From Novosphingobium sp. (GTDB lineage Bacteria; Pseudomonadota; Alphaproteobacteria; Sphingomonadales; Sphingomonadaceae), in contig NZ_JAIXZS010000100.1 of assembly GCF_027489515.1 (NCBI RefSeq), forward strand, positions 1 to 64,000: a DNA stretch of 64,000 nucleotides, read 5' to 3'. The notes under the pieces were generated by a model. It had not been told where the DNA came from. It made no database searches and saw only the letters and a program-made list of their open reading frames with translations. This document shows, one piece after another, positions 1 through 64,000 of the stretch; the stretch's first letter is position 1, and every line of letters starts with the position of its first letter. Both the position numbers and the translations under genes were made by a program.

Positions 1-102
1 ACAGTCGATGCCCTGTGGAAGGCCGTCGGATCAATCTGCGAACTCTACCATCCAGACGAATGCTGGAACTACCTCAAGGCAGCAGGATACGTTGCAGATT
101 AA
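1..102 (+). mobile_element. 3' end of IS630-family transposase gene
   Basis: Frame 1 is open from the window edge to a TAA at 100-102 and encodes the last 33 residues, ending CWNYLKAAGYVAD. The DECWNYxxAAGY ending is typical of the C-terminus of IS630-type DDE transposases. The rest of the gene and the left inverted repeat lie outside the window, so it cannot be said whether the element is complete. The Nramp gene's stop codon lies only 13 bases further on in the opposite orientation, so the IS right end would have to sit between the two stops. It is too short for the ORF track. Confidence 0.72.
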
Positions 103-114
103 ACGCACGACGCT

Positions 115-1401
115 CTAGCTCAGCAGGAACATCGCCGAGACGAGGATCATCACCGCCGTTGCTGCCCAGCCGCCGAGCTTGAGCAGCGGGGGCAGGGTGA
201 GCCGGCCCATGACCTTTGGATTGCTTGCCGCGAGCATGGTCATGATCATCAGAGGCGGGGCCAGCAGCCCGTTGATCACTGCGGTCCAGTAGAGCGCCTG
301 CATCGGATCGATGCCGATGAGGTTGAGCGCGACGCCGCCGAGCACCGCCACCACGATTGCGGCGTAGAACGCCTTGGCCTCGTGCGGCTTGCGGTCGAGC
401 CCCTCGGTCCAGCCGAAGGTTTCGGACAGCGCATAAGCGGCTGATCCCGCAAGCACCGGCACGGCGAGCAGGCCGATCCCGATGATGCCCACCGCGAAGA
501 GCAGGAAGCTGAGATCGCCCGCGATGGGCCGCAAGGCGCTCGCCGCCGCATCGGCGGACGCGACTTCGTTGATCCCGTGGGCATGGAGCGTGGCCGCTGT
601 GGCGATCACGATGAACAGCGCAGTCACGCTCGTGACCCCCATGCCCAGAACCGTATCGGTGCGCATCCGGGCGAGGCCCGGACCGGCAGCGCGCGGGAAC
701 ACGCCGAGCGGATGCTTGTGCAGCCGGTGCTGCTCCTCCACTTCCTGCCCGGCCTGCCAGAAGAACAGGTAGGGGCTGATCGTGGTGCCAAGCGCGGCGA
801 TCACGGCCATCGATGTCTGCCGGTCGAAGCTGAGCTGGGGCACCAGCACACCGCGCAGCACTTCGCTGGGCGAGAGCTGCGCGACGAACGGGACGAGGAT
901 ATAGGCCAGCAGCGAGAGCGCCGACCATTTGAGGATGCGGGTGTAGCGCGCGTAGCTGACAAAGACCTCGAGCAGCACCGATATGCCGCCGAACAGCGCG
1001 ACATAGAGCATCGTCGGCCCCGGCAGCAGCAGGTTCAGCGCTGCCGCCATCGCGCCAAGATCGGAGCCGAGGTTGATCGTGTTCGCCACCAGCAGCAGGA
1101 CCACGGCAAACCACAGCACCGGCCGGGGATAGTGCCTCTTGAGGTTGTGCGCGATGCCATGTCCGGTCACCGCGCCGATGCGCGCGCAGATCAGCTGCGT
1201 CGCCACGAGCAGCGGATAGCTGAACACCATGATCCACGCGAGGCTGAAGCCGAACTGCGCGCCGACCTGGCTGTAGGTCCCGATCCCGCTCGGATCATCG
1301 TCTGCCGCGCCGGTGATCAGCCCGGGGCCGAGCACCTCGCCCCAGCTGCGCGCATCAGCTTCGGTGTGGCGTTCTTCGACCCGGGCGTCCTCGATGCTCA
1401 T
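115..1401 (-). CDS. Nramp-family divalent metal transporter, atypical metal site
   Basis: This 428-residue multi-pass protein of the Nramp/MntH family (PF01566) would carry divalent metal ions into the cytoplasm. It shows about eleven hydrophobic segments. The first helix carries DDDPSGIG, where classical Nramps have DPGN. The sixth-helix region reads TTISPYLFFWQ, where classical members have the metal-coordinating MPHN stretch. The conserved Met and Asn ligands are therefore missing, as in divergent bacterial Nramp clades, some of which have been described as Mg2+ transporters. Mn2+ uptake should not be assumed. The ATG start overlaps the stop of the upstream acyltransferase gene (ATGA), so it is the last gene of the ftsEX operon. 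Family assignment is firm; substrate is inference. Confidence 0.88.
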   Translation of the reverse strand: MSIEDARVEERHTEADARSWGEVLGPGLITGAADDDPSGIGTYSQVGAQFGFSLAWIMVFSYPLLVATQLICARIGAVTGHGIAHNLKRHYPRPVLWFAVVLLLVANTINLGSDLGAMAAALNLLLPGPTMLYVALFGGISVLLEVFVSYARYTRILKWSALSLLAYILVPFVAQLSPSEVLRGVLVPQLSFDRQTSMAVIAALGTTISPYLFFWQAGQEVEEQHRLHKHPLGVFPRAAGPGLARMRTDTVLGMGVTSVTALFIVIATAATLHAHGINEVASADAAASALRPIAGDLSFLLFAVGIIGIGLLAVPVLAGSAAYALSETFGWTEGLDRKPHEAKAFYAAIVVAVLGGVALNLIGIDPMQALYWTAVINGLLAPPLMIMTMLAASNPKVMGRLTLPPLLKLGGWAATAVMILVSAMFLLS

Positions 1402-2111
1402 GGGTTCAGCGCATTGATGGCGGCATGAACGCGCGCCTCGATATCCTCACGCGGGAGGCCCGGCGGGATTTCCGCGCCGAAGCGGTAGCGGATCGTGCCT
1501 GAGCGCTTCCACAGGCGCTGGTAGAGCGGCCCGCTATCGACGGCCACCGGCACGACCGGCAGGCCCAGCATCTTGTAGAGCCCGGCAAAGCCGGCCTGGA
1601 TCGCCGGACGGGTGCCATGGGCCACGCGGGTCCCTTCGGGAAAGATGATCAGCGGCCGCCCGTCCGCCGTCCAGCGCCGCGCTTCGGCAAGCATCGCCCT
1701 GAGCGCGCTGGCGCCGCGCGCGCGGTCCACCGCGATCAGCCCGTAGCGCGCGCCGATCGCGCCCCATAGCGGGATGCGCAGCAACTGCTCTTTCGCAAAG
1801 ACCACGGGGAGGGGGTACATGTGGGGCAGTTCGATCGCCTCGAAAAAGGATTCGTGCTTGATCGCGTAGAGCACGCCCGAACGCGGCGTGAAGCCTTCGG
1901 ATTCCACGGTGATGCCCAGCAGCAGGCGAACGCAGGTCCGGTGCCAAGTCGACCAAACCCGCACCACGTCCTTGTAGCGATCGCGGCCCAGCGGCAGGAC
2001 GGCCAGCGCCACGAATACGAGCAGCACGGTGCCGCCATAGAACGCAGCGTAGAACGCGAGGCTGCGCAGAATGTCGCGCAGGCTTGGGGCAGCCTTGCCG
2101 TGGTGCGCCAT
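1398..2111 (-). CDS. plsC: 1-acyl-sn-glycerol-3-phosphate acyltransferase family protein
   Basis: A 237-residue PlsC-type acyltransferase, expected to acylate lysophosphatidic acid at the inner membrane in phospholipid synthesis. A hydrophobic N-terminal segment (about residues 12-35) is followed by a HX4-acidic motif in KHESFFEA, where Glu takes the usual Asp position. FPEGTR is the substrate-binding motif III, and LPVVPVAVDSG resembles motif IV. The ORF track starts 72 residues upstream, but that part overlaps ydcF and is only a shadow. The ATG at 2111 lies 8 bases after the ydcF stop and gives MAHHGKAAPSLRD. It ends in a 4-base overlap with the Nramp gene. The exact acyl acceptor cannot be read from the sequence. 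Confidence 0.88.
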   Translation of the reverse strand: MAHHGKAAPSLRDILRSLAFYAAFYGGTVLLVFVALAVLPLGRDRYKDVVRVWSTWHRTCVRLLLGITVESEGFTPRSGVLYAIKHESFFEAIELPHMYPLPVVFAKEQLLRIPLWGAIGARYGLIAVDRARGASALRAMLAEARRWTADGRPLIIFPEGTRVAHGTRPAIQAGFAGLYKMLGLPVVPVAVDSGPLYQRLWKRSGTIRYRFGAEIPPGLPREDIEARVHAAINALNP

Positions 2112-2119
2112 GCGCTGCC

Positions 2120-2677
2120 CTACCACCCCGCCAGCCAGGCCAGCACGCGGGCAATAAGCTTGTTGTATTCGATGAACAGCGTTTTCATGCTTGGCCGCGA
2201 AGGCACGGCATCGGGCAGGATTTCCACGCCGCGCGGTGCCGCCATGGCAAGATCGAACTCGGCGCGACGCATGTGCCAGTCGGTCGTGACGAGGCGCACC
2301 GAGGTGATGTGTTCCGCCGCGATCCACCGGGCGGCCTCCAGCGCGTTGGAGCGGGTGTCAACGGATTCGAAGCCCAGCGTGACGCAGCAGGCCAGCAATT
2401 GCGGCGAAACCTCGTATTCTGCGGCAAATTCACCGGGCTTCACCTCGCTGGCGACGCCGGCGATGAGCGCCTTGCGCGCCTTGCCGGCACGCAGCACGTC
2501 GATCGCGCGCGGGATGCGTCCGCCCGCGCCGGTCAGCGCGATCACGCCGTCGGTCTTCTGCCCGCCTGCCGGGCGCGGCAGGGCGAGGGCAAACCACAGG
2601 AAGCCGAGCACCCATGCCAGCAGCATGGTTGCGCCGATGCGGCGAATAAGGCCGGGCGGCTTGCGCACGCGCGCCAT
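2120..2677 (-). CDS. YdcF/ElyC-family (DUF218) protein
   Basis: A 185-residue protein of the YdcF/SanA/ElyC family (DUF218). It has one N-terminal membrane segment (about residues 13-34, MLLAWVLGFLWFALAL) and a cytoplasmic or periplasmic alpha/beta domain. The family pattern is visible: VIALTGAGGRIPRAIDVL near the start of the domain, a segment around ESVDTRSNALEAA, and TTDWHMRRA towards the end. Relatives affect envelope or peptidoglycan precursor homeostasis, but the reaction is unknown. It starts 1 base after the ftsX stop and ends 8 bases before plsC, so it is surely cotranscribed with the divisome genes. Confidence 0.87.
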   Translation of the reverse strand: MARVRKPPGLIRRIGATMLLAWVLGFLWFALALPRPAGGQKTDGVIALTGAGGRIPRAIDVLRAGKARKALIAGVASEVKPGEFAAEYEVSPQLLACCVTLGFESVDTRSNALEAARWIAAEHITSVRLVTTDWHMRRAEFDLAMAAPRGVEILPDAVPSRPSMKTLFIEYNKLIARVLAWLAGW

Positions 2678-2678
2678 G

Positions 2679-3605
2679 TCAGAGCATCCGCCTCAAGGCT
2701 GCGAGGACCGTCATGCGTGCGGTAAGCACCGCCAGCGCGATCCCCGCAAGCGGAATCGCTGCGATCACGATCCAGTCCTGCCAGTGCAGCACCGCGCCCG
2801 CGACCATGCCCGAGCCGAGCCCCGCGAACTGGCGTGACAGCGTGACGATGGTGACGACGCCGAACAGGAGGCCGACAAGCCCGCCCGCCGCCGCATCGAA
2901 GGCCATCGAGCGCTGGAACACGCGCGCGATCTGCTTGTCGGTGCCGCCCAGCATGTGGACGATCTCGATCGTTTCGCGGTGGTTGCCCAGCGCATTGCGC
3001 GAGGCGAGCAGTACGGCTGCGATGGTAGCAAGGGCCAGCAGCGCGATGAGGCCGCCCGCCAGCCACTGCAAGGTGCCGATGGCGGCAAACACCGGCGCCA
3101 GCCAGCCAGCCTGGGCATCGACCCGCGCCGATGGGGCGACCGGCACGGCCAGCGCGCGCAAGTGCGCCACCCGGTCCGCCGTTGCCGGCCCCTTGAGCCT
3201 CACATCGATCAGCGCCGGGATCGGCAAGGCCTCGACATCGTCGCCCGGCCGCGTGCCGAGCCACGGCTCGACCAGCGTGTTGAGGTCTTCCTGCGCGACT
3301 TGCTGCACGTTCGCGACTTCGGGCGCCTGCTTGAGGGCAGCCACCACGGCCGCGGCCTGGCGCAGCCGCTCGGCAGGGGCAGCGGTGACGATCTGCACCG
3401 TCACCCCGCCTTCGAGATCGGCACTGGCGGTCTGCGCAGCATTGCGCAGGGCAAGGCCGCTGGCAGCAGCGATGACAGTCATCGCGATCATGATCGCGAT
3501 GACCCACGGCATCGGGCCGGAAAGTTGCGCCTCGGGCAGCAGGCGCGGATCGCTCGCCGCACCGTTGCCGCGCCACTGCCGCATAAGGGACGAAAGCAGG
3601 CCCAT
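2679..3605 (-). CDS. ftsX: Cell division ABC transporter permease FtsX
   Basis: A 308-residue FtsX homologue. With FtsE it forms the inner-membrane complex that couples ATP hydrolysis to septal peptidoglycan hydrolase activation. The layout fits: a short cytoplasmic N-terminus, TM1 (about 32-52, WVIAIMIAMTVIAAASGLAL), a periplasmic loop of about 120 residues, and three C-terminal TM helices with the family segment ETIEIVHMLGGTDKQIARVFQ between TM2 and TM3. The gene begins 10 bases after the ftsE stop. The extracellular loop is of the short alphaproteobacterial type. Orientation and gene order ftsE-ftsX are canonical. Confidence 0.93.
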   Translation of the reverse strand: MGLLSSLMRQWRGNGAASDPRLLPEAQLSGPMPWVIAIMIAMTVIAAASGLALRNAAQTASADLEGGVTVQIVTAAPAERLRQAAAVVAALKQAPEVANVQQVAQEDLNTLVEPWLGTRPGDDVEALPIPALIDVRLKGPATADRVAHLRALAVPVAPSARVDAQAGWLAPVFAAIGTLQWLAGGLIALLALATIAAVLLASRNALGNHRETIEIVHMLGGTDKQIARVFQRSMAFDAAAGGLVGLLFGVVTIVTLSRQFAGLGSGMVAGAVLHWQDWIVIAAIPLAGIALAVLTARMTVLAALRRML

Positions 3606-3615
3606 GCCCTTCAGC

Positions 3616-4362
3616 TCAAAGCGGGGCGGGCGCGCTGGCGCCGGTCGGGGTCTGGCGGCGCGGGGGATAGCGCAAGGCGCCGGTGGGATCGCTGAGGCGC
3701 CCCTTGTCGAGCCGCATGATCAGCGATTCCGGCACCTTGCGAATGAGGTGGACATCGTGGGTGGCGACCACCACCGTCGTGCCCAACCGGTTGAGGCTTT
3801 CGAACAGGCGCAGGAGCTTCAGCGCCATATCGGGATCGACGTTGCCGGTCGGTTCGTCGGCCACGAGCATGTCGGGCCGCGCGATCACCGCCCGCGCGAT
3901 GGCGACACGCTGCTGCTCCCCGCCTGAAAGCGTGGCGGGCCGGACATGCTGCCGGTCTCCCAGCCCCACCCAATCGAGCATTTCGCCGACCGGGCGCACA
4001 ATATCCCTCTCGCTCACCCCCGCAACCCTGAGCGGCAGCGCCACATTATCGAAGGCGGAGAGATGATCGACCAGCCGGAAATCCTGGAACACCACGCCGA
4101 TGCGGCGGCGGAAGCCGGGCAGGCGTTCACGCGGCAGGGTGATCGCATCGGTGCCGAACAGCCGGATCAGCCCGCGCGAGGGGCGCTGCGCCAGATAGAG
4201 CAGCTTGAGCAGGCTGGTTTTCCCCGCGCCGCTCGCGCCGGTGAGGAAGTAGAAGCACCCCGGGTAAAGCGTGAACGAGACGTCGGCCAGGATTTCCTTG
4301 TCTGTTCCGTAGCGCAGCCCGACGTTGTCGAACTGGACGATTTCGGCGTCAGGCTGGCTCAT
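3616..4362 (-). CDS. ftsE: Cell division ABC transporter ATP-binding protein FtsE
   Basis: A 248-residue ABC ATPase that partners FtsX at the division septum. All catalytic elements are intact: Walker A GASGAGKTSLLK (about 41-52), Q-loop in FQDFRLVDHLSAFDNVALPL, signature LSGGEQQRVAIARA, Walker B MLVADEPTGNVD and the switch His in ATHDVHLI. The stretch PTGNVDPDMALKLLRLFESLNRLGT is characteristic of FtsE. The C-terminal 25 residues are Pro/Arg-rich and probably disordered. This is the first gene of the operon; its ATG at 4362 faces the divergent zinc-ribbon gene across 160 bases, where the shared promoter region must lie. Confidence 0.94.
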   Translation of the reverse strand: MSQPDAEIVQFDNVGLRYGTDKEILADVSFTLYPGCFYFLTGASGAGKTSLLKLLYLAQRPSRGLIRLFGTDAITLPRERLPGFRRRIGVVFQDFRLVDHLSAFDNVALPLRVAGVSERDIVRPVGEMLDWVGLGDRQHVRPATLSGGEQQRVAIARAVIARPDMLVADEPTGNVDPDMALKLLRLFESLNRLGTTVVVATHDVHLIRKVPESLIMRLDKGRLSDPTGALRYPPRRQTPTGASAPAPL

Positions 4363-4522
4363 GTCAGGCGATGCGGTCCCGGAGGGTGGTTGGCGCGCAC
4401 GGGGCCGAGCGCGCTGCTTGCGGCGGCTATACGGCGCAATCGATGTGGAAAAAAGGGCAGGTGAGCACTTCTCCCCGCTTGCACCTATTGTTTCCCCTTA
4501 TCCGCCCTGCTTAACCCGCCCT

Positions 4523-5338
4523 ATGATTATTGCGTGCCCCGCCTGCTCGACGCGCTACGTCGTCCCCGACAGCGCGATCGGTGTGGAAGGGCGAACCGTG
4601 CGCTGCGCCAAGTGCCGGCACAGCTGGTTCCAGCACGGTCCCGATCTCCCGCCAAGGGAAGAGGCGGCCCCTTCACCGGTTTCGGCATCAGCGGTTGCGG
4701 CTGCGCCGACGGTTGCTTCGGAACCGGATGCTGAGACCGCGCCTGCTTCGCCGGAGCAGGTGCCGGAAACGGGGACCGAACAGGGGATCGAGCCGGTGCC
4801 GGAGCCGCCGGTCGTGCCGCGGCCGGTCATCCGCCCCGCCGCGCGTTCGGCAGACGAGAGCTTCGAGGACACCGCCTCGAGCTTCGATCACCAGCCGCCG
4901 TTTCGCCCGCGCCGCAACATGGCCAAGCTCTGGACCATCGCCGGAATCGGCTTTGCCGTACTGGTTGCGCTGCTGGTGGTGCTGGCCACGTGGCTCGGCC
5001 TGCCGCGCTGGCTGCCGACGGCCCATGCCACGTTCGGCGCAGGCAACCCGGATCTCGTGCTGGCGTTTCCCTCCGAACGGCAGGACCGGCGTACCTTGCC
5101 CAACGGCACCGAGTATTTCGGCGCGAGCGGGACAGTCACCAATGTCAGCAAGCAACCACAGGAAGTGCCGCCGATCCTGATCGTGCTGCGCGATGCCAAG
5201 GACAAGGTGGTCTACACTTGGGATGTCACCCCCCCGCGCGAGATGCTGAAGCCTGGCGAGAGCGTGACGATCAACGAAGCAGTGACCGACGTTCCCAAAA
5301 ACGCAAAGGTCGCGGAGATCGGCTGGAAGCCGGAGTAA
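4523..5338 (+). CDS. MJ0042-type zinc-ribbon membrane protein with DUF3426-like C-terminus
   Basis: A 271-residue protein beginning with a zinc ribbon, MIIACPACSTRYVVPDSAIG...RCAKCRHSWFQ: two CxxC pairs of the MJ0042 type. An acidic, Pro/Glu-rich linker (about 50-130) follows, then one TM segment (about 140-162, IAGIGFAVLVALLVVLATWLGL), then a periplasmic domain of about 100 residues resembling DUF3426. The ORF track begins 66 codons upstream inside the intergenic region; ATG 4523 is chosen because the zinc ribbon starts exactly there. Such proteins are common next to ftsE in alphaproteobacteria. Function is unknown; a membrane-tethered regulator or assembly factor is possible. Confidence 0.85.
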   Translation: MIIACPACSTRYVVPDSAIGVEGRTVRCAKCRHSWFQHGPDLPPREEAAPSPVSASAVAAAPTVASEPDAETAPASPEQVPETGTEQGIEPVPEPPVVPRPVIRPAARSADESFEDTASSFDHQPPFRPRRNMAKLWTIAGIGFAVLVALLVVLATWLGLPRWLPTAHATFGAGNPDLVLAFPSERQDRRTLPNGTEYFGASGTVTNVSKQPQEVPPILIVLRDAKDKVVYTWDVTPPREMLKPGESVTINEAVTDVPKNAKVAEIGWKPE

Positions 5339-5369
5339 AAAAACGCCGCTAGGTTGTTGCGCGGCGCGG

Positions 5370-5431
5370 GGGGCTTTGCTAGGGGCGCCCCTCTACCCCG
5401 GCGGGGCCGCCTTTTTGCAAGGCAAAGCCCC
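5370..5431. repeat. 10-bp perfect inverted repeat upstream of tRNA-Leu
   Basis: GGGGCTTTGC at 5370-5379 is perfectly complementary to GCAAAGCCCC at 5422-5431, across a 42-base loop that itself is GC-rich. It lies between the zinc-ribbon gene and the tRNA. It could act as a terminator-like structure or be the scar of an insertion at the tRNA, but there is no clean T-tract, so function is uncertain. Confidence 0.4.
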
Positions 5432-5441
5432 GTTTCGATGT

Positions 5442-5528
5442 GCGGTCGTGGCGGAACTGGTAGACGCGCAACGTTGAGGTCGTTGTGGGCGAAAGCCCGT
5501 GGAAGTTCGAGTCTTCTCGACCGCACCA
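5442..5528 (+). tRNA. tRNA-Leu (anticodon GAG)
   Basis: An 87-base tRNA of class II type. Acceptor stem GCGGTCG (5442-5448) pairs with CGACCGC (5518-5524), followed by the discriminator A and an encoded CCA. The D-arm segment GGCGGAACTGGTAGACGCGC is typical of bacterial tRNA-Leu. The anticodon stem CAACG/CGTTG closes loop TTGAGGT, giving anticodon GAG at 5476-5478 (reads CUC/CUU). The long variable arm TGGGCGAAAGCCCG and the T-loop TTCGAGT are present. Confidence 0.96.
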
Positions 5529-5583
5529 ATCACCCAGCAGATCAAGCCGAGATCACCCCTTTGGGGGCACGAACGATGCGTTT

Positions 5584-6615
5584 TCACGCGCCGGCGGCGA
5601 GGAACAGGGCGAGGGCGGAGACCTCAGCGGCGGCGCCGGTTTGTCCTGATCCGCCGCTCCACAGCCCGTCGACCGGCTGGCTGCCTTCGCCGCTGAGTGC
5701 CCAGACCGCATCGCCGTTGCGCGTGAGCCATTCGCTGAGCTCGGTGCGATCAGGGCCATCGGGCATGGCTGCGACGAGATGGCCGAGATGGAAAACGAAG
5801 ACGCCCTTGAACATTGGCCCGTCGGCACCGAGCCCGTCTGACGGCTCGGTGAGCAGGCCCTGCGGCGTGACCAGCGTGCGGGTGGCGGCAAGTGCGGTGC
5901 GCACCGCGATGGCGCGGTACTGCGGATCGCCGGTGATGGCGGTAAGATCGTTCAGCCCGCCGAGCAGTACACCCTGGTTGTAGGTGTAGCGCGGGGCGCC
6001 GTTGTTGCGGCACAGCGGATCGAGCCCGTCGTTGACCAGCCCGTCCGGCCCGATCATGCCCGAGGCGGCAAACCAGTCCCAGATGTGCAAGCTCCAATCG
6101 CGATAGGCCTGCTGGCCGGTGGCGCGGTAGAGGCGGGTTGCGGCGGTGAGCAGCAGTTCGTTGGTAATCGCGTTCTTGTAGCCGTGCCTGGGATCCCACC
6201 AGATCCCGCCGCCGCAGTGATCGTCCCAGTGGTCGGAGACGAGGCGGGTGAAGTTGGTGGCCGCCCACGCGAGCAGTTCGGGATCGTGGTCACTCTCCCA
6301 GGCATCGACGCTGGCGATCACGGCCCAGAGATCATCATCATTGAGATAGCGCCCGGCGCGGTTGCGCACGGCGGCGGCGATCTTTGCGGCCAAGCGCGTG
6401 TCTCCGGTGCGGCGCTGATAGTCGAGCAGGATCTGCGCGATCGGGAAGCGCTGCCAGTTCTCGCTCGCCTTCCAGCCATCGGCAGTGCCCCAGGTCTGCT
6501 CGAGCAGGGTGGCAGCGGCGGCGGCGCGCGATGACCAGGCGGGGGCCTGCGCACGGGCGGGTAGGCCCACGGAAAGGAGCAGCAGCGCGGCAATCGAGCC
6601 GAACGCGATCCGCAT
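5584..6615 (-). CDS. Secreted GH76-family glycoside hydrolase (alpha-1,6-mannanase-like)
   Basis: A 343-residue secreted protein with signal peptide MRIAFGSIAALLLLSVGLPARAQA. The mature part is an (alpha/alpha)6-type GH76 domain. NDDDLWAV (about residue 92) carries the family's paired catalytic Asp residues. CGGGIWWDP, KNAITNELLL, YTYNQGVLLGG and MFKGVFVFHL are the other conserved GH76 blocks. The known activity of the family is endo-alpha-1,6-mannanase/transglycosidase. The ATG directly abuts the stop of the ethanolamine permease gene, so it is cotranscribed with the eut genes although no metabolic link is obvious. Substrate specificity is inferred from family only. Confidence 0.87.
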   Translation of the reverse strand: MRIAFGSIAALLLLSVGLPARAQAPAWSSRAAAAATLLEQTWGTADGWKASENWQRFPIAQILLDYQRRTGDTRLAAKIAAAVRNRAGRYLNDDDLWAVIASVDAWESDHDPELLAWAATNFTRLVSDHWDDHCGGGIWWDPRHGYKNAITNELLLTAATRLYRATGQQAYRDWSLHIWDWFAASGMIGPDGLVNDGLDPLCRNNGAPRYTYNQGVLLGGLNDLTAITGDPQYRAIAVRTALAATRTLVTPQGLLTEPSDGLGADGPMFKGVFVFHLGHLVAAMPDGPDRTELSEWLTRNGDAVWALSGEGSQPVDGLWSGGSGQTGAAAEVSALALFLAAGA

Positions 6616-7956
6616 TCAGGCGGCCTCCCGCCTGCGCAGCAGTAGCGAGGCTGCGACCAGCACCGTCATCAGGCCGGCGAAGATCGCCGCGAGTTCGCGG
6701 TTATTCCACGCCATGGTCATGAGCGCGAGGCTGGCCATGCCGAGCGCGAAAGCGGGCGCGAAGGGATAGAGCGGCGCGCGGAAGGGGCGCACGAGATCGG
6801 GCTCGCTGCGACGCAGGCGGAACAGCGCGGCCATCGAGACGATGTACATGAGGAGCGCGCCGAACGCTGACAGCGTCACCACGCTGGCTGTCAGCGACTG
6901 GCCGGCGATGCTGATGAAAGCGTCGCTGTATATCGCGGCCACGCCGACCACGCCGCCCGCCAGCGTCGCCAGATGGGGCGTGCGGAAACGGGGATGCAGC
7001 CGCGCGAACAGGCCCGGCAGATAGCCCTCCCGCCCCAGCGCGAAGATCTGGCGGGCATAGCCCATGATGATCCCGTGGAACGAGGCGACGAGGCCGAACA
7101 GCCCGAGCCACACCAGCATGTGCAGCCACCCCGAAGAAGCGCCGACCGCGCGCTTCATCGCTTGCGGCAGCGGATCGTTGAGGCTTGAAAGCTCGGCCCA
7201 GCTGCCCGAACCGCCGGCGAACAGCATGACCCCGAAGGCGAGCGCTGTCAGCGTGAGAATGCCTGAGACATAAGCGGTGGGGATCGTCCGGCGCGGTTCC
7301 TTCGCCTCTTCCGCGGCCATGGCGACGCCTTCGATGGCAAGGAAGAACCAGATCGCGAAGGGCAGCGCCGCGACGATCCCGCCGACCGCCGCCATGCTGA
7401 AATGGTCCTGCCCGGCCCAGCCGCCGGCGAGGAAGTTCGACCAGCGGAAGGCGGGGAGGACGACGGCCATGAACACCAGGAGCTCCCCCACCGCGAGAAG
7501 CGTGACGACCACTTCGAAGCTGGCGGCGATCTGCACGCCGACAATGTTGAGCGCGATGAACAGGGCATAGGCGCCGAGCGCCGCGTGTTTGGGCTCAAGC
7601 CCCGGAAACTGCACGTGGAGATAGGCGCCGATGGCGAGGCTGATAGCGGGCGGCGCGAAAAGGAACTCGATCAGCGTGGCAAAGCCTGCCACCGCGCCGC
7701 CCACTGGCCCGAAGGCACGCAGGCCGTAGGCAAAGGGGCCGCCCGCGTGCGGGATCGCGGTCGTCAGCTCGGTGAATGAGAAGATGAAGGCGATGTACAT
7801 TGCCGCCACGGCGGTGGTGGTGACAAGGAAGCCCAAGGTGCCCGCGCTTGCCCAGCCGTAGCTCCAGCCAAAGTATTCGCCAGAGATGACGAGCCCCACG
7901 GCAATCGCCCAGAGCTGGAACGGGCCGAGGCTCTTTTGCAGCTGGGGCTTGGTCAT
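6616..7956 (-). CDS. Ethanolamine permease (APC superfamily)
   Basis: A 446-residue, 12-TM amino acid/polyamine permease of the ethanolamine permease type. It begins with LGPFQLWAIAVGLVISGEYF (TM1, with the helix-breaking Gly-containing segment of APC carriers). Further matches are FSFTELTTAIPHAGGPFAYG and FFLAIEGVAMAAEEAKEPRRTIP, the conserved loop of this subfamily. Its ATG overlaps the eutC stop (ATGA), so it would supply ethanolamine to the EutBC lyase encoded just upstream. No microcompartment shell genes are present, implying that acetaldehyde is handled in the open cytosol. Confidence 0.92.
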   Translation of the reverse strand: MTKPQLQKSLGPFQLWAIAVGLVISGEYFGWSYGWASAGTLGFLVTTTAVAAMYIAFIFSFTELTTAIPHAGGPFAYGLRAFGPVGGAVAGFATLIEFLFAPPAISLAIGAYLHVQFPGLEPKHAALGAYALFIALNIVGVQIAASFEVVVTLLAVGELLVFMAVVLPAFRWSNFLAGGWAGQDHFSMAAVGGIVAALPFAIWFFLAIEGVAMAAEEAKEPRRTIPTAYVSGILTLTALAFGVMLFAGGSGSWAELSSLNDPLPQAMKRAVGASSGWLHMLVWLGLFGLVASFHGIIMGYARQIFALGREGYLPGLFARLHPRFRTPHLATLAGGVVGVAAIYSDAFISIAGQSLTASVVTLSAFGALLMYIVSMAALFRLRRSEPDLVRPFRAPLYPFAPAFALGMASLALMTMAWNNRELAAIFAGLMTVLVAASLLLRRREAA

Positions 7957-8714
7957 GTGCGGCTGGGGTCCTCGGCAGGCAGAGTGGGGGTCTGGTCGTC
8001 CTTCAGCGCGACACCGGAAAGTTCGCGCCGCAGCGCTTCCCGAAGCAGCCAGCCAAGCGTGCGGGCGGCGTCCTCGGGCGAGAGGCCGCCTGCGCCGTGA
8101 ATGTTGGAGATGCAGTTGCGCTCGGCATCGGTACGGCCGATGCGCGGGGCGAAGGTCATGTAGATGCCGAGGCTGTCATGCACGCTGAGGCCGGGCCGCT
8201 CGCCAATGATCGTGACGCAGACGCGCGCGCCGAGTGCTTCGCCGATGGGATCGCCGAGCGCCACTCGCGCTTGCCGGGCGATCACGATGGGGCCGATGGT
8301 GAGGTCGCCAAGTTCGGCGGTGCAGGCCTGCACCAGCTCTGCAGCGCCTGCTTGCACGCCGGTTGCGGAGAGTCCGTCCGCGATGACGAAGACGACGTCG
8401 CAGTGCCCGGCAGCCTTGGCGAGCAGGGCGGCGGACCGGGCCGAAAGGCGGCGGCCGAGGTCTGGGCGCCTGAGATAGGCCGCGCGGTCAGGGGCATCGC
8501 TTTCGGCGTGGAGGACCGGCAGCGGCGCCAGCGCGGCCTCGAGCGCTGCGGTATCGAGCGCCGCATGCACCGCATCGCGTGCGCGGGCGTGGGCGAGCTG
8601 GAAATCGAGCACTTCCGCGAGCGGCAAGGCATGCCCGACGCGGCCGAGCGCGATGCGGGCGGGTGTTGTCCGCCGCAGCCTTGCCCAGAGTTCGCCGGTT
8701 GCGACCTCGCTCAA
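7953..8714 (-). CDS. eutC: Ethanolamine ammonia-lyase small subunit EutC
   Basis: Small subunit of the adenosylcobalamin-dependent lyase that splits ethanolamine to acetaldehyde and ammonia. Conserved EutC blocks are RTPARIALGRVG-like (RTTPARIALGRVGHALP), DVVFVIADGLSA, VCVTIIGERPGLSVHDSLG and RNCISNIHGAGGL, the last lining the cobalamin site. The ORF track extends to 8939, but that part is antisense shadow of eutB. The likely start is TTG at 8714, which overlaps the eutB stop (TTGA) and has a GGAG 8 bases upstream; the product is then 253 residues, normal for the family. The 3' end overlaps the permease start. Confidence 0.9.
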   Translation of the reverse strand: MSEVATGELWARLRRTTPARIALGRVGHALPLAEVLDFQLAHARARDAVHAALDTAALEAALAPLPVLHAESDAPDRAAYLRRPDLGRRLSARSAALLAKAAGHCDVVFVIADGLSATGVQAGAAELVQACTAELGDLTIGPIVIARQARVALGDPIGEALGARVCVTIIGERPGLSVHDSLGIYMTFAPRIGRTDAERNCISNIHGAGGLSPEDAARTLGWLLREALRRELSGVALKDDQTPTLPAEDPSRT

Positions 8715-10102
8715 GAAATGGTCTCCGCCAAGCGGCGCACGAGGGGCGAGGCGCCGTCTGCCAGCGCGCGCAAGCTGCCATCGGGTGCGGCGATCCCGGC
8801 CTCGGCCAGCCACACCTCGAACTCTGGCGCTGCACGCAGGCCCATCACGCTGCGCAAGTAGAGCGCGTCGTGGTTGGAAAGGCTCTGGTAGGAGAGCATC
8901 ACGTCGTCGCTGCCGGGCACGCAGATCAGGAAGCTGCACCCCGCCACGGTCAGCAGGGTCATCAGGCTGTCCATGTCGTCCTGATCGGCTTCGGCATGAT
9001 TGGTGTAGCAGACGTCGCAGCCCATCGGCAGGCCGAGCAGCTTGCCGCAGAAATGGTCCTCGAGGCCGGCGCGGATGATCTGCTTGCCGTCGTAGAGGTA
9101 TTCCGGCCCGATGAAGCCGACGACAGTGTTGACGAGCAGCGGATCGAACGCGCGGGCGACCGCATAGGCGCGCGCCTCCATCGTCTGCTGGTCGACGCCG
9201 TGATGCGCATTGGCGGAGAGGGCGGAGCCTTGGCCGGTCTCGAAGTACATCACGTTCTGGCCGACTGTCCCGCGCCCCAGTCCCAGTGCGGCGGCGTGGG
9301 CATCGCGCAGCACGGCAAGGTCGATGCCGAAGCCCGCATTCGCAGCCTCGCTCCCCGCGACCGACTGGAACACGAGATCGACCGGCGCGCCGCGCTCCAT
9401 GATCGTCAGCGCGTTGGTCACATGGGTGAGCACGCAGGTCTGCGTCGGGATGGCATAGGCCTCTCGCAGTTCGTCGAGCATGCGGATGAGGGTGGTGGCG
9501 GCGGGCACGGAGTCGGTCGCGGGGTTCACGCCGATCACCGCATCGCCCACGCCGTGGAGCAAGCCATCGAGCACGGCGGCGGCAATGCCGCGCGGATCGT
9601 CCGCCGGGTGGTTGGGCTGGAGGCGGGTGGAGAGGCGGCCGGGAAGGCCGATGGTGCTGCGAAAGGCGGTCACCACACGGATCTTCTTCGCGACCGCGAT
9701 CAGGTCCTGATTGCGCATCAGCTTGGAAACCGCTGCGGCCATTTCCGGCGTCACGCCGCGCGCGACGGCGGCGAGCGCGGCTTCGTCTGCCGCTTCACTC
9801 AGCAGCCAATCGCGAAAGCCGCCAACGGTGAGGTGGGCGATGGGCGCGAAGGCGGCGGCATCATGGCTGTCGATGATCAGCCGTGTGACCTCGTCGCTTT
9901 CGTAGGGGACAAGGGCCTCATTGAGGAACGTGGCGAGCGGGAGATCGGCGAGAACCCACCGCGCGGCCACCCGCCGTGTTGCGCTCGCGGCGGCGATGCC
10001 GGCGAGCTCGTCGCCCGACCGCGCCGGGCTTGCGGCGGCCAGCACGGCCTTCAGGTCCGCGAAGCTGTGTCGTTCGCCGCCAAGATCACTGGTAAACGGC
10101 AA
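8711..10102 (-). CDS. eutB: Ethanolamine ammonia-lyase large subunit EutB
   Basis: Large, substrate-binding subunit of ethanolamine ammonia-lyase (463 residues from the chosen start; E. coli EutB is about 453). TIM-barrel hallmarks are STRLQPNHPADDPRGIAA, GVGDAVIGVNPATD, YFETGQGSALSA, NTVVGFIGPEYLYDGKQIIRAGLEDHF and CDVCYTNHAEADQDD. The ORF track starts 298 codons upstream because there is no early stop. The homologous N-terminus (LPFTSDLGGERHSFADLKAVL) begins at a TTG at 10102, with GGAGGG about 10 bases upstream and no in-frame ATG nearby. It follows the tonB gene by 89 bases on the same strand. Confidence 0.92.
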   Translation of the reverse strand: MPFTSDLGGERHSFADLKAVLAAASPARSGDELAGIAAASATRRVAARWVLADLPLATFLNEALVPYESDEVTRLIIDSHDAAAFAPIAHLTVGGFRDWLLSEAADEAALAAVARGVTPEMAAAVSKLMRNQDLIAVAKKIRVVTAFRSTIGLPGRLSTRLQPNHPADDPRGIAAAVLDGLLHGVGDAVIGVNPATDSVPAATTLIRMLDELREAYAIPTQTCVLTHVTNALTIMERGAPVDLVFQSVAGSEAANAGFGIDLAVLRDAHAAALGLGRGTVGQNVMYFETGQGSALSANAHHGVDQQTMEARAYAVARAFDPLLVNTVVGFIGPEYLYDGKQIIRAGLEDHFCGKLLGLPMGCDVCYTNHAEADQDDMDSLMTLLTVAGCSFLICVPGSDDVMLSYQSLSNHDALYLRSVMGLRAAPEFEVWLAEAGIAAPDGSLRALADGASPLVRRLAETIS

Positions 10103-10191
10103 GATCGCGAACCCTCCATGCCCCGGAGCGATGGTAAGCCGCGATCTTGCTGCATTGCAACGAGAGTTTGGGGCAAATCCCCGCTTCGGCC

Positions 10192-10872
10192 TTACTCGGG
10201 AATGCGCCAGCGGATCACGCCGGAATAGCGCCCGGCGACGAGATCGCCGTGTTCGTCGCGCGCCGGGGTGAAGCGGGCGCGCTGGGTGAGCCTTGCGCAG
10301 GTGGCAGCGTCGAGATCGGCAGAACCGCTCGATTGTGCGATCCGGCAATCGCGCACGCGCCCATCGGGGCTGATGGCCAGTTCGAAGCGCGTGGCGCCCT
10401 GATCGCCGCGCCGCAGGGCCGCAGCGGGGTAGTCCGCGTCCGAGACCCACTTGCCCGGCACACCAAGCGGCTGCGCAGCGCGCGCGGTGAAGCTGGGGCT
10501 GGGCGAGGGCCGGGGAAGCGGCGGCAGCGGCGGAAGCAGGGTTTCGTTGCCGTAGTCCGAGCCGCCCGTGGGTAGCGGGCCAAGTTCGATGGTCGTGTCC
10601 GGACCAGGCAGCGGTAGCGGCGTCGGGAGCGGGGCCGGCCGGGTCAGGGTCTTCTGCGCGGGCGTCTTGGGCTGGACCGTTGGCTCCGGGCGGGGCGGCG
10701 GCGGGGGTGGCATGTAGTTCCAGGACGGGAGCCAGTTCTTCTCGCGGATCGTGATGATCCCGCCAGCAAAGCCGGTGAGCAGCGCCACGGCCATTACGCC
10801 GTGCACGGCGCCAACTGCGCCTAGCGCCACGATCCGGCGCCGGTTGGTCTGAGCGGTAGTACCATAAGCCAT
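10192..10872 (-). CDS. TonB-family energy transducer
   Basis: A 226-residue TonB-like protein. The start at ATG 10872 gives MAYGTTAQTNRRRIVALGAVGAVHG, followed by one TM helix (about 17-40). A Pro-rich periplasmic spacer with MPPPPPPRPEPTVQPK follows (about 55-125). The C-terminal TonB domain (about 140-226) contains DYPAAALRRGDQGATRFELAISPDGRV and RFTPA. The His in TM1 expected of ExbBD-coupled TonB is present in AVHGVMA. No exbB or exbD lies beside it. It precedes eutB on the same strand with an 89-base gap, so cotranscription with eut is possible. The 27 extra N-terminal residues in the ORF track are rejected because the TM/Pro layout starts at MAYG. Confidence 0.87.
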   Translation of the reverse strand: MAYGTTAQTNRRRIVALGAVGAVHGVMAVALLTGFAGGIITIREKNWLPSWNYMPPPPPPRPEPTVQPKTPAQKTLTRPAPLPTPLPLPGPDTTIELGPLPTGGSDYGNETLLPPLPPLPRPSPSPSFTARAAQPLGVPGKWVSDADYPAAALRRGDQGATRFELAISPDGRVRDCRIAQSSGSADLDAATCARLTQRARFTPARDEHGDLVAGRYSGVIRWRIPE

Positions 10873-10979
10873 CGCATGCTCTCCTCGGCTGTGCCGGACA
10901 GCCCGGGTTGCGGAGGGAGAGCAACGGGAACGAAACGAACAATCCCGATGCAAGCAACACGGGCCGTACGACGTTTGTA

Positions 10980-10995
10980 TGGTATATCATTACCA
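10980..10995. promoter_or_regulatory. Dyad upstream of tonB (possible operator)
   Basis: TGGTA-N6-TACCA lies in the AT-richer intergenic stretch about 108 bases upstream of the tonB start. It could be an operator for an iron or other regulator, but it does not match a consensus I can name. The rest of the 227-base intergenic region holds the 14-bp tandem repeat and no gene. Confidence 0.25.
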
Positions 10996-11057
10996 CGACA
11001 GGGAAGGTCTTGCGAGAAGAATCTCAACCGCATTGGTGGAGTTTTAAGTTGCCCCCT

Positions 11058-11097
11058 GCAACCGATCGAGGGCAACCGATCGAGGGCAACCGATCGG
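11058..11097. repeat. 14-bp tandem direct repeat, 2.9 copies
   Basis: The unit GCAACCGATCGAGG occurs at 11058-11071 and 11072-11085, followed by the truncated third copy GCAACCGATCGG at 11086-11097. It ends two bases before the stop codon of the downstream cNMP/TrxR-like gene. Each unit contains the palindrome CGATCG. It is probably slippage-generated; a protein-binding role is possible but unsupported. Confidence 0.85.
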
Positions 11098-11099
11098 TT

Positions 11100-12722
11100 T
11101 CAGCTGCCGCCGTTGACGTAGTCCCACACCTTCGAGATCACCACCGAGCCTTCGCCCACGGCCGAGGCCACGCGCTTGACCGAACCCGAGCGGACATCGC
11201 CGACGGCGAAGATGCCGGGGTGCGAGGTGGCATAAGGCGAAGTGGCGCCGATCGCCGCCCCGGTCTTCACGAAGCCCTTGTCGTCCAGCTCGACAAGGCC
11301 GGAGAGCCATTCGGTGTTGGGCGCCGCGCCGACCATGATGAACAGCGCGCGCGTGGGGATATCGTGCGTCTCCCCTGTTTTCGCATCGCGCAGGGTCACG
11401 CCTTCGAGATGCGCGCCGCCGTGAAGCGCGATGACTTCGGAATTGTAATCGATCTGGATGGCAGGATCGGCCTCCAGCCGCTCGGACAGATAGCTCGACA
11501 TCGACAGCGCGAGCGAGGGCCCGCGCACCACGACATGCGCGCAGCGCGCGGAGCGGCTGAGGTACATCGCCGCCTGCCCGGCCGAATTGCCGCCGCCAAT
11601 GATGACAGCCTGCGTCCCCTTGCAATAGCGCGCCTCGATCTCGGTCGCGGCGTAGTAGATGCCCGCACCTTCGAATTCGGCAAGGCGCGGGATCGGCAGG
11701 CGGCGATACTGCACCCCGGTTGCCACGATCACCGCCTTGGCGCGCACCCGCTGCCCATTGTCGAAGGTGGCGCAGAACATGCCGTCGTCGAGCTCTTCAA
11801 GCGCCGTGACCCGGCGCGGCAGGGCAAAGCGTGTGCCGAACTTCATCGCCTGGACTTCGCCGCGCCAGACGAGGTCGCCGCCGGAAATGCCGGTGGGGAA
11901 GCCCATGTAGTTCTCGATCCGGCTGGAGGTGCCCGCCTGTCCGCCGATGGCAAGGTCCTCGATCACCAGCGCACAGAGCCCTTCGGCCCCGGCATAGACG
12001 CCTGCCGCGACGCCTGCCGGCCCGCCGCCGACGATGATCACGTCGAAGGCTTCGTCGTATTGCAGCTCGCGGTTGATGCCGAGGAGGTGCGCGATCTTGT
12101 CCGGGGTCGGGTCGGTCACCACGGTGTCGCGTCCGAAGATCACTGCCGGGGCCGAAGCGGTGAGCGAACAGGCCTGCGCGGCGGCAAGCGCTTCCTCGCT
12201 GCCGAGCTTCAGCGAGCGATAGGGGATGCGGTTGCGGCTGGCGAACTGGGCCACGCGGCGGACGGCGGCATCTTCGTCTTCGCCGATCAGCTGCAGCGAG
12301 CTGTCGCGCTCGTCAAGCTGGCGGCGGCGCCGCGCGGCGAGCACGGTGATCACGATATCCGACATTTCCGGGATCTGCGCCATGAGCGCCAGCATCGCCT
12401 CGCGCGGGACTTCGATCACCCGCGTATCCTGTGCTGCGCGCATGGCCATCGAGACGGTGCCGCCGCTGAGAAAGGAAATCTCGCCCATGAACTGCGTGGG
12501 GCCGAGCGTAGAGGGCAGGTGCCGCTCGTCGGTGATGGGATTGACGACCTCGATCTCGCCCTCCTCGACATAGGTGAAGGTGTCGGCGGGGTCTCCGGGC
12601 CGGGCCATGATGGTGCCGGCGGGGTAGGTCTTGATCGTGCCGGCGGCGCGCAGCGCCTCGACGTGGCTGGCATGAAGCGGGGTGCGCTGCATCGCGCGAA
12701 GATCGGCGCCAATCGATTCCAT
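11100..12722 (-). CDS. cNMP-binding domain fused to thioredoxin-reductase-like flavoprotein lacking the CxxC
   Basis: A 540-residue fusion. Residues about 10-140 form a cyclic-nucleotide-binding (Crp-type) domain: GTIMARPGDPADTFTYVEEGEIEV and LGPTQFMGEISFLSGG. Then comes a linker domain with thioredoxin-like character, and from about 225 a TrxR-like FAD/NAD(P) fold: DVIIVGGGPAGVAAG, the second nucleotide motif VIIGGGNSAGQAA, and IFAVGDVR at the FAD end. Where thioredoxin reductase has CATCDG just before the second motif, this protein reads YYAATEIEAR, so the redox-active disulfide is absent. It should transfer electrons by another route or act as a sensor. Start ATG 12722 is chosen over the tracked 12800, whose extra residues are low-complexity. 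Confidence 0.87.
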   Translation of the reverse strand: MESIGADLRAMQRTPLHASHVEALRAAGTIKTYPAGTIMARPGDPADTFTYVEEGEIEVVNPITDERHLPSTLGPTQFMGEISFLSGGTVSMAMRAAQDTRVIEVPREAMLALMAQIPEMSDIVITVLAARRRRQLDERDSSLQLIGEDEDAAVRRVAQFASRNRIPYRSLKLGSEEALAAAQACSLTASAPAVIFGRDTVVTDPTPDKIAHLLGINRELQYDEAFDVIIVGGGPAGVAAGVYAGAEGLCALVIEDLAIGGQAGTSSRIENYMGFPTGISGGDLVWRGEVQAMKFGTRFALPRRVTALEELDDGMFCATFDNGQRVRAKAVIVATGVQYRRLPIPRLAEFEGAGIYYAATEIEARYCKGTQAVIIGGGNSAGQAAMYLSRSARCAHVVVRGPSLALSMSSYLSERLEADPAIQIDYNSEVIALHGGAHLEGVTLRDAKTGETHDIPTRALFIMVGAAPNTEWLSGLVELDDKGFVKTGAAIGATSPYATSHPGIFAVGDVRSGSVKRVASAVGEGSVVISKVWDYVNGGS

Positions 12723-12849
12723 CTGGGTCGGTTCCTGCAGAGCGCCGGGCGGCGGTGGACACGCGGAGTCGCGTGGCACCAGCATACCGCAACGCCGCAC
12801 TGCCGCGCTACAGCCGGTTGGCTGCAGGCGGCATTGCAGTGGCGGCCGA

Positions 12850-13854
12850 TCAATGTGCTCCGCGCTGATCCACTTCGGCAGCCATGAAGGCGCGGATTTC
12901 GCCGGCGATCACATCGGCCTTCGTTTCAAGCGCGAAGTGGCCGGCATCGATCAGCCGCAGCTTCGCCTTGGGCAGATCGGTGGCAAAGGCCTCGGCCCCG
13001 GCGACGGTGAAGATCGGATCGTTCTTTCCCCAGACGACCAGCGTCGGGAACTGATGCTTGCGGAACGCTTCGTGGAACGCGGGATAGAGCGCGACGTTGG
13101 TCTGGTAGTTGGCGAACAGCGCCATTTGGACTTCGCGGTTGCCCGGCCGATCGAGGATCGCCTGGTCGTTCTCGATCGCATCGGGGTTGACGCGGTCGGC
13201 TTGCACCCCTGCGCTGTACTGGAAAGTCGTCAGCTTGCGGGTGAGGAAGGCGGCAGCCCCCTCGCGCGTTTCGGCGGTGTCGTTGGCCCAGAGCGCCTTG
13301 ATCGGACCCCATGCGGGCGAGAGGCCGACGTCATAGGCATTGCCGTTCTGCACGATGAGCGCCGTGACCCGCTCCGGCTGGCGCAGCGCAAAGCGCAGCC
13401 CGACCGGCGCGCCATAGTCCTGGATATAGACCGCAAACTTCGTGACGCCGACAGCGCGGGTGAAATGGTCGACCGTCTCGTAAAGATGATCGAACGTATA
13501 GGCATAGTCGGCCGGGGCAGGCTGGGAGGAGTGACCAAAGCCCGGGTAATCGGGCGCGACGACATGATACCGGTCGGCGAGCAGCGGAATGAGATCGCGG
13601 AACATGTGGCTCGACGAGGGGAAGCCGTGGAGCAGCAGGATCGTCGGTTTGCGGGGATCACCGGCCTCGCGGTAGAAAATGTCGAGCCCGTCGACCTTGG
13701 CCGTCCGGTAGAACACCGGCTGCGCGGGAATGACATGGCTACCGGCGGGAGCCGGAGCAGCCGTGCGGGCCAGCGCCGGGAACGAGGCGACGACATTGAC
13801 GGCGAGGACCGACGCAGAAACGGCGACAGTCAGGAGACGGGCTTTGATGGACAT
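12850..13854 (-). CDS. Exported alpha/beta hydrolase, Asp-nucleophile (epoxide hydrolase/dehalogenase-like)
   Basis: A 334-residue alpha/beta hydrolase with a signal peptide (MSIKARLLTVAVSASVLAVNVV...ALA). The oxyanion-hole motif is HGFPSSSHMF. The nucleophile elbow VYIQDYGAPVG carries Asp rather than Ser, as in haloalkane dehalogenases and epoxide hydrolases. VVWGKNDPIF supplies an acidic residue, and DAGHFALE gives the catalytic His. Substrate is not predictable. It is the second gene after the AhpD-like gene (74-base gap) and probably under the divergent LysR regulator. Confidence 0.88.
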   Translation of the reverse strand: MSIKARLLTVAVSASVLAVNVVASFPALARTAAPAPAGSHVIPAQPVFYRTAKVDGLDIFYREAGDPRKPTILLLHGFPSSSHMFRDLIPLLADRYHVVAPDYPGFGHSSQPAPADYAYTFDHLYETVDHFTRAVGVTKFAVYIQDYGAPVGLRFALRQPERVTALIVQNGNAYDVGLSPAWGPIKALWANDTAETREGAAAFLTRKLTTFQYSAGVQADRVNPDAIENDQAILDRPGNREVQMALFANYQTNVALYPAFHEAFRKHQFPTLVVWGKNDPIFTVAGAEAFATDLPKAKLRLIDAGHFALETKADVIAGEIRAFMAAEVDQRGAH

Positions 13855-13928
13855 GAGGGCGGTCCTTGAAAAAACAGGGGTGGCGGGCGCCTGCCGGGAG
13901 GGGGGAAGCGAGGCGCCCGCCGGGGACG

Positions 13929-14480
13929 TCAGGCCGCGACGCGGGCGCTGACGACCGGGAAGTCGATTTCGGTCTGGAAGGCCGAATTGACGTAGTTGGT
14001 CCAGGTGTTGAGCGCGACGTGCTGGACAATCTCGAGCAGCTGCGCGTCGGTGTACCCGGCGGCGCGAACCGCTTCGACGTCAGCAGCGCCGACATGGCCG
14101 CGGGTCTTCACCAGCTGCACCGCGAAGCGCACCGCGGCATCGGCCTTGGGGTCGTTCGAGGCGCCGTTGCGGTTGGCGGTGATCTCGGCGTCATCGAGCC
14201 TGGAGAGGTTCTTGCCGAGGTAGGTGTGCGCCGAGAGGCAGTAGTCGCAGCCGTTGAGCTCGGCGACGGCCAGCGCGATCCGCTCGCGGGTCTGGGCGGG
14301 CACCTTGCCCTTGGCCAGCGCGCCGTTCATCGCGAGGTAGCCTTCGAGCGCGGCCGGGCTGGTGGAAACGAGGCGGTGGAGATTGGGCACGGTGCCGAGC
14401 GCCTTGTTCACCGCTTCGAGCAGCGGCTGCGCAGCTTCGGGGGCATCGGCGACAGTGGCGGGGGTGGGGATGCGTGACAT
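13929..14480 (-). CDS. Carboxymuconolactone decarboxylase/AhpD-family protein
   Basis: A 183-residue all-alpha CMD/AhpD-family protein. The redox motif is ELNGCDYCLSAHTYLGK: CxxC followed by His three residues later, as in AhpD-type alkylhydroperoxidases. Start ATG 14480 gives MSRIPTPATVADAPE with a GGAGGGGGG tract nearby upstream; the 73 extra tracked residues read into the intergenic region and LysR shadow. It stands first in a two-gene unit with the exported hydrolase and is divergent from a LysR gene, a common arrangement for LysR-controlled peroxide or quinone detoxification genes. Activity as a hydroperoxidase is inference. Confidence 0.88.
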   Translation of the reverse strand: MSRIPTPATVADAPEAAQPLLEAVNKALGTVPNLHRLVSTSPAALEGYLAMNGALAKGKVPAQTRERIALAVAELNGCDYCLSAHTYLGKNLSRLDDAEITANRNGASNDPKADAAVRFAVQLVKTRGHVGAADVEAVRAAGYTDAQLLEIVQHVALNTWTNYVNSAFQTEIDFPVVSARVAA

Positions 14481-14605
14481 TGGAGGGGGGACCTTTCGTT
14501 GGGGGCTGGCCGGGATCGGCCGGTGACCCCCAAGTAGGCCCTTCCGCTGGATGGCAGTATCCGCTACCCTGGCAATCCTCCCTTCCGAAAAACGGAAAGA
14601 ACCCG
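14481..14605. promoter_or_regulatory. Divergent intergenic region with two small dyads
   Basis: This 125-base divergent region separates the ahpD-like and lysR genes. GGAT-N6-ATCC sits at 14549-14562. TTCCG-N5-CGGAA sits at 14583-14597, only 8 bases before the lysR start, where autoregulatory LysR sites commonly lie. Neither element has been shown to bind; they are candidates only. Confidence 0.35.
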
Positions 14606-15541
14606 ATGGACCGTTTCGAGGCCATGCGCACCCTGCTCGCCGCAGTTGACGGCGGCAGCCTGTCAGCCGCCTCGCGCGCCTTGAACACGCCGCTGCCAAC
14701 CGTCAGCCGCCGCGTCTCCGATCTCGAGGCGCATCTGGGTGCGCAGCTCCTCGTACGCACCAGCCGCAAGCTGATCCTGACCGAGGCGGGCGAGGCCTTT
14801 GTCGGTGCGGCACGGCGCTTGCTCGACGACCTCAGCGATGCCGAACGCGCCGCAAGCGGGGAGTATCGCGCGCCGCGCGGCGAACTTCTGGTCACGGCGC
14901 CGATCATGTTCGGCAAGCTCCACGTGGCGCCGGTCGTCCATGCATTCCTTGCGGCCTATCCCGATGTGACGGTGCGGCTCGTGCTTTCGGATTCGAACAT
15001 CGATCTGGTCGAAGCCCACGTCGATGTGGCGGTGCGCGTGGGCCAGCTGCCGGACAGCGATCTGGTCGCGCGCAGGCTGGGCGATATTCGCTGGGTGCTG
15101 GTCGCCAGCCCTGAATACCTGGCCCGCTGCGGTGAGCCCGCGGAGCCCGAAGACCTCGCCAGCCACGATTGCATCGCGTTCGAGGGCCTCCAGACCCGCC
15201 GGGTATGGCGGATCGGTGCGGGAGCGGCCGCGCGCTCGGTCACGATCAGCCCGCGATATTCGGTCAGCACCGCCGATGCGGTGGTCGAGGCCGCCACCGC
15301 CGGGCTCGGGATCGCGCGGGTCATGTCGTATCAGGTGGCGAACTGCGTCGGGGCGGGTCGGCTCGTTCCGGTGCTGACGGATCAGGGCTCCGAGCCGGTG
15401 CCGGTGCATCTCGTCCATCGCCGACAGCGCAGCCAGCCCTTGAAGCTGCGTGCGTTCCTCGATTTCGTCGCGCCGCGGCTCAAGCTGGCCATTGACACCT
15501 GTGCCAATCGCTTCGCGTCGAGCCCATGCGATGGAGCGTGA
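14606..15541 (+). CDS. LysR-family transcriptional regulator
   Basis: A 311-residue LysR-type regulator. The N-terminal winged HTH is MDRFEAMRTLLAAVDGGSLSAASRALNTPLPTVSRRVSDLEAHLGAQLLVRTSR. The effector-binding domain follows from about residue 90 (APRGELLVTAPIMFGKLHVAPVV; LVEAHVDVAVRVGQL), typical of the CrgA/DhbR-like LysR branch. ATG 14606 is chosen because the HTH begins there. It is divergent from the AhpD-like/hydrolase genes and probably controls them. Its last 11 bases overlap the uracil-DNA-glycosylase-like gene, which may be cotranscribed. Confidence 0.9.
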   Translation: MDRFEAMRTLLAAVDGGSLSAASRALNTPLPTVSRRVSDLEAHLGAQLLVRTSRKLILTEAGEAFVGAARRLLDDLSDAERAASGEYRAPRGELLVTAPIMFGKLHVAPVVHAFLAAYPDVTVRLVLSDSNIDLVEAHVDVAVRVGQLPDSDLVARRLGDIRWVLVASPEYLARCGEPAEPEDLASHDCIAFEGLQTRRVWRIGAGAAARSVTISPRYSVSTADAVVEAATAGLGIARVMSYQVANCVGAGRLVPVLTDQGSEPVPVHLVHRRQRSQPLKLRAFLDFVAPRLKLAIDTCANRFASSPCDGA

Positions 15542-16136
15542 GGCGCTCGATGCGCTGCTCCAGCGGATCCGCGCCTGCAGCGTCTGCGCGCCGCATCTGC
15601 CGCTGGGGCCCCGGCCGATCGTGCAGGCGGCACCCGGCGCCGCCATCCTGATCATCGGGCAGGCACCCGGCACCGCGGTCCATGCCTCGGGCATTCCCTG
15701 GGACGATCCCAGCGGAGACCGCCTGCGCGAATGGACAGGGCTCGACCGCGCGACGTTCTATGATCCGGGCAAGATCGCGCAGATGCCGATGGGCTTCTGC
15801 TATCCCGGCAAGGTTCCGGCCAAGGGCTCCGGCAGCGGCGGCGATGCTCCGCCCCGCCGCGAATGTGCGCCGTTGTGGCACGAACCGCTCAGGGCGCAGC
15901 TTGTCGCAGTACGGCTGACATTGCTGGTCGGCCAATATGCGCAGGCGACTTATGCGCCGGGGCGCAAGACAACCCTGACCGAGCGCGTCCGCGCAGCGGG
16001 AGCGAACCCGGCCGAACCGTTCGCCCTGCCCCATCCCAGTTGGCGCAGCACCATGTGGATGCGCCGCAATCCATGGTTCGAGGCAGACGTGCTACCGCTG
16101 CTTCGCGTGCGTGTGCGCGAGGCCCTGCGCGATTAG
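15531..16136 (+). CDS. Uracil-DNA glycosylase family protein
   Basis: A 201-residue UDG-superfamily protein. It carries LIIGQAPG (motif 1, catalytic-water loop, GQAPG type), a Cys pair near the N-terminus (RACSVCAPHLP), and LPHPSWRSTMW, whose HPS motif inserts into DNA in family 4/5-like enzymes. It has fewer Fe-S cysteines than classical family 4 enzymes, so glycosylase activity on uracil is plausible but unproven. ATG 15531 lies within the last codons of lysR. The 3' end overlaps convergently with bufC by 4 bases. Confidence 0.82.
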   Translation: MEREALDALLQRIRACSVCAPHLPLGPRPIVQAAPGAAILIIGQAPGTAVHASGIPWDDPSGDRLREWTGLDRATFYDPGKIAQMPMGFCYPGKVPAKGSGSGGDAPPRRECAPLWHEPLRAQLVAVRLTLLVGQYAQATYAPGRKTTLTERVRAAGANPAEPFALPHPSWRSTMWMRRNPWFEADVLPLLRVRVREALRD

Positions 16137-16873
16137 CCTACGGCGGCGATCATGCGCTCGCCAAGCCACCGTCCGAGCAGCGTGCCGGCGGTGGTGACCG
16201 CCGCTTCTTCGCCGAGCGAGGCCGCCAGCCGTTCGCACACCGCAGCAAAGCCTTGCCCGGCGGCCGACCACGCGAGCACATCGCGTTCGTGCGCCTCGGC
16301 ACGGCGGAACACCGGCTCAAGGCCTTGCCGCCAGACCAGCAGCGCTGTGCCGCGCTCGGCCATTTCGGGGCCCGGCGGGGTTTCGCCGGTCGCGAGCGCC
16401 TGCCAGATCGCATCGGCGTTGGTGGCGATCGGCAGCACAAGCAGCGAAGGCACCGCGCGGATCACGGCGGTTTCCCAGTCGGCCACAGCCAGCGCTTCGG
16501 GGGCAAGCGGCTCGGCATCCGGGCTGACGAAGACCTGGCCGACGGTCCAGTCGATCAGCGCGATCTCGGCAACTTCGGGATCATCGGGCCAGAGCGTCGC
16601 GATGAAATCGGTGAAGTCCTCGCCATAGGCATCAAGCGTCCAGCTCGAGGGCGGGCGCGCATCGATATAGCGCGCCGCGGCCGCCTCGAACGCTTCGTCA
16701 CCCAGCCACAGCACAAGGCGCTGGAAGGTCTCGGCGAGGCTGGAGACCAGCGCGGTGCGGTAGTTGTTCTGATAGACCAAAGTGCCCGGCCCGCCGCCGA
16801 GCGCGGCGGCGGCGCTGTCCTCGCCGGTTACCAGCCAGTCGCGGAAATCGCGTTGCAGGTTAAGGAGGCTCAT
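16133..16873 (-). CDS. bufC: BufC-like DUF2063 partner of the MNIO enzyme
   Basis: A 246-residue DUF2063 protein. The family N-terminus is clear: LLNLQRDFRDWLVTG followed by LVYQNNYRTALVSSLAETFQRLVLWLG (about 33-60). In bufferin and related RiPP clusters the DUF2063 protein binds the precursor leader and assists the DUF692 enzyme. The ATG overlaps the bufB stop (ATGA), implying tight coupling. The older annotation as a putative DNA-binding protein is not supported by context. It ends convergently against the UDG-like gene. Confidence 0.86.
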   Translation of the reverse strand: MSLLNLQRDFRDWLVTGEDSAAAALGGGPGTLVYQNNYRTALVSSLAETFQRLVLWLGDEAFEAAAARYIDARPPSSWTLDAYGEDFTDFIATLWPDDPEVAEIALIDWTVGQVFVSPDAEPLAPEALAVADWETAVIRAVPSLLVLPIATNADAIWQALATGETPPGPEMAERGTALLVWRQGLEPVFRRAEAHERDVLAWSAAGQGFAAVCERLAASLGEEAAVTTAGTLLGRWLGERMIAAVG

Positions 16874-17694
16874 GCCGCGATCCTTTCATCGGCGGCGATA
16901 CCGCGCGCGATGTCCAGTTCGGCGCAGAGCTCCTCAAGCTCGGGGATATTGTCGTCGCGCTCGATCATCGTCGGCACAGGGCCGGCCAGCGCCACTGCGG
17001 CGCGATAGAGCGCCCAGACTTCCTCCGGCACCGGCTGGTCGTGCGTGTCGATCAGGAGGTGCTCGCCTTGAACATGCCCAGCGAGATGGATCTGCCCGAC
17101 CGCGTGCATCGGAATACCGGCAAGATAATCGGCGGCGGCAAAGCCGTGGTTCACCGCGCTGACATGGATGTTGTTGACATCGAGCAGCAAGCCGCAGCCG
17201 GTGCGCTTCGTCATCTCCGCGAGGAATTGCCATTCGGTCATCGCACCGGGAAAGGCGATGTAACTCGAGGGATTTTCGAGCAGCATGCGGCGGCCCAGCG
17301 CCTCTTGCGCGCGGTCGATATTGCGGCAGACCACATCCAGCGCTTCCTCGGTATAGGGCAGCGGCAACAGGTCGTGCGAATTGAAGCCGTCTATCCGGGT
17401 CCAGCACAAGTGGTCCGAGACCACTGCGGGCTCCATCATGTCGACAAGGCGGCGAAGCTCCTTGAGGTAATCGTCCCTGAGGCCATCGGCCGAGCCGATC
17501 GAAAGCGAGACGCCGTGGAGCGCGAGGGGATAGTTGCGGCGCGCCTTCATCAGCGTATCGAGCGGCTTGCCGCCCGGGATCATGAAGTTTTCCGAGATCA
17601 CCTCGATGAAATCGACGGGCGCGGTGCCCTCGATATAGGACCGGTAGTGCGGCCGGCGCATGCCGAGGCCAAAGCCGGTGAGGTGTTCGCTCAT
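16870..17694 (-). CDS. bufB: BufB-like DUF692 multinuclear iron-dependent oxidase (MNIO)
   Basis: A 274-residue DUF692 TIM-barrel protein, the enzyme class (MNIO) that oxidises cysteines of RiPP precursors, for example to oxazolone/thioamide or thiooxazole groups. Putative metal ligands are visible in order: LHGVSLSIG, VVSDHLCW, LLENPSSY, LLDVNNIHVSAVNHG, IHLAGH, IDTHDQPVPEEVW and MIERDDNIPEL. It begins MSEHLTGFGLGMRRPHY. It lies 151 bases downstream of the six-Cys precursor, with a strong nested hairpin in the gap, and overlaps bufC at its 3' end. Expected role: modify the precursor(s) in the cytosol before export. Assignment to the bufferin pathway is inference from context. Confidence 0.9.
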   Translation of the reverse strand: MSEHLTGFGLGMRRPHYRSYIEGTAPVDFIEVISENFMIPGGKPLDTLMKARRNYPLALHGVSLSIGSADGLRDDYLKELRRLVDMMEPAVVSDHLCWTRIDGFNSHDLLPLPYTEEALDVVCRNIDRAQEALGRRMLLENPSSYIAFPGAMTEWQFLAEMTKRTGCGLLLDVNNIHVSAVNHGFAAADYLAGIPMHAVGQIHLAGHVQGEHLLIDTHDQPVPEEVWALYRAAVALAGPVPTMIERDDNIPELEELCAELDIARGIAADERIAA

Positions 17695-17715
17695 CAGGTT
17701 TCCCGCGAAAGAAGG

Positions 17716-17782
17716 CCGGGGCTCCCGGGGGCGCCGGGGAGGGGGAACGGCGCCGCTGGGCAGTAGGGACAGGAAGCCCCGG
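17716..17782 (-). promoter_or_regulatory. Nested hairpin between bufA2-like and bufB
   Basis: On the minus strand CCGGGGCT (17782-17775) pairs with AGCCCCGG (17723-17716). An inner GGCGCCG/CGGCGCC stem (17730-17736 with 17748-17754) is nested inside. No T-tract follows. Such a structure could stabilise the upstream precursor mRNA or partly attenuate transcription, so that precursor is made in excess over the enzyme. Confidence 0.5.
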
Positions 17783-17845
17783 TCAGGTCAGGCCATAATC
17801 GGCTGGGAGGGTTGCCAGCCGATCCGGCAGTGTTTCAGGCGAGGT

Positions 17846-18115
17846 TTACTTGGGTTCGGTCAGGCTGCCGCCCTGCGCGGCGCAGGCGGCCTTGGTCAGC
17901 GCCTTGAAGCCCTGGCCCTTGCATTCGTTCTGGCCCTTGCAGCTGTGGGTGCCGGCGGCGCAGTCCGAGGTGCCCTTGCAGGTGTTCACGCCGTAGCAGT
18001 GGACAACTTCGGCGGACTTCGCCTTGGCGATCGCCGGGGCGGGGGCGACTGCCATGGCGGCAGCGATGAGGGCGGCGTTGGCAGCGATGGCGAGGCCGGT
18101 CTTGAGGGTGCTCAT
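17846..18115 (-). CDS. bufA2: BufA2-like six-cysteine bufferin precursor
   Basis: An 89-residue exported Cys-rich peptide. The Sec-type signal is about residues 1-30 (MSTLKTGLAIAANAALIAAAMAVAPAPAIA). The core then contains six cysteines at positions 40, 46, 52, 59, 65 and 78, with the repeated pattern CKGxxxCKGQGF. This resembles the second bufferin precursor type, usually found with DUF692/DUF2063 genes and linked to copper binding and tolerance. ATG 18115 is chosen because the signal peptide begins there; the ORF track runs 32 codons further upstream through the promoter. It is the first gene of bufA2-bufB-bufC. An exact GTAACC-N16-CGAA promoter lies 41 bases upstream. Confidence 0.85.
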   Translation of the reverse strand: MSTLKTGLAIAANAALIAAAMAVAPAPAIAKAKSAEVVHCYGVNTCKGTSDCAAGTHSCKGQNECKGQGFKALTKAACAAQGGSLTEPK

Positions 18116-18155
18116 GGGTTTTCTCCGAATGGTGCGCCGGGATGGCATGGCTCTA

Positions 18156-18181
18156 TTCGGATGCACCCACAGGCCGGTTAC
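18156..18181 (-). promoter_or_regulatory. Sigma-F-type ECF promoter of bufA2-bufB-bufC
   Basis: Read on the minus strand: GTAACC (18181-18176), 16 bases, CGAA (18159-18156). The same two boxes with identical spacing precede the other precursor gene at 19445-19470. The pattern agrees with what I remember of the Caulobacter sigma-F (NrsF-controlled) consensus, whose regulon includes bufferin genes. The CGAA box ends 41 bases before the bufA2 ATG. Confidence 0.8.
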
Positions 18182-18220
18182 AGCCCACACACCCTTTTTT
18201 GCGCTGACCAAGGATCGCGC

Positions 18221-19348
18221 TTAGGCCCGATTGCGCATCAGCCATTCGCGAAACACGGTGAGGCCCTCCGGCAGATTGCTGCGACCGAAGCCGATGCGGA
18301 AATGGTCCTGCGGCACCGGGCCAAGCTCGGAATGATAGATGCTCGAGGGGAGCAGCAGCACCCCGGTTTCCTCGACCAGCCGCTCGGTGAAGCGCTCGAC
18401 GCCGTCCTCGCCCTTGTAGCGGATGAAGGCGACGCAGCTGCCATCGGGGCGGCGCCAGTCGAACAGGTGCGGGAAATCGGCGAAGAAGCTGTCGAGCAGA
18501 CCGAGGTTGCGGTGCGCCAGATCGCGGTTGCGCCCGACGATCGCCTCGCGCGCCTTGAGCGCGATTTCGGCGAACAGTTCGGACGGCGCCGAATTGCAGA
18601 TCGAAAGGTAGTGCTTGTAGCGCTCGCAAGTCTGCAGGAACGCGCGGTCCTGGCAGGCGAGCCAGCCGATGCGCAGGCCGGGCAAGCCATAGCTCTTCGA
18701 CATGACATTGAGCGACACGCCGCGTTCGTAGACATCGGCCACCTGCGGCACGCGCGCATCGCTGCGGTGCTCGATCAGGCGGTAGACTTCATCGCTGAAC
18801 AGCCAGATCCCGCGTTCGCGGCAGAGCTCGATCAGCCCGGCGAAGGTTTCCTGCGAGGGGATCGCGCCGGTGGGGTTGTTGGGGAAGTTGATCGAGATGA
18901 GCTTCGTGTTGGGCCGCAGCGCCGCGCGCACGGCATCGAGATCGAGCGCCCAGTTCGCGTTCTCGTCGAGCGCAACCCCGGTGACCGCGCAGATCGAGAG
19001 CGGGATCGTCTCGGCCGACTGATAATTGGGTGTGATCACGATGCAGTGGTCCGCAGGCGTGAGCAGGACCTGCATGGCGACATAGATGCCCTCTTGCGCG
19101 CCCGCGAAGCACAGGAGCTGGTCCTCGTGGATCGTCTCGTATGTCTTGGCGATTTCGTGCAGCAGCGGCTCCGCGCCGAAGGTCTTTGTATAGCCGAGGT
19201 GAAGGTTGTCGAACCGTTCGCGATCAGCCGGCGAGGCATGGGCGAGCAATTGCGAAACCGTCATGCTCTGCGCGTCGGATGCGGTCAGATGATACTTCGC
19301 GGCGAATTCCCACTTCGAGAAGTATACCTCCAGCGCAAAGTTCCGCAC
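18221..19348 (-). CDS. PLP-dependent class I/II aminotransferase
   Basis: A 375-residue fold-type I PLP enzyme of the class I/II aminotransferase family. INFPNNPTGAIPSQE contains the conserved NNPTG. DEVYRLIEH carries the Asp that contacts the pyridine nitrogen. SKSYGLPGLRIGW carries the Schiff-base Lys and the downstream Arg region; FRIGFGR supplies the carboxylate-binding Arg. Substrate cannot be predicted; relatives include arginine-processing and unassigned aminotransferases. It sits between the two bufferin operons on the bufA2 strand, but each bufA gene has its own promoter, so a functional link is unproven. Confidence 0.87.
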   Translation of the reverse strand: MRNFALEVYFSKWEFAAKYHLTASDAQSMTVSQLLAHASPADRERFDNLHLGYTKTFGAEPLLHEIAKTYETIHEDQLLCFAGAQEGIYVAMQVLLTPADHCIVITPNYQSAETIPLSICAVTGVALDENANWALDLDAVRAALRPNTKLISINFPNNPTGAIPSQETFAGLIELCRERGIWLFSDEVYRLIEHRSDARVPQVADVYERGVSLNVMSKSYGLPGLRIGWLACQDRAFLQTCERYKHYLSICNSAPSELFAEIALKAREAIVGRNRDLAHRNLGLLDSFFADFPHLFDWRRPDGSCVAFIRYKGEDGVERFTERLVEETGVLLLPSSIYHSELGPVPQDHFRIGFGRSNLPEGLTVFREWLMRNRA

Positions 19349-19444
19349 GGGCCGATTGTCCTTTCAACACGGTGATTTGTTCGGCGCCTCCCTAGGATCT
19401 GTAGCCCGCGGGGTCCAGCCGCGCGGAAAAAATGCTGCGCCCCT

Positions 19445-19470
19445 GTAACCGCGATTGTGCAGGCGGCGAA
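19445..19470 (+). promoter_or_regulatory. Sigma-F-type ECF promoter of bufA1-doxX
   Basis: GTAACC at 19445-19450, 16-base spacer, CGAA at 19467-19470; exactly the same boxes and spacing as upstream of bufA2. It lies about 120 bases before the bufA1 ATG, leaving a moderately long leader. By chance a fixed 10-base, fixed-spacing pattern would be expected about 0.1 times in this window on both strands. Confidence 0.78.
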
Positions 19471-19592
19471 CTGTTCAACGTGGCCGGCGCGAACACTTCC
19501 GGACACGGGCCAAAGGCGGCAAACCGCGCGCCCGGCCTCTGATGATCCTCGTTTCCAACCCTGTGATTCAACCGCTTTTGAAGGAATTCGTC

Positions 19593-19865
19593 ATGAAGAT
19601 TGCTGCAACCGCTTTCGCTGCCTCGATCGCTCTCGGCCTTGCTGCCGGTGCCGCACACGCCGCCGATGCCAAGCCCGCCATGGAAAAGTGCTACGGCGTC
19701 GCCAAGGCCGGCAAGAACGAGTGCGCCGCAGGCGCGGGCACCAGCTGCGCCGGTACCTCGAAGGTCGATTATCAGGGCAACGCCTGGACGCTGGTCAAGG
19801 CCGGCACCTGCACCTCGATCAAGACGCCCAAGGGCAACGGCTCGCTCACGCCCAAGGCGCACTGA
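19593..19865 (+). CDS. bufA1: BufA1-like DUF2282 bufferin precursor
   Basis: A 90-residue exported DUF2282 protein. Signal peptide [23 protein letters not shown] is followed by the core [19 protein letters not shown] with four cysteines (33, 44, 52, 73), the classical BufA1 spacing, and a conserved GSLTPK tail. ATG 19593 follows AAGGAATTCGTC; the tracked upstream residues are non-coding leader. No DUF692 gene follows it. Its only partner in cis is doxX 59 bases downstream, so modification would have to come from the BufB/BufC encoded on the opposite strand or from elsewhere in the genome. Confidence 0.88.
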
Positions 19866-19924
19866 GCACGGCGGGGCGCTTCGGCTGACCGGGGCGCCCA
19901 CCGGCTTTTTCAAGGTATCCGCCC

Positions 19925-20365
19925 ATGACCGCTCTCGTATCCGTCTATAACCGGCTGGCCGAGCTGACCGGGCGACTGCTGCCCGAATCCCTGCTGCTGC
20001 TGGCGGCGCGGCTTGGCATCGCAGCGGTGTTCTTCCAGTCAGGGCGAACCAAGGTCGAAGGGTTGCTGACGATCACCGACAGCACCTACTACCTGTTCGA
20101 AACCGACTACAAACTGCCGTTCGTGCCCCCGCATCTGGCCGCCCACATGGCGACCTATTCGGAGCACCTCTTTCCGATCCTGCTGTTCCTCGGCCTCGGC
20201 ACGCGCTTCGGCGCGCTGGGCCTCCTCGGCATGACCACCGTGATCGAGGTCTTCGTCTATCCCGATGCCTGGCCGACGCACCTGAGCTGGGCGGCACTTC
20301 TCCTGCCGCTCATCGCCAAGGGCGGTGGAGCACTCTCGCTCGACCGTCTGCTGCGCCGGGGCTGA
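19925..20365 (+). CDS. DoxX-family membrane protein (BufD-like)
   Basis: A 146-residue DoxX/SURF4-like inner-membrane protein with four predicted TM helices. The family start is [26 protein letters not shown]; later segments include [23 protein letters not shown] and [25 protein letters not shown]. DoxX proteins are regular members of bufferin operons. The gene follows bufA1 by 59 bases. The gap ends in a GC-rich stem and CTTTTT that could partly attenuate read-through. Its biochemical role is unknown. Confidence 0.87.
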
Positions 20366-20540
20366 AACCCGCGCCGCCTGCTCCGCGCAGCGACCGGTCT
20401 GTATTCCTAGCGGCATGCGGGCCGGTCTTGCGGGGCGCTGGCAAAGATGCAACGGAATCGGGTGTCGGCTGCCGTATCGTGCGGCATGCCGCTCCCGGCC
20501 GTCTTTTTCCCTGGCGCGGCGGTGCAGAGAAGGACCTGTC

Positions 20541-21209
20541 ATGCCCCCCGATCGAGACGATCCCGGCATCGATCAGACGATCGCGGCGCTGGTTGGCGAT
20601 CTGTCGCCGGTGGTGCCGGTGCGCGTGTGGCGCGGCGTTGCAGCAGGGCTTCTCCTGACCGGGCTGGCTGTGCTGGCCGTGTGGCTGATCCTGGGTCTGC
20701 GCGCCGACGTACTTGCCCTTCATCCGGCGCCCGTAATGATCGCACGGGGCGCGATCCTGCTTGCGGGCGGGCTTGCCATGCTGGTCGCGGCCTTGCGCGC
20801 CGGTGTTCCGGGCCGCGCCGATGGCGGCGCGGCGCTTGTCGGCACCCTGCTCCTTGGCCTGCTGCCGATCGGCCTGATGGGCCTGCTGATGAGCAGTATC
20901 ATGGCCGGCAAGCGCATGCCGTTCGAAGAAGCCACGCCCTTTGACATCGCCCGCTGCTTTGCCGTCGCGCTGGCGACGGCGCTGCTGGTGGGGGCCGGCC
21001 TCGTGATGTGGCTGCGCCGCGCGGCGCCCACCGATCTCGCCCGTTCGGGCTGGCTGACCGGCTGGGCAGCCGCCGCGCTCGGCACGTTCGCCTATAGCCT
21101 GTTCTGTCCCTCGGGCACGATGGCCTTTGCGGCCGTCGTCTATCCTGCGGCGATGCTGCTTGCAGCCACGGTCATCCGCCTCGCGGTGCCGCCACTGCTG
21201 CGCTGGTAG
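20541..21209 (+). CDS. nrsF: NrsF-type anti-sigma factor (DUF1109)
   Basis: A 222-residue, six-TM protein of the NrsF/DUF1109 family, which sequesters sigma-F-type ECF factors at the membrane. A short cytoplasmic head (MPPDRDDPGIDQTIAALVGDLSPVVPVRVW) precedes TM1 (about 31-54). Two cysteines occur at residues 139 (FDIARCF) and 189 (YSLFCPSG). This 50-residue separation matches the pair reported as important for metal signalling in Caulobacter NrsF, as far as I recall. AAGGA precedes ATG 20541. Its cognate sigma gene, normally adjacent, is not; the nearest ECF gene is at 25524. It is convergent with a peroxiredoxin-like gene (3-base gap). Confidence 0.86.
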   Translation: MPPDRDDPGIDQTIAALVGDLSPVVPVRVWRGVAAGLLLTGLAVLAVWLILGLRADVLALHPAPVMIARGAILLAGGLAMLVAALRAGVPGRADGGAALVGTLLLGLLPIGLMGLLMSSIMAGKRMPFEEATPFDIARCFAVALATALLVGAGLVMWLRRAAPTDLARSGWLTGWAAAALGTFAYSLFCPSGTMAFAAVVYPAAMLLAATVIRLAVPPLLRW

Positions 21210-21212
21210 GGT

Positions 21213-21881
21213 TCAGGCTTCGCGCAGCGCGGCAAGCACCTCGGCCGGTTCCGCGCGTTCGCGAAAATCGACGTTGGTATAGGCGAACCGCACGCGCCCG
21301 GCGGGATCGATGGCAAATGTCGCGGGAACCGGCAGGAAGCCGCTCGGCGAGCCATAGAGCTCATGCATGTTGATGCCGGCCTTGCTGTAGAAATCGAGCA
21401 GCGGATCACCGGCAAAGAACGTGAGACCCAGCGAGAGCGCAACGCCGTGGTCGACATCGCAGAGCACTTCCGCAACTTCCGCATGGGGTGACGCTGCGAG
21501 CAGGGCGCCCAGCGCGCGCGCACCGCCGCCGGTCTCGCCCGTGATCTCGACAAAGCGCACCCCGGCGTTGGCCAGATCGGGCAGCATCGCCGCCCAGGCC
21601 GAAACCTCGTGCACGCAATAAGGGCACCAGCGGCCCCGGCTGAAATTGACGATCACCGGCCCGGCATCGAGCAGATCACCCAGCCGGCAATAGCTGCCGG
21701 ATGCGGTCGGCAAGGAGAAATCCGGAAACATCTCCCCCACCTTGGGCGCGGCCGCACCCACGCCGGCTTCGCGCAGCGCGATCACGATCTCGTCAAAGAA
21801 CGGACCAAGGTCAGGGTTGCGGCGCCGGATCTGCGCAAGCTGCGGCGCCAGCGATGCGGAAGGAGGGGAAGGAAGGTCCAT
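21213..21881 (-). CDS. AhpC/TSA-family peroxiredoxin-like protein
   Basis: A thioredoxin-fold protein of the AhpC/TSA superfamily (222 residues from ATG 21881). The active-site block VNFSRGRWCPYCVHEVSAW has a CxxC rather than the single peroxidatic Cys of classical peroxiredoxins. PDFSLPTASG precedes it and GVALSLGLTFFAG follows. It probably reduces peroxides or acts as a thiol oxidoreductase. An upstream ATG at 21941 (10 bases after the LysR stop, with AGGG before it) is an alternative start that adds 20 residues. It sits directly downstream of a LysR gene on the same strand, suggesting an OxyR-like pairing, though that is inference. Confidence 0.82.
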   Translation of the reverse strand: MDLPSPPSASLAPQLAQIRRRNPDLGPFFDEIVIALREAGVGAAAPKVGEMFPDFSLPTASGSYCRLGDLLDAGPVIVNFSRGRWCPYCVHEVSAWAAMLPDLANAGVRFVEITGETGGGARALGALLAASPHAEVAEVLCDVDHGVALSLGLTFFAGDPLLDFYSKAGINMHELYGSPSGFLPVPATFAIDPAGRVRFAYTNVDFRERAEPAEVLAALREA

Positions 21882-21950
21882 TACGGTCTCATAGGAGTGA
21901 TTGCCGCGCAGAGGAAACGCCCTCCGGTGCATCGAGTCCATGCGCAGTCC

Positions 21951-22853
21951 CTATGGTTCCGGCATCAGATCGGTGCCATTGGCAAGGGCCCAGTCCTGCG
22001 CGCGGGCGACGCGCAAAAAGGCCTCGGCGGCAACCGAGCGGCGTCTCCCCGCGACCGAGGCAAGCACGAAACGCGCCTCGACCGGTCCGAACGGCAACTC
22101 GGTTGCGGCAAGCGGCGGCGCGGCAAGGCTGCGCGGGGTCCAGCCGCAGCCGAGCCCGGCCTGCACCATCTGGCGCAGCTGCACGGCCCCCTGGGCCTGG
22201 TGCCGCACTTCGATCGCGGCACCGGCCTGCGTCGCGATCCGCGCAAGCGCGGCACAGCCATCGCCGGCAAGATCGATCCAGGCTTCGTCTTCGAGCACAG
22301 CCGGCGCGGTGGGCGGGGCGGTGGCAAAGGGGTGGTCCGCCCGCGTGACGATGCACCAGGCGTCCGCGAACAGCGGCCAGCAATCGAGCCGCTCGGGTGC
22401 TTCGTCCGGCATTTCGACGATGATAAGGTCGAGCGAACCGGACATGGCCAGTTCGACGAGTTCGCGCGAGGAGCCGCTGGCCAGCGCCAGTTCGAGCCCG
22501 GCAAGGCTTCTGCCGAGCTCTCCCAGCACACGTTCCAGCGTCGCATGCTCAACCGTCCGCGCGACGCCGAGTGCGAGCGGGGCGATTTCCGCCCGGCCCA
22601 TGCCGCGCGCCATCTGCTTGGCAGTCTGTGCAGCCTCGAAGCTGCGTTCGAGATGCGGCAGCATCGCCTTGCCGAGTTCGGTGAGGTGGGTGCGCGCGCG
22701 CTCGCGGCGAAACAGCGGCGCGCCGAATTCGTCTTCCAGCTTCTGGATCGCCTTGGTCAGCGAAGGCTGCGAGACGTTGCATTCGATGGCGGCGCGCGTG
22801 AAGTTCAGCAGGCGTGCTGCGGCCAGGAAGTACCGGACCTGATGCATTTCCAT
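21951..22853 (-). CDS. LysR-family regulator (OxyR-type N-terminus)
   Basis: A 300-residue LysR regulator. The HTH is MHQVRYFLAAARLLNFTRAAIECNVSQPSLTKAIQKLEDEFGAPLFRRER. The effector domain follows (IAPLALGVARTVEH; SLDLIIVEMPDEAPERLDCWPLFADAW). The starts at 22877, 22853 and 22847 are all possible; 22853 is preferred by family length. It is followed by the peroxiredoxin-like gene on the same strand and is divergent from another LysR gene. A peroxide- or quinone-responsive role is suggested by that neighbour only. Confidence 0.86.
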   Translation of the reverse strand: MEMHQVRYFLAAARLLNFTRAAIECNVSQPSLTKAIQKLEDEFGAPLFRRERARTHLTELGKAMLPHLERSFEAAQTAKQMARGMGRAEIAPLALGVARTVEHATLERVLGELGRSLAGLELALASGSSRELVELAMSGSLDLIIVEMPDEAPERLDCWPLFADAWCIVTRADHPFATAPPTAPAVLEDEAWIDLAGDGCAALARIATQAGAAIEVRHQAQGAVQLRQMVQAGLGCGWTPRSLAAPPLAATELPFGPVEARFVLASVAGRRRSVAAEAFLRVARAQDWALANGTDLMPEP

Positions 22854-22987
22854 GGCTGCGCTGCCCTGTGCCTGCAATCACCGAGCGCTACCGGCATGGC
22901 CGGCACCGCTCGAACACCGCAAAAGTCAAAGATGTCGGCTGTTCGACCTGACAACAATGAGCGTCAACGATGCCTGTCGCAAGCGTT

Positions 22988-23014
22988 GTAACCAACATAT
23001 GATCTATCCACGAA
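22988..23014 (+). promoter_or_regulatory. GTAACC-N17-CGAA element upstream of lysR
   Basis: GTAACC at 22988-22993 and CGAA at 23011-23014, but with a 17-base spacer, one longer than the bufA promoters. GTTGTAACCAAC is also a GTTG/CAAC dyad and may instead be a LysR operator in the divergent region. It is about 73 bases upstream of the GTG start at 23087. Confidence 0.35.
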
Positions 23015-23086
23015 CTGCATGGAACAGGGCAAAAACAGACCGGAATGGTGCTTTGTCCGCATCGACCAATCGTGCAGGAGTGCAAG

Positions 23087-23983
23087 GTGAACGATCTTAC
23101 CGGCTGGATGCGCACATTCATCACCGTGGCGGATGCGGCCAGCTTCAGCCGCGCCGCCGCGCGTCTCGAACTGCCGCAGTCGACGGTATCGCGCCAGGTC
23201 GGTGCGCTGGAGCGGCATCTCGGTGCGGCCCTGCTCAAGCGCACCACGCGCTCGATCGCGCTGACCAGCGAGGGGCAGGCCTACTACGAGGCCGCGCTGC
23301 GGGCGCTCGCCGCGATCGACGAGGCCGAGGCTGCCGTCGGCGTCCACGGCGCGCTTGGCGGGCAAGTGCGCATGACCGCCCCGCTTACGCTCGCCCAGTC
23401 GCGCGTGATCGCCATGCTCGCGCAGTTCCAGCGCCTGCAGCCGCGCATCGAAGTGGATCTCAGGGTCTCCGACCACGCGCTCAACCTTGTGTCCGACAAT
23501 CTCGATTTCGCAATCCGGGTGGGGGTGATCGGGGACAGCCGCTCGATTGTGCGCCGTATCGGGACCTGCCGGCGCGTGATGGTCGCCTCGCCGGCCTATC
23601 TCGAGGAGTATGGCCTGCCGCACCGGCCCGCTGATCTCGCCGCGCACAATTGCCTCAGCTACGCGCTGCTCGCTTCGGGCAACAAATGGGCGCTCGGCAA
23701 GGAGCCGCCAGTCGAAGTGAGCGGGAGCTTCCGCGCCGACAGCCCGGATGCGCTGCGGGCGGCGGCGCTGGCGGGCATCGGCATCGCGGTCAACGCGCGG
23801 TGGCTGTTCGAGGACGATCTGGCGAGCGGCCGGCTGGTGGAATTGCTCCCCGATCATCCCCCGGCGGACATGCCGATCCACCTCGTCATGCCGGCCGGGC
23901 GCTACGTCGCGGCGCGCGTGCGCGCGCTGGCCGACCACATCATCGGAGCCTTTGCCGCCGATCCGCTGTTGCGCTCGGCCTGA
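23087..23983 (+). CDS. LysR-family transcriptional regulator
   Basis: A 298-residue LysR regulator of the DhbR/CrgA-like group. The HTH is MRTFITVADAASFSRAAARLELPQSTVSRQVGALERHLGAALLKRTTRS. The effector domain includes GQVRMTAPLTLAQSRVIAML and VSDNLDFAIRVGVIGDSR. The GTG start at 23087 is chosen because AGGAG lies 6 bases upstream and the family N-terminus begins there; the tracked start at 23045 lacks support. It lies just upstream of the NADH dehydrogenase gene, which has its own ECF-type promoter starting 4 bases after this stop codon. Confidence 0.88.
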   Translation: MNDLTGWMRTFITVADAASFSRAAARLELPQSTVSRQVGALERHLGAALLKRTTRSIALTSEGQAYYEAALRALAAIDEAEAAVGVHGALGGQVRMTAPLTLAQSRVIAMLAQFQRLQPRIEVDLRVSDHALNLVSDNLDFAIRVGVIGDSRSIVRRIGTCRRVMVASPAYLEEYGLPHRPADLAAHNCLSYALLASGNKWALGKEPPVEVSGSFRADSPDALRAAALAGIGIAVNARWLFEDDLASGRLVELLPDHPPADMPIHLVMPAGRYVAARVRALADHIIGAFAADPLLRSA

Positions 23984-23986
23984 GTT

Positions 23987-24012
23987 GTAACGATCCCGCC
24001 GCGCGCCGCGAA
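23987..24012 (+). promoter_or_regulatory. Candidate sigma-F-type promoter of ndh
   Basis: GTAACG (one mismatch to GTAACC) at 23987-23992, 16-base spacer, CGAA at 24009-24012. Spacing and -10 box are identical to the two bufA promoters. It begins just after the lysR stop and lies 31 bases before the ndh ATG, a sensible leader length. If real, the dehydrogenase belongs to the same regulon. Confidence 0.6.
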
Positions 24013-24043
24013 CCTTGCGGGCAGGCAATGCGGGAGCGACAGG

Positions 24044-25411
24044 ATGGTTGGCGAAACAGGCGACACGGCCGCTGCGGCGCAAGGCAAGCGCCCGCACGTG
24101 ATCATTGTGGGCGGCGGCTTCGGCGGTCTGGCAGCGGCCAAGGCACTTGCCGGTGCGCCGGTCGACGTGACGCTGATCGACAAGCGCAACCACCACCTGT
24201 TTCAGCCGCTGCTCTATCAGGTGGCCACTGCCGGCCTCTCGCCAGCGGACATTGCCGGCTCGATCCGCGCGATCCTGGCGCGGCAGAAGAATGTGCGCGT
24301 GCTGCTCGACCGGGTCTACGGCGTCGACCGGGAGCGCCGCCGGGTGATCCTCGGCGATGGCGAACCCCTGGCCTATGACTGGCTGATCATCGCTACGGGG
24401 GCGACGCACAGCTATTTCGGCCGCGAAGATTGGGCGCCCTATGCGCCCGGCGTGAAGACCATCGACGATGCCACCGCGATTCGCCGCCGCGTTCTCCTCG
24501 CGCTCGAGCGCGCCGAGACCGAGACCGACGAAGACAAGCGCAAGGCGCTGCTCACCTTCGTGGTGATCGGCGGCGGGCCGACCGGCGTAGAGATGGCAGG
24601 CGCGATTGCCGAACTCGCCCGCCAGTCCGTTAGCATGGATTTCCGCCATATCACCCCGCATTGCTCGCGGATTTTCCTGCTCCAGAAGGGCGACCGCCTG
24701 CTGCCCGCGTTTCCGCCTGCGCTATCGGCCAAGGCGCGCAAGGGGATCGAGGAACTCGGCGTCGAGGTCCGGCTCGAGGCGCACGTCACCGAAATCGATG
24801 CGGACGGGGTGATCGTCGATGGCGAGCGGATCTCGGCAGCCACGACGATCTGGGCGTCGGGCGTGATGGCGAGCCGCGCGGCGGAATGGCTCGGCTGCAA
24901 TGGCGACCGGGCGGGCCGCGTTCCGGTGGGGGCGGACTTCCATCCGGCCGGTGATCCAGCCGTGTTCGTGATCGGTGATACCGCCGCCTGCACCGATGCG
25001 GCCGGGCGCGCCCTGCCCGGAGTCGCCCCGGTGGCCAAGCAGCAGGGCCAGCATGCTGCCCGTGCCATCCGCGATGCGCTGGGCGGCCGGACCACGCCGC
25101 CTTTCCGCTACCGTGACTATGGCAACATGGCGACGATCGGGCGCAGCCGGGCCATCGCCGATTTCGGCCGTCTGCGCGTGACGGGCCTTGCCGCCTGGCT
25201 GCTGTGGTGCGTGGCCCATATCTGGTTCCTGACCGGGCACCGCAACCGGATTTCAGTCGGAATCAGCTGGTTGTGGAGCTACCTCACCTATCAGCGGGGC
25301 GCGCGTCTGATCACCGGCGATGTGGCGCCAGACCTGCCCGCGACATGGGAACTGGCCCCCGCACTGGGACGAAATCGGGCGGGGCATCTTGAAGTTATCC
25401 CTGCAGAATAA
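24044..25411 (+). CDS. ndh: Type II NADH dehydrogenase-like flavoprotein
   Basis: A 455-residue two-dinucleotide-binding-domain flavoprotein of the NDH-2 family, passing electrons from NADH to quinone at the inner membrane without proton pumping. FAD motif HVIIVGGGFGGLAAAKAL (about 18-35), then NHHLFQPLLYQVATAGLSP, the NADH-binding FVVIGGGPTGVEMAGAIAEL, VFVIGDTAA, and the quinone-site/family signature VAPVAKQQGQHAARAI. A C-terminal amphipathic/hydrophobic region (LAAWLLWCVAHIWFLTGHRNR) anchors the membrane. A possible sigma-F-type promoter precedes it. It could keep respiration running when metal stress damages Fe-S enzymes of complex I; this is inference. Confidence 0.88.
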   Translation: MVGETGDTAAAAQGKRPHVIIVGGGFGGLAAAKALAGAPVDVTLIDKRNHHLFQPLLYQVATAGLSPADIAGSIRAILARQKNVRVLLDRVYGVDRERRRVILGDGEPLAYDWLIIATGATHSYFGREDWAPYAPGVKTIDDATAIRRRVLLALERAETETDEDKRKALLTFVVIGGGPTGVEMAGAIAELARQSVSMDFRHITPHCSRIFLLQKGDRLLPAFPPALSAKARKGIEELGVEVRLEAHVTEIDADGVIVDGERISAATTIWASGVMASRAAEWLGCNGDRAGRVPVGADFHPAGDPAVFVIGDTAACTDAAGRALPGVAPVAKQQGQHAARAIRDALGGRTTPPFRYRDYGNMATIGRSRAIADFGRLRVTGLAAWLLWCVAHIWFLTGHRNRISVGISWLWSYLTYQRGARLITGDVAPDLPATWELAPALGRNRAGHLEVIPAE

Positions 25412-25523
25412 TGACTTAACCCCACTCATTCCCGGCATGCATTGATAATATAACCGCTTGATGCGTGTTCGCCTCGGCGCGGCTCGGGCACTGTCAGTGC
25501 ATCGAGAGGTTTTGGAGGAAAGC

Positions 25524-26108
25524 ATGGCAAGCCAACTGGAGACCGCCCGGCACGCCGCACATGGCCCGCGCAAGAGCGCCGGCTTCGACTGGGAGGGGGC
25601 CATGGCCGCGAGCCTCGCCGGTGATGCCGCGGCGTACCGCCGCCTGCTGGAAGAGGCCGGCCGCTGGCTCCGCCGCTACTTTGCCCGCCGCCTTTCCCCC
25701 GAAATGATCGACGATGCGGTGCAGGAAGCGCTCACCGCGCTTCACCTCAAGCGCGCAACGTTCGAGCCGGGGCGTCCGTTCCTGCCCTGGCTTGCCGCGA
25801 TTGCCCGCTTCAAGGGTGTGGATTGCCTGCGCAGCGCCGGGCGCAACCGCGCCGAGGAACTCGACGAGGGCCTGCATGGTGTGCCCAGCCACGAAAGCGC
25901 TTCGCTCAGCGGGATCGTGATGGCCGGGCTGTTCGACCGCCTGCGCCGCCCGCAGGCCGATGCGATCCGGCTGGTCAAGCTGCAGGGCTTCTCGGTGCGC
26001 GAGGCTGCGGCGATGACCGGGCAGTCCGAAGCGCTGGTCAAGGTCAACATCCACCGTGGGCTTGCCGCGCTCAAGTCTTTCTTCGGCGAGGGCGATTTCG
26101 CCTTGTGA
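25524..26108 (+). CDS. ECF RNA polymerase sigma factor (sigma-F candidate)
   Basis: A 194-residue ECF sigma factor. Region 2 is LRRYFARRLSPEMIDDAVQEALTALHLKRATFEPGRPFLPWLAAIARFKGVDCLRS. Region 4 is RPQADAIRLVKLQGFSVREAAAMTGQSEALVKVNIHRGLAALKSFF. The RPFLPWLAAIARFK segment resembles sigma-F/NrsF-associated ECFs. ATG 25524 has a perfect TTGGAGGAAAGC ribosome-binding site. No anti-sigma gene is adjacent, but an NrsF homologue lies 4.3 kb upstream. It follows ndh by 112 bases and may be partly cotranscribed with it, which would give positive feedback. Confidence 0.88.
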   Translation: MASQLETARHAAHGPRKSAGFDWEGAMAASLAGDAAAYRRLLEEAGRWLRRYFARRLSPEMIDDAVQEALTALHLKRATFEPGRPFLPWLAAIARFKGVDCLRSAGRNRAEELDEGLHGVPSHESASLSGIVMAGLFDRLRRPQADAIRLVKLQGFSVREAAAMTGQSEALVKVNIHRGLAALKSFFGEGDFAL

Positions 26109-26157
26109 AGGCGGAGCGGGCCGGTGCCGCAGCGAATGGCGCTCCTCCGCGTTACGC

Positions 26158-26189
26158 AAAAAAGAAGGGACGGATTGCTCCGTCCCTTC
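26158..26189 (-). terminator. Rho-independent terminator of the TonB-C-domain gene
   Basis: On the minus strand an 11-bp perfect stem (GAAGGGACGGA with TCCGTCCCTTC, loop GCAA) is followed immediately by TTTTTT. It sits about 50 bases past the stop of the minus-strand gene at 26238. Confidence 0.9.
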
Positions 26190-26237
26190 CTCGGCCGAGG
26201 GCCCTGTGGCTCCGGTCGTTAGCTGGTCTGGCAGTGT

Positions 26238-26585
26238 TTACAGCAGCCTCCAGGTGATCGGCACGGTCACCGAGGTGGCGCCGCCCGGCGGGGGGGGCAC
26301 CGAGCCGGTGCGGCTCGGCAGCGCGAGCGCTTCGCGGTCGAGCGATGTCGAGCCCGAGGGCGAGATGAGCTCCGCGCGCTCTACCGCGCCCGAGGCGGCG
26401 ACATAGATTTTCACCTTGGCCGTGCCTTCCTCGCCGCGCGCTTGCGCGGCCTTGGGATAGGTCTGCTTGGCGGCGATGGTGCGGGTGACCTGACGGACCC
26501 AGTCGGCTGACTGGGCATGGGCCGTGCCGACCATGCAGGTGGCGGCGATCAGCCCGAAGGCCAGGGTCTTGGCGGTCTTGAGCAT
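26238..26585 (-). CDS. Small secreted TonB C-terminal-domain protein
   Basis: A 115-residue protein with a cleavable signal peptide (MLKTAKTLAFGLIAATCMVGTAHA) and a TonB-C-like domain (YPKAAQARGEEGTAKVKIYVAASGAVERAELI...SLDREAL). Unlike a real TonB it has no retained N-terminal TM helix and no Pro-rich spacer, so it cannot couple to ExbBD directly. It may be a soluble periplasmic accessory that binds TonB boxes or peptidoglycan. The tracked upstream residues are leader. The 5' leader contains an imperfect TGGTCCG/CGGACCA hairpin at 26617-26649. A strong terminator follows. Confidence 0.82.
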   Translation of the reverse strand: MLKTAKTLAFGLIAATCMVGTAHAQSADWVRQVTRTIAAKQTYPKAAQARGEEGTAKVKIYVAASGAVERAELISPSGSTSLDREALALPSRTGSVPPPPGGATSVTVPITWRLL

Positions 26586-26803
26586 CGTAGGTCCTTCCGG
26601 TTGGCGTCGAAACTGATGGTCCGCCAGCCAGATCAAGCTGGACGGACCAACGTGGCGTGGGGTGCCTCCATCTGACGCAAGGGCCGTTAGCTTCGCCCCA
26701 AGCCGCGCTACGAGCGGCACCGGATGGGGCGTTCATGCCATTTCGGACCCCGAAGCGCGGCCAGGCTTGCTTCGCCGCGCGCCTTGAAGGTTAATGCGGG
26801 GCT

Positions 26804-27514
26804 ATGATGCACCGTCGATTCGTCCTTGCCGCGCTCCCGCTCGCTTCGCTGCTGGTTGCCGCGGCACCGCGAAAGCGCGTGGCGCCCCCTCCCGCGCCGC
26901 CTCCGCTCCCGCAGGTGACGGCTGTCGAGCGGGTTGCGCTGGTCACCGAAGCGGGCACGATCGAACTTGAGCTCGATGGCGCGCATGCGCCGATCAGCAC
27001 TGCCAATTTTCTGCGCTATGTCGATGCCAGGCGGTTTGACGGAATCACGTTTTACCGCGCGATGCATCTGGCCTGGGGCGATCAGCCCAATGGTCTGCTG
27101 CAGGGCGGCCTGCGCGATCCGCGCCGCCTGTTCCCGCCGATCGCGCACGAGCCGACGAGCCAGACCGGGCTGAGCCATGTGGCGGGCGCGATCTCGATGG
27201 CGCGCAATGCGCCGGGCACGGCAACGGCCGATTTCTCGATCATGCTCTCGGACCTCACCAGCCTCGATGCCAACCCGGCCTCGAGCGATCCCGAGGCGCA
27301 GGCGGGCTATGCCGTCTTCGGCAAGGTGACCGCAGGCATGGATGTGGTGCGCAAGATCTGGGATTCGCCGATTTCGCAGACGCTGGGCGAGGGATCGATG
27401 CGCGGGCAGATGCTGGAAGCACCGGTGAAGATCCTCACCGCCAGGCGCCTGCCACCACCTACTCCCATCGAGCAGGTTGAGCGGGTGCCAGCTGCAAAGC
27501 CGACTGCCCGATGA
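26804..27514 (+). CDS. Exported cyclophilin-type peptidylprolyl isomerase
   Basis: A 236-residue protein with signal peptide (MMHRRFVLAALPLASLLVAAAP), a Pro-rich spacer (APPPAPPPLP) and a cyclophilin domain from about residue 42: VALVTEAGTIELELDGAHAPISTANFLRYVDARRFDGITFYRAM, then ISMARNAPGTATADFSIML and AVFGKVTAGMDVV. Bacterial PPIases of this class assist folding in the periplasm. The usual FHR catalytic Arg is seen in ITFYRA, as in some bacterial forms. ATG at 26804 or 26807 could start it. It is convergent with the following glycosidase gene (9-base gap). Confidence 0.87.
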   Translation: MMHRRFVLAALPLASLLVAAAPRKRVAPPPAPPPLPQVTAVERVALVTEAGTIELELDGAHAPISTANFLRYVDARRFDGITFYRAMHLAWGDQPNGLLQGGLRDPRRLFPPIAHEPTSQTGLSHVAGAISMARNAPGTATADFSIMLSDLTSLDANPASSDPEAQAGYAVFGKVTAGMDVVRKIWDSPISQTLGEGSMRGQMLEAPVKILTARRLPPPTPIEQVERVPAAKPTAR

Positions 27515-27523
27515 CGCCGTGGT

Positions 27524-29278
27524 CTACTGCGGACAGGCGACCGGCTCGCCCGCGCCGCGCTGGAACAGCACAAGCCGCAGGTTGAACGAATCTCCGCCTG
27601 CCGTCTGGTTGGGCCCGGCGACGAGTTCCAGCGCCTCTCCCGGTGCGAGATCGGCGCTGAGCGGCGGCAGCTGCAGTTGCCCCGTCAGCACGCCGCGCCA
27701 GAGAACCTTGCCGGCGGCGGTGATGGTGAGATCCACGCCGTCGCCCACGGCGCCCTTGGCGAAGCAGCCGCCCACATCGACCGATTCCGGAACGGGCGCG
27801 ACATGGCGCCAGACCGCGCGCAATGGTGAGGCGGCGGTGCCGCCGGGCGCGGCGGAGGTCGTGTTGATCCGCAGCGGGCGGTACCAGCGATCGCCGAAGT
27901 AGCTGGTGAACTGGTCATCGAACAGCGGCAGGCGGTAGTTCGTATCGGCCTTGAGCCGCACGGCATAGCGCCACTGCGGCGTGCCCCAGCCCATCAGCGT
28001 ATCGGCGATCCAGGTCGAGCTGCCAAAGCGGATCGCGGTGGTGCCGGTGATCACCACCGGGCTCTCGCCGACGCCGGCCAAGGGCACGGGCGCGCCGCTC
28101 GCATCGCTCACCGTGCCGCCTTCGACCATGAGCGAACGCGGCGCGCCCCAGACCACCGTAGTGTCGGTTCCGAAGCGGTAGGCAAACAGCAGCGGATCGC
28201 CGAGATCGAGCCGCTGCGGGCGGCCGCGGGCGAGGAGCTGCTGCATCATCCGGAACGCGGCGGCCTGCGGCTTGGGCGCGGTGCCGGCAAAGAGCCCCAT
28301 GTTCGGGAACCAGCGCTGGTCGATCAGCGCGTACCAGCTGGCCTGTGCGGCCCCGGCTGCGGCGAGCATGGTCGTCTGCTTGATCAGTTCGCCTGCCGCG
28401 CCGGGCAGGTCGCGCGTATCGACGCTGAATTCGCTGGCCCAGATCGGCACGCGCCGCCCGGCGGCATCCATGGCGCTGTTCAGCTGCGCCAGCTCCACAT
28501 CGAGCCCTTCGCCGCGCAGCCGGTAGGGATGCACCGCGATGCCATCCACCTCGGCGAGTATTCCGGCGGCGAACAGAGTGCGCAGGAAGCCGGTTCCGAT
28601 CATGTTGGTCGATCCGCCGAGGATCGCGACGCGCCCGCCGATCCGCGCGCGCACCGCCTTGAGCGTGGCGACATAGGCGGCGGCGCGATTGACGCCGGCG
28701 GGATAGACCAGCGTGCCGGATCCGTTGAGCTCGTTGCCGACCTCGATCGCGGCGAGACAGGGGCCGAACCGATCGGCGAGCGCGGCAAGGTAGCTGGCGA
28801 AGGCGGCGTTGCCTGCTGCGCTCGAGACCCACCCCCCGCCATCGTAGAGCGGATTGGCAGGGACCGCTGTCAGCAGCAGGCGCTGCCCTGCCGCGCAGGC
28901 CGAGGCCAGCGCCTGCGCCCCCGGCGAGCCAAGATCGTAGCTGCCGCGCACCTTTTCTGTCGCGGCCCAGGGGAGCGAATCGCGCAGCATCGGCGCGCCG
29001 ACCTGCTGCGCCAGTGCGAGCGAGGAGGCGGGCCAGCCCTGACTGAAATGAGTCTGCACGCCCAGCACCATCGGCGGCAGGGCAGACGGGTCGAATGCGC
29101 TGCGTTCGAGCGGGCCGGCTGCCTGAGCCGTGCCGATGGGCGAGGTCACTTCTGCGGTGTGCCGCAAATGCGCGGGCCCGCAGGCAGCGAGCAGGGCAAC
29201 CAGCACCGCGATGCGCAGGGGCGGGCGCACCTGGCTGGCAAGACGGCGGACGGGATCGATCAAGGCACGGCGGACCAT
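27524..29278 (-). CDS. Lipoprotein glycoside hydrolase of clan GH-A type (GH39/GH5-like)
   Basis: A 584-residue protein whose N-terminus (MVRRALIDPVRRLASQVRPPLRIAVLVALLAACGP) ends in a lipobox LLAAC, so it should be a lipoprotein. The TIM-barrel domain (about 70-400) shows clan-A features: the acid/base Glu in AAIEVGNELNGSG and the likely nucleophile Glu in VPIWASEFSVD. A C-terminal beta-rich region follows (about 420-584). ATG 29278 has GGAGAG 8 bases upstream and is preferred over the tracked 29308. Substrate is unknown; beta-xyloside- or beta-glycan-type activity is possible. It is monocistronic between a cyclophilin gene and the biotin operon. Confidence 0.78.
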   Translation of the reverse strand: MVRRALIDPVRRLASQVRPPLRIAVLVALLAACGPAHLRHTAEVTSPIGTAQAAGPLERSAFDPSALPPMVLGVQTHFSQGWPASSLALAQQVGAPMLRDSLPWAATEKVRGSYDLGSPGAQALASACAAGQRLLLTAVPANPLYDGGGWVSSAAGNAAFASYLAALADRFGPCLAAIEVGNELNGSGTLVYPAGVNRAAAYVATLKAVRARIGGRVAILGGSTNMIGTGFLRTLFAAGILAEVDGIAVHPYRLRGEGLDVELAQLNSAMDAAGRRVPIWASEFSVDTRDLPGAAGELIKQTTMLAAAGAAQASWYALIDQRWFPNMGLFAGTAPKPQAAAFRMMQQLLARGRPQRLDLGDPLLFAYRFGTDTTVVWGAPRSLMVEGGTVSDASGAPVPLAGVGESPVVITGTTAIRFGSSTWIADTLMGWGTPQWRYAVRLKADTNYRLPLFDDQFTSYFGDRWYRPLRINTTSAAPGGTAASPLRAVWRHVAPVPESVDVGGCFAKGAVGDGVDLTITAAGKVLWRGVLTGQLQLPPLSADLAPGEALELVAGPNQTAGGDSFNLRLVLFQRGAGEPVACPQ

Positions 29279-29414
29279 GGCACGCTCTCCAGCGAGGGGA
29301 CGCGTCAAGGATGTGCCGGGTGCGCCTTAATGGGCTCCCAGCGGATTCGCTTAAGCGGCCATTTTTCTGTGTTGCGCTAGTCTCGCCAAACGCTCGGGGT
29401 TCTCCCTTAGGGAA

Positions 29415-30668
29415 TTACCCACGCACAGTGCGGATGGCCATCTCGATCACATCGCCAATCCGGGCAAGATCGGCCTCGTCGATGCAATAGGGCGGCATGA
29501 TATAGATCGTGTTGCCGAGCGGTCGCAGCAGCACGTCGGCCTCGCGGAACAGCGCGAGCAGGCGCGGGGCGAGCGAGGACATGTAGCCGCCGTCGGGCAC
29601 CTCGAGATCGAGCGCGGCGATTGTCCCGCAGCGGCGCACGGAGGCGACTCCGGGCAGCATGGCGAGCCGATCCAGCAAGGCCTGCTGGCGTGCGCCGAGG
29701 TCGGCGAGGCGGTCCATGACGGGCTCGGATTGCCAGATCGCGATGTTGGCCGCCGCCGCCGCGCAGGCGATGGGGTTCGCGGTGTAGCTCGACGAGTGAA
29801 AGAACATCTTGGCGCGGTCGGTCGACCAGTGCGCCATGAAGATCTCTTCGCGCGCCATTGTCACCGCGAGCGGCATCGAGCCGCCGGTGAGGCCCTTGGC
29901 GATGCACAGGATGTCCGGCACGACGCCCGCCTGCTCGCAGGCAAGCAGAGTGCCGGTGCGGCCCCAGCCGGTCATCACCTCGTCAGCGATGAACAGCACC
30001 TCGTGGCGCCGGCAGATTTCGGCCATCGCGGCGAGCAGTGCCGGCGGGTACATCAGCATGCCGCCGGCGCCCAGCACCAGCGGTTCGACGATGAACGCGG
30101 CAGGGGCTTCGCGGCAGGCCGCTTCCAGCGCGTCCAGCGTGTTGGCGCCATCGCCCACCGGAAAGGGGATGGTGCCGACATCGAACAGCAGCGGCGCGTA
30201 GGGCGCGTTGAACACGCCGCGCGCGCCAACCGACATCGCGCCGATCGTATCACCGTGGTAGCTGTGTTCGAGCACGAGGATGCGCCCGCGCGGCCGATCG
30301 GTGTGGGCCCAGTATCCCAGCGCCATCTTCAGCGCGACTTCGACCGAGGTCGAGCCGCTGTCGGAGAAGAACACCCGGGTCAATTCCGGGGGCATCATCG
30401 CGCGGAGGCCGGCGGCGACGCGCTCGGCGGGCGTGTGGGTCCAGCCGGCGAAGATAAGCTGATCGAGCGCGCCGGCCTGCGCGCGGATCGCCTCGACGAT
30501 GCGCGGGTGGCAATGGCCGTGCGTTGTCACCCACCATGAGGAGATCGCATCGATCACCCGCCGTCCGTCGGCGGTGTAGAGCGCGGCGCCTTCCGCATGG
30601 GTCACCAACGGGACCGGCTCGCCCAGCCCGTGCTGGGTGAACGGATGCCAGACTGCCGAGCCGCTCAC
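29415..30668 (-). CDS. bioA: Adenosylmethionine-8-amino-7-oxononanoate aminotransferase BioA
   Basis: A 417-residue PLP enzyme converting KAPA to DAPA with SAM as amino donor in biotin synthesis. Diagnostic blocks are VWHPFTQHG near the N-terminus, [60 protein letters not shown] and the PLP-Lys in [14 protein letters not shown]. The start is a GTG overlapping the bioD stop (GTGA at 30668); the ORF track extends 121 codons too far upstream. It is the last gene of bioB-F-D-A. Confidence 0.94.
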
Positions 30669-31285
30669 GTGAAGTCGTCGATCAGAAAGGCCTGCGCAAA
30701 GGCCTCGGCCAGCGTCTCCGGCGCGAGCGCAGGGAGCAGAGGCAGGCGCCCAAGTCGCCGCACCTGGCCCATCTCGCAGATCGTTGCCTCGTTGTCCTCG
30801 TTCGCCTCGCCCACGAAGGCGACGCCGTGGATCGGCACGCGCCGCGCACGCAGTGCCTCGATGGTCAGCAGGCTGTGGTTGATCGTGCCGAGCGACGTGC
30901 GCGCGACAATGATCGTGAGAAGCCCCCACCGTGCAAACACATCGGCATAAGTCACTTCGCGCGTCAGCGGCACCAGTGCGCCGCCTGCGCCTTCGACCAC
31001 AAGCGGCCGCGCTTCGGGCAGCATGAGCCAATCGGGGTCGATCGCCACGCCGTCGAGCTCCGCTGCGCGGTGCGGTGAAAGCGGCTCGTTCAGGCGATAG
31101 GCTTCGGGGAGGATCTTCTCGGCGGGCAATCCGGCGAGCATGGCCACGCTGTCCTTGTCCGCGCCATCTTCAAGGCCGGATTGCACCGGCTTCCAGTAAT
31201 GCGCGCCCAGCGCGCCGGTGAGGGCAGCGGAAAAGACGGTCTTGCCAATCCCGGTATCGGTTCCGGTTACAACAAACGCACTCAT
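30665..31285 (-). CDS. bioD: Dethiobiotin synthetase BioD
   Basis: A 206-residue ATP-dependent enzyme closing the ureido ring of DAPA to dethiobiotin. The P-loop [22 protein letters not shown] is diagnostic for Bio[19 protein letters not shown] and [20 protein letters not shown] are the other conserved segments. It overlaps bioF (ATGA) on one side and bioA (GTGA) on the other, so translation is probably coupled. Confidence 0.94.
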
Positions 31286-32418
31286 GCCAGAGCCTTTGCC
31301 AAGGCCCCGGCCAGTGCGTCAATATCTTCAGGCATAACGTTTTGTGTCAGGGAGATACGCAGCCGGCTCGTACCCGCCGGTACGGTCGGCGGGCGGATGC
31401 CGCGAACGTCGAAGCCCGCCTGCTGCAAGTGCGCCGCAACCGCCATGGTGCGCGCTTCATCACCAAGGACCAGCGGCATGATCTGGGTGCCCGTCACCGC
31501 AGCGCCATAAGGCGCGAGCGCCGCCTCGGCATGGGCCACGCGCGCCATCAGCCCGGTCCGCCGCTCGGGTTCATCCGCCAGCATGCGCAAGGCCTCGCGC
31601 ACGGCCGCCGCCATCAGGGGCGAGGGCGCGGTGGAAAAGATGAACGGGCGTGCGCGGTTGATGAGGAAATCGCGCATCACCGCCGGTCCGCAAACCAGCG
31701 CGCCCTCGCATCCCAATGCCTTGCCGCAGGTGCGCAGCACCACCGTATCGGCCCGCCCGTCGAGCGCGGCGGCAAGGCCGCGCCCATCGGGGCCGAACAC
31801 GCCGGTCGCATGCGCCTCGTCGATCAGCATGATCGCCTCGTGCTGTTCGGCCAGCTCTGCAAGATCGGCAAGCGGCGCGCGGTCGCCGTCCATCGAATAG
31901 AGGCTTTCAAACGCGAGCCAGACGCGGCCCTTGCCGCCGGCCCTGCGCCATGCCGCGATGGCATCAGCAAAGCTGCCCGCATCGTTGTGCCCGGCGCAGG
32001 CCTTGACAGCCCGGGTCAGGGCAAGGCCTTCGTGCATCGAGGCATGAATGAGGGCATCGTACACGATGAGGTCGCCGCGCTGCGGCAGGCTCGCCAGCAG
32101 GGCAACATTGGCGGCATAGCCTGACGAGAGATAGAGCGCGCTTTCCGCGCCGAAGAACTGCGCCGCTTCGGCTTCGAGCGCCTCGTGCTCGGGATCATTG
32201 CCCCGCAGCAGGCGCGATCCGCCCGAACCGATCGGCACGCCCCGCGCGATGGCCTCTTCCACCGCCCGTGCGAGGCGCGGTGCGCGCGCCATGCCGAGGT
32301 AGTCGTTGGAGGAAAAGTCCCGCCCCTCGCGTGCGATCAGCTGGCGCCCGCGTCCGCGCGCGACAAGCGCTTCGAGGTCGGCGCGCTGCGCCTCCCACGC
32401 ATCAATGGCCGCAATCAT
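31282..32418 (-). CDS. bioF: 8-amino-7-oxononanoate synthase BioF
   Basis: A 378-residue PLP-dependent alpha-oxoamine synthase condensing pimeloyl thioester with alanine. Blocks: [49 protein letters not shown] and the Lys-containing [16 protein letters not shown]. The N-terminal ATG at 32418 is 12 bases after bioB. No pimeloyl-forming genes (bioC, bioH, bioZ) are in the window. Confidence 0.94.
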
Positions 32419-32430
32419 CGCCGCCTGTGC

Positions 32431-33498
32431 CTAGCGCCCGCAGGCGGCTGCCTTGTCCGCGCGCATCGGTTCTTCGCCTTCCATCGGCTTCAGGCCCAGC
32501 CGGGCAAACAGCGCTGCATCGGCATCGTCGCCGGCGTTGGCGGCGGTCAGCAGCCGATCGCCGGTGAAGATCGAGTTCGCGCCCGCCACGAAGCACAGCG
32601 CCTGCGTGGCTTCGGACATCGATTCGCGCCCCGCCGATAGCCGCACCATCGAGCGCGGCATGGTGATCCGCGCGGCGGCGACGGTGCGCACGAACTCGAT
32701 GTCGTCGATCTTCGCGAGCGGCGTATCGGCCAGCATGTCGCCCAGAACGGTTCCCTTGATCGGCACGAGAGCGTTCACCGGTACGCTTTCGGGATGGCGC
32801 TCCAGCGTTGCCAGCGCATGGATGAAACCGACGCGGTCGCTGCGCGTTTCGCCCATGCCGACAATGCCGCCAGAGCAGACATTGATCCCCGCCTTGCGGA
32901 CCTCGGCGAGGGTATCGATCCGCTCGTCGAACGTGCGCGTGGTGATGATCTCGCCGTAGCGCTCGGGCGAGGTGTCGATGTTGTGGTTGTAGTAATGGAG
33001 CCCGGCCTCGGCGAGCTGAGCCGCCTGACGTTCGCTGAGCATGCCCAGCGTCATGCATGTTTCCATGCCCATCTCGCGCACGCCCTTCACCATCGCGATG
33101 ATCGCGGGCATGTCGCGGTCCTTGGGGTTGCGCCAGGCGGCGCCCATGCAGAAGCGCTTCGATCCGGCATCGCGCGCCTGCGCGGCGGATTGCAGCACCG
33201 CCTGCACGTCCATCAGTTTGGTTGCTTCCACGCCGCTGTCGGCCTTGACCGATTGCGCGCAGTAGCCGCAGTCCTCGGGGCAGCCGCCGGTCTTGATCGA
33301 AAGCAGTGTGCAGAGCTGCACTTCATCCGGCCGGTGATGGCGGCGGTGCACTTCGGCGGCGCGGAACAGCAGTTCGGTGAACGGCAGGTCGAACAACGCG
33401 GCGATCTCTGCCCGGGTCCAGTCAGTGCGCGTGCCGTCCCCCGTGGTAACGGTCTCGGCACCGGACACGCGGGCAGGGAAGGTCGCGGTTTGGGTCAT
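32431..33498 (-). CDS. bioB: Biotin synthase BioB
   Basis: A 355-residue radical-SAM enzyme inserting sulfur into dethiobiotin. The SAM cluster motif [13 protein letters not shown] holds CxxxCxxC. Ligands of the sacrificial [2Fe-2S] cluster lie in [14 protein letters not shown] and [25 protein letters not shown] is also conserved. The tracked start at 33522 is a TTG; ATG 33498 with CGGAG 7 bases upstream is better. This is the first gene of the biotin operon, reading away from the polysaccharide locus. Confidence 0.95.
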
Positions 33499-34039
33499 GG
33501 GGCACTCCGTGGTCTTTGGCAAAAAGCTTAACTAACGAGATAGGAGCCTCTAGCCGAGATGGGCAGCCGTGCCTTCCCGAAAAAGTGCCTGGTCGTTTCA
33601 CGAACGGAAAAGGCACCGGGCCTTCCGCTTCACAACTGTTGCGAAACAGCAACAACTGACGCGATTCCTGGCGATGAAAAGTGTCACCAGGGGCAGCCCG
33701 GCTGCCGCATTCTGCAAAGCTCGCGACCCGGCTTCGAGCGGGACAAGGGCCTAGGCGCGGCGCGTTTGCTCCGTCTTGGGGCCGCCCTGCCTTGCATTGG
33801 CCCCCTCGGGCGCTAGGTAGTGCGCCGGTTAGACTTGTGTCACATGCCGGATGGCTGTGGTGCAGATCGAACAACGGGGGCGCGATTGGCGCCATGCTTG
33901 AGTCGATGCGGCTAAGTCCGTATTGGCAATGATTGCAGATGTGGGCACAGCCGCGACGGCCGAACGCCTGAATGGTTCCGGGGTCAGCGCAAGTGGTCGC
34001 GTCCTCGATCACTAAGCTTATGAGGCGGATTGGTTTGGT
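33499..34039. other. Intergenic region between bioB and the polysaccharide locus
   Basis: There are 541 bases between divergent bioB and the UDP-sugar dehydrogenase gene. No convincing ORF has family character or a ribosome-binding site. A TGTTGC-N6-GCAACA dyad is at 33637-33654, and composition is somewhat AT-richer towards both gene starts, where the divergent promoters should lie. No BioR-type site or riboswitch was recognised. Confidence 0.6.
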
Positions 34040-35323
34040 ATGAATTCTTTCGGCAAAATCGGTATTGTTGGACTTGGTTACGTCGGTCTGCCCCTCGCTG
34101 TCTCGTTTGCCCGCAAGCATGAAGTGGTCGGCTTCGATGTGAGCGAGACCCGCGTCGCCACGCTGCGCGAAGGCCATGACTACACCAACGAGATCTCGTC
34201 CGAGGAATTGAAGGCGTCCCGTCTCCTCATCACCGGATCGGTCGAGGATCTGCGCGGTTGCGGCATCCTCATCGTGACCGTGCCGACTCCGGTGGACGAC
34301 AGCTGCCGCCCCGATTTCTCCAACCTGACCGATGCCTGCGCCGCGATCGGCAAGATCATCGCACCCGGCACGATCATCGTCTTCGAAAGCACGGTCTATC
34401 CCGGTGCGACCGAGGAAGTCTGCGCGCCGGTGCTTGAGGCGGCTTCCGGGCTCAAGAGCGGCGAGGGCTTCAAGCTCGGGTACAGCCCCGAACGCATCAA
34501 CCCGGGCGACAAGGCGCATCCGCTGGAGGCCATCGTCAAGGTGGTGGCCGGGCAGGACGACGAAACGCTCGATACCCTCGCCGATCTCTATGGCTCGATC
34601 ATCCATGCGGGCATCCACCGCGCCTCGTCGATCCGCGTCGCCGAAGCTGCAAAGGTCATCGAGAACACCCAGCGCGATATCAACATTGCGCTGATGAACG
34701 AGATCTCGAAGATTTGCGATCTCGTCGGCATCCGCACCAGCGAAGTGCTGGCGGCGGCCGGGACCAAGTGGAACTTCCTGAAGTTCTACCCCGGGCTGGT
34801 CGGCGGGCACTGCATCGGCGTTGACCCCTACTACCTCACCGCCAAGGCGGAGCAGATGGGCTATCACCCCGAGGTCATCCTCTCCGGCCGCCGCATCAAC
34901 GACAGCATGGGCAGCTACATCGCGCAGCGCGCGGTCAAGCTGCTGGCCATTGCCGGGCATCCGCTCAAGGATGCGCGGGTCGGCATTCTCGGTCTGACCT
35001 TCAAGGAAAACGTGCCCGATATCCGCAATTCCAAGGTGGAGGATATCTACCGCGAACTGTGCGAATTCGGCATCGTCCCGATTGTCCACGATCCCATGGC
35101 GAACGATGAGGCGACCCGCCGCGAGTTCGGCATCGAGCTTTCGCCGATCGAGGCTTTCACCGGGATCGACGTGCTGATCTATGCGGTCTCGCATGAGCAC
35201 TACGCGGCGATGGGCATCGAGGCGATTCAGGGCATGATCGCGCCCGCAGGCATCCTGATCGACGTGAAATCGTCCATCGCGCCCGAAGGCCTGCGCGAGG
35301 ACATCCGGTACTGGAGCCTCTGA
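34040..35323 (+). CDS. UDP-sugar 6-dehydrogenase (WbpA/TviB type)
   Basis: A 427-residue NAD-dependent nucleotide-sugar dehydrogenase making a UDP-uronic acid for surface polysaccharide. N-terminal Rossmann motif KIGIVGLGYVGLPLA, then VTVPTPVD, ESTVYPGATEEV and GYSPERINPGDK (all typical of the WbpA/TviB UDP-HexNAc branch), the catalytic Cys in GGHCIGVDPYYL (about 257-268), and the C-terminal UDP-binding domain (GLTFKENVPDIRNSKVEDI). Branch assignment favours UDP-GlcNAc/GalNAc over UDP-glucose but is not certain. It is the first gene of the long plus-strand locus. Confidence 0.9.
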   Translation: MNSFGKIGIVGLGYVGLPLAVSFARKHEVVGFDVSETRVATLREGHDYTNEISSEELKASRLLITGSVEDLRGCGILIVTVPTPVDDSCRPDFSNLTDACAAIGKIIAPGTIIVFESTVYPGATEEVCAPVLEAASGLKSGEGFKLGYSPERINPGDKAHPLEAIVKVVAGQDDETLDTLADLYGSIIHAGIHRASSIRVAEAAKVIENTQRDINIALMNEISKICDLVGIRTSEVLAAAGTKWNFLKFYPGLVGGHCIGVDPYYLTAKAEQMGYHPEVILSGRRINDSMGSYIAQRAVKLLAIAGHPLKDARVGILGLTFKENVPDIRNSKVEDIYRELCEFGIVPIVHDPMANDEATRREFGIELSPIEAFTGIDVLIYAVSHEHYAAMGIEAIQGMIAPAGILIDVKSSIAPEGLREDIRYWSL

Positions 35324-35393
35324 TGCGGCCGGCACGCCGTGCAGTGCGCGGCAGCCGGATGGCAATCGAGGTGCAGCGCGAGGGCCGCGCGTC

Positions 35394-37904
35394 TTGAGCC
35401 GGCTGTCGATCACTCCCATCGGCACATGCCGGATCAACACGCCGCTCCGCCGCGGGCAGGCGCGCTACCCGGTCGAGATCAGAAGCGAGCGCATCTACGG
35501 CTTCACTCATACCAGCGCCGAAGCTCTCCAGCAGCTCGCGTATCTGGAAGGCGAACGGCAGTTCGATGCGGCGGTGCTGCCAATCCTGTTCCGCCCGCAA
35601 AGCGATGGCCGGCAGGACCAGCCGGTTGCCCCGCGCCCCGATCTCTATGTGGTCGAGATCAGCTCGGCCAAGAGCTACCGGGTCGGCGACGTTGCGGTCC
35701 AGTCGAACTATCTTTCACGCTACTTCGCCGATTTCTTCGCCTCGGCGCCGCGCTCGAAGCGCTTTTGGGCCCTCGCGGCGGCGACCTCTGCTTCTGCGCG
35801 CGCGGAGCTTGACGCGTTCCTTGCCGCCGATCCGGTCTACCGGACCTATGGCAGCAGCGACCGCGAGCTCCTCCGGTCGATTTCGATGCGCACCCAGGGG
35901 TTCGATGATATCGCGGCCGACATGGCCGAGCTTGCCGAGCGCATGGGCAAGGACCGGGTCGTCTTCGTGACCCACGTGAATGCGCACGGCGCGGACGGCA
36001 CGTTCATCCCCGCGCGTGACCGGATCATCCGCTGGATCCGCAAGGCCGCTGCCGAGATCGGCGTGCCCTGCTTCGATCCCAGCGCGCTGATGCATGCATT
36101 CGGGCAGGAACGCGCGATGGAGCGCGATGGCCTCGATACGATGCACTACACCAACGCGTTTTCGGACCGCTGGTATGCGCAGTTCCACGGCGAGTTCATC
36201 CTGCCCCGGCTCGCCGAGGTACAGGGCGGCGATCAGGCCGGCGATCTTCCCGATCCTTCGCTGCTGGCCTCGAGCATTGCCGCGACGATGGAGTTCGACG
36301 ACTACTTCGTCGGCTCGCGGCAGCTGTTCGCGGCCCTTGCCAATGATCCCGCCAATCCGGCACTGCGGCTGCTGGGCGGCGAGGTCTATGCGCGGATCGG
36401 CGATTATCCGAACACGGTCGCCATGCTCACGCCGCTGCTCGAAAGTCCGGAGATGACCACGGCGGGCCTGCTCGCGCTAATGCGGGCGCAATTCGAGATC
36501 GGCCACTGCGCGGAGGCCATCGCGCTGGCCGACCGGCTGCTGGGCGACGAGTACGAATCGATCGAGATCTACGAAGTGGCAAACCTCGCAGCCGAGCGGT
36601 TGGGGCTCATGGCCGATGCCGTGCGCTATGCCATGCTCGCGTTCCGGCTCGATCCCACGCAGCACCGGTTCGCCTTCCGGGTGCTCGATGCCTATCGCGC
36701 GGCGGGCGAGAGCCAGAAGCTCGAGGCCTGGCGGACAGAAGTGCTGGACCGGCTGAACACCAGTCCGGACGCGGTCCTCGCGCGGGCGCTGGCGGAATGG
36801 GCGATCGGCCATGGCGATGAGCCGGCCTTCCGGGCCACTGCGATGATCGTCGCGCGATCGGGTATCGAGAAGGTCGAGCCGGTGATCGAGGAGGCCGTCG
36901 CGCGCGACCTGCTCGGCGCTGCGGCCGAGGTCATGACCATGGTCGCCTCGATGCCGGAGATTACCGGGCGCACACTGCGCAAGTTCCGCCAGATCGCCGA
37001 AAGCTGGTCCGCGCAGAGCCAGACCTGGTTCGAGGAAGGCCGGACCGCCGATGCCTATGCCTTGGCCGAGGTCTGCCGGATCGTGCTGCCCGGCAATGCA
37101 ACGGCACGCCGCGTTGAACGGCAAGTGCTGCAGGACTTGCGCCTGCGGATCCGCGACGCGCTGACCCGCGGCGAGCATGGCGAGGTTATCGCAATGGGCG
37201 AAGGCGCCGGGCGCATGGTCTATCGCCAGCCCGAGATCGTCACCGCATTTGCCAAGGCGCTGCTCGCCGCCGGACGCGCCGAGGAGGCATTGGCCGTGGT
37301 GCGCGAGGCTTGCGAAACTCTGCCCGACAGCGTCGATGTCCAGGCTCTGCACGCTCAGATCGCCACGTTGCAGGGCGATCTGCTGACACCGCTGCGGCTC
37401 TATGGCCGGCTGCGCGCGTCGAGCGATCCGCTGGTCGAGCGCTACCGCCCGCGCATGGCGAAGTTCCTCGACAAGGCCGGGCGCACCGGACCGCGCCTGT
37501 TCCGCACGCTTGTGGCGCAGGCCCAGTACGAACAGGCGCTCGAACTGGCGGCGCTTGTCAGTACCCACACCGATGGCGGCGAGCAGGTTGCAGCTGATCT
37601 GCAGAAGCTTCGGCGGGTCCTGCGCAGTGCCTTCCGCCAGCTTGATGAAGAGGAAGGCAGCGGCGAGGAGGCCCTGCGCATTCTCCGGCTCATGCTGGTG
37701 ATCGACGGCGAGGACGCCTGGGCGCTGCGCCTTGCGGCGATCCAGGCCATGCGCTTGCAGCAATTCGAGGCGGCGCTGGCCTACTGGCGCAAGTTTGACG
37801 CGATTTCGCCGGGACAGGACAGCACGGCGCGCAACATCAACCGGTGCGAGATCCTCGTCCGCCGCATGACCGCCGCGCGCAGGGCTGAGGCCAAGGCCGG
37901 CTGA
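35394..37904 (+). CDS. SGNH-like/GSCFA-like head fused to TPR-like repeats, copy 1
   Basis: An 836-residue protein paralogous to the one at 48696. The N-terminal ~290 residues begin with ITPIGTCRINTPLRRG. They contain LYVVEISSAKSY, VQSNYLSRYFADFFASAPR, VVFVTHVNAHGADG and DGLDTMHYTNAFSDRWY. The spacing of the early G-T-C element, the HxN block and a terminal D-x-x-H suggests an SGNH-hydrolase-type fold (compare GSCFA), with Thr/Cys where Ser is expected. The remaining ~540 residues are helical repeats of TPR character. The start is a TTG with AGGG 10 bases upstream. It may de-acylate or acylate the polysaccharide or scaffold the assembly; no function is established. Confidence 0.72.
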   Translation: MSRLSITPIGTCRINTPLRRGQARYPVEIRSERIYGFTHTSAEALQQLAYLEGERQFDAAVLPILFRPQSDGRQDQPVAPRPDLYVVEISSAKSYRVGDVAVQSNYLSRYFADFFASAPRSKRFWALAAATSASARAELDAFLAADPVYRTYGSSDRELLRSISMRTQGFDDIAADMAELAERMGKDRVVFVTHVNAHGADGTFIPARDRIIRWIRKAAAEIGVPCFDPSALMHAFGQERAMERDGLDTMHYTNAFSDRWYAQFHGEFILPRLAEVQGGDQAGDLPDPSLLASSIAATMEFDDYFVGSRQLFAALANDPANPALRLLGGEVYARIGDYPNTVAMLTPLLESPEMTTAGLLALMRAQFEIGHCAEAIALADRLLGDEYESIEIYEVANLAAERLGLMADAVRYAMLAFRLDPTQHRFAFRVLDAYRAAGESQKLEAWRTEVLDRLNTSPDAVLARALAEWAIGHGDEPAFRATAMIVARSGIEKVEPVIEEAVARDLLGAAAEVMTMVASMPEITGRTLRKFRQIAESWSAQSQTWFEEGRTADAYALAEVCRIVLPGNATARRVERQVLQDLRLRIRDALTRGEHGEVIAMGEGAGRMVYRQPEIVTAFAKALLAAGRAEEALAVVREACETLPDSVDVQALHAQIATLQGDLLTPLRLYGRLRASSDPLVERYRPRMAKFLDKAGRTGPRLFRTLVAQAQYEQALELAALVSTHTDGGEQVAADLQKLRRVLRSAFRQLDEEEGSGEEALRILRLMLVIDGEDAWALRLAAIQAMRLQQFEAALAYWRKFDAISPGQDSTARNINRCEILVRRMTAARRAEAKAG

Positions 37905-38005
37905 TTGCCGGGGCGAGACCGGTCCGGCTTACGCGGCAGGCGGAAGAGCCGGGCAGGGCTGGCAGGCTTGGCCGGGCGGCACTTGTGTGCAATAGGCCGC
38001 GCCTG

Positions 38006-39982
38006 ATGACCACTCCAACCGCTACGGCTGAAGAAGGCACGTCCCCGTTCAAGGCCGGTCTGGCCGCCTTGCGCCAGGGCGAATGGGACGAAGGCCGCGC
38101 GCTGATCGAAGCCGGCCGCGCAACCGGCGCAGAACCCGATGGCGAGGTCCGCCTGCTGCTGGCGATTGCGGATATCCGCACTGGCCGGGCCGATGTCGAT
38201 GTGCTGGCCGATCATGCGATCACCGCAGGCGCACTCGGCGATCTGCGGCGACTGCTGGTCAATCCGCTTGTCAGCGAAGGCGCCCCGGCGCGGGCCGTGC
38301 GGGTCCTCGATGCGATGATTGCGGCTTGCCCGCCGGGGCTCAGGGACTTGCGCCAGCGCGCCGGGCTCCATGCGCGCCTGCGCGATTGGGACGCCGCGAT
38401 TGCCGATGCCGATGCTATCGCCGGGCTCGACGCGAGCGACACCTTCACGCAGGCGATGCGGCTGCAGTATCGCCTGCAGGCGGGCCGCATCGCCGAGGCT
38501 GCGGCGATCGTCGATACGATCGGCGTCATGCCGGCGGACGAGCGCGTGGCCACGTTCATGCTGCTCGTGCTGCTGCGCGAGGGGCGGCTCGAGCAGGCGG
38601 CCGATCGCGCGCAGCAGGTCGAGATCGAGACGGTGACCGATCCGGCGCTTGCCGGTGCGATTGTCCAGGCACTGTTCCGCGCGAAACGGCACGATGCGGC
38701 GATCGCGGCGGGCGAGCATCTGGTCGGGCTCGGGCTCGAAAGCATGATGCTCCGTTCGCATCTGGCGCAGGCGTGGATCGCGGGCGGGCCGCTGCAGAAC
38801 CGCTCCGCCAAGGCGATCGAACACCTCGAAGCCGGCGTCGCGCTCGCGCCCGATGATCTGCGCATGGTCTCGCTGCTCGGCTCGCTGCTGCTGCGCGCCG
38901 GCAAGACCGAGGCCGCGCTGCCGCACTTGCGCAAATGCGTCGAAAAGCAGCCGCAGATGGGCCAGATTCGGGCGCTCTATGCCCGCGCGCTCAAGCAGAC
39001 CGGCCGGCATGAGGAAGCGGCGAACGAGTTCGTCGAGATGCTCTCCAGCGTGCCCGACGAAGGCACGCGCTGGCGGCGCTACGCTGCGGGCGCCCTGGCG
39101 CAGGCCGGACGGCGCGAGGAGGCGGCCGACCTGTTCGATGCCTGGGTCGCGACCCGGCGCGAAGGATTGCCCGACAGCTTCGGCGATGGGCTCGAGGCGC
39201 TGTGGGACAAGCTCGATACGGTGAAAATCCCGCAGGAACGGCTCGATTGGGCCTGGTCGCTACGCGATCCGGACTGCACGCTGGACCGCGCGGAATGGGA
39301 TCGCCGCGCCAAGTGGGGGCATCTGGCCGATCACTTCCTGCTCGACTGGCTCGAATGCCGCGACGCGCAGGTCGAAGAGGCCATGTACCACTTTGCCGAC
39401 GAGCTCGATTTCCTCGAGCGATTCACCGCCGAAGCGCGTGCGCGGGCGCCGGGCAAGGGGGTGGTCTATGCCTCGGCTCATATCGGCGCGATGTACTTCG
39501 GGCCGCTGGCGCTCGAACTGATCGGCGAACGGTCGCGCTGGGTCGCCTCGACGCCCAGCGTGGCGCGCACGTCCTATTCGGAAACGCTGATTTCCACGAG
39601 CGACCAGACCGAGACGCAAGTCGTGCGCGCGTTCATGCAGGCGCTCAAGCAGGATTGCATCGTGGTGATCGTCGCCGATGGTGCGATCAACCTTGCCGCG
39701 CCGCGGGTCGAGTTCGAGGGTCAGGACGTGACCTATTCGCAGTTCGCGGCGCGCACGGCCTATCGCATGGGCTCGCCCTCGGCGTTCGTCTCACCGGTCT
39801 GGCGGCCGGACAACCACCTCGGCTTCGTGCTCGAGCACCTGCCGATGCCCGAAGAGGGCGAGACTGCGGATGACTATGCGCAGCGCTGGCAGGACGCCTA
39901 TTTCGGCCACTTGCGCCGCTTCCTGGCGGGCAAGCCCGAAAATCTGCGCCTTGCCGGCGGGATCTGGCGCAATATCCGCTGA
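38006..39982 (+). CDS. TPR repeats fused to LpxL/HtrB-like acyltransferase domain
   Basis: A 658-residue protein. Residues about 10-400 form TPR-like repeats (for example AAIEHLEAGVALAPDDLRMVSLLGSLLLRAGKTEAALPHL-like segments). The C-terminal ~250 residues resemble a lysophospholipid/lipid A acyltransferase: YASAHIGAMYFGPLALELIGERSRWV, followed by VIVADGAINLAAPRVEFEGQ and the SQFAARTAYRMGSPSAFVSPVW segment. The HX4D/E catalytic motif is not clean (HIGAMY), so activity is uncertain. ATG 38006 gives MTTPTATAEEG. Position inside the polysaccharide locus suggests lipidation or acylation of the glycan or its anchor. Domain assignment of the C-terminus is tentative. Confidence 0.68.
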   Translation: MTTPTATAEEGTSPFKAGLAALRQGEWDEGRALIEAGRATGAEPDGEVRLLLAIADIRTGRADVDVLADHAITAGALGDLRRLLVNPLVSEGAPARAVRVLDAMIAACPPGLRDLRQRAGLHARLRDWDAAIADADAIAGLDASDTFTQAMRLQYRLQAGRIAEAAAIVDTIGVMPADERVATFMLLVLLREGRLEQAADRAQQVEIETVTDPALAGAIVQALFRAKRHDAAIAAGEHLVGLGLESMMLRSHLAQAWIAGGPLQNRSAKAIEHLEAGVALAPDDLRMVSLLGSLLLRAGKTEAALPHLRKCVEKQPQMGQIRALYARALKQTGRHEEAANEFVEMLSSVPDEGTRWRRYAAGALAQAGRREEAADLFDAWVATRREGLPDSFGDGLEALWDKLDTVKIPQERLDWAWSLRDPDCTLDRAEWDRRAKWGHLADHFLLDWLECRDAQVEEAMYHFADELDFLERFTAEARARAPGKGVVYASAHIGAMYFGPLALELIGERSRWVASTPSVARTSYSETLISTSDQTETQVVRAFMQALKQDCIVVIVADGAINLAAPRVEFEGQDVTYSQFAARTAYRMGSPSAFVSPVWRPDNHLGFVLEHLPMPEEGETADDYAQRWQDAYFGHLRRFLAGKPENLRLAGGIWRNIR

Positions 39983-39993
39983 CCTGTTCGCCT

Positions 39994-41436
39994 TTAGTGG
40001 CGATCGAGATCGAGCCGCAGCAGGATGCGCGCCGAAGTGGGCGGCACCAGGACTTCGGCGCTCACCGGTTGCTCATCAAGCGCCGCCCACTGCCCATCGG
40101 CCAGCCGGTAGCGCATGGTCGCCGTGGAGGACGGGTTGACCAGCACGAGCCCGCGGCGGAACGGACGGACCCAGCCGCCGCCCGGCACTTCCTCGGCCGG
40201 ACCGGCCGGCGCGCCGACGCGCGGGTTGAGATTGGGCGGGTAGCGCAGTTCGGGGATGCGCACCCCGTTCTTGACCGCGCCGAGATAGCTCTGCGGCCCG
40301 CGCGCCAGCAGGAAATTGCCGACGATCCACTGCGCTTCGTCATCGCCGATATCATCCGGGAACGCGCAGGTCTTTTCGAGCGCGACCCAGGCCATGCGCT
40401 GCGCCGCCCAGCGAGCGGCCTCGAACTTGGCACGCCACACATCGTCGCTCACCCGCTGGGTGCAGCCGCGGCTGGTGCCCGCTTCCTCCAGCCAGATATC
40501 GCCGAGCGCGATCAGCCTGCGGGTCTTGGCGGCGTCTTCCGGCACGACCGAGGCGTTGAGCGCAAGGAGGCCGCCGCGCGCGTGGATCGCGTCCGCCAGC
40601 CACTTGACCCAGTCCATCACCGCCTGCTCGTAGACCGGGTCCTTGCCTTCGCCGGAGAACAGCTGGACCCACTGGCCATTGCGGTACACGCCGCAGCGGC
40701 GGCCGCCGTTGCGCAGGCTCACATTATCGAGCGCGATGACCTTGTGGCCAGATCGCAGGGCCGGGGCGATGTACCGTTCAAGGATATAGTCCCGCACTGC
40801 CGGGTTGGTCGTGTCAATCGGTGCATAGGCGCCCCAGGCATAGGTGAACAGCGGCGCCGGCGTGGTCCGGTCGCACTTATAGACGATCCGGTCCGGGGCG
40901 TTACCGGCATACCAGTCCGCCGTGTGGCTGCGATCCAGATCGCGGTCCATCGGGTAGTAATAGCTGCCGATGGCGCGCCCGTGCGGCGCTGATCCGCCCC
41001 ACACGAAGCCGACCTCGCTCGCGGTCCGCGAAGTGTCCACGCGCCGGTTGTCGGTCATCTGCGCAAAGGTGATGCGGTCCTCGGGCAACATGGGAAAGCC
41101 GCGCGTGCCGCCCTGCCAGCCGGGGTTTGCGTCGCCCGCCTCGCGGCGCTCGGGGTTAGCGGCCCGGGTATCGCCGGAGCCATCGCCAAGGGTATCGGCA
41201 GAGGTATCGGCAGGGCCATCTGCACGGCCATCGTCAGAAGCATCGTCAGGTGCATCGACAGGCGGCGCAGCCCTCTGCGCCGCGATCCCGTGCGCCGCGG
41301 TCCCGTGCGCCTCGCTGCGCGTGTCGGCTAGTGCGCCGCAACCGCCGGTCGCCAGCACCAGGGCCGCCACGGCGCCGAACAGGCGCACCGTCCCGCGAGG
41401 ACCGACATAGGCAGCAAGGGAGAACGGGGATGGCAT
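39994..41436 (-). CDS. Putative glycoside-hydrolase-like lipoprotein with Asp-rich repeats
   Basis: A 480-residue protein, the only minus-strand gene inside the polysaccharide locus. A lipobox is present in LFGAVAALVLATGGCGA, so it is a probable lipoprotein. A low-complexity linker with eight 4-residue Asp-starting units follows (encoded by 41161-41256). The catalytic part (about 140-480) looks like a TIM barrel of the putative glycosidase type: FTYAWGAYAPIDTTNPAVRDYILERY, VIALDNVSLRNGGRRCG, WVKWLADAIHARGGLLALNASV and DIWLEEAGTS. It may trim or release the exported glycan. The start at 41436 is chosen from the lipoprotein signal; 41472 is an alternative. Family identity is uncertain. Confidence 0.68.
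   Translation of the reverse strand: MPSPFSLAAYVGPRGTVRLFGAVAALVLATGGCGALADTRSEAHGTAAHGIAAQRAAPPVDAPDDASDDGRADGPADTSADTLGDGSGDTRAANPERREAGDANPGWQGGTRGFPMLPEDRITFAQMTDNRRVDTSRTASEVGFVWGGSAPHGRAIGSYYYPMDRDLDRSHTADWYAGNAPDRIVYKCDRTTPAPLFTYAWGAYAPIDTTNPAVRDYILERYIAPALRSGHKVIALDNVSLRNGGRRCGVYRNGQWVQLFSGEGKDPVYEQAVMDWVKWLADAIHARGGLLALNASVVPEDAAKTRRLIALGDIWLEEAGTSRGCTQRVSDDVWRAKFEAARWAAQRMAWVALEKTCAFPDDIGDDEAQWIVGNFLLARGPQSYLGAVKNGVRIPELRYPPNLNPRVGAPAGPAEEVPGGGWVRPFRRGLVLVNPSSTATMRYRLADGQWAALDEQPVSAEVLVPPTSARILLRLDLDRH
41161..41256 (-). repeat. Degenerate 12-bp tandem repeat (8 units) within lipoprotein gene
   Basis: Eight in-frame 12-base units, each encoding a tetrapeptide starting with Asp (DxxD, DxxA or DxxG). 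The units are imperfect at DNA level but stay in frame. They form the flexible acidic linker between the lipid anchor and the catalytic domain and are a likely site of length variation among strains. Confidence 0.8.
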
Positions 41437-41669
41437 GGGCTTGGGCTTTCTCCAGATCGGCAATGTCACCATTGCGGAGCGCGCGGGGCACTCCAAGTCG
41501 TTTCTGGTCCCGCTCGCCACACTTTGCATCGTCATGATGAACGCGCGCTGACCACCACCCGCCAGCCCCAACCGGGCAGACTGCTCCGAATCCAAGCCGA
41601 ATTGTGGTGGACGCCTTGCTGCAATTGCGGCAGAGACCCGCCGCCGCTTACAGGGACGGTGTTGTTCAA

Positions 41670-42881
41670 ATGGTTATCCAAACGCCGCGGATTCCGGACA
41701 GAGTCCGCTGGCTGAATGCCCGCGGTGAACGTGATTTCGCGGGACAGCATGAGCTTGGCGAGATTGTTCTCGCGCGCAACCCGCAGGATGTATTCGTGCG
41801 CCGCCGCATGGCCCGGCTGTGCGAGGTCGAGCGACGCCTGGACGAGGCCGAGGCGCATTGGACGGCTCTTCGCGATGACGAGCCGGCTGACTTCGAGGCT
41901 GCCTTTCATCTTGCGCGCGCGGCCGTGGCGCGGGGTGCCGATCCGCTGGCCGCCGCCGCCGCTGCGGCGCCGGCTGGCAATGCGTGCTTCCACGGCGCGC
42001 TGGTCGATGCGCTCGCCGAGCCAGCGCCGGTGCTCGAAGGCGATTTCAAGCATGTCGCGATCTGCGGCGCCTCCTATTGCGGCAGTACGCTGGTGGACCG
42101 CCTGCTCGGCGGATTGCCGGGCGTGCGCAGCATCGGCGAATCCCACTGGCTGACCAAGGTCCGCCGCGAAAGCGGGTATGGCGATGCCGATTGGTCCGCA
42201 CCGCTGGCCGAGGCCCGGTTCGTGCCGTGCACCGTGTGCGGCGGGCGCTGCACGGTGCTGGAGCCGGCGCTCCGCCGTTCGCTCGCGGCGGATGCGTGCG
42301 ACTGGTACCGCAAGATTGCCGCGCGGCTCGATACGCGCATTCTCGTCTCGGCGGACAAGAACCTGCGCAAGCTGGTTGATCACGATCCGCGGCTCGAAAT
42401 GTCGGCGCTGGTCATTTTCAAGTCGCCCGAGCAGGCCTGGCGTTCGCAGCTCGACAAGCTGGCGGCGGACCGCGAGCCCGAGTTCTATACTGACGCCTGC
42501 CGCCGCTATCTGGCGACCTGGCTGGGCAGCTACCGGCCGTTCCTCGATCACTTCCGGCCGCAAGGCGAGGTCGTGTTCCTCAATTTCGATGCCTTCACCC
42601 AGCATCCTGCGCCGCTGCTGCGCGCGCTTTGCGCGAAGCTCGAGCTGCCGTTTGCGGAAAGCGTGCTGTCGACGACCGTCCCCGGCCATGCCATCGGGGG
42701 CAATGGCCGCTCGATGCGCCGCTTGCGCGATCAGGGCTATGCGGTCGAGATCCTGCCGCTGCCCGATCCGGCCATCGCGCCGGAGCAGGCCGCCATCATT
42801 GCGGCGGATCCGCTGGTCCAGGCGACCTGGCAGGAGATGATGGCGCGGCATGATGAACTTGCCGCGCAAGCCCTTGTCTGA
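41670..42881 (+). CDS. Sulfotransferase-like protein with helical N-terminal domain
   Basis: A 403-residue protein. The first ~125 residues are helical, TPR-like (LDEAEAHWTALRDDEPADFEAAFHLARAA). A P-loop sulfotransferase-like domain follows, beginning VAICGASYCGSTLVDRLLGGLPGV, the 5'-PAPS-binding loop (SG/CGSTL), with SADKNLRKLVD and a later YDA-type acceptor region. A Cys-rich insert (VPCTVCGGRCTVL) may bind zinc. ATG 41670 is preferred to the tracked GTG at 41604 because family-like sequence starts there. It probably sulfates a sugar of the polysaccharide, using PAPS made elsewhere. Confidence 0.78.
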   Translation: MVIQTPRIPDRVRWLNARGERDFAGQHELGEIVLARNPQDVFVRRRMARLCEVERRLDEAEAHWTALRDDEPADFEAAFHLARAAVARGADPLAAAAAAAPAGNACFHGALVDALAEPAPVLEGDFKHVAICGASYCGSTLVDRLLGGLPGVRSIGESHWLTKVRRESGYGDADWSAPLAEARFVPCTVCGGRCTVLEPALRRSLAADACDWYRKIAARLDTRILVSADKNLRKLVDHDPRLEMSALVIFKSPEQAWRSQLDKLAADREPEFYTDACRRYLATWLGSYRPFLDHFRPQGEVVFLNFDAFTQHPAPLLRALCAKLELPFAESVLSTTVPGHAIGGNGRSMRRLRDQGYAVEILPLPDPAIAPEQAAIIAADPLVQATWQEMMARHDELAAQALV

Positions 42882-42921
42882 ACCCTGTAGCTCTGAACCC
42901 TGCCGCTCTGAACCCCGCAGC
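42877..42921. repeat. 15-bp tandem repeat, 3 copies, overlapping a stop codon
   Basis: Three copies of TCTGAACCCTGYMGC-like units (42877-42891, 42892-42906, 42907-42921), with two or three substitutions between copies. The first copy contains the TGA stop of the sulfotransferase gene. All copies carry the same TGA in frame, so slippage would not extend the protein. Confidence 0.88.
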
Positions 42922-42965
42922 CAGCCTGCCTTGCCATTCCCCTTTATCGCCATGAGGTCCGCAGC

Positions 42966-43763
42966 ATGATCCGCAACCGTGTCGAGCCCAAGCCGCTGCC
43001 CAAGGTGCGCCCTGTCCATCTTCAGGGCATTTTCGGCGAGTTCGAGGATGTCGTGAACGCGGAAATCCAGCGGCTCGAAACCGCGACCGATCCCTTCAGC
43101 CACGAAAAGCAGCGCTTGTTCCGCCATCTGCTGGGGATGGTCGATACCGAGAAGTTCGGGGCGATGCAGGAAGCGCAGCTGGCGGAAGGCAAGCTCAATC
43201 TGGCAACCGACATCGTCAAGTACATCGATCCGGTCGGCTGGTTCGAAAGCAAGCTGCGCGCCGCGCTCCTGATCGGGCTCGACAAACGCGCGCCGCTCGA
43301 CATTCTCGACCTTGGCACCGGGCCCTGCCACTTCCCGGTCGTCGCCGAGTTCTACGGCCACCGCGTGCTCGGCACCGATCTGCCCTATCGCACCACCGGC
43401 AAGCTCGAGCGCGGGCACATCTATGATGCGCTGGCGGAAATCTACGGCGTGCGCCGCATTCCGCTCAAGATTCTGCCCTTCACGCCGCTGCCGCCGCTCG
43501 AACAGCGCTACGGGATGGTGACCGCGCTGCTTGCGGCGTTCAATCTCGATGCGGAAAAGAAGCCCTGGTCGATCGAGGCCTGGCGCTTCTTCCTCGATGA
43601 TCTTCACCGCAATGTCCTTGCCGAAGGCGGCGAGCTGTTCATGAGCCTGGCCGACGAGAAGCTGACCGACGAGGTGTGGGCCTGGCTAAAGACGCATGCC
43701 GTCTTCGCCAATGACGTGTCGAAGCAGATCCGTTTCACCGATCTCTCTGCATTCAGTGGATAA
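42966..43763 (+). CDS. Class I SAM-dependent methyltransferase
   Basis: A 265-residue methyltransferase with motif I ILDLGTGPCHFPVVAEFYGHRVLGTDLP (about 112-140) and post-motif segments MVTALLAAFNLDA and LHRNVLAEGGELFMSL. An N-terminal helical region of ~100 residues precedes it (HLQGIFGEFEDVVNAEIQRLE). It probably O-methylates a sugar or caps the glycan; acceptor unknown. It lies between a sulfotransferase gene and the export genes on the same strand. Confidence 0.82.
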   Translation: MIRNRVEPKPLPKVRPVHLQGIFGEFEDVVNAEIQRLETATDPFSHEKQRLFRHLLGMVDTEKFGAMQEAQLAEGKLNLATDIVKYIDPVGWFESKLRAALLIGLDKRAPLDILDLGTGPCHFPVVAEFYGHRVLGTDLPYRTTGKLERGHIYDALAEIYGVRRIPLKILPFTPLPPLEQRYGMVTALLAAFNLDAEKKPWSIEAWRFFLDDLHRNVLAEGGELFMSLADEKLTDEVWAWLKTHAVFANDVSKQIRFTDLSAFSG

Positions 43764-43766
43764 GGC

Positions 43767-43782
43767 CTCGTTTCAGCTGAAA
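43767..43782. repeat. 16-bp perfect palindrome before export genes
   Basis: CGTTTCAGCTGAAACG is a perfect dyad starting 4 bases after the methyltransferase stop and 65 bases before the export lipoprotein start. There is no T-tract, so it is more likely an operator or mRNA-stabilising hairpin than a terminator. Confidence 0.6.
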
Positions 43783-43847
43783 CGGCCGGGTCAGGGAGCG
43801 GTGATTGCCGTTGCCTGCCTTCCGGCGGTTAGCTAGAGCTTCGGGGC

Positions 43848-45002
43848 ATGGACGGCGGGGCTTGCAAGGACATGGGTTTGACTGGTTCAGTGCGTCACGG
43901 CCGAGCGGCATCCTCTTCCCGATCCGGTTTGCGCATCGCCGCAGCCCTGCTGCCGGTGCTGGCTCTGGGGGCCTGCGCTCTCCCGCGCAGCGGCCCTTCC
44001 GCGCGCGATTTCACCCGCGCCGGAGCCGATGGCTCGATCCAGCTGGTCGAAGCGACGATGGCCGATGCGGTCGAGGCGCGCCAGCCGCGCCCGCTCGGCT
44101 TTGATGCCGCTTGGCGCGAAGCCGCCGCATCGACCTTCTCCGAGATCGGAATTGGCGACCAGCTGACGGTGACGCTCTTCGAGCGCGACGGGCTCAATGT
44201 CTTTGCCGCCGGGCCTGATGGCTATTCCCGGTTCGAGGGGGTTGTCGTCGATGCCGCCGGCACGATCCAGCTGCCCTATATCGGCCGCGTCCACGTCGCG
44301 GGTCTGAGCCCGATCGAGGCGCGCGGCGCGATCCTGCGACCGCTGCGGCGCCTTGCGCTGAGTTCGGACGTGACCGTGACCGTGACCGACCGGCGCAGCG
44401 AGAGCGTGACGGTGCAGGGCGATGTGTCGAAGCCCGGCCTCGTTTCGCTGGCCCCGCAGACGAGCCGCCTTTCGGCGATCCTCGGGCTGGCCGCGCCGAC
44501 CACCGCCAATCTCGAGCTTGCCACCGTCACCGTCCGCCGCGACGGGCGCAATGCCACCGTGCGCTTGTCCGATCTCTATGACGAGCCGCAGGAGGATATC
44601 GCGCTCAAGGGCGGTGACGTCGTCATCGTCCGTGCAGCGCCCGGTACGGTCAACGTGCTTGGCGCGGCGGGTATCCAGGGGCGCGTGCGGATTACCCGGC
44701 GCAACTACAGCGTGGTCGATGCGGTGGGCGATGCGCGCGGTCTCAACGATTCGCTCGCCAGCCCCTCGTCAGTCTATCTGATGAAGCTCAGCTCGGGCGC
44801 GGAGGCGGTCGCCGCCAACCCGCGCGTCTATCATTTCGATTTCCGCAGCCCGGCGCAGATTGCCGTGGCGGCCGCCTTTGCCGTGCAGGACGGCGATGCC
44901 ATCCTGATTTCCAACGCGCCCTTCGCCCAGTCGCACAAGGTGCTTTCAACGTTCAGCGGCGTCCTCACCACGGCGCGGTCGGCCACCGCGCTGGCGCCCT
45001 GA
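43848..45002 (+). CDS. Polysaccharide export outer-membrane lipoprotein (Wza/KpsD-like)
   Basis: A 384-residue polysaccharide biosynthesis/export protein. The signal ends in a lipobox (PVLALGACALPR). The PES domain begins SEIGIGDQLTVTLFERDGLNV, with VVDAAGTIQLPYIGRVHVAGLSPIEA; SLBB-like repeats follow (VTVQGDVSKPGLVSL; VNVLGAAGIQGRVRITRRNYSVVDAV). It should form the outer-membrane portal. Either ATG 43848 or ATG 43872 may start it. It heads the export block with permease, ATPase-like and KpsE-like genes at 10-20-base spacings. Confidence 0.88.
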   Translation: MDGGACKDMGLTGSVRHGRAASSSRSGLRIAAALLPVLALGACALPRSGPSARDFTRAGADGSIQLVEATMADAVEARQPRPLGFDAAWREAAASTFSEIGIGDQLTVTLFERDGLNVFAAGPDGYSRFEGVVVDAAGTIQLPYIGRVHVAGLSPIEARGAILRPLRRLALSSDVTVTVTDRRSESVTVQGDVSKPGLVSLAPQTSRLSAILGLAAPTTANLELATVTVRRDGRNATVRLSDLYDEPQEDIALKGGDVVIVRAAPGTVNVLGAAGIQGRVRITRRNYSVVDAVGDARGLNDSLASPSSVYLMKLSSGAEAVAANPRVYHFDFRSPAQIAVAAAFAVQDGDAILISNAPFAQSHKVLSTFSGVLTTARSATALAP

Positions 45003-45011
45003 GAGCGATAG

Positions 45012-46376
45012 GTGGCGGGCAACGAGGATCGGATCGCCAAGTGGCGTGAGCGCCGCGAGGCCGAGCGCGCCGCACGCGAGGCGCATGGCGATCTGCCGAC
45101 CGAACTGGCGCTGGTCGCCTCGCGCGCCGAAGCGCTCGCGACCGGCGACAGCGAGGATCCCGAGCCGATCTTCGCGCTGGTCATCGACGTGCTGCGCCGG
45201 CTGCCGAGCGGATCGATCGCAGAGCGCCGGGCGCTGTTTGATGCCGTGGCGCGCGGCGTGGAGCGCGGGATCGACAAGGCGGACCCCCATTCGGACTACG
45301 CCGAGCTGCGCCGCCGCCAGCTGCGCACCATCATCCGTCTGGTCGAGGCCGACGCCCGCGCCGGGCTTGCGATTGCCGAGCTCGGCTACCGGCCGGCAAG
45401 CTTCGAGGATGCGCTGGAGCCGTTGCTCAAGGGCTACCTGCGCCGCCGCAAGATCAGCGAGGAGACAGCCGCGAGCCAGGCACGGCGGCAGGCGATCCTT
45501 GCCGGCGAGGCCTACACGATCGCGGTTCCCGCCGAGGAAGAGGCGGACCTCGACTTCCTGCGCGAGCGTATCGCGCTGCTCGACGCCACGCGCGGGCCGC
45601 GCTCCGGCCGGCATGACCGGCCCGATCTGCGCGCGGTGCTGGCGCTGCTCAATTACCAGTTCGTCCTGCTCAAGTCGGAGAGCCGGCTGGCGCTGGCGTG
45701 GACGCTGGTCGGCCCCGCGGTGCTGATGGGCCTGCTTTCGACCGCCTATCTGCTGACCGGCATCCATTCGATCCTCAACATGGACGTGCCGACCTTTGCG
45801 ATGATCGGCGCGACGTCGTGGTTCATGCTGCGCAACGTCATCTTTCGCACCACCGCCTCGTTCTTTTCGCAGCGAACGATGCTGACATTCCGCGCCTTCA
45901 ATCCGGCGCTGATCGGGATCACGCAGGGCATGATCTACATGCTGTCCTATGTGCCGGTCTATCTCGTGCTCATCATCGTTGGCCATATTGCGGGCCTGTT
46001 CACCCTGCCGGACAACATTCCCGGCGTGGTCTTCTGGATCGGCTGCATTGGCCTGACCGGGCTGGCGATCGGCACGATCTTCGGCTCGATCTCCGTCGTC
46101 TGGCCCTATTTCCCGCGCTTCGCGCCGGTGATCGAGCGCGCCTTGCAGATCGTCTCGAGCGTCATTCTTGTCACCGAGCAGCTGCCGATGGATTACCGGC
46201 CGTACCTGCTCTGGTCGCCGCTTGCGCATGCCATGCAGCTGCTGCGCTCGGCCTATTTCGAGGGCTACAAGTCGGAGGATGCCGTTCCCCAATACTTCTT
46301 CATCGGGTTCGGTCTGCTGGTGATTGCCGCCGTCATCGCCCAAAGGTCGGTGCGTCCACGCGCCGTGCCGCTCTAG
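45012..46376 (+). CDS. KpsM-like ABC-2 permease with long N-terminal extension
   Basis: A 454-residue protein. The C-terminal ~235 residues are a typical six-TM ABC-2/KpsM permease: LNYQFVLLKSESRLALAWTLVGPAVLMG, FAMIGATSWFMLRNVIFRTTASFFSQ, and the late LWSPLAHAMQLLRSAYFEGY (compare NPLxxxxExxR of KpsM). The first ~220 residues are soluble and charged, with a coiled-coil-like start (RIAKWRERREAERAAREAH) and RAEALATGDSEDPEPIF; usual KpsM is only ~260 residues in total. The start is GTG at 45012. The extension may compensate for, or dock, the degenerate ATPase partner encoded next. Confidence 0.85.
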   Translation: MAGNEDRIAKWRERREAERAAREAHGDLPTELALVASRAEALATGDSEDPEPIFALVIDVLRRLPSGSIAERRALFDAVARGVERGIDKADPHSDYAELRRRQLRTIIRLVEADARAGLAIAELGYRPASFEDALEPLLKGYLRRRKISEETAASQARRQAILAGEAYTIAVPAEEEADLDFLRERIALLDATRGPRSGRHDRPDLRAVLALLNYQFVLLKSESRLALAWTLVGPAVLMGLLSTAYLLTGIHSILNMDVPTFAMIGATSWFMLRNVIFRTTASFFSQRTMLTFRAFNPALIGITQGMIYMLSYVPVYLVLIIVGHIAGLFTLPDNIPGVVFWIGCIGLTGLAIGTIFGSISVVWPYFPRFAPVIERALQIVSSVILVTEQLPMDYRPYLLWSPLAHAMQLLRSAYFEGYKSEDAVPQYFFIGFGLLVIAAVIAQRSVRPRAVPL

Positions 46377-46388
46377 GATCGGCCGGTC

Positions 46389-47099
46389 ATGATCGATCTT
46401 CTTGCGGTATCGGCCGAGGCCGAAGTGTTCGGGCGGACGGTGTCCCTGTTCGAGGAAGCCGATTTTCACCTGCCGCCGGGCCGCTATGCCCTGCTTTCGC
46501 GCACGCCCGAGTATCACAAGTCGATTGTCGACGTGCTGGCCGGCCTGCGCAAGCCAAGCCGGGGGCGCGTGGCGATCACCGGAGCGATTTCGTGGCCGAT
46601 CGGGCGCTCGACCCTTGTGCGCGGCAAGTCCACCGGGCTCGATCTCGTCAATCTGGTGGCCGATCTCTACGATCTCGATCGCGGCTACGCGGGCGATCTT
46701 GTGACGATGATGGTCTCGCGCCCGGACTACATGGCGGAGCCGCTCGAGCGGTGGCCGCCGCCGGCGCGGCAGGAGTTCACCTTCGCGCTCGGGCTCATTC
46801 CCGAGTTTGACATCTACGTGATCGACGCGCCGATCCCCTACGAGGAATCGCGCTTCACCCGGCTGTGGCAGGCCTTGTTCGAGGAACGATTGGTGGGCAA
46901 GACGCTCATCCTGTCTTCGCTTCGGCAGAAACAGATGCTGGACTATTGCGCAAAGGGGCTGATCTATGAGCGTGCCACGCTCAGCATCGACCATGATCTT
47001 GAACAGTGCATCGAGCGGTTTCCTGCCCGTCCGGCGCGCGAAATGCTTGCGGTGACAAGCGGTGTCGGAGGCTACGATGACAGCGAAGTCCTTTTCTGA
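46389..47099 (+). CDS. KpsT-like ABC ATPase homologue with degenerate catalytic motifs
   Basis: A 236-residue protein with the length and layout of KpsT. It keeps the KpsT landmark ISWPIG (about 68-72) after VLAGLRKPSRGRVAITG. The Walker A position reads LLSRTPEYHKSIVDVLAG: the GxxGxGKS/T glycines are gone, with only K44-S45 left. The signature position reads RWPPPARQEFTFALGL instead of a SSGMxxRL-type motif. Walker B ends VIDAP instead of IDE, and the switch His is replaced (LSSLRQK). ATP hydrolysis is therefore doubtful. The reading frame is clean, so this is not simple gene decay. It lies between permease and KpsE-like genes and overlaps the latter. Confidence 0.84.
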   Translation: MIDLLAVSAEAEVFGRTVSLFEEADFHLPPGRYALLSRTPEYHKSIVDVLAGLRKPSRGRVAITGAISWPIGRSTLVRGKSTGLDLVNLVADLYDLDRGYAGDLVTMMVSRPDYMAEPLERWPPPARQEFTFALGLIPEFDIYVIDAPIPYEESRFTRLWQALFEERLVGKTLILSSLRQKQMLDYCAKGLIYERATLSIDHDLEQCIERFPARPAREMLAVTSGVGGYDDSEVLF

Positions 47100-48270
47100 G
47101 GACGTGGAAGAGTCCGGCTCGGACACGGGCGCGGATGGGGCGGGCGGTTCGCGCGCGCTGGCCATCGCGCGCGGGATGCGCGAGCGGACGCTGCGCGATC
47201 GCCGGCGCCGCCAGTGGCTCTCGGTCCTGATCGTCGCGGCCTCGGTGCTGGGCGCCCTCGGCTGGGGCGTGCTGGTGGTCCAGCCGCGGTATGCGGCCGA
47301 AACGCGCTTCTCGGTGCGGGGCAGCAGTGCGCCGGCGCAGAGCGCGGCCGGCGGCTTCGGCAGCGTGCTGGGCAGCGGAGCTGGCGCTTCGGCCGGGATC
47401 GGCTTTGTCGATGGCTATGCGGTCAACGACTTCCTCAAGTCGCGCGATTGCATGCAGCAGCTGGCAAAGCGCGTCGATCTGGCGCGCCTGCTTGATGTGC
47501 CGGCCTCGCGGGGAACCGAGGCGCTCTACCGTGCCTATCGCGACACGGTGGTGCCCAAGTTCTTCATGGTCGAGCAGGAGAACATGCTTGAGGTCGACGG
47601 GTTCGATCCGGCCCGTTCGAACCGCATCGCCAAGGAACTCCTGCTCATCGCCCAGACCTTCGTGGAGCGGATGGACGCGCAGGGTGTGCAGAACGCGCTC
47701 GACGTGAATGCGGCGCAGTTGCGCGCCGCGGAAGAACAGGCTGTCACCGCGGCCAATGCCGTTGCGGCCTGGCGCGCGACCAACCGCAATGTCGATCCCG
47801 AGGCGGAAAGCACCCTGATCATGACCATGATCGGCCAGATCGAGCAGGAGCTCAACGCGGCGCGGATCAACTATGAAAAGGTGCGCGCGTTCGGCAATCC
47901 CGATCATCCGATGTTGCGCCCGGCGCAGATGCAGGTCGATGCGCTAGAGCGGCAACTGGCGCAGACCCGCGCGCGGCTTGCCGGCAACAGCGGCTCGGCG
48001 GCAGCGCAGCTCAGGGCCTATAGCCAGCTGAAGAACGCGCAGACCTTCGCCGACAACAATCTGGCCTCGGCCCGCGATGCCTATCAGCAGGCCTATCGCG
48101 ACGTGACGCGCTTGCGCCGGTATCTGACCGTCATTTCGCAGCCGGTCGCACAGGATGTGCCGAGCAGTCCCAATCTGCCGCTGCTTGCGCTGGAAGGGTT
48201 GCTGGGGGGAATCGTTCTGGCGTTCCTGGTTTCACTGGTGCTCAGCCTGCGGCGCCCGGAACCGACCTGA
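47077..48270 (+). CDS. KpsE/CtrB-like capsule export inner-membrane protein
   Basis: A 397-residue polysaccharide co-polymerase-3-type protein. TM1 is RQWLSVLIVAASVLGALGWGVLVV (about 45-68), the long periplasmic part carries coiled-coil segments (NAAQLRAAEEQAVTAANAVAAWRATN; VDALERQLAQTRARL), and a C-terminal TM is LLALEGLLGGIVLAFLVSLVLSL. A Gly/Ser/Ala-rich stretch (GGFGSVLGSGAGASAG) follows TM1. ATG 47077 has GGAGG 6 bases upstream and is preferred over the tracked GTG at 47062; it overlaps the ATPase-like gene by 23 bases. It should link the ABC exporter to the outer-membrane lipoprotein. Confidence 0.87.
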   Translation: MTAKSFSEDVEESGSDTGADGAGGSRALAIARGMRERTLRDRRRRQWLSVLIVAASVLGALGWGVLVVQPRYAAETRFSVRGSSAPAQSAAGGFGSVLGSGAGASAGIGFVDGYAVNDFLKSRDCMQQLAKRVDLARLLDVPASRGTEALYRAYRDTVVPKFFMVEQENMLEVDGFDPARSNRIAKELLLIAQTFVERMDAQGVQNALDVNAAQLRAAEEQAVTAANAVAAWRATNRNVDPEAESTLIMTMIGQIEQELNAARINYEKVRAFGNPDHPMLRPAQMQVDALERQLAQTRARLAGNSGSAAAQLRAYSQLKNAQTFADNNLASARDAYQQAYRDVTRLRRYLTVISQPVAQDVPSSPNLPLLALEGLLGGIVLAFLVSLVLSLRRPEPT

Positions 48271-48695
48271 AGGGGGCTGTTATTGGGCCAGTTTGCGGGC
48301 CAGTCGCTGGTGACTTGTCACAATTTGGCAGGAAAGCGGCTATATCCGGCCGCCACCGGCCGTCGCCTGGGGCAACCGCCTGTCGTGAACGGCGGTCAAC
48401 TCGGCGCAAGTGGCAAGCGCTTCGGGATGGTCGGTCGTACGCGCCAAACGCTGTGTGCAGTACGGAAAGGTGAGGGGGGCATCGTTTCTATCGTGGCAAA
48501 GGACAGTCCACTTACGCCGAGACCTAACCATTTTGGACGCATTTCGTTCACAAGGCGCTTGCCCTGATTGACGATCTCACGCTGAGGTTGCAAACGGAAG
48601 TTTAGACCGGATTATTCCCATCTGTAGTTGGGGTTTTGCGGATAACGCCATGAGGGCACAGGGGCCGGTGAAGCCTATCAACGGGACCACAACGT
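48271..48695. other. Intergenic region between kpsE-like gene and SGNH/TPR copy 2
   Basis: A 425-base gap, the only long one inside the polysaccharide locus, somewhat AT-richer than its surroundings towards the 3' end. No convincing ORF. It probably carries the promoter for the second half of the locus (see 48588-48615). Confidence 0.6.
48588..48615 (+). promoter_or_regulatory. Candidate sigma-70-type promoter
   Basis: TTGCAA (48588-48593), 16-base spacer, GATTAT (48610-48615); each box matches the consensus at four of six positions. It lies about 80 bases upstream of the TTG start at 48696. Weak by sequence, supported mainly by position. Confidence 0.3.
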
Positions 48696-51209
48696 TTGCG
48701 TAAAATATCGATTTCGCCAATCGGTACGTGCCGTATCAATACTCCGCTCAAGCGGGGTATGGCGCGGTACCCGGTGCAGCTTGATCTGCGCCGGATCTAC
48801 GGCTTTGTGCACACGAGCGATGAGGCGGTGCAGCAGCTTCGTTATCGTAGCGGCGAGATATCCTTTTCTGACGATGTCTTGCCGGTGCTGTTCCGCCCGG
48901 GTCTGGAATGCGGCGCCGAGCCTGTGCCTGATCGGGCAGCAGACCTCACGATCGTCGAGATCAGTTCGGCGAAGTCCTACACGATTGGCGATGTCGCGGT
49001 TCAGGGAAACTACCTGAGCCGCTATTTTGCCGATTTCTTTGCCTCGGCGCCGCGCGCGCGCGTCTACTGGAATCTGGCGGCTCAGGGCGATGCCGCGGCG
49101 ATGAAGGCCTTCCTTGCGGATGATCCGGCCTTTCGTATCTATTCGGAATCGGATCGCAGCCTGCTCGAACGCATCCGCGTGCGTCAGCAGACATTTGATG
49201 ACGTGCGTGCCGATATGGCAACAGTCACCGAAATGCTCGGCAAGGACCGCGTGCTCTTCGTGACTCACGTCAATGCGTTGACGGCGGATGGCAGCCTCAT
49301 CGCCTCGCGTGACAAGGTGATCCACTGGATCAAGCGGGCCGCCAGCGAACTCGGCGCGGATTGCTTCGATCCGACCGGGCTCATGAACGCCTTCGGGCAG
49401 GCTCGTGCGCTCGAACGCGATGGCATGGACCTGACGCATTTCACCAATGCATTCTGCGACCGCTGGTATGCCGCCGTGCAGCGCGACTATGTCCTCAAGA
49501 GCGTTGCCGATAGCGAGATCGACGAAGCGACCGCCGCGCAGATCGATGCGGCAATCCTTGCTGAAAGCATCGCCACCGCGATCGCCCACGACGATTTCTT
49601 CGATGGCACGCACCAGCTGTTCGCCGCGATCAAGGCGCATCCCGAGAACGTCTCGCTGCACCTGCTGCACGGGCAGGTGCTGGCCCGGATCGGGGATTTC
49701 GAGGGGGCATGCCGCGTGCTCGCGCCCCATGTCGCCGCGGCCGAGATGACGGCCGAACTGCGACAGGCGCTGATGCGGGCCCAGCTCGAAACCGGTGACG
49801 CCGAGAGCGCGCTGGCGCTGGCCTGCCAGTTGCTGACCGACGAGTACGAAACGGTCGAGATTTACGAGATCGCGGGCAAGGCGGCCGATCAGCTCGGGCT
49901 GGCGGACGATGCGCTGCGCTATCGCAAGCTGGCCTTCCGGCTCGATCCCTCGAACCATGCTGCGGCCATATCGGTGCTGGAACGCTATCTGGCCGCCGGA
50001 AAGGGCGAGGCTCATGCCATCTGGCTGCGCGAGGTTCTCGAATTGCTCGATGCTCGCGGCACCGCTGCCGCAGCGCGGGCGCTGGTCGAATGGGCCATCA
50101 CCCGGCATGAGCCGGACGTGCTTGGCCGTGCGATGATCCTGCTTGCACGGCACGACATGATCCAGATTCCCGCGCTGGTTGATGAAGCCGTGCGGGCGGG
50201 CATGGAAGACGTGCTCCTCGCGATCGCGGCCACGATCATGGCCATGCCGAACCTGACCGACAAGGCGCAGCGCGCGCTGCAGAAAGTTGCGGCCGGATGG
50301 GCGAAGGAAGCCGAAGCGCTGCAGGCAGCGGGCCGGCACGCCGAGGCGTTCGCTTATGCCAAAGCGCTGCTTGCCGTGCTGCCCGGCAATGGACCGGCGC
50401 GGCGCATATGCCGCGCAATGGCGGTCGATCTGCTGGCGAAGGTGCGCGCCGCGCCGGGCGATGCGGCTGTCGCTGCGTTGTGCGAGGAGGCGGGCGACCT
50501 CGTCTACGAACTCGCCGCTGCCGCGCAGGCCTATGCCCGCGCCCTCGTCAATCTTGATCGGCTGGCCGAGGCGCAGGCCGTCTCTGCCCGGATCCTCGCC
50601 GAGGACCCCGATGCGATCGATGCCAGGGCCGCGCTTGCCCATATCGCCGGACTGCGCGGCGATTTCCTGACCGCCTTGCGGCTCTACACCAGCCTGGCCG
50701 AAGACCCGCACGAGATTGCCGAGCGCCACCGTGTGCGGATCGATCGCTTCCTCGCGAGCGCGGGTTCGCGCGGGGTGCGGCAGCTGCGCGTGCTGCTGGC
50801 CGAAGGCCGCAACGATGAGGCGATTGCCATCTGGGACCTGCTGCGCCGCCGGCTGGAGCTTGCAGAGGCGATGGCGACGGAGGCCATGCGCATGCGCAGC
50901 ATCCTGCGCAGCCAGCTGCGACAGCTTGACGATGACGAGGGCCAGCGCGGCGCGGTCAACGGGCCGCTCGAGATCCTCGATCACATGCTTATGCTGGCTC
51001 CCGATGATACCACCGTTCTGCGGCGCGCTGCGCTCGAGGCGATGCGGCAGCAGCAGTTCGAAAAGGCGGCTGCCTACTGGCGCCGGCTTGATTCCGTCAC
51101 ACCCGGTCTCCACGAGGTTTCGGTGTTTCTCGAGCGTTGCTCGGCCCGCGCACGTCGTCAGGCCCGCCATCAGGCGGCGTCACCTGCCGGCCCGTTGCTG
51201 GCGGCATGA
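48696..51209 (+). CDS. SGNH-like/GSCFA-like head fused to TPR-like repeats, copy 2
   Basis: An 837-residue paralogue of the protein at 35394, alignable over its full length. Shared blocks: SPIGTCRINTPLKRG, IVEISSAKSY, GDVAVQGNYLSRYFADFFASAPR, VLFVTHVNALTADG and DGMDLTHFTNAFCDRWY. The GTC element, HxN and D-x-x-H are all kept, implying selection on a possible SGNH-type active site. The C-terminal ~540 residues are TPR-like. It also starts at TTG, with no strong Shine-Dalgarno, so translation may be deliberately low. It is followed 35 bases later by the TPR-GT4 gene. Function unknown; the pair flanks the export core. Confidence 0.72.
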   Translation: MRKISISPIGTCRINTPLKRGMARYPVQLDLRRIYGFVHTSDEAVQQLRYRSGEISFSDDVLPVLFRPGLECGAEPVPDRAADLTIVEISSAKSYTIGDVAVQGNYLSRYFADFFASAPRARVYWNLAAQGDAAAMKAFLADDPAFRIYSESDRSLLERIRVRQQTFDDVRADMATVTEMLGKDRVLFVTHVNALTADGSLIASRDKVIHWIKRAASELGADCFDPTGLMNAFGQARALERDGMDLTHFTNAFCDRWYAAVQRDYVLKSVADSEIDEATAAQIDAAILAESIATAIAHDDFFDGTHQLFAAIKAHPENVSLHLLHGQVLARIGDFEGACRVLAPHVAAAEMTAELRQALMRAQLETGDAESALALACQLLTDEYETVEIYEIAGKAADQLGLADDALRYRKLAFRLDPSNHAAAISVLERYLAAGKGEAHAIWLREVLELLDARGTAAAARALVEWAITRHEPDVLGRAMILLARHDMIQIPALVDEAVRAGMEDVLLAIAATIMAMPNLTDKAQRALQKVAAGWAKEAEALQAAGRHAEAFAYAKALLAVLPGNGPARRICRAMAVDLLAKVRAAPGDAAVAALCEEAGDLVYELAAAAQAYARALVNLDRLAEAQAVSARILAEDPDAIDARAALAHIAGLRGDFLTALRLYTSLAEDPHEIAERHRVRIDRFLASAGSRGVRQLRVLLAEGRNDEAIAIWDLLRRRLELAEAMATEAMRMRSILRSQLRQLDDDEGQRGAVNGPLEILDHMLMLAPDDTTVLRRAALEAMRQQQFEKAAAYWRRLDSVTPGLHEVSVFLERCSARARRQARHQAASPAGPLLAA

Positions 51210-51244
51210 GCGGGCGGCGGCAGATTATCATGAGGGGGACGGAT

Positions 51245-53179
51245 ATGGCCTACAGGGGCACGAGCGCGGACCTGGACGATTCCGGGGCACCCGCAGCCGG
51301 CGCGGCCTTTCCGGCGATCAACGTCGGCACGGTTTCCACCAGCCTTGCCCCGCCCGTGGCACCCTCCGCGCAGCCGAGTGCACCCGTGGCAGACCCGGTG
51401 GCAAATCCTGCAGGGGCCGCTGTTGACGGGCAGGAAGCGCCGAAAGGTCCGTCGCCCGAAGTCGAAGCCCGGATGAAGGCGGCGTTCGCACACCTCGAGC
51501 GGCGCGAGTTTCCCCCTGTCGCCGAACTGCTCGATGTCAGCGCGCTCGATCCCGAGACGCCGCTCAACACCAAGATCGAATGGGCCGAACTGCTCGCGCG
51601 GGCAAACCATGTCGAGCAGTCCGATGCGTTGTTCGAGACGCTGCTGGCGGACTATCCCAAGTCGCGCCGGCTGCGCTTCATGTATGCCCGCCGGCTTTAT
51701 CCGCGCGGGTTCCTTGCCCGGGCGGTGCAGCTTCTGCGCGGTGCGGCGGCCTTCCCCGAGGGCAGCGCGCAGCGGGCCTATGCCGATCGCCTCTATGGCA
51801 TGCTGGACCGGTTCGAGGCCCGGGAGGAGCGCGCCATCGCGCCCGACGAGGACTGCCGCATCCTTGCGATGAAGTACGCGATCCTCGCCTACCGCGACCG
51901 GCAGGTGCAGCCGGTGCAGGCCGGGCGGGTCGGGCGGGTTTCGCTGGTGACCGGCGGCCTTGGCCCCGGCGGTGCGGAACGCCAGCTTTCGCGCACCGCG
52001 ATCGAGCTCGAGAGAGCGCGGCGGGCAGTGGGCGGGGTCGGCGGCATTGCGATCGAACGTCCGGTGGAAGTGCTGGTCCGCTCGCACAGCGCGCGGGGGC
52101 AGCGCGACTTCTTCCTGTCCGAGTTGCAGGCGGGCGAGGTTGACGTCCGGCAGATCGACGAGATGCCGGTGGCGAGCACGGAAACGCTGGGCCTCAGCGA
52201 TCCCGATCTGGCCGCGCTGATCGATTATCTGCCGATCAAGGTCAATTTCGGTGTGCGCCGCCTTGTCGAGCACTACCGCGAAACGCAGCCCGAAGTCGTC
52301 TCGCTGTGGCAAGACGGTGCCTGCCTGTTTGGCGGGCTTGCCGCGATCATGGCCGGGGTCCCGCAGGTGCAGATGGTGATCCGCGGCTTGCCGCCGATCA
52401 TCCGCCGCCACATGCTGATCCCCGAATACGAGATCATGTACCGGGCCATCGCGCAGATCCCGGGGGTCGCGTTCATCAGCAATTCCAAGGGTGCGGCCAA
52501 GGCTTATGCCGAATGGCTCGATATCCCGGTCGAGCGGTTCAAGATCGTCTACAACGGCGTGCCGAAGATGACCTGCAACGCCACGCCCGAGGCGGATACG
52601 ATGTGGGAGGACTTCCTCGCGCGCACGCCGGGCGGCGATCATGTGGTCGGCGGGGTATTCCGTTTCGATACGGACAAGCGCCCGACCTGGTGGATCCGCT
52701 TTGCCTATCACTACGCGCGTCGCCATCCCGATGCGCGGTTTCTGCTGGTGGGCGATGGCCGCCTGTTCGGCGAATGCGTCCAGATGGCGAAGGACCTCAA
52801 GATCGAGGACCGCATCCTCTTCGTCGGGCGGTCGACCAATGTCGGCTACTGGATGAAGAAGATGGACGTGCTTGTCCTCATGTCGAGCTTCGAGGGCCTG
52901 CCCAACGTGCTGATCGAAGCGCAATATCTGGGCGTGCCGGTGGTTTCGACCCCGGCTGGCGGCGCTTCGGAATGCTTCATCGAGGGCGTGACCGGCCATA
53001 TTCTCGGCTCGGCGGATCGCACCGACTTCGATGAGGCCTGCGTCAAGACGAACGCCCTCCTCGGCCGCGCGCAGCGGGAGGAGATCTTCGGCCCGGCCAC
53101 CAGCGATTTTCTGGAGCCCAACTTCTCGGTCAGCCGGATGCTGGAGAATTTCCTCCGCGCGACTTGCAGCCCGAACTGA
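51245..53179 (+). CDS. Glycosyltransferase family 4 with TPR-like N-terminus
   Basis: A 644-residue protein. Residues about 70-210 are helical repeats (FPPVAELLDVSALDPETPLNTKIEWAELLARANHVEQSD-type). The GT4/GT-B domain starts with VSLVTGGLGPGGAERQLSRTAIEL, continues with FISNSKGAAKAYAEWL and VYNGVP, and ends with the donor-site segment MSSFEGLPNVLIEAQYLGVPVVSTPAGGASE (EX7E type). ATG 51245 with GAGGGGGAC upstream is preferred over 51206. It should add a sugar to the lipid-linked or nascent glycan on the cytosolic face. Confidence 0.87.
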   Translation: MAYRGTSADLDDSGAPAAGAAFPAINVGTVSTSLAPPVAPSAQPSAPVADPVANPAGAAVDGQEAPKGPSPEVEARMKAAFAHLERREFPPVAELLDVSALDPETPLNTKIEWAELLARANHVEQSDALFETLLADYPKSRRLRFMYARRLYPRGFLARAVQLLRGAAAFPEGSAQRAYADRLYGMLDRFEAREERAIAPDEDCRILAMKYAILAYRDRQVQPVQAGRVGRVSLVTGGLGPGGAERQLSRTAIELERARRAVGGVGGIAIERPVEVLVRSHSARGQRDFFLSELQAGEVDVRQIDEMPVASTETLGLSDPDLAALIDYLPIKVNFGVRRLVEHYRETQPEVVSLWQDGACLFGGLAAIMAGVPQVQMVIRGLPPIIRRHMLIPEYEIMYRAIAQIPGVAFISNSKGAAKAYAEWLDIPVERFKIVYNGVPKMTCNATPEADTMWEDFLARTPGGDHVVGGVFRFDTDKRPTWWIRFAYHYARRHPDARFLLVGDGRLFGECVQMAKDLKIEDRILFVGRSTNVGYWMKKMDVLVLMSSFEGLPNVLIEAQYLGVPVVSTPAGGASECFIEGVTGHILGSADRTDFDEACVKTNALLGRAQREEIFGPATSDFLEPNFSVSRMLENFLRATCSPN

Positions 53180-53246
53180 GCCGAAGTAGGTCCGGCGCCG
53201 AAACGGCTGTCGGCATGTGCCGAGGCTTACCGCGCCGGAGAATCAG

Positions 53247-54290
53247 ATGGCCATCCTCGTAACCGGCAATGCCGGCTTCATCGGCTTCCACACTGCCAAG
53301 ACCCTGCTGGAGCGCGGGGACGATGTCGTCGGGCTCGATGTCGTCAACGATTACTATGATCCCGCGATCAAGGAAGCGCGCCTCGCCATTCTGGAGGAGA
53401 CCGCGCGGCGGACCAATGCGAAGTACACCTTCGTGCGCGCCAATCTCGCAGACCGCGCCGCAGTCGAACGCACGTTTGGCGAGAACGACATCCGCCGCGT
53501 GATCAATCTCGCCGCGCAGGCAGGGGTGCGCTACTCGATCGAGAACCCGCACGCCTACGTCGAGAGCAACATCATCGGGTTCACCAACATTCTCGAAGCC
53601 TGCCGCCACGGCGGGGTCGAGCACCTGGTCTATGCCTCGACCAGCAGCGTCTATGGTGCCAACCAGGCGATGCCCTTCAGCGAACATGTCGGGGTCGATC
53701 ACCCGCTGCAGTTCTACGCCGCGACGAAGAAGGCGAACGAGCTGATGGCGCACAGCTACAGCCATCTCTACCGCCTGCCGACGACCGGCCTGCGCTTCTT
53801 CACGGTCTATGGCCCGTGGGGCCGTCCGGACATGGCGCTGTTCCTGTTCGCCAAGAACATCATCGCGGGCAAGCCGATCGATGTGTTCAACTATGGCAAC
53901 CACACGCGCGATTTCACCTTCGTCAGCGACATCGTCGAGGGGGTGATCCGCGCCTGCGACCATCCGGCGCAGCCGAACCCGGATTGGGACGCCCACCGCC
54001 CCGATCCCGCGACGAGCAACGCGCCCTACCGGATCTACAACATCGGCAACAACAGCCCGGTGAAGCTCACCGAATACATCGAGGCGCTGGAAGAAGCGCT
54101 GGGCAAGAAGGCGGAGCGCAATCTCCTGCCGCTGCAGGCAGGCGACGTGCCGGATACCTTCGCCGATGTTTCCGATCTTGAGCGCGAGTTGGGCTACAAG
54201 CCCGCAACCACAGTGAAGCAGGGGGTCGCTGCCTTCGTGGAGTGGTACCTCGATTACATGGCCAAGCCCGCCGGAACCACGGCTCGCTGA
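53247..54290 (+). CDS. UDP-glucuronate 4-epimerase-like SDR
   Basis: A 347-residue extended SDR. NAD motif [16 protein letters not shown], the UDP-GlcA-epimerase signature [21 protein letters not shown], catalytic [10 protein letters not shown] and YAATKKANE (YxxxK), and [22 protein letters not shown]. It would interconvert UDP-glucuronate and UDP-galacturonate. ATG 53247 with GGAG upstream is chosen over the tracked 53217. Together with the UDP-sugar dehydrogenase it points to uronic acids in the polysaccharide. Confidence 0.9.
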
Positions 54291-54309
54291 TCGCTGATCG
54301 CGGCCACCC

Positions 54310-55446
54310 ATGCGCATCCTGCTGTTGACCCGGTCCTATCCGGCACCGGGCGATCTTTACCAATATCCCTTCGTCCATCGGCGCGTGCTGGCCTACCGGG
54401 CACTGGGCCATGACGTCGCCGTGTTCCGTTTCGATCCGGACCGACCTGCCGGCGCGCACCTCTTCGACGGCGTGGTGTGCGAAACCGGCGGTCTGGAGGA
54501 GGTCCGGGCGGCACTGGCGCGCGGCAGGCCCGATGTGGTCGCGGTGCACGGGCTCAGCGAGGCGATCTGGCCGGCCTGCACGCTGGTCGATCCGGCTATC
54601 CCGGTCTGCGCCTGGCTCCACGGCTCCGAGATCCCCGGCTTCCTGCGCGAGAAAGTCGTGCTGATCGAGGATCCGATCCGGCGCGCCCATCAGGAACGGC
54701 TGCTGGAGGGTCGGATCGCCTTCTGGCACGAGGTCCTCTCGCGCTGGCCGGACAACCTGCACATCGCCTTCGTCTCGGCGGATTCGCGCGAATTGATGCG
54801 CAGCGATCTGGGGGCACTGGTGCAGGATGCGCGCACAACCGTGTTGCACAACCCGATCGACACCGATCTCTTCCCCTATCGGGCCAAGCAGCCGGCTGAC
54901 CGGTTCGCGGTGCTGTCGATCCGGCCCTATGACAGCCGCTCCTATGCCAATGATCTTGCGGTGGAGGCGATCCTCGCGCTGCGCGCGAGGCCATGGTTCG
55001 GCCAGATGCGTTTCACGCTGATCGGCGATGGTCCGCTCTTTGCCGAAACGCTCGCCCCGCTGGCCGGAATCGCCGAAATCACGATTCGCCGCGGTTTCCT
55101 GACGCAGGAGGCCATCGCTGCCGAGCATGGCGGCCACGGACTGTTTCTGGTCCCGACCCGGCTCGATACCCAGGGTGTCTCGCGCGATGAGGCGATGGCG
55201 TCGGGGCTCGTTCCGGTGACGAATGCGGTCCATGCCGTGCCAGAATTCGTCGATGCCGAGTGTGCGGGGCTGGCCGGGCCTGACGACGCGGAAGGGCTCG
55301 CTGCGGGAATCGCGGAAATGGTCGAAAGCCCGGCGCTGTTCCTCGCCCGGTCGGCAGTGGCAGCGGCGCGGGTGCGCGCGCAATCGGGCCACGAACGGAT
55401 CATCCCCCGCGAACTGGCGTGGATGGCGGAGTGCGCGGCCTCATGA
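54310..55446 (+). CDS. Glycosyltransferase (GT-B, family 4-like)
   Basis: A 378-residue GT-B glycosyltransferase: MRILLLTRSYPAPGDLYQYPFVHRRV at the N-terminus, WLHGSEIPGF in the acceptor domain, VLHNPIDTDLFPYR and VLSIRPYDSRSYANDLAVEAI at the domain junction, and LVPTRLDTQGVSRDEAMASGLVPV in the donor site, where the second Glu of EX7E lies. It starts 19 bases after the epimerase and overlaps the next sulfotransferase gene (ATGA). Sugar specificity unknown. Confidence 0.88.
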   Translation: MRILLLTRSYPAPGDLYQYPFVHRRVLAYRALGHDVAVFRFDPDRPAGAHLFDGVVCETGGLEEVRAALARGRPDVVAVHGLSEAIWPACTLVDPAIPVCAWLHGSEIPGFLREKVVLIEDPIRRAHQERLLEGRIAFWHEVLSRWPDNLHIAFVSADSRELMRSDLGALVQDARTTVLHNPIDTDLFPYRAKQPADRFAVLSIRPYDSRSYANDLAVEAILALRARPWFGQMRFTLIGDGPLFAETLAPLAGIAEITIRRGFLTQEAIAAEHGGHGLFLVPTRLDTQGVSRDEAMASGLVPVTNAVHAVPEFVDAECAGLAGPDDAEGLAAGIAEMVESPALFLARSAVAAARVRAQSGHERIIPRELAWMAECAAS

Positions 55447-56252
55447 CAGATGCACGGCTTGTGCCCGATCTGCCGCGCCCGGAGTTCCTGATGGCCTCGA
55501 TGGGCCGCTCGGGCAGCACGATGATCGCGAACTGGCTGACCGATCCACCCGAGCGCGTCGTGCTGATCGAGCCGTCGCTGTTCTCGCTCCGCAATCCCGA
55601 TATGGTCCGCGTGCAGTTGCCCGAGTTCAGCGAGCCTGCAGGCGACGCCGAATGGACGTATCCGGATGCAGACTGGCAGGCGCGCTTTCGGCGCCTGTTT
55701 GCACCACGCCTGGCCGGGCGGCGCTGGGCGCTCAAGGAAGTGCTGGTCGCCGAAAGCGAGCGGATCATGGCGACCTTCGCCCCGCCGCGCGTGGTCGTGA
55801 CGGTGCGCGATATTGGCGCGATTGCCGCCAGCTTCCTTGAAAAGCACCGCCGGCAGAACAACCGGCACCGCTTCGACGCGGGCTGGGTCGGCACCTATTG
55901 CCGGCGCGAAAGCGCGGCCATGGTCGCGCTGTGCGACGCCATGCAGCGCGAGGGCCTGCCGCATCACGTGGTCCGCTACGAGGATTTCGTGGCATCGGAA
56001 GATGTCCGGCAGCAGTTGGCCGCTTTCGTCGGGTGGCCCGGGGGCGGACTTGCCCAGCGCCACTTCGGCAAACTTGGCCGCGCGTTCGAGGCCGAACGTC
56101 ACGCCAGCGGCGTCAGCGCGCGCACGCCTTCGCTGCCCGAGCGGGCGCTGGAGCCCGAAGAACTGGCGCTGCTGCCCGGGATCGTCGCGGATTGCGCAGC
56201 CTATCAGGCCCGGTTCGGCTTCGGCCCGGTTTCGCAGCACGCCGCGACCTGA
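55443..56252 (+). CDS. Sulfotransferase-like protein
   Basis: A 269-residue P-loop protein: FLMASMGRSGSTMIANWLTDPP is the 5'-phosphosulfate loop of the sulfotransferase superfamily. VVVTVRDIGAIAASFLEKHRR matches the 3'-phosphate-binding RDP-type segment, and VVRYEDFVASEDV the YEDL-type motif. The start ATG at 55443 overlaps the preceding glycosyltransferase stop. It is the second sulfotransferase of the locus, so a glycan acceptor is likely. It is the last gene before the formate dehydrogenase regulator. Confidence 0.83.
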   Translation: MTDARLVPDLPRPEFLMASMGRSGSTMIANWLTDPPERVVLIEPSLFSLRNPDMVRVQLPEFSEPAGDAEWTYPDADWQARFRRLFAPRLAGRRWALKEVLVAESERIMATFAPPRVVVTVRDIGAIAASFLEKHRRQNNRHRFDAGWVGTYCRRESAAMVALCDAMQREGLPHHVVRYEDFVASEDVRQQLAAFVGWPGGGLAQRHFGKLGRAFEAERHASGVSARTPSLPERALEPEELALLPGIVADCAAYQARFGFGPVSQHAAT

Positions 56253-56284
56253 TAGACTGCCCCTCTTAGCGAGGCATCCGGTCC

Positions 56285-57190
56285 ATGCAGCTGCGCCACT
56301 TGCGCTACTTCGTCACGCTCGCGCGCGAGCAGCACTTCGCCAAGGCAGCCGCGACCTGCGGGATTTCGCAGCCCACGCTCTCGGCAGGGCTCGCCGCGCT
56401 GGAGGCCGAGTTCGGCCGGCGTCTGGTCGAGCGCGACCGCCGCTTTGTCGGCCTCACCCCACACGGCCAGGCCATGCTGCCGTGGGCGGAGCAGATCCTC
56501 GGCGCGGTGAGCGGCATGGCGAGCGCGGTGGCGGCGACCGCCGCGCCGCTCAAGGGCGAGTTCGGTCTCGCCGCGATTCCCGCCGCGCTGCCGTTCGTCG
56601 GCCTCCTGGGGGAAGCTCTGCTGGCGCAGAACCCCGGGATCACGCTCGCCGTCCGCTCTGCCACGTCGCGCGCGATCGAGCACGGCCTCCACGCGTTCGA
56701 GGTCGATGCAGGGCTCACCTATCTCGATCACGAGCCACCGGCCAACGTCCTCTCCGTCCCGCTTTATGCCGAGCGCTACGTCTTCCTCGCCGCGCGCGGC
56801 ACGGGGTTCGATGAGCACACCGCGATCAGCTGGGATGAGGCGACCCGGCAGGATCTCTGCCTCCTCCACCAGGGCATGCAATACCGCCGCATCCTTGACG
56901 AGCGCCTTGCCGCGCGCGGGCTCGCGGTCGCCCCGCGGGCCACGGCGGACAGCCACTTCGCGCTCTTTGCGATGGTCCGCTCCGGCGCCTTCGCGACGAT
57001 TGTCCCCGATGGCTATGCGCGGCTCATGTCCGGGGTCGAATGGGCGCGCTTCGTGCCCTTCGATGCGCCCGACGAGGCGCGGCGCGTCGGGCTGGTCGTG
57101 GTAAATCGCGATCCGCTTGGGCCCATGGCCCGCGCCGCGCTGGCGGCGGCTCGTGCACTCGAACCGGCAGGGCTGGAACCGCCCCTGTGA
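56285..57190 (+). CDS. LysR-family regulator of the formate dehydrogenase operon
   Basis: A 301-residue LysR regulator: MQLRHLRYFVTLAREQHFAKAAATCGISQPTLSAGLAALEAEFGRRLVERDRRF forms the HTH, and the effector domain includes PLKGEFGLAAIPAALPFVGLL and HALYADVG-like contacts. It lies immediately upstream of and in the same direction as fdsG. LysR genes of this type regularly precede fds operons and are annotated as FdsR. A dyad overlapping its stop codon is a likely binding site. Confidence 0.88.
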   Translation: MQLRHLRYFVTLAREQHFAKAAATCGISQPTLSAGLAALEAEFGRRLVERDRRFVGLTPHGQAMLPWAEQILGAVSGMASAVAATAAPLKGEFGLAAIPAALPFVGLLGEALLAQNPGITLAVRSATSRAIEHGLHAFEVDAGLTYLDHEPPANVLSVPLYAERYVFLAARGTGFDEHTAISWDEATRQDLCLLHQGMQYRRILDERLAARGLAVAPRATADSHFALFAMVRSGAFATIVPDGYARLMSGVEWARFVPFDAPDEARRVGLVVVNRDPLGPMARAALAAARALEPAGLEPPL

Positions 57191-57206
57191 TAGAAGTAAT
57201 CTATCA
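57188..57206. promoter_or_regulatory. TGATAG-N7-CTATCA dyad, likely LysR site of the fds promoter
   Basis: A perfect 6-bp inverted repeat around a 7-base AT-rich centre, with internal ATAG-N7-CTAT typical of LysR T-N11-A boxes. The first three bases are the TGA stop of the LysR gene itself. It is 55 bases upstream of the fdsG ATG. The position fits activation of fdsGBA-D. Confidence 0.65.
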
Positions 57207-57260
57207 GCCATCACGCATTTCGATTTGACCTTTGCGCCCGATTTCCCAAGGCATTAGCGC

Positions 57261-57683
57261 ATGACAGACCAAGACGAGCTCGATGGCATCCTTGCCGCCC
57301 ACGCCGGGCGCGAGGGCGCGCTGCTGCCGATCCTGCATGATGTGCAGGCCGCGTTCGGCCATGTTTCGGAAAGCGCGGTGCGCCAGATTGCGCAGGCCCT
57401 CAACCTGACGCGGGCCGAAGTCCACGGCGTCGTCAGCTTCTATCACGATTTCCGCGAAGAGCCGGAAAGCCGCCCGGTGCTCAAGCTCTGCCGCGCAGAA
57501 AGCTGCCAGGCGCGCGGGGTGGAGGCGCTCGCCGCCGCGCTGCCGGAAAATCCGCGCGTGAAGGTCGAGACGGTCTACTGCCTCGGCCTGTGCAGTGTTG
57601 GCCCCGCCGCGATGGTCGGCCATGAAGTCCACGGCCGGCTCGATGCTGCCCGGCTTGGCGCGCTGGTGGAGAGCCTGGCATGA
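57261..57683 (+). CDS. fdsG: NAD-dependent formate dehydrogenase gamma subunit FdsG
   Basis: A 140-residue NuoE-like [2Fe-2S] subunit. Cluster ligands are in LCRAESCQARG and TVYCLGLCSVGPAAMV. The N-terminal helical part (LLPILHDVQAAFGHVSESAVRQIAQALNLTRAEVHGVVSFYHDF) is the typical fold of this family. It passes electrons within the soluble FdsABGD complex. It overlaps fdsB (ATGA). Confidence 0.94.
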   Translation: MTDQDELDGILAAHAGREGALLPILHDVQAAFGHVSESAVRQIAQALNLTRAEVHGVVSFYHDFREEPESRPVLKLCRAESCQARGVEALAAALPENPRVKVETVYCLGLCSVGPAAMVGHEVHGRLDAARLGALVESLA

Positions 57684-59233
57684 CCGTGGTGCGCATTTCC
57701 GATGACGCCGCCGCGCTCGCCTGCGGCGCCAATGCTGTCGCCGCTGCCTTCTTGAAGGCAGGCTGCACGGTCGAGCGCGTCTCCAGTTGGGGCATGCACT
57801 GGCTTGAACCGCTGGCCGAGATCGACGGGCCCAACGGCAAGATCGGCTTCGGCCCGCTGAACCCGGAAGATGTCGCGAGTGTCCTCGCGGGGACCAGCGA
57901 TAAGGCCATCGGCACGATCGCCGAACATCCCTTCATCGCCCGCCAGCAGCGCTTCACCTTTGCGCGCGCGGGCAAAACCCGTCCGCTCAGCCTTGAGGAT
58001 TACGCCGCGACTGGCGGCTGGGCGGGCCTCAAGCGCGCCCGCGAACTGGGGCCTGATGCGACCATTGCCGAAGTCACGACTTCGGGCCTGCGCGGGCGCG
58101 GCGGTGCCGGCTTCCCGGCGGGCATCAAGTGGACCACCGTTGCCAAGGCAGCGGGCCCGGTGAAGTACATCGTCTGCAACGCTGATGAAGGCGACAGCGC
58201 CACGTTTGCCGACCGCATGGTGATGGAGGGCGATCCCTTCATGCTGATCGAGGGCATGGCGATTGCGGGGCACGCGGTCGGCGCGGGCAAGGGCTATATC
58301 TACGTCCGCAGCGAATACCCGCACGCCATCGCCAAGCTGAACGCGGCCATCGCTCTCGCCGTGCCGCGCATCGCCCCGTTCGAAGTCGAAGTGCGCGTCG
58401 GCGCTGGCGCCTATGTCTGCGGCGAGGAAACCTCGCTGCTCAACAGCCTTGAAGGCAAGCGCGGCGAAGTGCGCGCCAAGCCGCCGCTTCCGGCGCTCGA
58501 AGGCCTGTTCGGCAAGCCGACGGTGGTCAACAACGTGCTGACCCTGGCGGCGGTGCCCTGGATCCTTGCCAACGGCGGCGCAGCCTATGCCGAAGTCGGC
58601 TTCGGCCGTTCGCGCGGCACGATGCCGATCCAGCTGGCGGGCAATGTGAAGCACGGCGGCCTGTTCGAAGTGGGCTTCGGCGTGACGCTCGGCGAACTCG
58701 TGTTCGATATCGGCGGCGGCACCGCAACGGGTCGCCCCGTGCGCGCGGTGCAGGTTGGCGGGCCGCTCGGCGCCTATCACCCGCCCGCCGATTTCCACCT
58801 GCCGTTCGATTACGAAGCCTTCTCGTCTGCAGATGGCCTGATCGGTCACGCCGGGCTCACGGTGTTCGACGAGACAGCGGACATGAGCGCGCAGGCCCGC
58901 TTTGCCATGAGTTTCTGCGCCGCCGAATCGTGCGGCAAGTGCACCCCCTGCCGCATCGGCTCCACCCGCGGGGTTGAGCTGATCGACCGCATCCGCGCGC
59001 GCTCGGGTCGACAGGCGGACAAGGTTGAGGCGCTCCCCCAGATGCACAACGCCCGCAAGGCGCCGCGCACGCTGGCGGAGGATGTTACCCTGCTCGAAGA
59101 CTTGTGCGAGACGATGAAGTTCGGCTCGCTCTGCGCGCTGGGCGGGTTCACGCCCTATCCGGTGCTTTCGGCGCTGAAGCACTGGCCGGAAGACTTCGGC
59201 TTGGCCGCACCGGAACAGGAAGCCGCCGAGTGA
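57680..59233 (+). CDS. fdsB: NAD-dependent formate dehydrogenase beta subunit FdsB
   Basis: A 517-residue NuoF-like diaphorase subunit that carries FMN and reduces NAD+. An N-terminal ~100-residue extra domain, usual in FdsB, is followed by the NADH/FMN site (VTTSGLRGRGGAGFPAGIKW; NADEGDSATFADR; AYVCGEETSLLNSLEG) and the N3-type [4Fe-4S] motif ESCGKCTPCRIGSTRGVEL with the fourth Cys in GSLCALGG. The stop overlaps the mobA GTG start. Confidence 0.94.
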   Translation: MTVVRISDDAAALACGANAVAAAFLKAGCTVERVSSWGMHWLEPLAEIDGPNGKIGFGPLNPEDVASVLAGTSDKAIGTIAEHPFIARQQRFTFARAGKTRPLSLEDYAATGGWAGLKRARELGPDATIAEVTTSGLRGRGGAGFPAGIKWTTVAKAAGPVKYIVCNADEGDSATFADRMVMEGDPFMLIEGMAIAGHAVGAGKGYIYVRSEYPHAIAKLNAAIALAVPRIAPFEVEVRVGAGAYVCGEETSLLNSLEGKRGEVRAKPPLPALEGLFGKPTVVNNVLTLAAVPWILANGGAAYAEVGFGRSRGTMPIQLAGNVKHGGLFEVGFGVTLGELVFDIGGGTATGRPVRAVQVGGPLGAYHPPADFHLPFDYEAFSSADGLIGHAGLTVFDETADMSAQARFAMSFCAAESCGKCTPCRIGSTRGVELIDRIRARSGRQADKVEALPQMHNARKAPRTLAEDVTLLEDLCETMKFGSLCALGGFTPYPVLSALKHWPEDFGLAAPEQEAAE

Positions 59234-59748
59234 TCCTCGGCGCGGTCCTTGCGGGCGGTCAGTCCTCGCGCTTCGGCAGCGACAAGGCGCTCGCCGCGCT
59301 GGGCGGGCAGACGCTGCTCGCGCGGGCCGTCGCGTCGCTGGAAACCCAGTGCGATGTGGTGATCGTGGTGGGGCGCGGTGACATGCCCGACCGCCCGCGC
59401 GCCGGAATGGGGCCGCTCGGCGGCATCAACGCGGCGCTTGATTATGCCGCCAGCCATGGCTTCAGTGATGTGCTGACCTGCGGCGTCGATTGCGGCGGCC
59501 TTGGCGCGGATGCGCGGGCCGAGCTGTCCCCGGCCCCCGCCTATGTCGCGGACCAGCCGGTGATCGGCCTCTGGCCCGCTAGCGCCGCGCCCACGCTCGA
59601 TGCCTTTCTTGCCACCGACGCCAAGCATTCGATGCGCGCCTTTGCCGCCATGATCGGCGCGCGCCCGGTCACTCTCTCGGCCAAGACGGCCAATATCAAC
59701 ACGCGCGAAGACCTTGCCTTCGCGCAGGAGCAGCATGATGGACTCTGA
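59230..59748 (+). CDS. mobA: Molybdenum cofactor guanylyltransferase MobA
   Basis: A 172-residue MobA: GAVLAGGQSSRFGSDKALAALGGQTLL is the nucleotidyltransferase signature (LAGGxSxRxGxDK), and later GMGPLGGINAAL and NINTREDLA are conserved. It attaches GMP to molybdopterin to give the bis-MGD cofactor that FdsA needs. GTG 59230 overlaps the fdsB stop (GTGA); the tracked start lies within fdsB. It is inserted between the structural genes fdsB and fdsA, and its 3' end overlaps fdsA. Confidence 0.9.
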   Translation: MILGAVLAGGQSSRFGSDKALAALGGQTLLARAVASLETQCDVVIVVGRGDMPDRPRAGMGPLGGINAALDYAASHGFSDVLTCGVDCGGLGADARAELSPAPAYVADQPVIGLWPASAAPTLDAFLATDAKHSMRAFAAMIGARPVTLSAKTANINTREDLAFAQEQHDGL

Positions 59749-62638
59749 ACGCGACCTCTATCGCCCCCAGCCTGATTTCGGCACGCCGCCTTCGCTGGCC
59801 GAGCGCGCGGGTGCGGCTTCGGTCACCGCCATCATCGACGGCCGCGAAGTCTCCGTCGCCCCCGGCACCACGGTGATGCGCGCCGCCGCGCTTTCGGGCG
59901 GGTCGATCCCCAAGCTCTGCGCGACCGACAGCGTCAAGCAGTTCGGCTCATGCCGCCTCTGCCTTGTCGAGATCGACGGGATGCGCGGCACGCCTGCCAG
60001 CTGCACCACGCTCGTGGCTGAGGGCATGAAGGTCCACACCCAGACCAAGAAGCTCGAAAAGCTGCGGCGCGGCGTGATGGAGCTCTACATCTCCGATCAC
60101 CCGCTCGATTGCCTCACCTGCAGCGCGAACAACGATTGCGAGTTGCAGGATCAGGCCGCCGCGGTGGGCCTGCGCGATGTGCGCTACGGCTATGAAGGCG
60201 CGAACAACCTCGCCCAGCCGATGGACATCTCGAACCCCTATTTCGATTTCGATCCGTCGAAGTGCATTGTCTGCTCGCGCTGTGTGCGCGCCTGCGATGA
60301 AGTGCAGGGCACCCTTGCGCTGACCATCGAGGGCCGCGGCTTTGACAGCAAGGTGAGCGCCGGGCTCGCCTCAGACAGTTTCCTCAGTTCCGAATGCGTC
60401 TCATGCGGCGCCTGTGTGCAGGCCTGCCCCACGGCCACGCTGCAGGAAAAGGCGGTCAAGGAAATCGGCAAGCCCGAGCGCGCCACCGTCACCACTTGCG
60501 CCTACTGCGGCGTCGGCTGCACCTTCCGCGCCGAGACGCGGGGCGAGGAAGTCGTGCGCATGGTGCCGTGGAAGGACGGCAAGGCCAATCGCGGCCACTC
60601 CTGCGTCAAGGGGCGCTTCGCCTGGGGCTATGCCCAGCATCAGGAACGCATTCTCTCGCCGATGATCCGCTCCTCGATCGACGAACCCTGGCAGGAAGTC
60701 AGCTGGGAAGAAGCGATTGCCCACACTGCCAGCGAACTGAAGCGCATCTCCGCCAAGTATGGCCGCAATGCGCTCGGCGGCATCACCTCCAGCCGCTGCA
60801 CCAACGAGGAGACGTTCCTCGTCCAGAAGCTGGTGCGTGCAGGCTTCGGCACCAACAATGTCGATACCTGCGCGCGCGTCTGCCACTCGCCGACAGGCTA
60901 CGGCCTCAAGACCACCTTCGGCACTTCCGCGGGCACGCAGGACTTCGATTCGGTCGAGGACAGCGACGTGATCCTCGTCATCGGCGCTAACCCGACCGAC
61001 GGCCACCCCGTCTTCGCCAGCCGGATGAAGCGCCGCCTGCGCCAAGGCGCCAAGCTCATCGTGATCGATCCGCGCCGCACCGATCTCGTGCGCAGTCCGC
61101 ATGTCGAGGCCGATTACCACCTGCCGCTGCGCCCGGGCACCAATGTTGCTGTGCTCACGGCGCTCGCCCACGTCATCGTCACCGAAGGCCTCGCCGACGA
61201 AACCTTTGTGCGCGAACGCTGCGATTGGGAAGAATACCGCCACTGGGCCGACTTCGTCTCACTCGAGCGCAACAGCCCCGAATTCCTCGAGCCCGTCACT
61301 GGCGTCCCCGCTGCCGATCTGCGCGGCGCAGCCCGTCTGTTCGCCACCGGCGGGAACGGGGCCATTTATTACGGCCTCGGCGTCACCGAGCACAGCCAGG
61401 GCTCGTCCACCGTCATGGCAATTGCCAACCTCGCGATGGCGACGGGCAACATCGGCCGCCGCGGCGTCGGCGTGAACCCCTTGCGCGGGCAGAACAATGT
61501 GCAGGGCGCCTGCGACATGGGCAGCTTCCCGCATGAACTCTCCGGCTATCGCCACGTGTCGGATGCCTCGGCCCGCGCATTGTTCGAAGCGGAATGGGGC
61601 GTGCCGATCGACCCCGAGCCGGGCCTCAGAATCCCCAACATGCTCGATGCCGCGACCGATGGCCTGTTCAAGGCAATCTACATCCAGGGCGAGGACATTC
61701 TCCAGTCCGACCCCGATACCAAGCACGTGGCGGCGGGACTCGCCGCGATGGAATGCGTGATCGTGCAGGACCTGTTCCTCAACGAGACCGCCAACTACGC
61801 GCATGTGTTCCTGCCGGGCTCCACCTTCCTTGAGAAGAACGGCACCTTCACCAATGCCGAACGCCGCATCCAGCCGGTGCGCAAGGTGATGGAGCCCCGA
61901 AATGGTCCAAATGGGAACGGCTACGAGGACTGGGAGATCACCCAGCTCATGGCCCGCGCGATGGGCCTCGATTGGAACTACACCCACCCGCGCGAGATCA
62001 TGGACGAAATCGCGCGCCTCACGCCCACCTTCGCGGGCGTCAGCTTTGCGCGGCTCGATGCCGAAGGCTCGCTGCAGTGGCCGGTGAATGACGCGGCGCC
62101 CGATGGCAGCCCGATCATGCACATCGATGGCTTCGTGCGCGGCAAGGGCAAGTTCGTGGTGACGGACTATGTGCCGACCGACGAACGCACCGGTCCGCGC
62201 TTCCCGCTGCTGCTGACGACTGGCCGCATCCTCAGCCAGTACAACGTCGGCGCGCAGACCCGCCGCACCGCCAATGTCGTGTGGCATGAGGAAGACTTGC
62301 TCGAAATCCACCCGACCGACGCGGAAAACCGCGGCATCAAGTCGGGCGACTGGGTGCGCCTGGCCAGCCGCTCGGGCGAGACGACCTTGCGTGCGACCGT
62401 GACGGACCGCGTTGCGCCGGGCGTGGTCTACACCACGTTCCACCACCCCGCGACGCAAGCCAACGTCGTCACCACCGACTATTCGGACTGGGCCACCAAC
62501 TGCCCCGAATACAAGGTAACTGCGGTGCAGATTACCCCGTCCAACGGGCCGACCGACTGGCAGGAAGAGTACGAGGCGCAGGCCACCCGCTCGCGCCGCA
62601 TCCGGGGCCATGAAGGCGCGATGGAGCCGGCGGAATGA
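59738..62638 (+). CDS. fdsA: NAD-dependent formate dehydrogenase catalytic alpha subunit FdsA
   Basis: A 966-residue molybdoenzyme oxidising formate to CO2. N-terminal NuoG-like part: [2Fe-2S] (LCATDSVKQFGSCRLC), His/Cys-ligated [4Fe-4S] (DHPLDCLTCSANNDCELQ), and two ferredoxin clusters (CIVCSRCVRACDE; CVSCGACVQACPT). The DMSO-reductase-type domain starts CAYCGVGCTF, with GHSCVKGRFAWGY. The active-site Cys (about residue 382; not selenocysteine) is in DTCARVCHSPTGYGL with the adjacent His. Two ATGs (59735, 59738) follow AGGAG; 59738 gives better spacing. It overlaps mobA and fdsD. Confidence 0.94.
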   Translation: MDSERDLYRPQPDFGTPPSLAERAGAASVTAIIDGREVSVAPGTTVMRAAALSGGSIPKLCATDSVKQFGSCRLCLVEIDGMRGTPASCTTLVAEGMKVHTQTKKLEKLRRGVMELYISDHPLDCLTCSANNDCELQDQAAAVGLRDVRYGYEGANNLAQPMDISNPYFDFDPSKCIVCSRCVRACDEVQGTLALTIEGRGFDSKVSAGLASDSFLSSECVSCGACVQACPTATLQEKAVKEIGKPERATVTTCAYCGVGCTFRAETRGEEVVRMVPWKDGKANRGHSCVKGRFAWGYAQHQERILSPMIRSSIDEPWQEVSWEEAIAHTASELKRISAKYGRNALGGITSSRCTNEETFLVQKLVRAGFGTNNVDTCARVCHSPTGYGLKTTFGTSAGTQDFDSVEDSDVILVIGANPTDGHPVFASRMKRRLRQGAKLIVIDPRRTDLVRSPHVEADYHLPLRPGTNVAVLTALAHVIVTEGLADETFVRERCDWEEYRHWADFVSLERNSPEFLEPVTGVPAADLRGAARLFATGGNGAIYYGLGVTEHSQGSSTVMAIANLAMATGNIGRRGVGVNPLRGQNNVQGACDMGSFPHELSGYRHVSDASARALFEAEWGVPIDPEPGLRIPNMLDAATDGLFKAIYIQGEDILQSDPDTKHVAAGLAAMECVIVQDLFLNETANYAHVFLPGSTFLEKNGTFTNAERRIQPVRKVMEPRNGPNGNGYEDWEITQLMARAMGLDWNYTHPREIMDEIARLTPTFAGVSFARLDAEGSLQWPVNDAAPDGSPIMHIDGFVRGKGKFVVTDYVPTDERTGPRFPLLLTTGRILSQYNVGAQTRRTANVVWHEEDLLEIHPTDAENRGIKSGDWVRLASRSGETTLRATVTDRVAPGVVYTTFHHPATQANVVTTDYSDWATNCPEYKVTAVQITPSNGPTDWQEEYEAQATRSRRIRGHEGAMEPAE

Positions 62639-62850
62639 GCGCGCACACAGCCGAGAAGCTCATCTACATGGCCAACCAGATCGCGCGCAACGTGACGCAC
62701 GACCCGGACCCGGTGGCGATGATTGCCGACCATATCCACGCGTTCTGGTCGCCGCGGATGAAGGCCGACGTGTTTGCCGTGATGAACGGTGCCGAACTTG
62801 AGCCAACTGCCCGTGCGGCGCTCGAGCGGCTCGCCGCGCATGCCAGCTGA
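62635..62850 (+). CDS. fdsD: Formate dehydrogenase delta subunit FdsD
   Basis: A 71-residue small subunit: EKLIYMANQIARNV...VAMIADHIHAFWSPRMKADV is the diagnostic FdsD segment (ANQIA...HxxxFWxPRM). It supports activity or assembly of the FdsABG core. It overlaps fdsA (ATGA) and fdhD. Confidence 0.92.
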   Translation: MSAHTAEKLIYMANQIARNVTHDPDPVAMIADHIHAFWSPRMKADVFAVMNGAELEPTARAALERLAAHAS

Positions 62851-63637
62851 GGCGCCAGATACGGCTGCGGTCCCGTACAGTTTTGCCGAGCATTACGCCG
62901 ATGGCCGTGCGCCAGCGCCGCGCGAGCGGTTGCTGGCGATCGAGGCGCCCGTGGCGATCGAGATCAACGGCCTCGGCTATGCGGTGATGATGGCGACTCC
63001 AGCAGACCTTGCCGACTACGCGCTGGGCTTCTGTCTTTCCGAACAGCTGATCGCGTCGCCCGAGCAGCTGCTCAGTGCCGAAGCGAGTGAAGTTCCCGCC
63101 GGCGGCTGGATGCTGCGAATTCAGCTCGCCGCCGACGATGCTGCCCCGCTGATGGAGCGCGCGCGGCTGCGGCTGGCCGAAGGAAGCTGCGGCCTTTGCG
63201 GGATCGAAAGCCTCGAACAGGTGCTGCGCCCGCTTCCGCCGGTGGAAGCACGGCTGGCTGTCGATGATGCGGCGATCTTCCGCGCCGTCAGCGCGCTGCC
63301 CGATCTCCAGCCGCTGGGCCGCGCGACCCGCGCCGTCCATGCCGCCGCCTTTTGCGCCGCCGATGGCACGGTGCGGCTGGTGCGCGAGGATGTCGGCCGC
63401 CACAATGCGTTCGACAAGCTGCTCGGCGCGATGGCCCATGCCGGGCTTAGGGCAGGGGATGGCTTCATCGTCCTCACCGCGCGGTGCAGCTTCGAACTGG
63501 TGCAGAAGGCAGTGATCGCCGGCTGCCCGCTGCTGGTGACGATCTCGGCCGCCTCGACATTGGCGGCGCAGCAGGCGGCGGCGCATGGGCTGCGCCTTGT
63601 CTCGCTCGCGCGCGAGGACAGCTTCCTGACGGAGTAG
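62840..63637 (+). CDS. fdhD: Formate dehydrogenase accessory sulfurtransferase FdhD/FdsC
   Basis: A 265-residue FdhD-family chaperone that sulfurates the Mo-bisMGD cofactor before insertion into FdsA. GSCGLCGIESLEQVL carries the essential CxxC, REDVGRHNAFDKLLGAM is the GDP/cofactor-binding segment, and TARCSFELVQKAVIAG and LVTISAASTLA are also conserved. ATG 62840 lies inside the end of fdsD; the tracked start at 62789 is a shadow extension. Confidence 0.93.
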   Translation: MPAEAPDTAAVPYSFAEHYADGRAPAPRERLLAIEAPVAIEINGLGYAVMMATPADLADYALGFCLSEQLIASPEQLLSAEASEVPAGGWMLRIQLAADDAAPLMERARLRLAEGSCGLCGIESLEQVLRPLPPVEARLAVDDAAIFRAVSALPDLQPLGRATRAVHAAAFCAADGTVRLVREDVGRHNAFDKLLGAMAHAGLRAGDGFIVLTARCSFELVQKAVIAGCPLLVTISAASTLAAQQAAAHGLRLVSLAREDSFLTE

Positions 63638-63675
63638 AATTCCGGTTTCCGCCCGGATGCTCTAGACACGCCCGG

Positions 63676-64000
63676 GTGACCACCGCGCCCGCCCGCACAC
63701 GTTTTGCCGATCGTCCTGGCCTCAGCCGCCGCACGCGTGCGTGGCTGCTGCTCGCGGTCGGGCTGCTCCACGTCCTGCTTGGCTTCGCGATCTTCAGCGG
63801 CCTTGCCGGCAGCGCGATCACGGCGATCCAGGACGCGGCGACTGCCGCCTACTCTGTCCCGCTCGATCCGCCGCCGCCTCCCCCGCCTCAGGCAAGCCCG
63901 GCACCCACGCCGCAGCCCGCCGGAGCCGAAGGCGCTGCTGCCAAGGCCGCCAAGCCCAAACCCGTGGTCGCAGCGCCGGCGAAGATCCCCAACAAGGCAA
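63676..64000 (+). CDS. TonB-family protein, N-terminal part (truncated by window edge)
   Basis: The ORF track has no entry here because no stop falls in the window. A GTG at 63676 opens a frame that stays open to the end: MTTAPARTRFADRPGLS, then a TM helix (AWLLLAVGLLHVLLGFAIFSGLAG, about residues 23-46), then a Pro/Ala-rich spacer (LDPPPPPPPQASPAPTPQPAG followed by Ala/Lys repeats). This is the N-terminal anchor and periplasmic spacer of a TonB. The His in TM1 (LLHVLLG) expected for ExbBD coupling is present. The C-terminal TonB domain is outside the window. Confidence 0.82.
   Translation, partial: MTTAPARTRFADRPGLSRRTRAWLLLAVGLLHVLLGFAIFSGLAGSAITAIQDAATAAYSVPLDPPPPPPPQASPAPTPQPAGAEGAAAKAAKPKPVVAAPAKIPNKA

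Follow-up and report, generated by a model that had tools for sequence, protein, structure and literature searches.

A VexE-type acyltransferase with a TPR superhelix in a Vi-like capsule locus of Novosphingobium

The protein encoded at positions 38006 to 39982 of the window is very probably VexE, the acyltransferase of a capsule system that is Vi-like and of the ABC-transporter type. By the window we mean the whole stretch of 64,000 nucleotides that was analysed, from contig NZ_JAIXZS010000100.1 of a Novosphingobium sp. Homology, architecture, residue conservation and synteny are the basis for this assignment. VexE has been shown to be the UDP-GlcNAc C-6 beta-hydroxyacyl-ACP acyltransferase that starts the lipid anchor of the Vi capsule (PMC9597891); the identity is therefore already known, and the mechanism has been published for a homologue. 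New relative to the literature searched are the lipid-A-free host in which VexE is found here and a linked, conserved VexC without ATPase motifs.

Identity and architecture of the VexE homologue

The reading frame of 658 amino acids begins with an ATG at 38006 and its stop codon ends at 39982 on the + strand; translation from an alternative GTG at 37985 would lengthen the protein by 7 residues. The following features were assigned within it:

38006..39982, + strand: VexE homologue, TPR superhelix plus LPLAT acyltransferase (NCBIfam NF011721, E=2e-177)
38045..39211, + strand: TPR region of VexE, residues 14-402, about 11 helix pairs (Pfam TPR hits, 23 helices in the AlphaFold2 model, Foldseek)
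39233..39979, + strand: LPLAT acyltransferase domain, residues 410-658 (alpha/beta domain in the AlphaFold2 model; LpxM 5knk matched in a profile search)
39479..39496, + strand: HX4Y motif H492-IGAM-Y497, predicted catalytic His, with Tyr replacing the usual acid (homologue tally, PMC9597891)
39677..39679, + strand: D558, predicted catalytic acid, equivalent to S. Typhi D553 and A. denitrificans D532 (homologue tally, PMC9597891)

The NCBIfam model NF011721, named VexE, 'Vi polysaccharide transport protein', matches residues 54-657 with 592 bits. Its equivalog cut-off of 1200 bits is a naming threshold and marks no biological feature; the window protein lies under it, as do VexE of Citrobacter (1068 bits) and of Achromobacter (968 and 950 bits), so that the cut-off does not separate true VexE proteins and was not treated as defining. 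Identity to Achromobacter VexE amounts to 46% over 580 amino acids, and to Citrobacter VexE to 37% over 616. Purifying selection is indicated by dN/dS values of 0.07-0.20 in three pairs.

An earlier note on this DNA, made from the letters alone, had proposed an acyltransferase of the LpxL/HtrB superfamily (LPLAT), fused to about 400 residues of TPR-like repeats and placed in a capsule locus. The TPR hits, the LpxM profile match and the Vi-like neighbours bear this out, but the precise and already known identity was missed; a clear match to another family, which the note had named as refuting its reading, was found with NF011721. The structure prediction suggested there was run on the basis of 30 homologues, and in the resulting AlphaFold2 model (mean pLDDT 91.7, pTM 0.85) residues 14-402 form a solenoid of 23 helices, after which comes an alpha/beta domain. 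The repeats are also recognised by Pfam (TPR_19, E=4e-14; TPR_16, E=4e-12). A Foldseek search with the whole model returned TPR proteins as best matches, e.g. the OGT TPR domain 1w3b; because the TPR part dominates the search and only TPR proteins occur among the matches listed, it neither supports nor refutes an LPLAT fold. The C-terminal domain alone gave nothing significant against Pfam (DUF374, E=0.14) and was identified solely through NCBIfam and the profile search that the note had also suggested, in which A. baumannii LpxM (PDB 5knk, E=1.7e-4) was matched by a profile built from the C-termini of 20 homologues, the catalytic His block and the VILPD block of LpxM lining up with VexE. The architecture of the VexE family, an N-terminal TPR superhelix with a C-terminal LPLAT domain, is present in the window protein; this fusion has been described before (PMC9597891).

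With VexE of Salmonella Typhi, Citrobacter and Achromobacter the window protein shares the arrangement of about 11 TPRs and an LPLAT domain, the HX4Y motif, the His/Asp dyad, the donor-tunnel residues, most acceptor residues and the surrounding tvi/vex genes, at 37-46% identity to the Citrobacter and Achromobacter proteins. It differs from known VexE in its host, which is without lipid A genes, and in the substitutions N441 to His and S644 to Ala. The late acyltransferases LpxL/LpxM (HtrB/MsbB) have the same LPLAT fold, catalytic His and acyl-ACP donor, but they lack a TPR head, carry an HX4D/E motif and act at the membrane on lipid A precursors. The mycobacterial PIM mannose C-6 acyltransferase PatA resembles VexE in acylating O-6 of a sugar with a His and a downstream acid, whereas its donor is acyl-CoA, its acceptor is mannose and its structural identity to VexE is about 10% (PMC9597891).

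Catalytic residues and proposed reaction

The earlier note had rightly remarked on the lack of a clean HX4D/E motif, which reads H492-IGAM-Y497 here. The catalytic His is kept in all 73 homologues, while the motif acid occurs in 0/73 (Tyr in 65, Phe in 8) and an acid further downstream is present in 73/73 (Asp in 68, Glu in 5). The family signature consists of the catalytic His, a Tyr or Phe as sixth residue of the motif and, apart from these, an Asp or Glu further downstream; in the window protein these are H492, Y497 and D558. Decay of an HX4D/E motif was considered and rejected by this tally; the absent acid is a family hallmark, and D558 is the predicted catalytic acid. In the A. denitrificans enzyme, which uses beta-hydroxyacyl-ACP to acylate UDP-GlcNAc at O-6, H466A abolishes activity and D532A substantially reduces it; the acid of HX4D/E is Tyr in VexE, and Phe is tolerated there in an active enzyme (PMC9597891).

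The S. Typhi counterparts are H487, Y492 and D553, those of A. denitrificans H466 and D532 (PMC9597891). We mapped the S. Typhi residues through Citrobacter VexE, in which the His and the Tyr correspond to Typhi positions 487 and 492. H487, Y492, S510 and D553 are kept as H492, Y497, S515 and D558; R356, P407, R410, G645 and R649 as R358, P409, R412, G651 and R655; and V534, V535, F575 and R578 as V539, V540, F580 and R583. At two modelled acceptor contacts the window protein deviates, N441 being replaced by H443 (His in 52/73 homologues) and S644 by A650 (Ala in 9/73), so that acceptor choice could differ.

By analogy with A. denitrificans VexE, the one VexE for which this activity has been shown, the window protein is predicted to be a beta-hydroxyacyl-ACP:UDP-GlcNAc C-6 acyltransferase, and we infer the activity of this copy, the chain length, the polymer structure and the role of the TPR head along the following lines. 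The enzyme would take a beta-hydroxyacyl chain from ACP, accommodate it in the LPLAT tunnel and transfer it to O-6 of UDP-GlcNAc, with H492, held by D558, deprotonating the sugar hydroxyl and S515 forming the oxyanion hole. The acyl-GlcNAc would then be the reducing-end anchor of a capsule polymer that the TviE-like transferase would make, that the TviD-like enzymes and probably the sulfotransferases would decorate, and that would leave the cell through VexA-D. The most likely role of the TPR head would be to lead the product away from the active site or on to the polymerase; a product channel has been proposed for the TPRs of VexE (PMC9597891).

The Vi-like locus and its export genes

The full gene company of the VexE family (tviB, tviD, tviE, vexA-D) surrounds vexE in the window, together with additional genes:

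34040..35323, + strand: TviB-like UDP-GlcNAc C-6 dehydrogenase (NF011729, E=9e-127)
35394..37904, + strand: TviD-like O-acetyltransferase with C-terminal TPR, copy 1 (NF011727, E=1e-75; Pfam TPR)
39994..41595, - strand: divergent protein that looks secreted, perhaps a glycoside hydrolase (homologues next to vexE in several sphingomonad loci)
41604..42881, + strand: sulfotransferase with short helical head (Sulfotransfer_3, E=2.6e-7; TPR_14, E=0.85)
43848..45002, + strand: VexA outer-membrane export protein (NF011722, E=9e-46; Poly_export, SLBB)
45012..46376, + strand: VexB/KpsM membrane subunit with N-terminal extension of about 190 amino acids (KpsM, E=1.6e-13)
46389..47099, + strand: VexC/KpsT-type subunit without ATPase motifs (profile against KpsT 8tsh, E=9e-25)
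47062..48270, + strand: VexD/KpsE polysaccharide co-polymerase (TIGR01010, E=3e-42)
48696..51209, + strand: TviD-like protein, copy 2 (NF011727, E=5e-84; 46% identity with copy 1 by blastp)
51137..53179, + strand: TviE-like GT4 polymerase (NF011726, E=7e-149)
53217..54290, + strand: TviC-like sugar-nucleotide epimerase (GalE, E=2e-44; TviC NF011728, E=2e-30)
54310..55446, + strand: second GT4 glycosyltransferase (Pfam)
55419..56252, + strand: sulfotransferase (Sulfotransfer_3, E=8e-7)

Each part of viaB (UDP-GlcNAc dehydrogenase, C-4 epimerase, TviD, TviE and VexA-E) has a homologue, with the epimerase closer to GalE, whose model outscores TviC and leaves the subfamily unsure, and with VexC degenerate. 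The TviE-like reading frame overlaps the upstream gene, and its true start probably lies inside the frame. Relative to known VexE loci the window has an extra GT4, sulfotransferases and a second TviD, and vexE is split from the GT4-sulfotransferase pair: in nine of the ten other sphingomonad loci that have a second GT4, its gene begins no more than about 25 bp from the end of vexE or overlaps with vexE, whereas in the window it lies away from vexE at 54310, the pair having been rearranged. The second GT4 and the sulfotransferase are candidates for extending or decorating the anchor or the polymer. Within the available flanks, the loci of Burkholderiales and Citrobacter showed no homologue of the second GT4 (GT2). 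The extra transferase and sulfotransferase genes suggest a polymer different from Vi, modified and probably sulfated. The protein at 39994..41595 had no match in Pfam, NCBIfam or PDB; it might be a functional counterpart of VexL, possibly a hydrolase. Some smaller observations may be added: two full-length TviD-like proteins occur within one locus; the GT4 and sulfotransferase genes (54310-55446, 55419-56252) lie directly 3' of vexE in most other sphingomonad loci; and a 265-aa protein at 42966-43763 (+ strand) has no family match, contains a Rossmann-like DLGTGPCHFP stretch, looks methyltransferase-like by eye and also adjoins vexE in two other loci (L008 and L014).

The earlier note suggested that other enzymes of the locus carry helical heads, perhaps as a shared scaffold or docking system; as to the heads, this is partly right. 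The two TviD-like proteins have TPRs, which are C-terminal (Pfam, E=2.9e-7 and 3.6e-5), the head of the TviE-like glycosyltransferase had no TPR family match in Pfam at E<=0.01, and the sulfotransferase head at 41604..42881 is marginal (TPR_14, E=0.85). Recruitment of TviE by the TPR of TviD is reported in PMC9597891, citing Wear et al. 2022. A docking system shared among the locus enzymes is thus partly anticipated and possible.

The VexC of the window lacks the Walker A motif, the Q-loop Gln, the signature, the Walker B Glu and the switch His in a motif alignment, with GRNGAGKS replaced by RTPEYHKS, the Q-loop Gln by Arg, SSGM by PPPA and DE by DA; a TPE(x)H segment is conserved. Its structural model (pLDDT 65, modest) nevertheless finds KpsT and Wzt in Foldseek. 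The same losses occur in 50 loci, mostly of Achromobacter, Bordetella, Caballeronia and Novosphingobium, with one Mesorhizobium (e.g. L018:7989-8699 and L012:17822-18529), and dN/dS values of 0.02-0.18 in four pairs indicate purifying selection. Walker A is kept in VexC of Citrobacter and some sphingomonads; outside VexE loci, profile hits with readable motifs keep GxNGxGKS, and all but one keep the Walker B DE. A search for an ABC ATPase that might replace VexC turned up only unrelated, distant ABC genes around the loci and no KpsT-like match in the genome of the window at E<=1e-8; some other genomes carry a second KpsT-like gene. A long VexB, mostly of about 446 amino acids, co-occurs with degenerate VexC, and a short VexB with VexC that keeps Walker A. 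The VexB profile matches PDB 8tsh_C at profile positions 191-447 (E=1.5e-16), and the N-terminal extension of about 190 amino acids had no structural match; it opens with a 'NEDRI..W..RR' stretch resembling the VexD N-terminus in Sphingomonas loci. No mention of a motif-less VexC was found in the literature searched, which did not include the most relevant papers.

Hosts, alternative readings and distribution

LpxA (above the cut-off), LpxC and LpxD were absent from the nine sphingomonad vexE genomes searched, that of the window included, while Mesorhizobium, Achromobacter and Citrobacter gave clear hits in the same searches. This implies that lipid A is not made in these sphingomonads; sphingolipids in place of LPS are reported for sphingomonads (PMC11165598). 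Lipid A enzymes such as LpxA have been proposed as the source of the second acyl chain carried by the Vi anchor, a matter left open in the VexE study (PMC9597891). A second chain as seen on Typhi Vi could not come from LpxA, LpxC or LpxD in these hosts. We consider, at slightly less than an even chance, that the VexE-type anchor is made here in a lineage without the lipid A pathway, VexE sufficing (joined by a non-Raetz enzyme if the anchor is diacylated), and that export is powered without a VexC ATPase. VexC would then be neither a P-loop ATP binder nor a hydrolyser, and export would have to be powered otherwise, e.g. by polymerisation or by an ATPase in trans. If true, this would speak against the view that every capsule exporter of this type is driven by ATP through a subunit of its own.

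It is extremely improbable that the protein is a lipid A late acyltransferase of the LpxL/LpxM type, with lipid A as its substrate, to which a TPR head has been added. The LPLAT fold common to LpxL/LpxM and the LpxM profile match (E=1.7e-4) would fit such an enzyme, but LpxA, LpxC and LpxD were not found in the genome of the window or in eight other sphingomonad vexE genomes, and the family score for VexE and the synteny of the capsule genes weigh overwhelmingly against it; the reading is refuted here unless the lpx genes lie in the ~5% of the assembly that is missing, and likewise in whatever is missing from each relative. Membership in LpxL/LpxM was rejected (HX4Y in the window, the motif acid in 0/73 homologues, no lipid A pathway found). 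Hardly more probable is an inactive acyltransferase-like scaffold kept for TPR docking: the HX4D/E motif is indeed missing and TPRs make up more than half of the protein, yet the His and the downstream acid are each present in 73/73 homologues, the donor-tunnel residues are conserved, and the HX4Y enzyme of Achromobacter shows activity, also with Phe in place of the Tyr (PMC9597891), Phe being natural in eight homologues.

Unlikely, though to be taken more seriously, is a VexE paralogue with a different acceptor or chain, serving a polymer that differs from Vi in being sulfated and in involving two glycosyltransferases. The changes N441 to His and S644 to Ala at the modelled acceptor site speak for it, as do the sulfotransferases and the extra GT4, which directly follows vexE in 9/10 other sphingomonad loci. 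However, His occupies the N441 position in 52/73 homologues, and most of the 73 are from Burkholderiales, where activity has been measured (A. denitrificans), so that N441 to His alone implies no new acceptor; the TviB-like dehydrogenase and the TviE-like polymerase are also kept.

A species-level genome scan yielded 68 vexE loci, from Sphingomonadales, Burkholderiales, Mesorhizobium, Citrobacter and Budvicia, and tvi/vex genes accompany vexE in nearly all of those with sufficiently long flanks. Among species of Novosphingobium, N. fuchskuhlense carries vexE. In evenly drawn samples the gene is rare, with 2/385 genomes at the level of the class and 4/399 at that of the phylum, the genome of the window being included in both counts. 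The carriers named in PMC9597891 are only Salmonella, Citrobacter and Burkholderiales, and we found no report of Vi-like loci in sphingomonads in the literature searched. In a VexE tree, in which the placement of long branches is unsure, the sphingomonads form several deep lineages, the Burkholderiales one and the Enterobacterales one long-branched group; several deep lineages of VexE belong to sphingomonads of the environment, which are only distantly related to the typhoid bacillus. Among viral contigs, one match of 37% identity was found.
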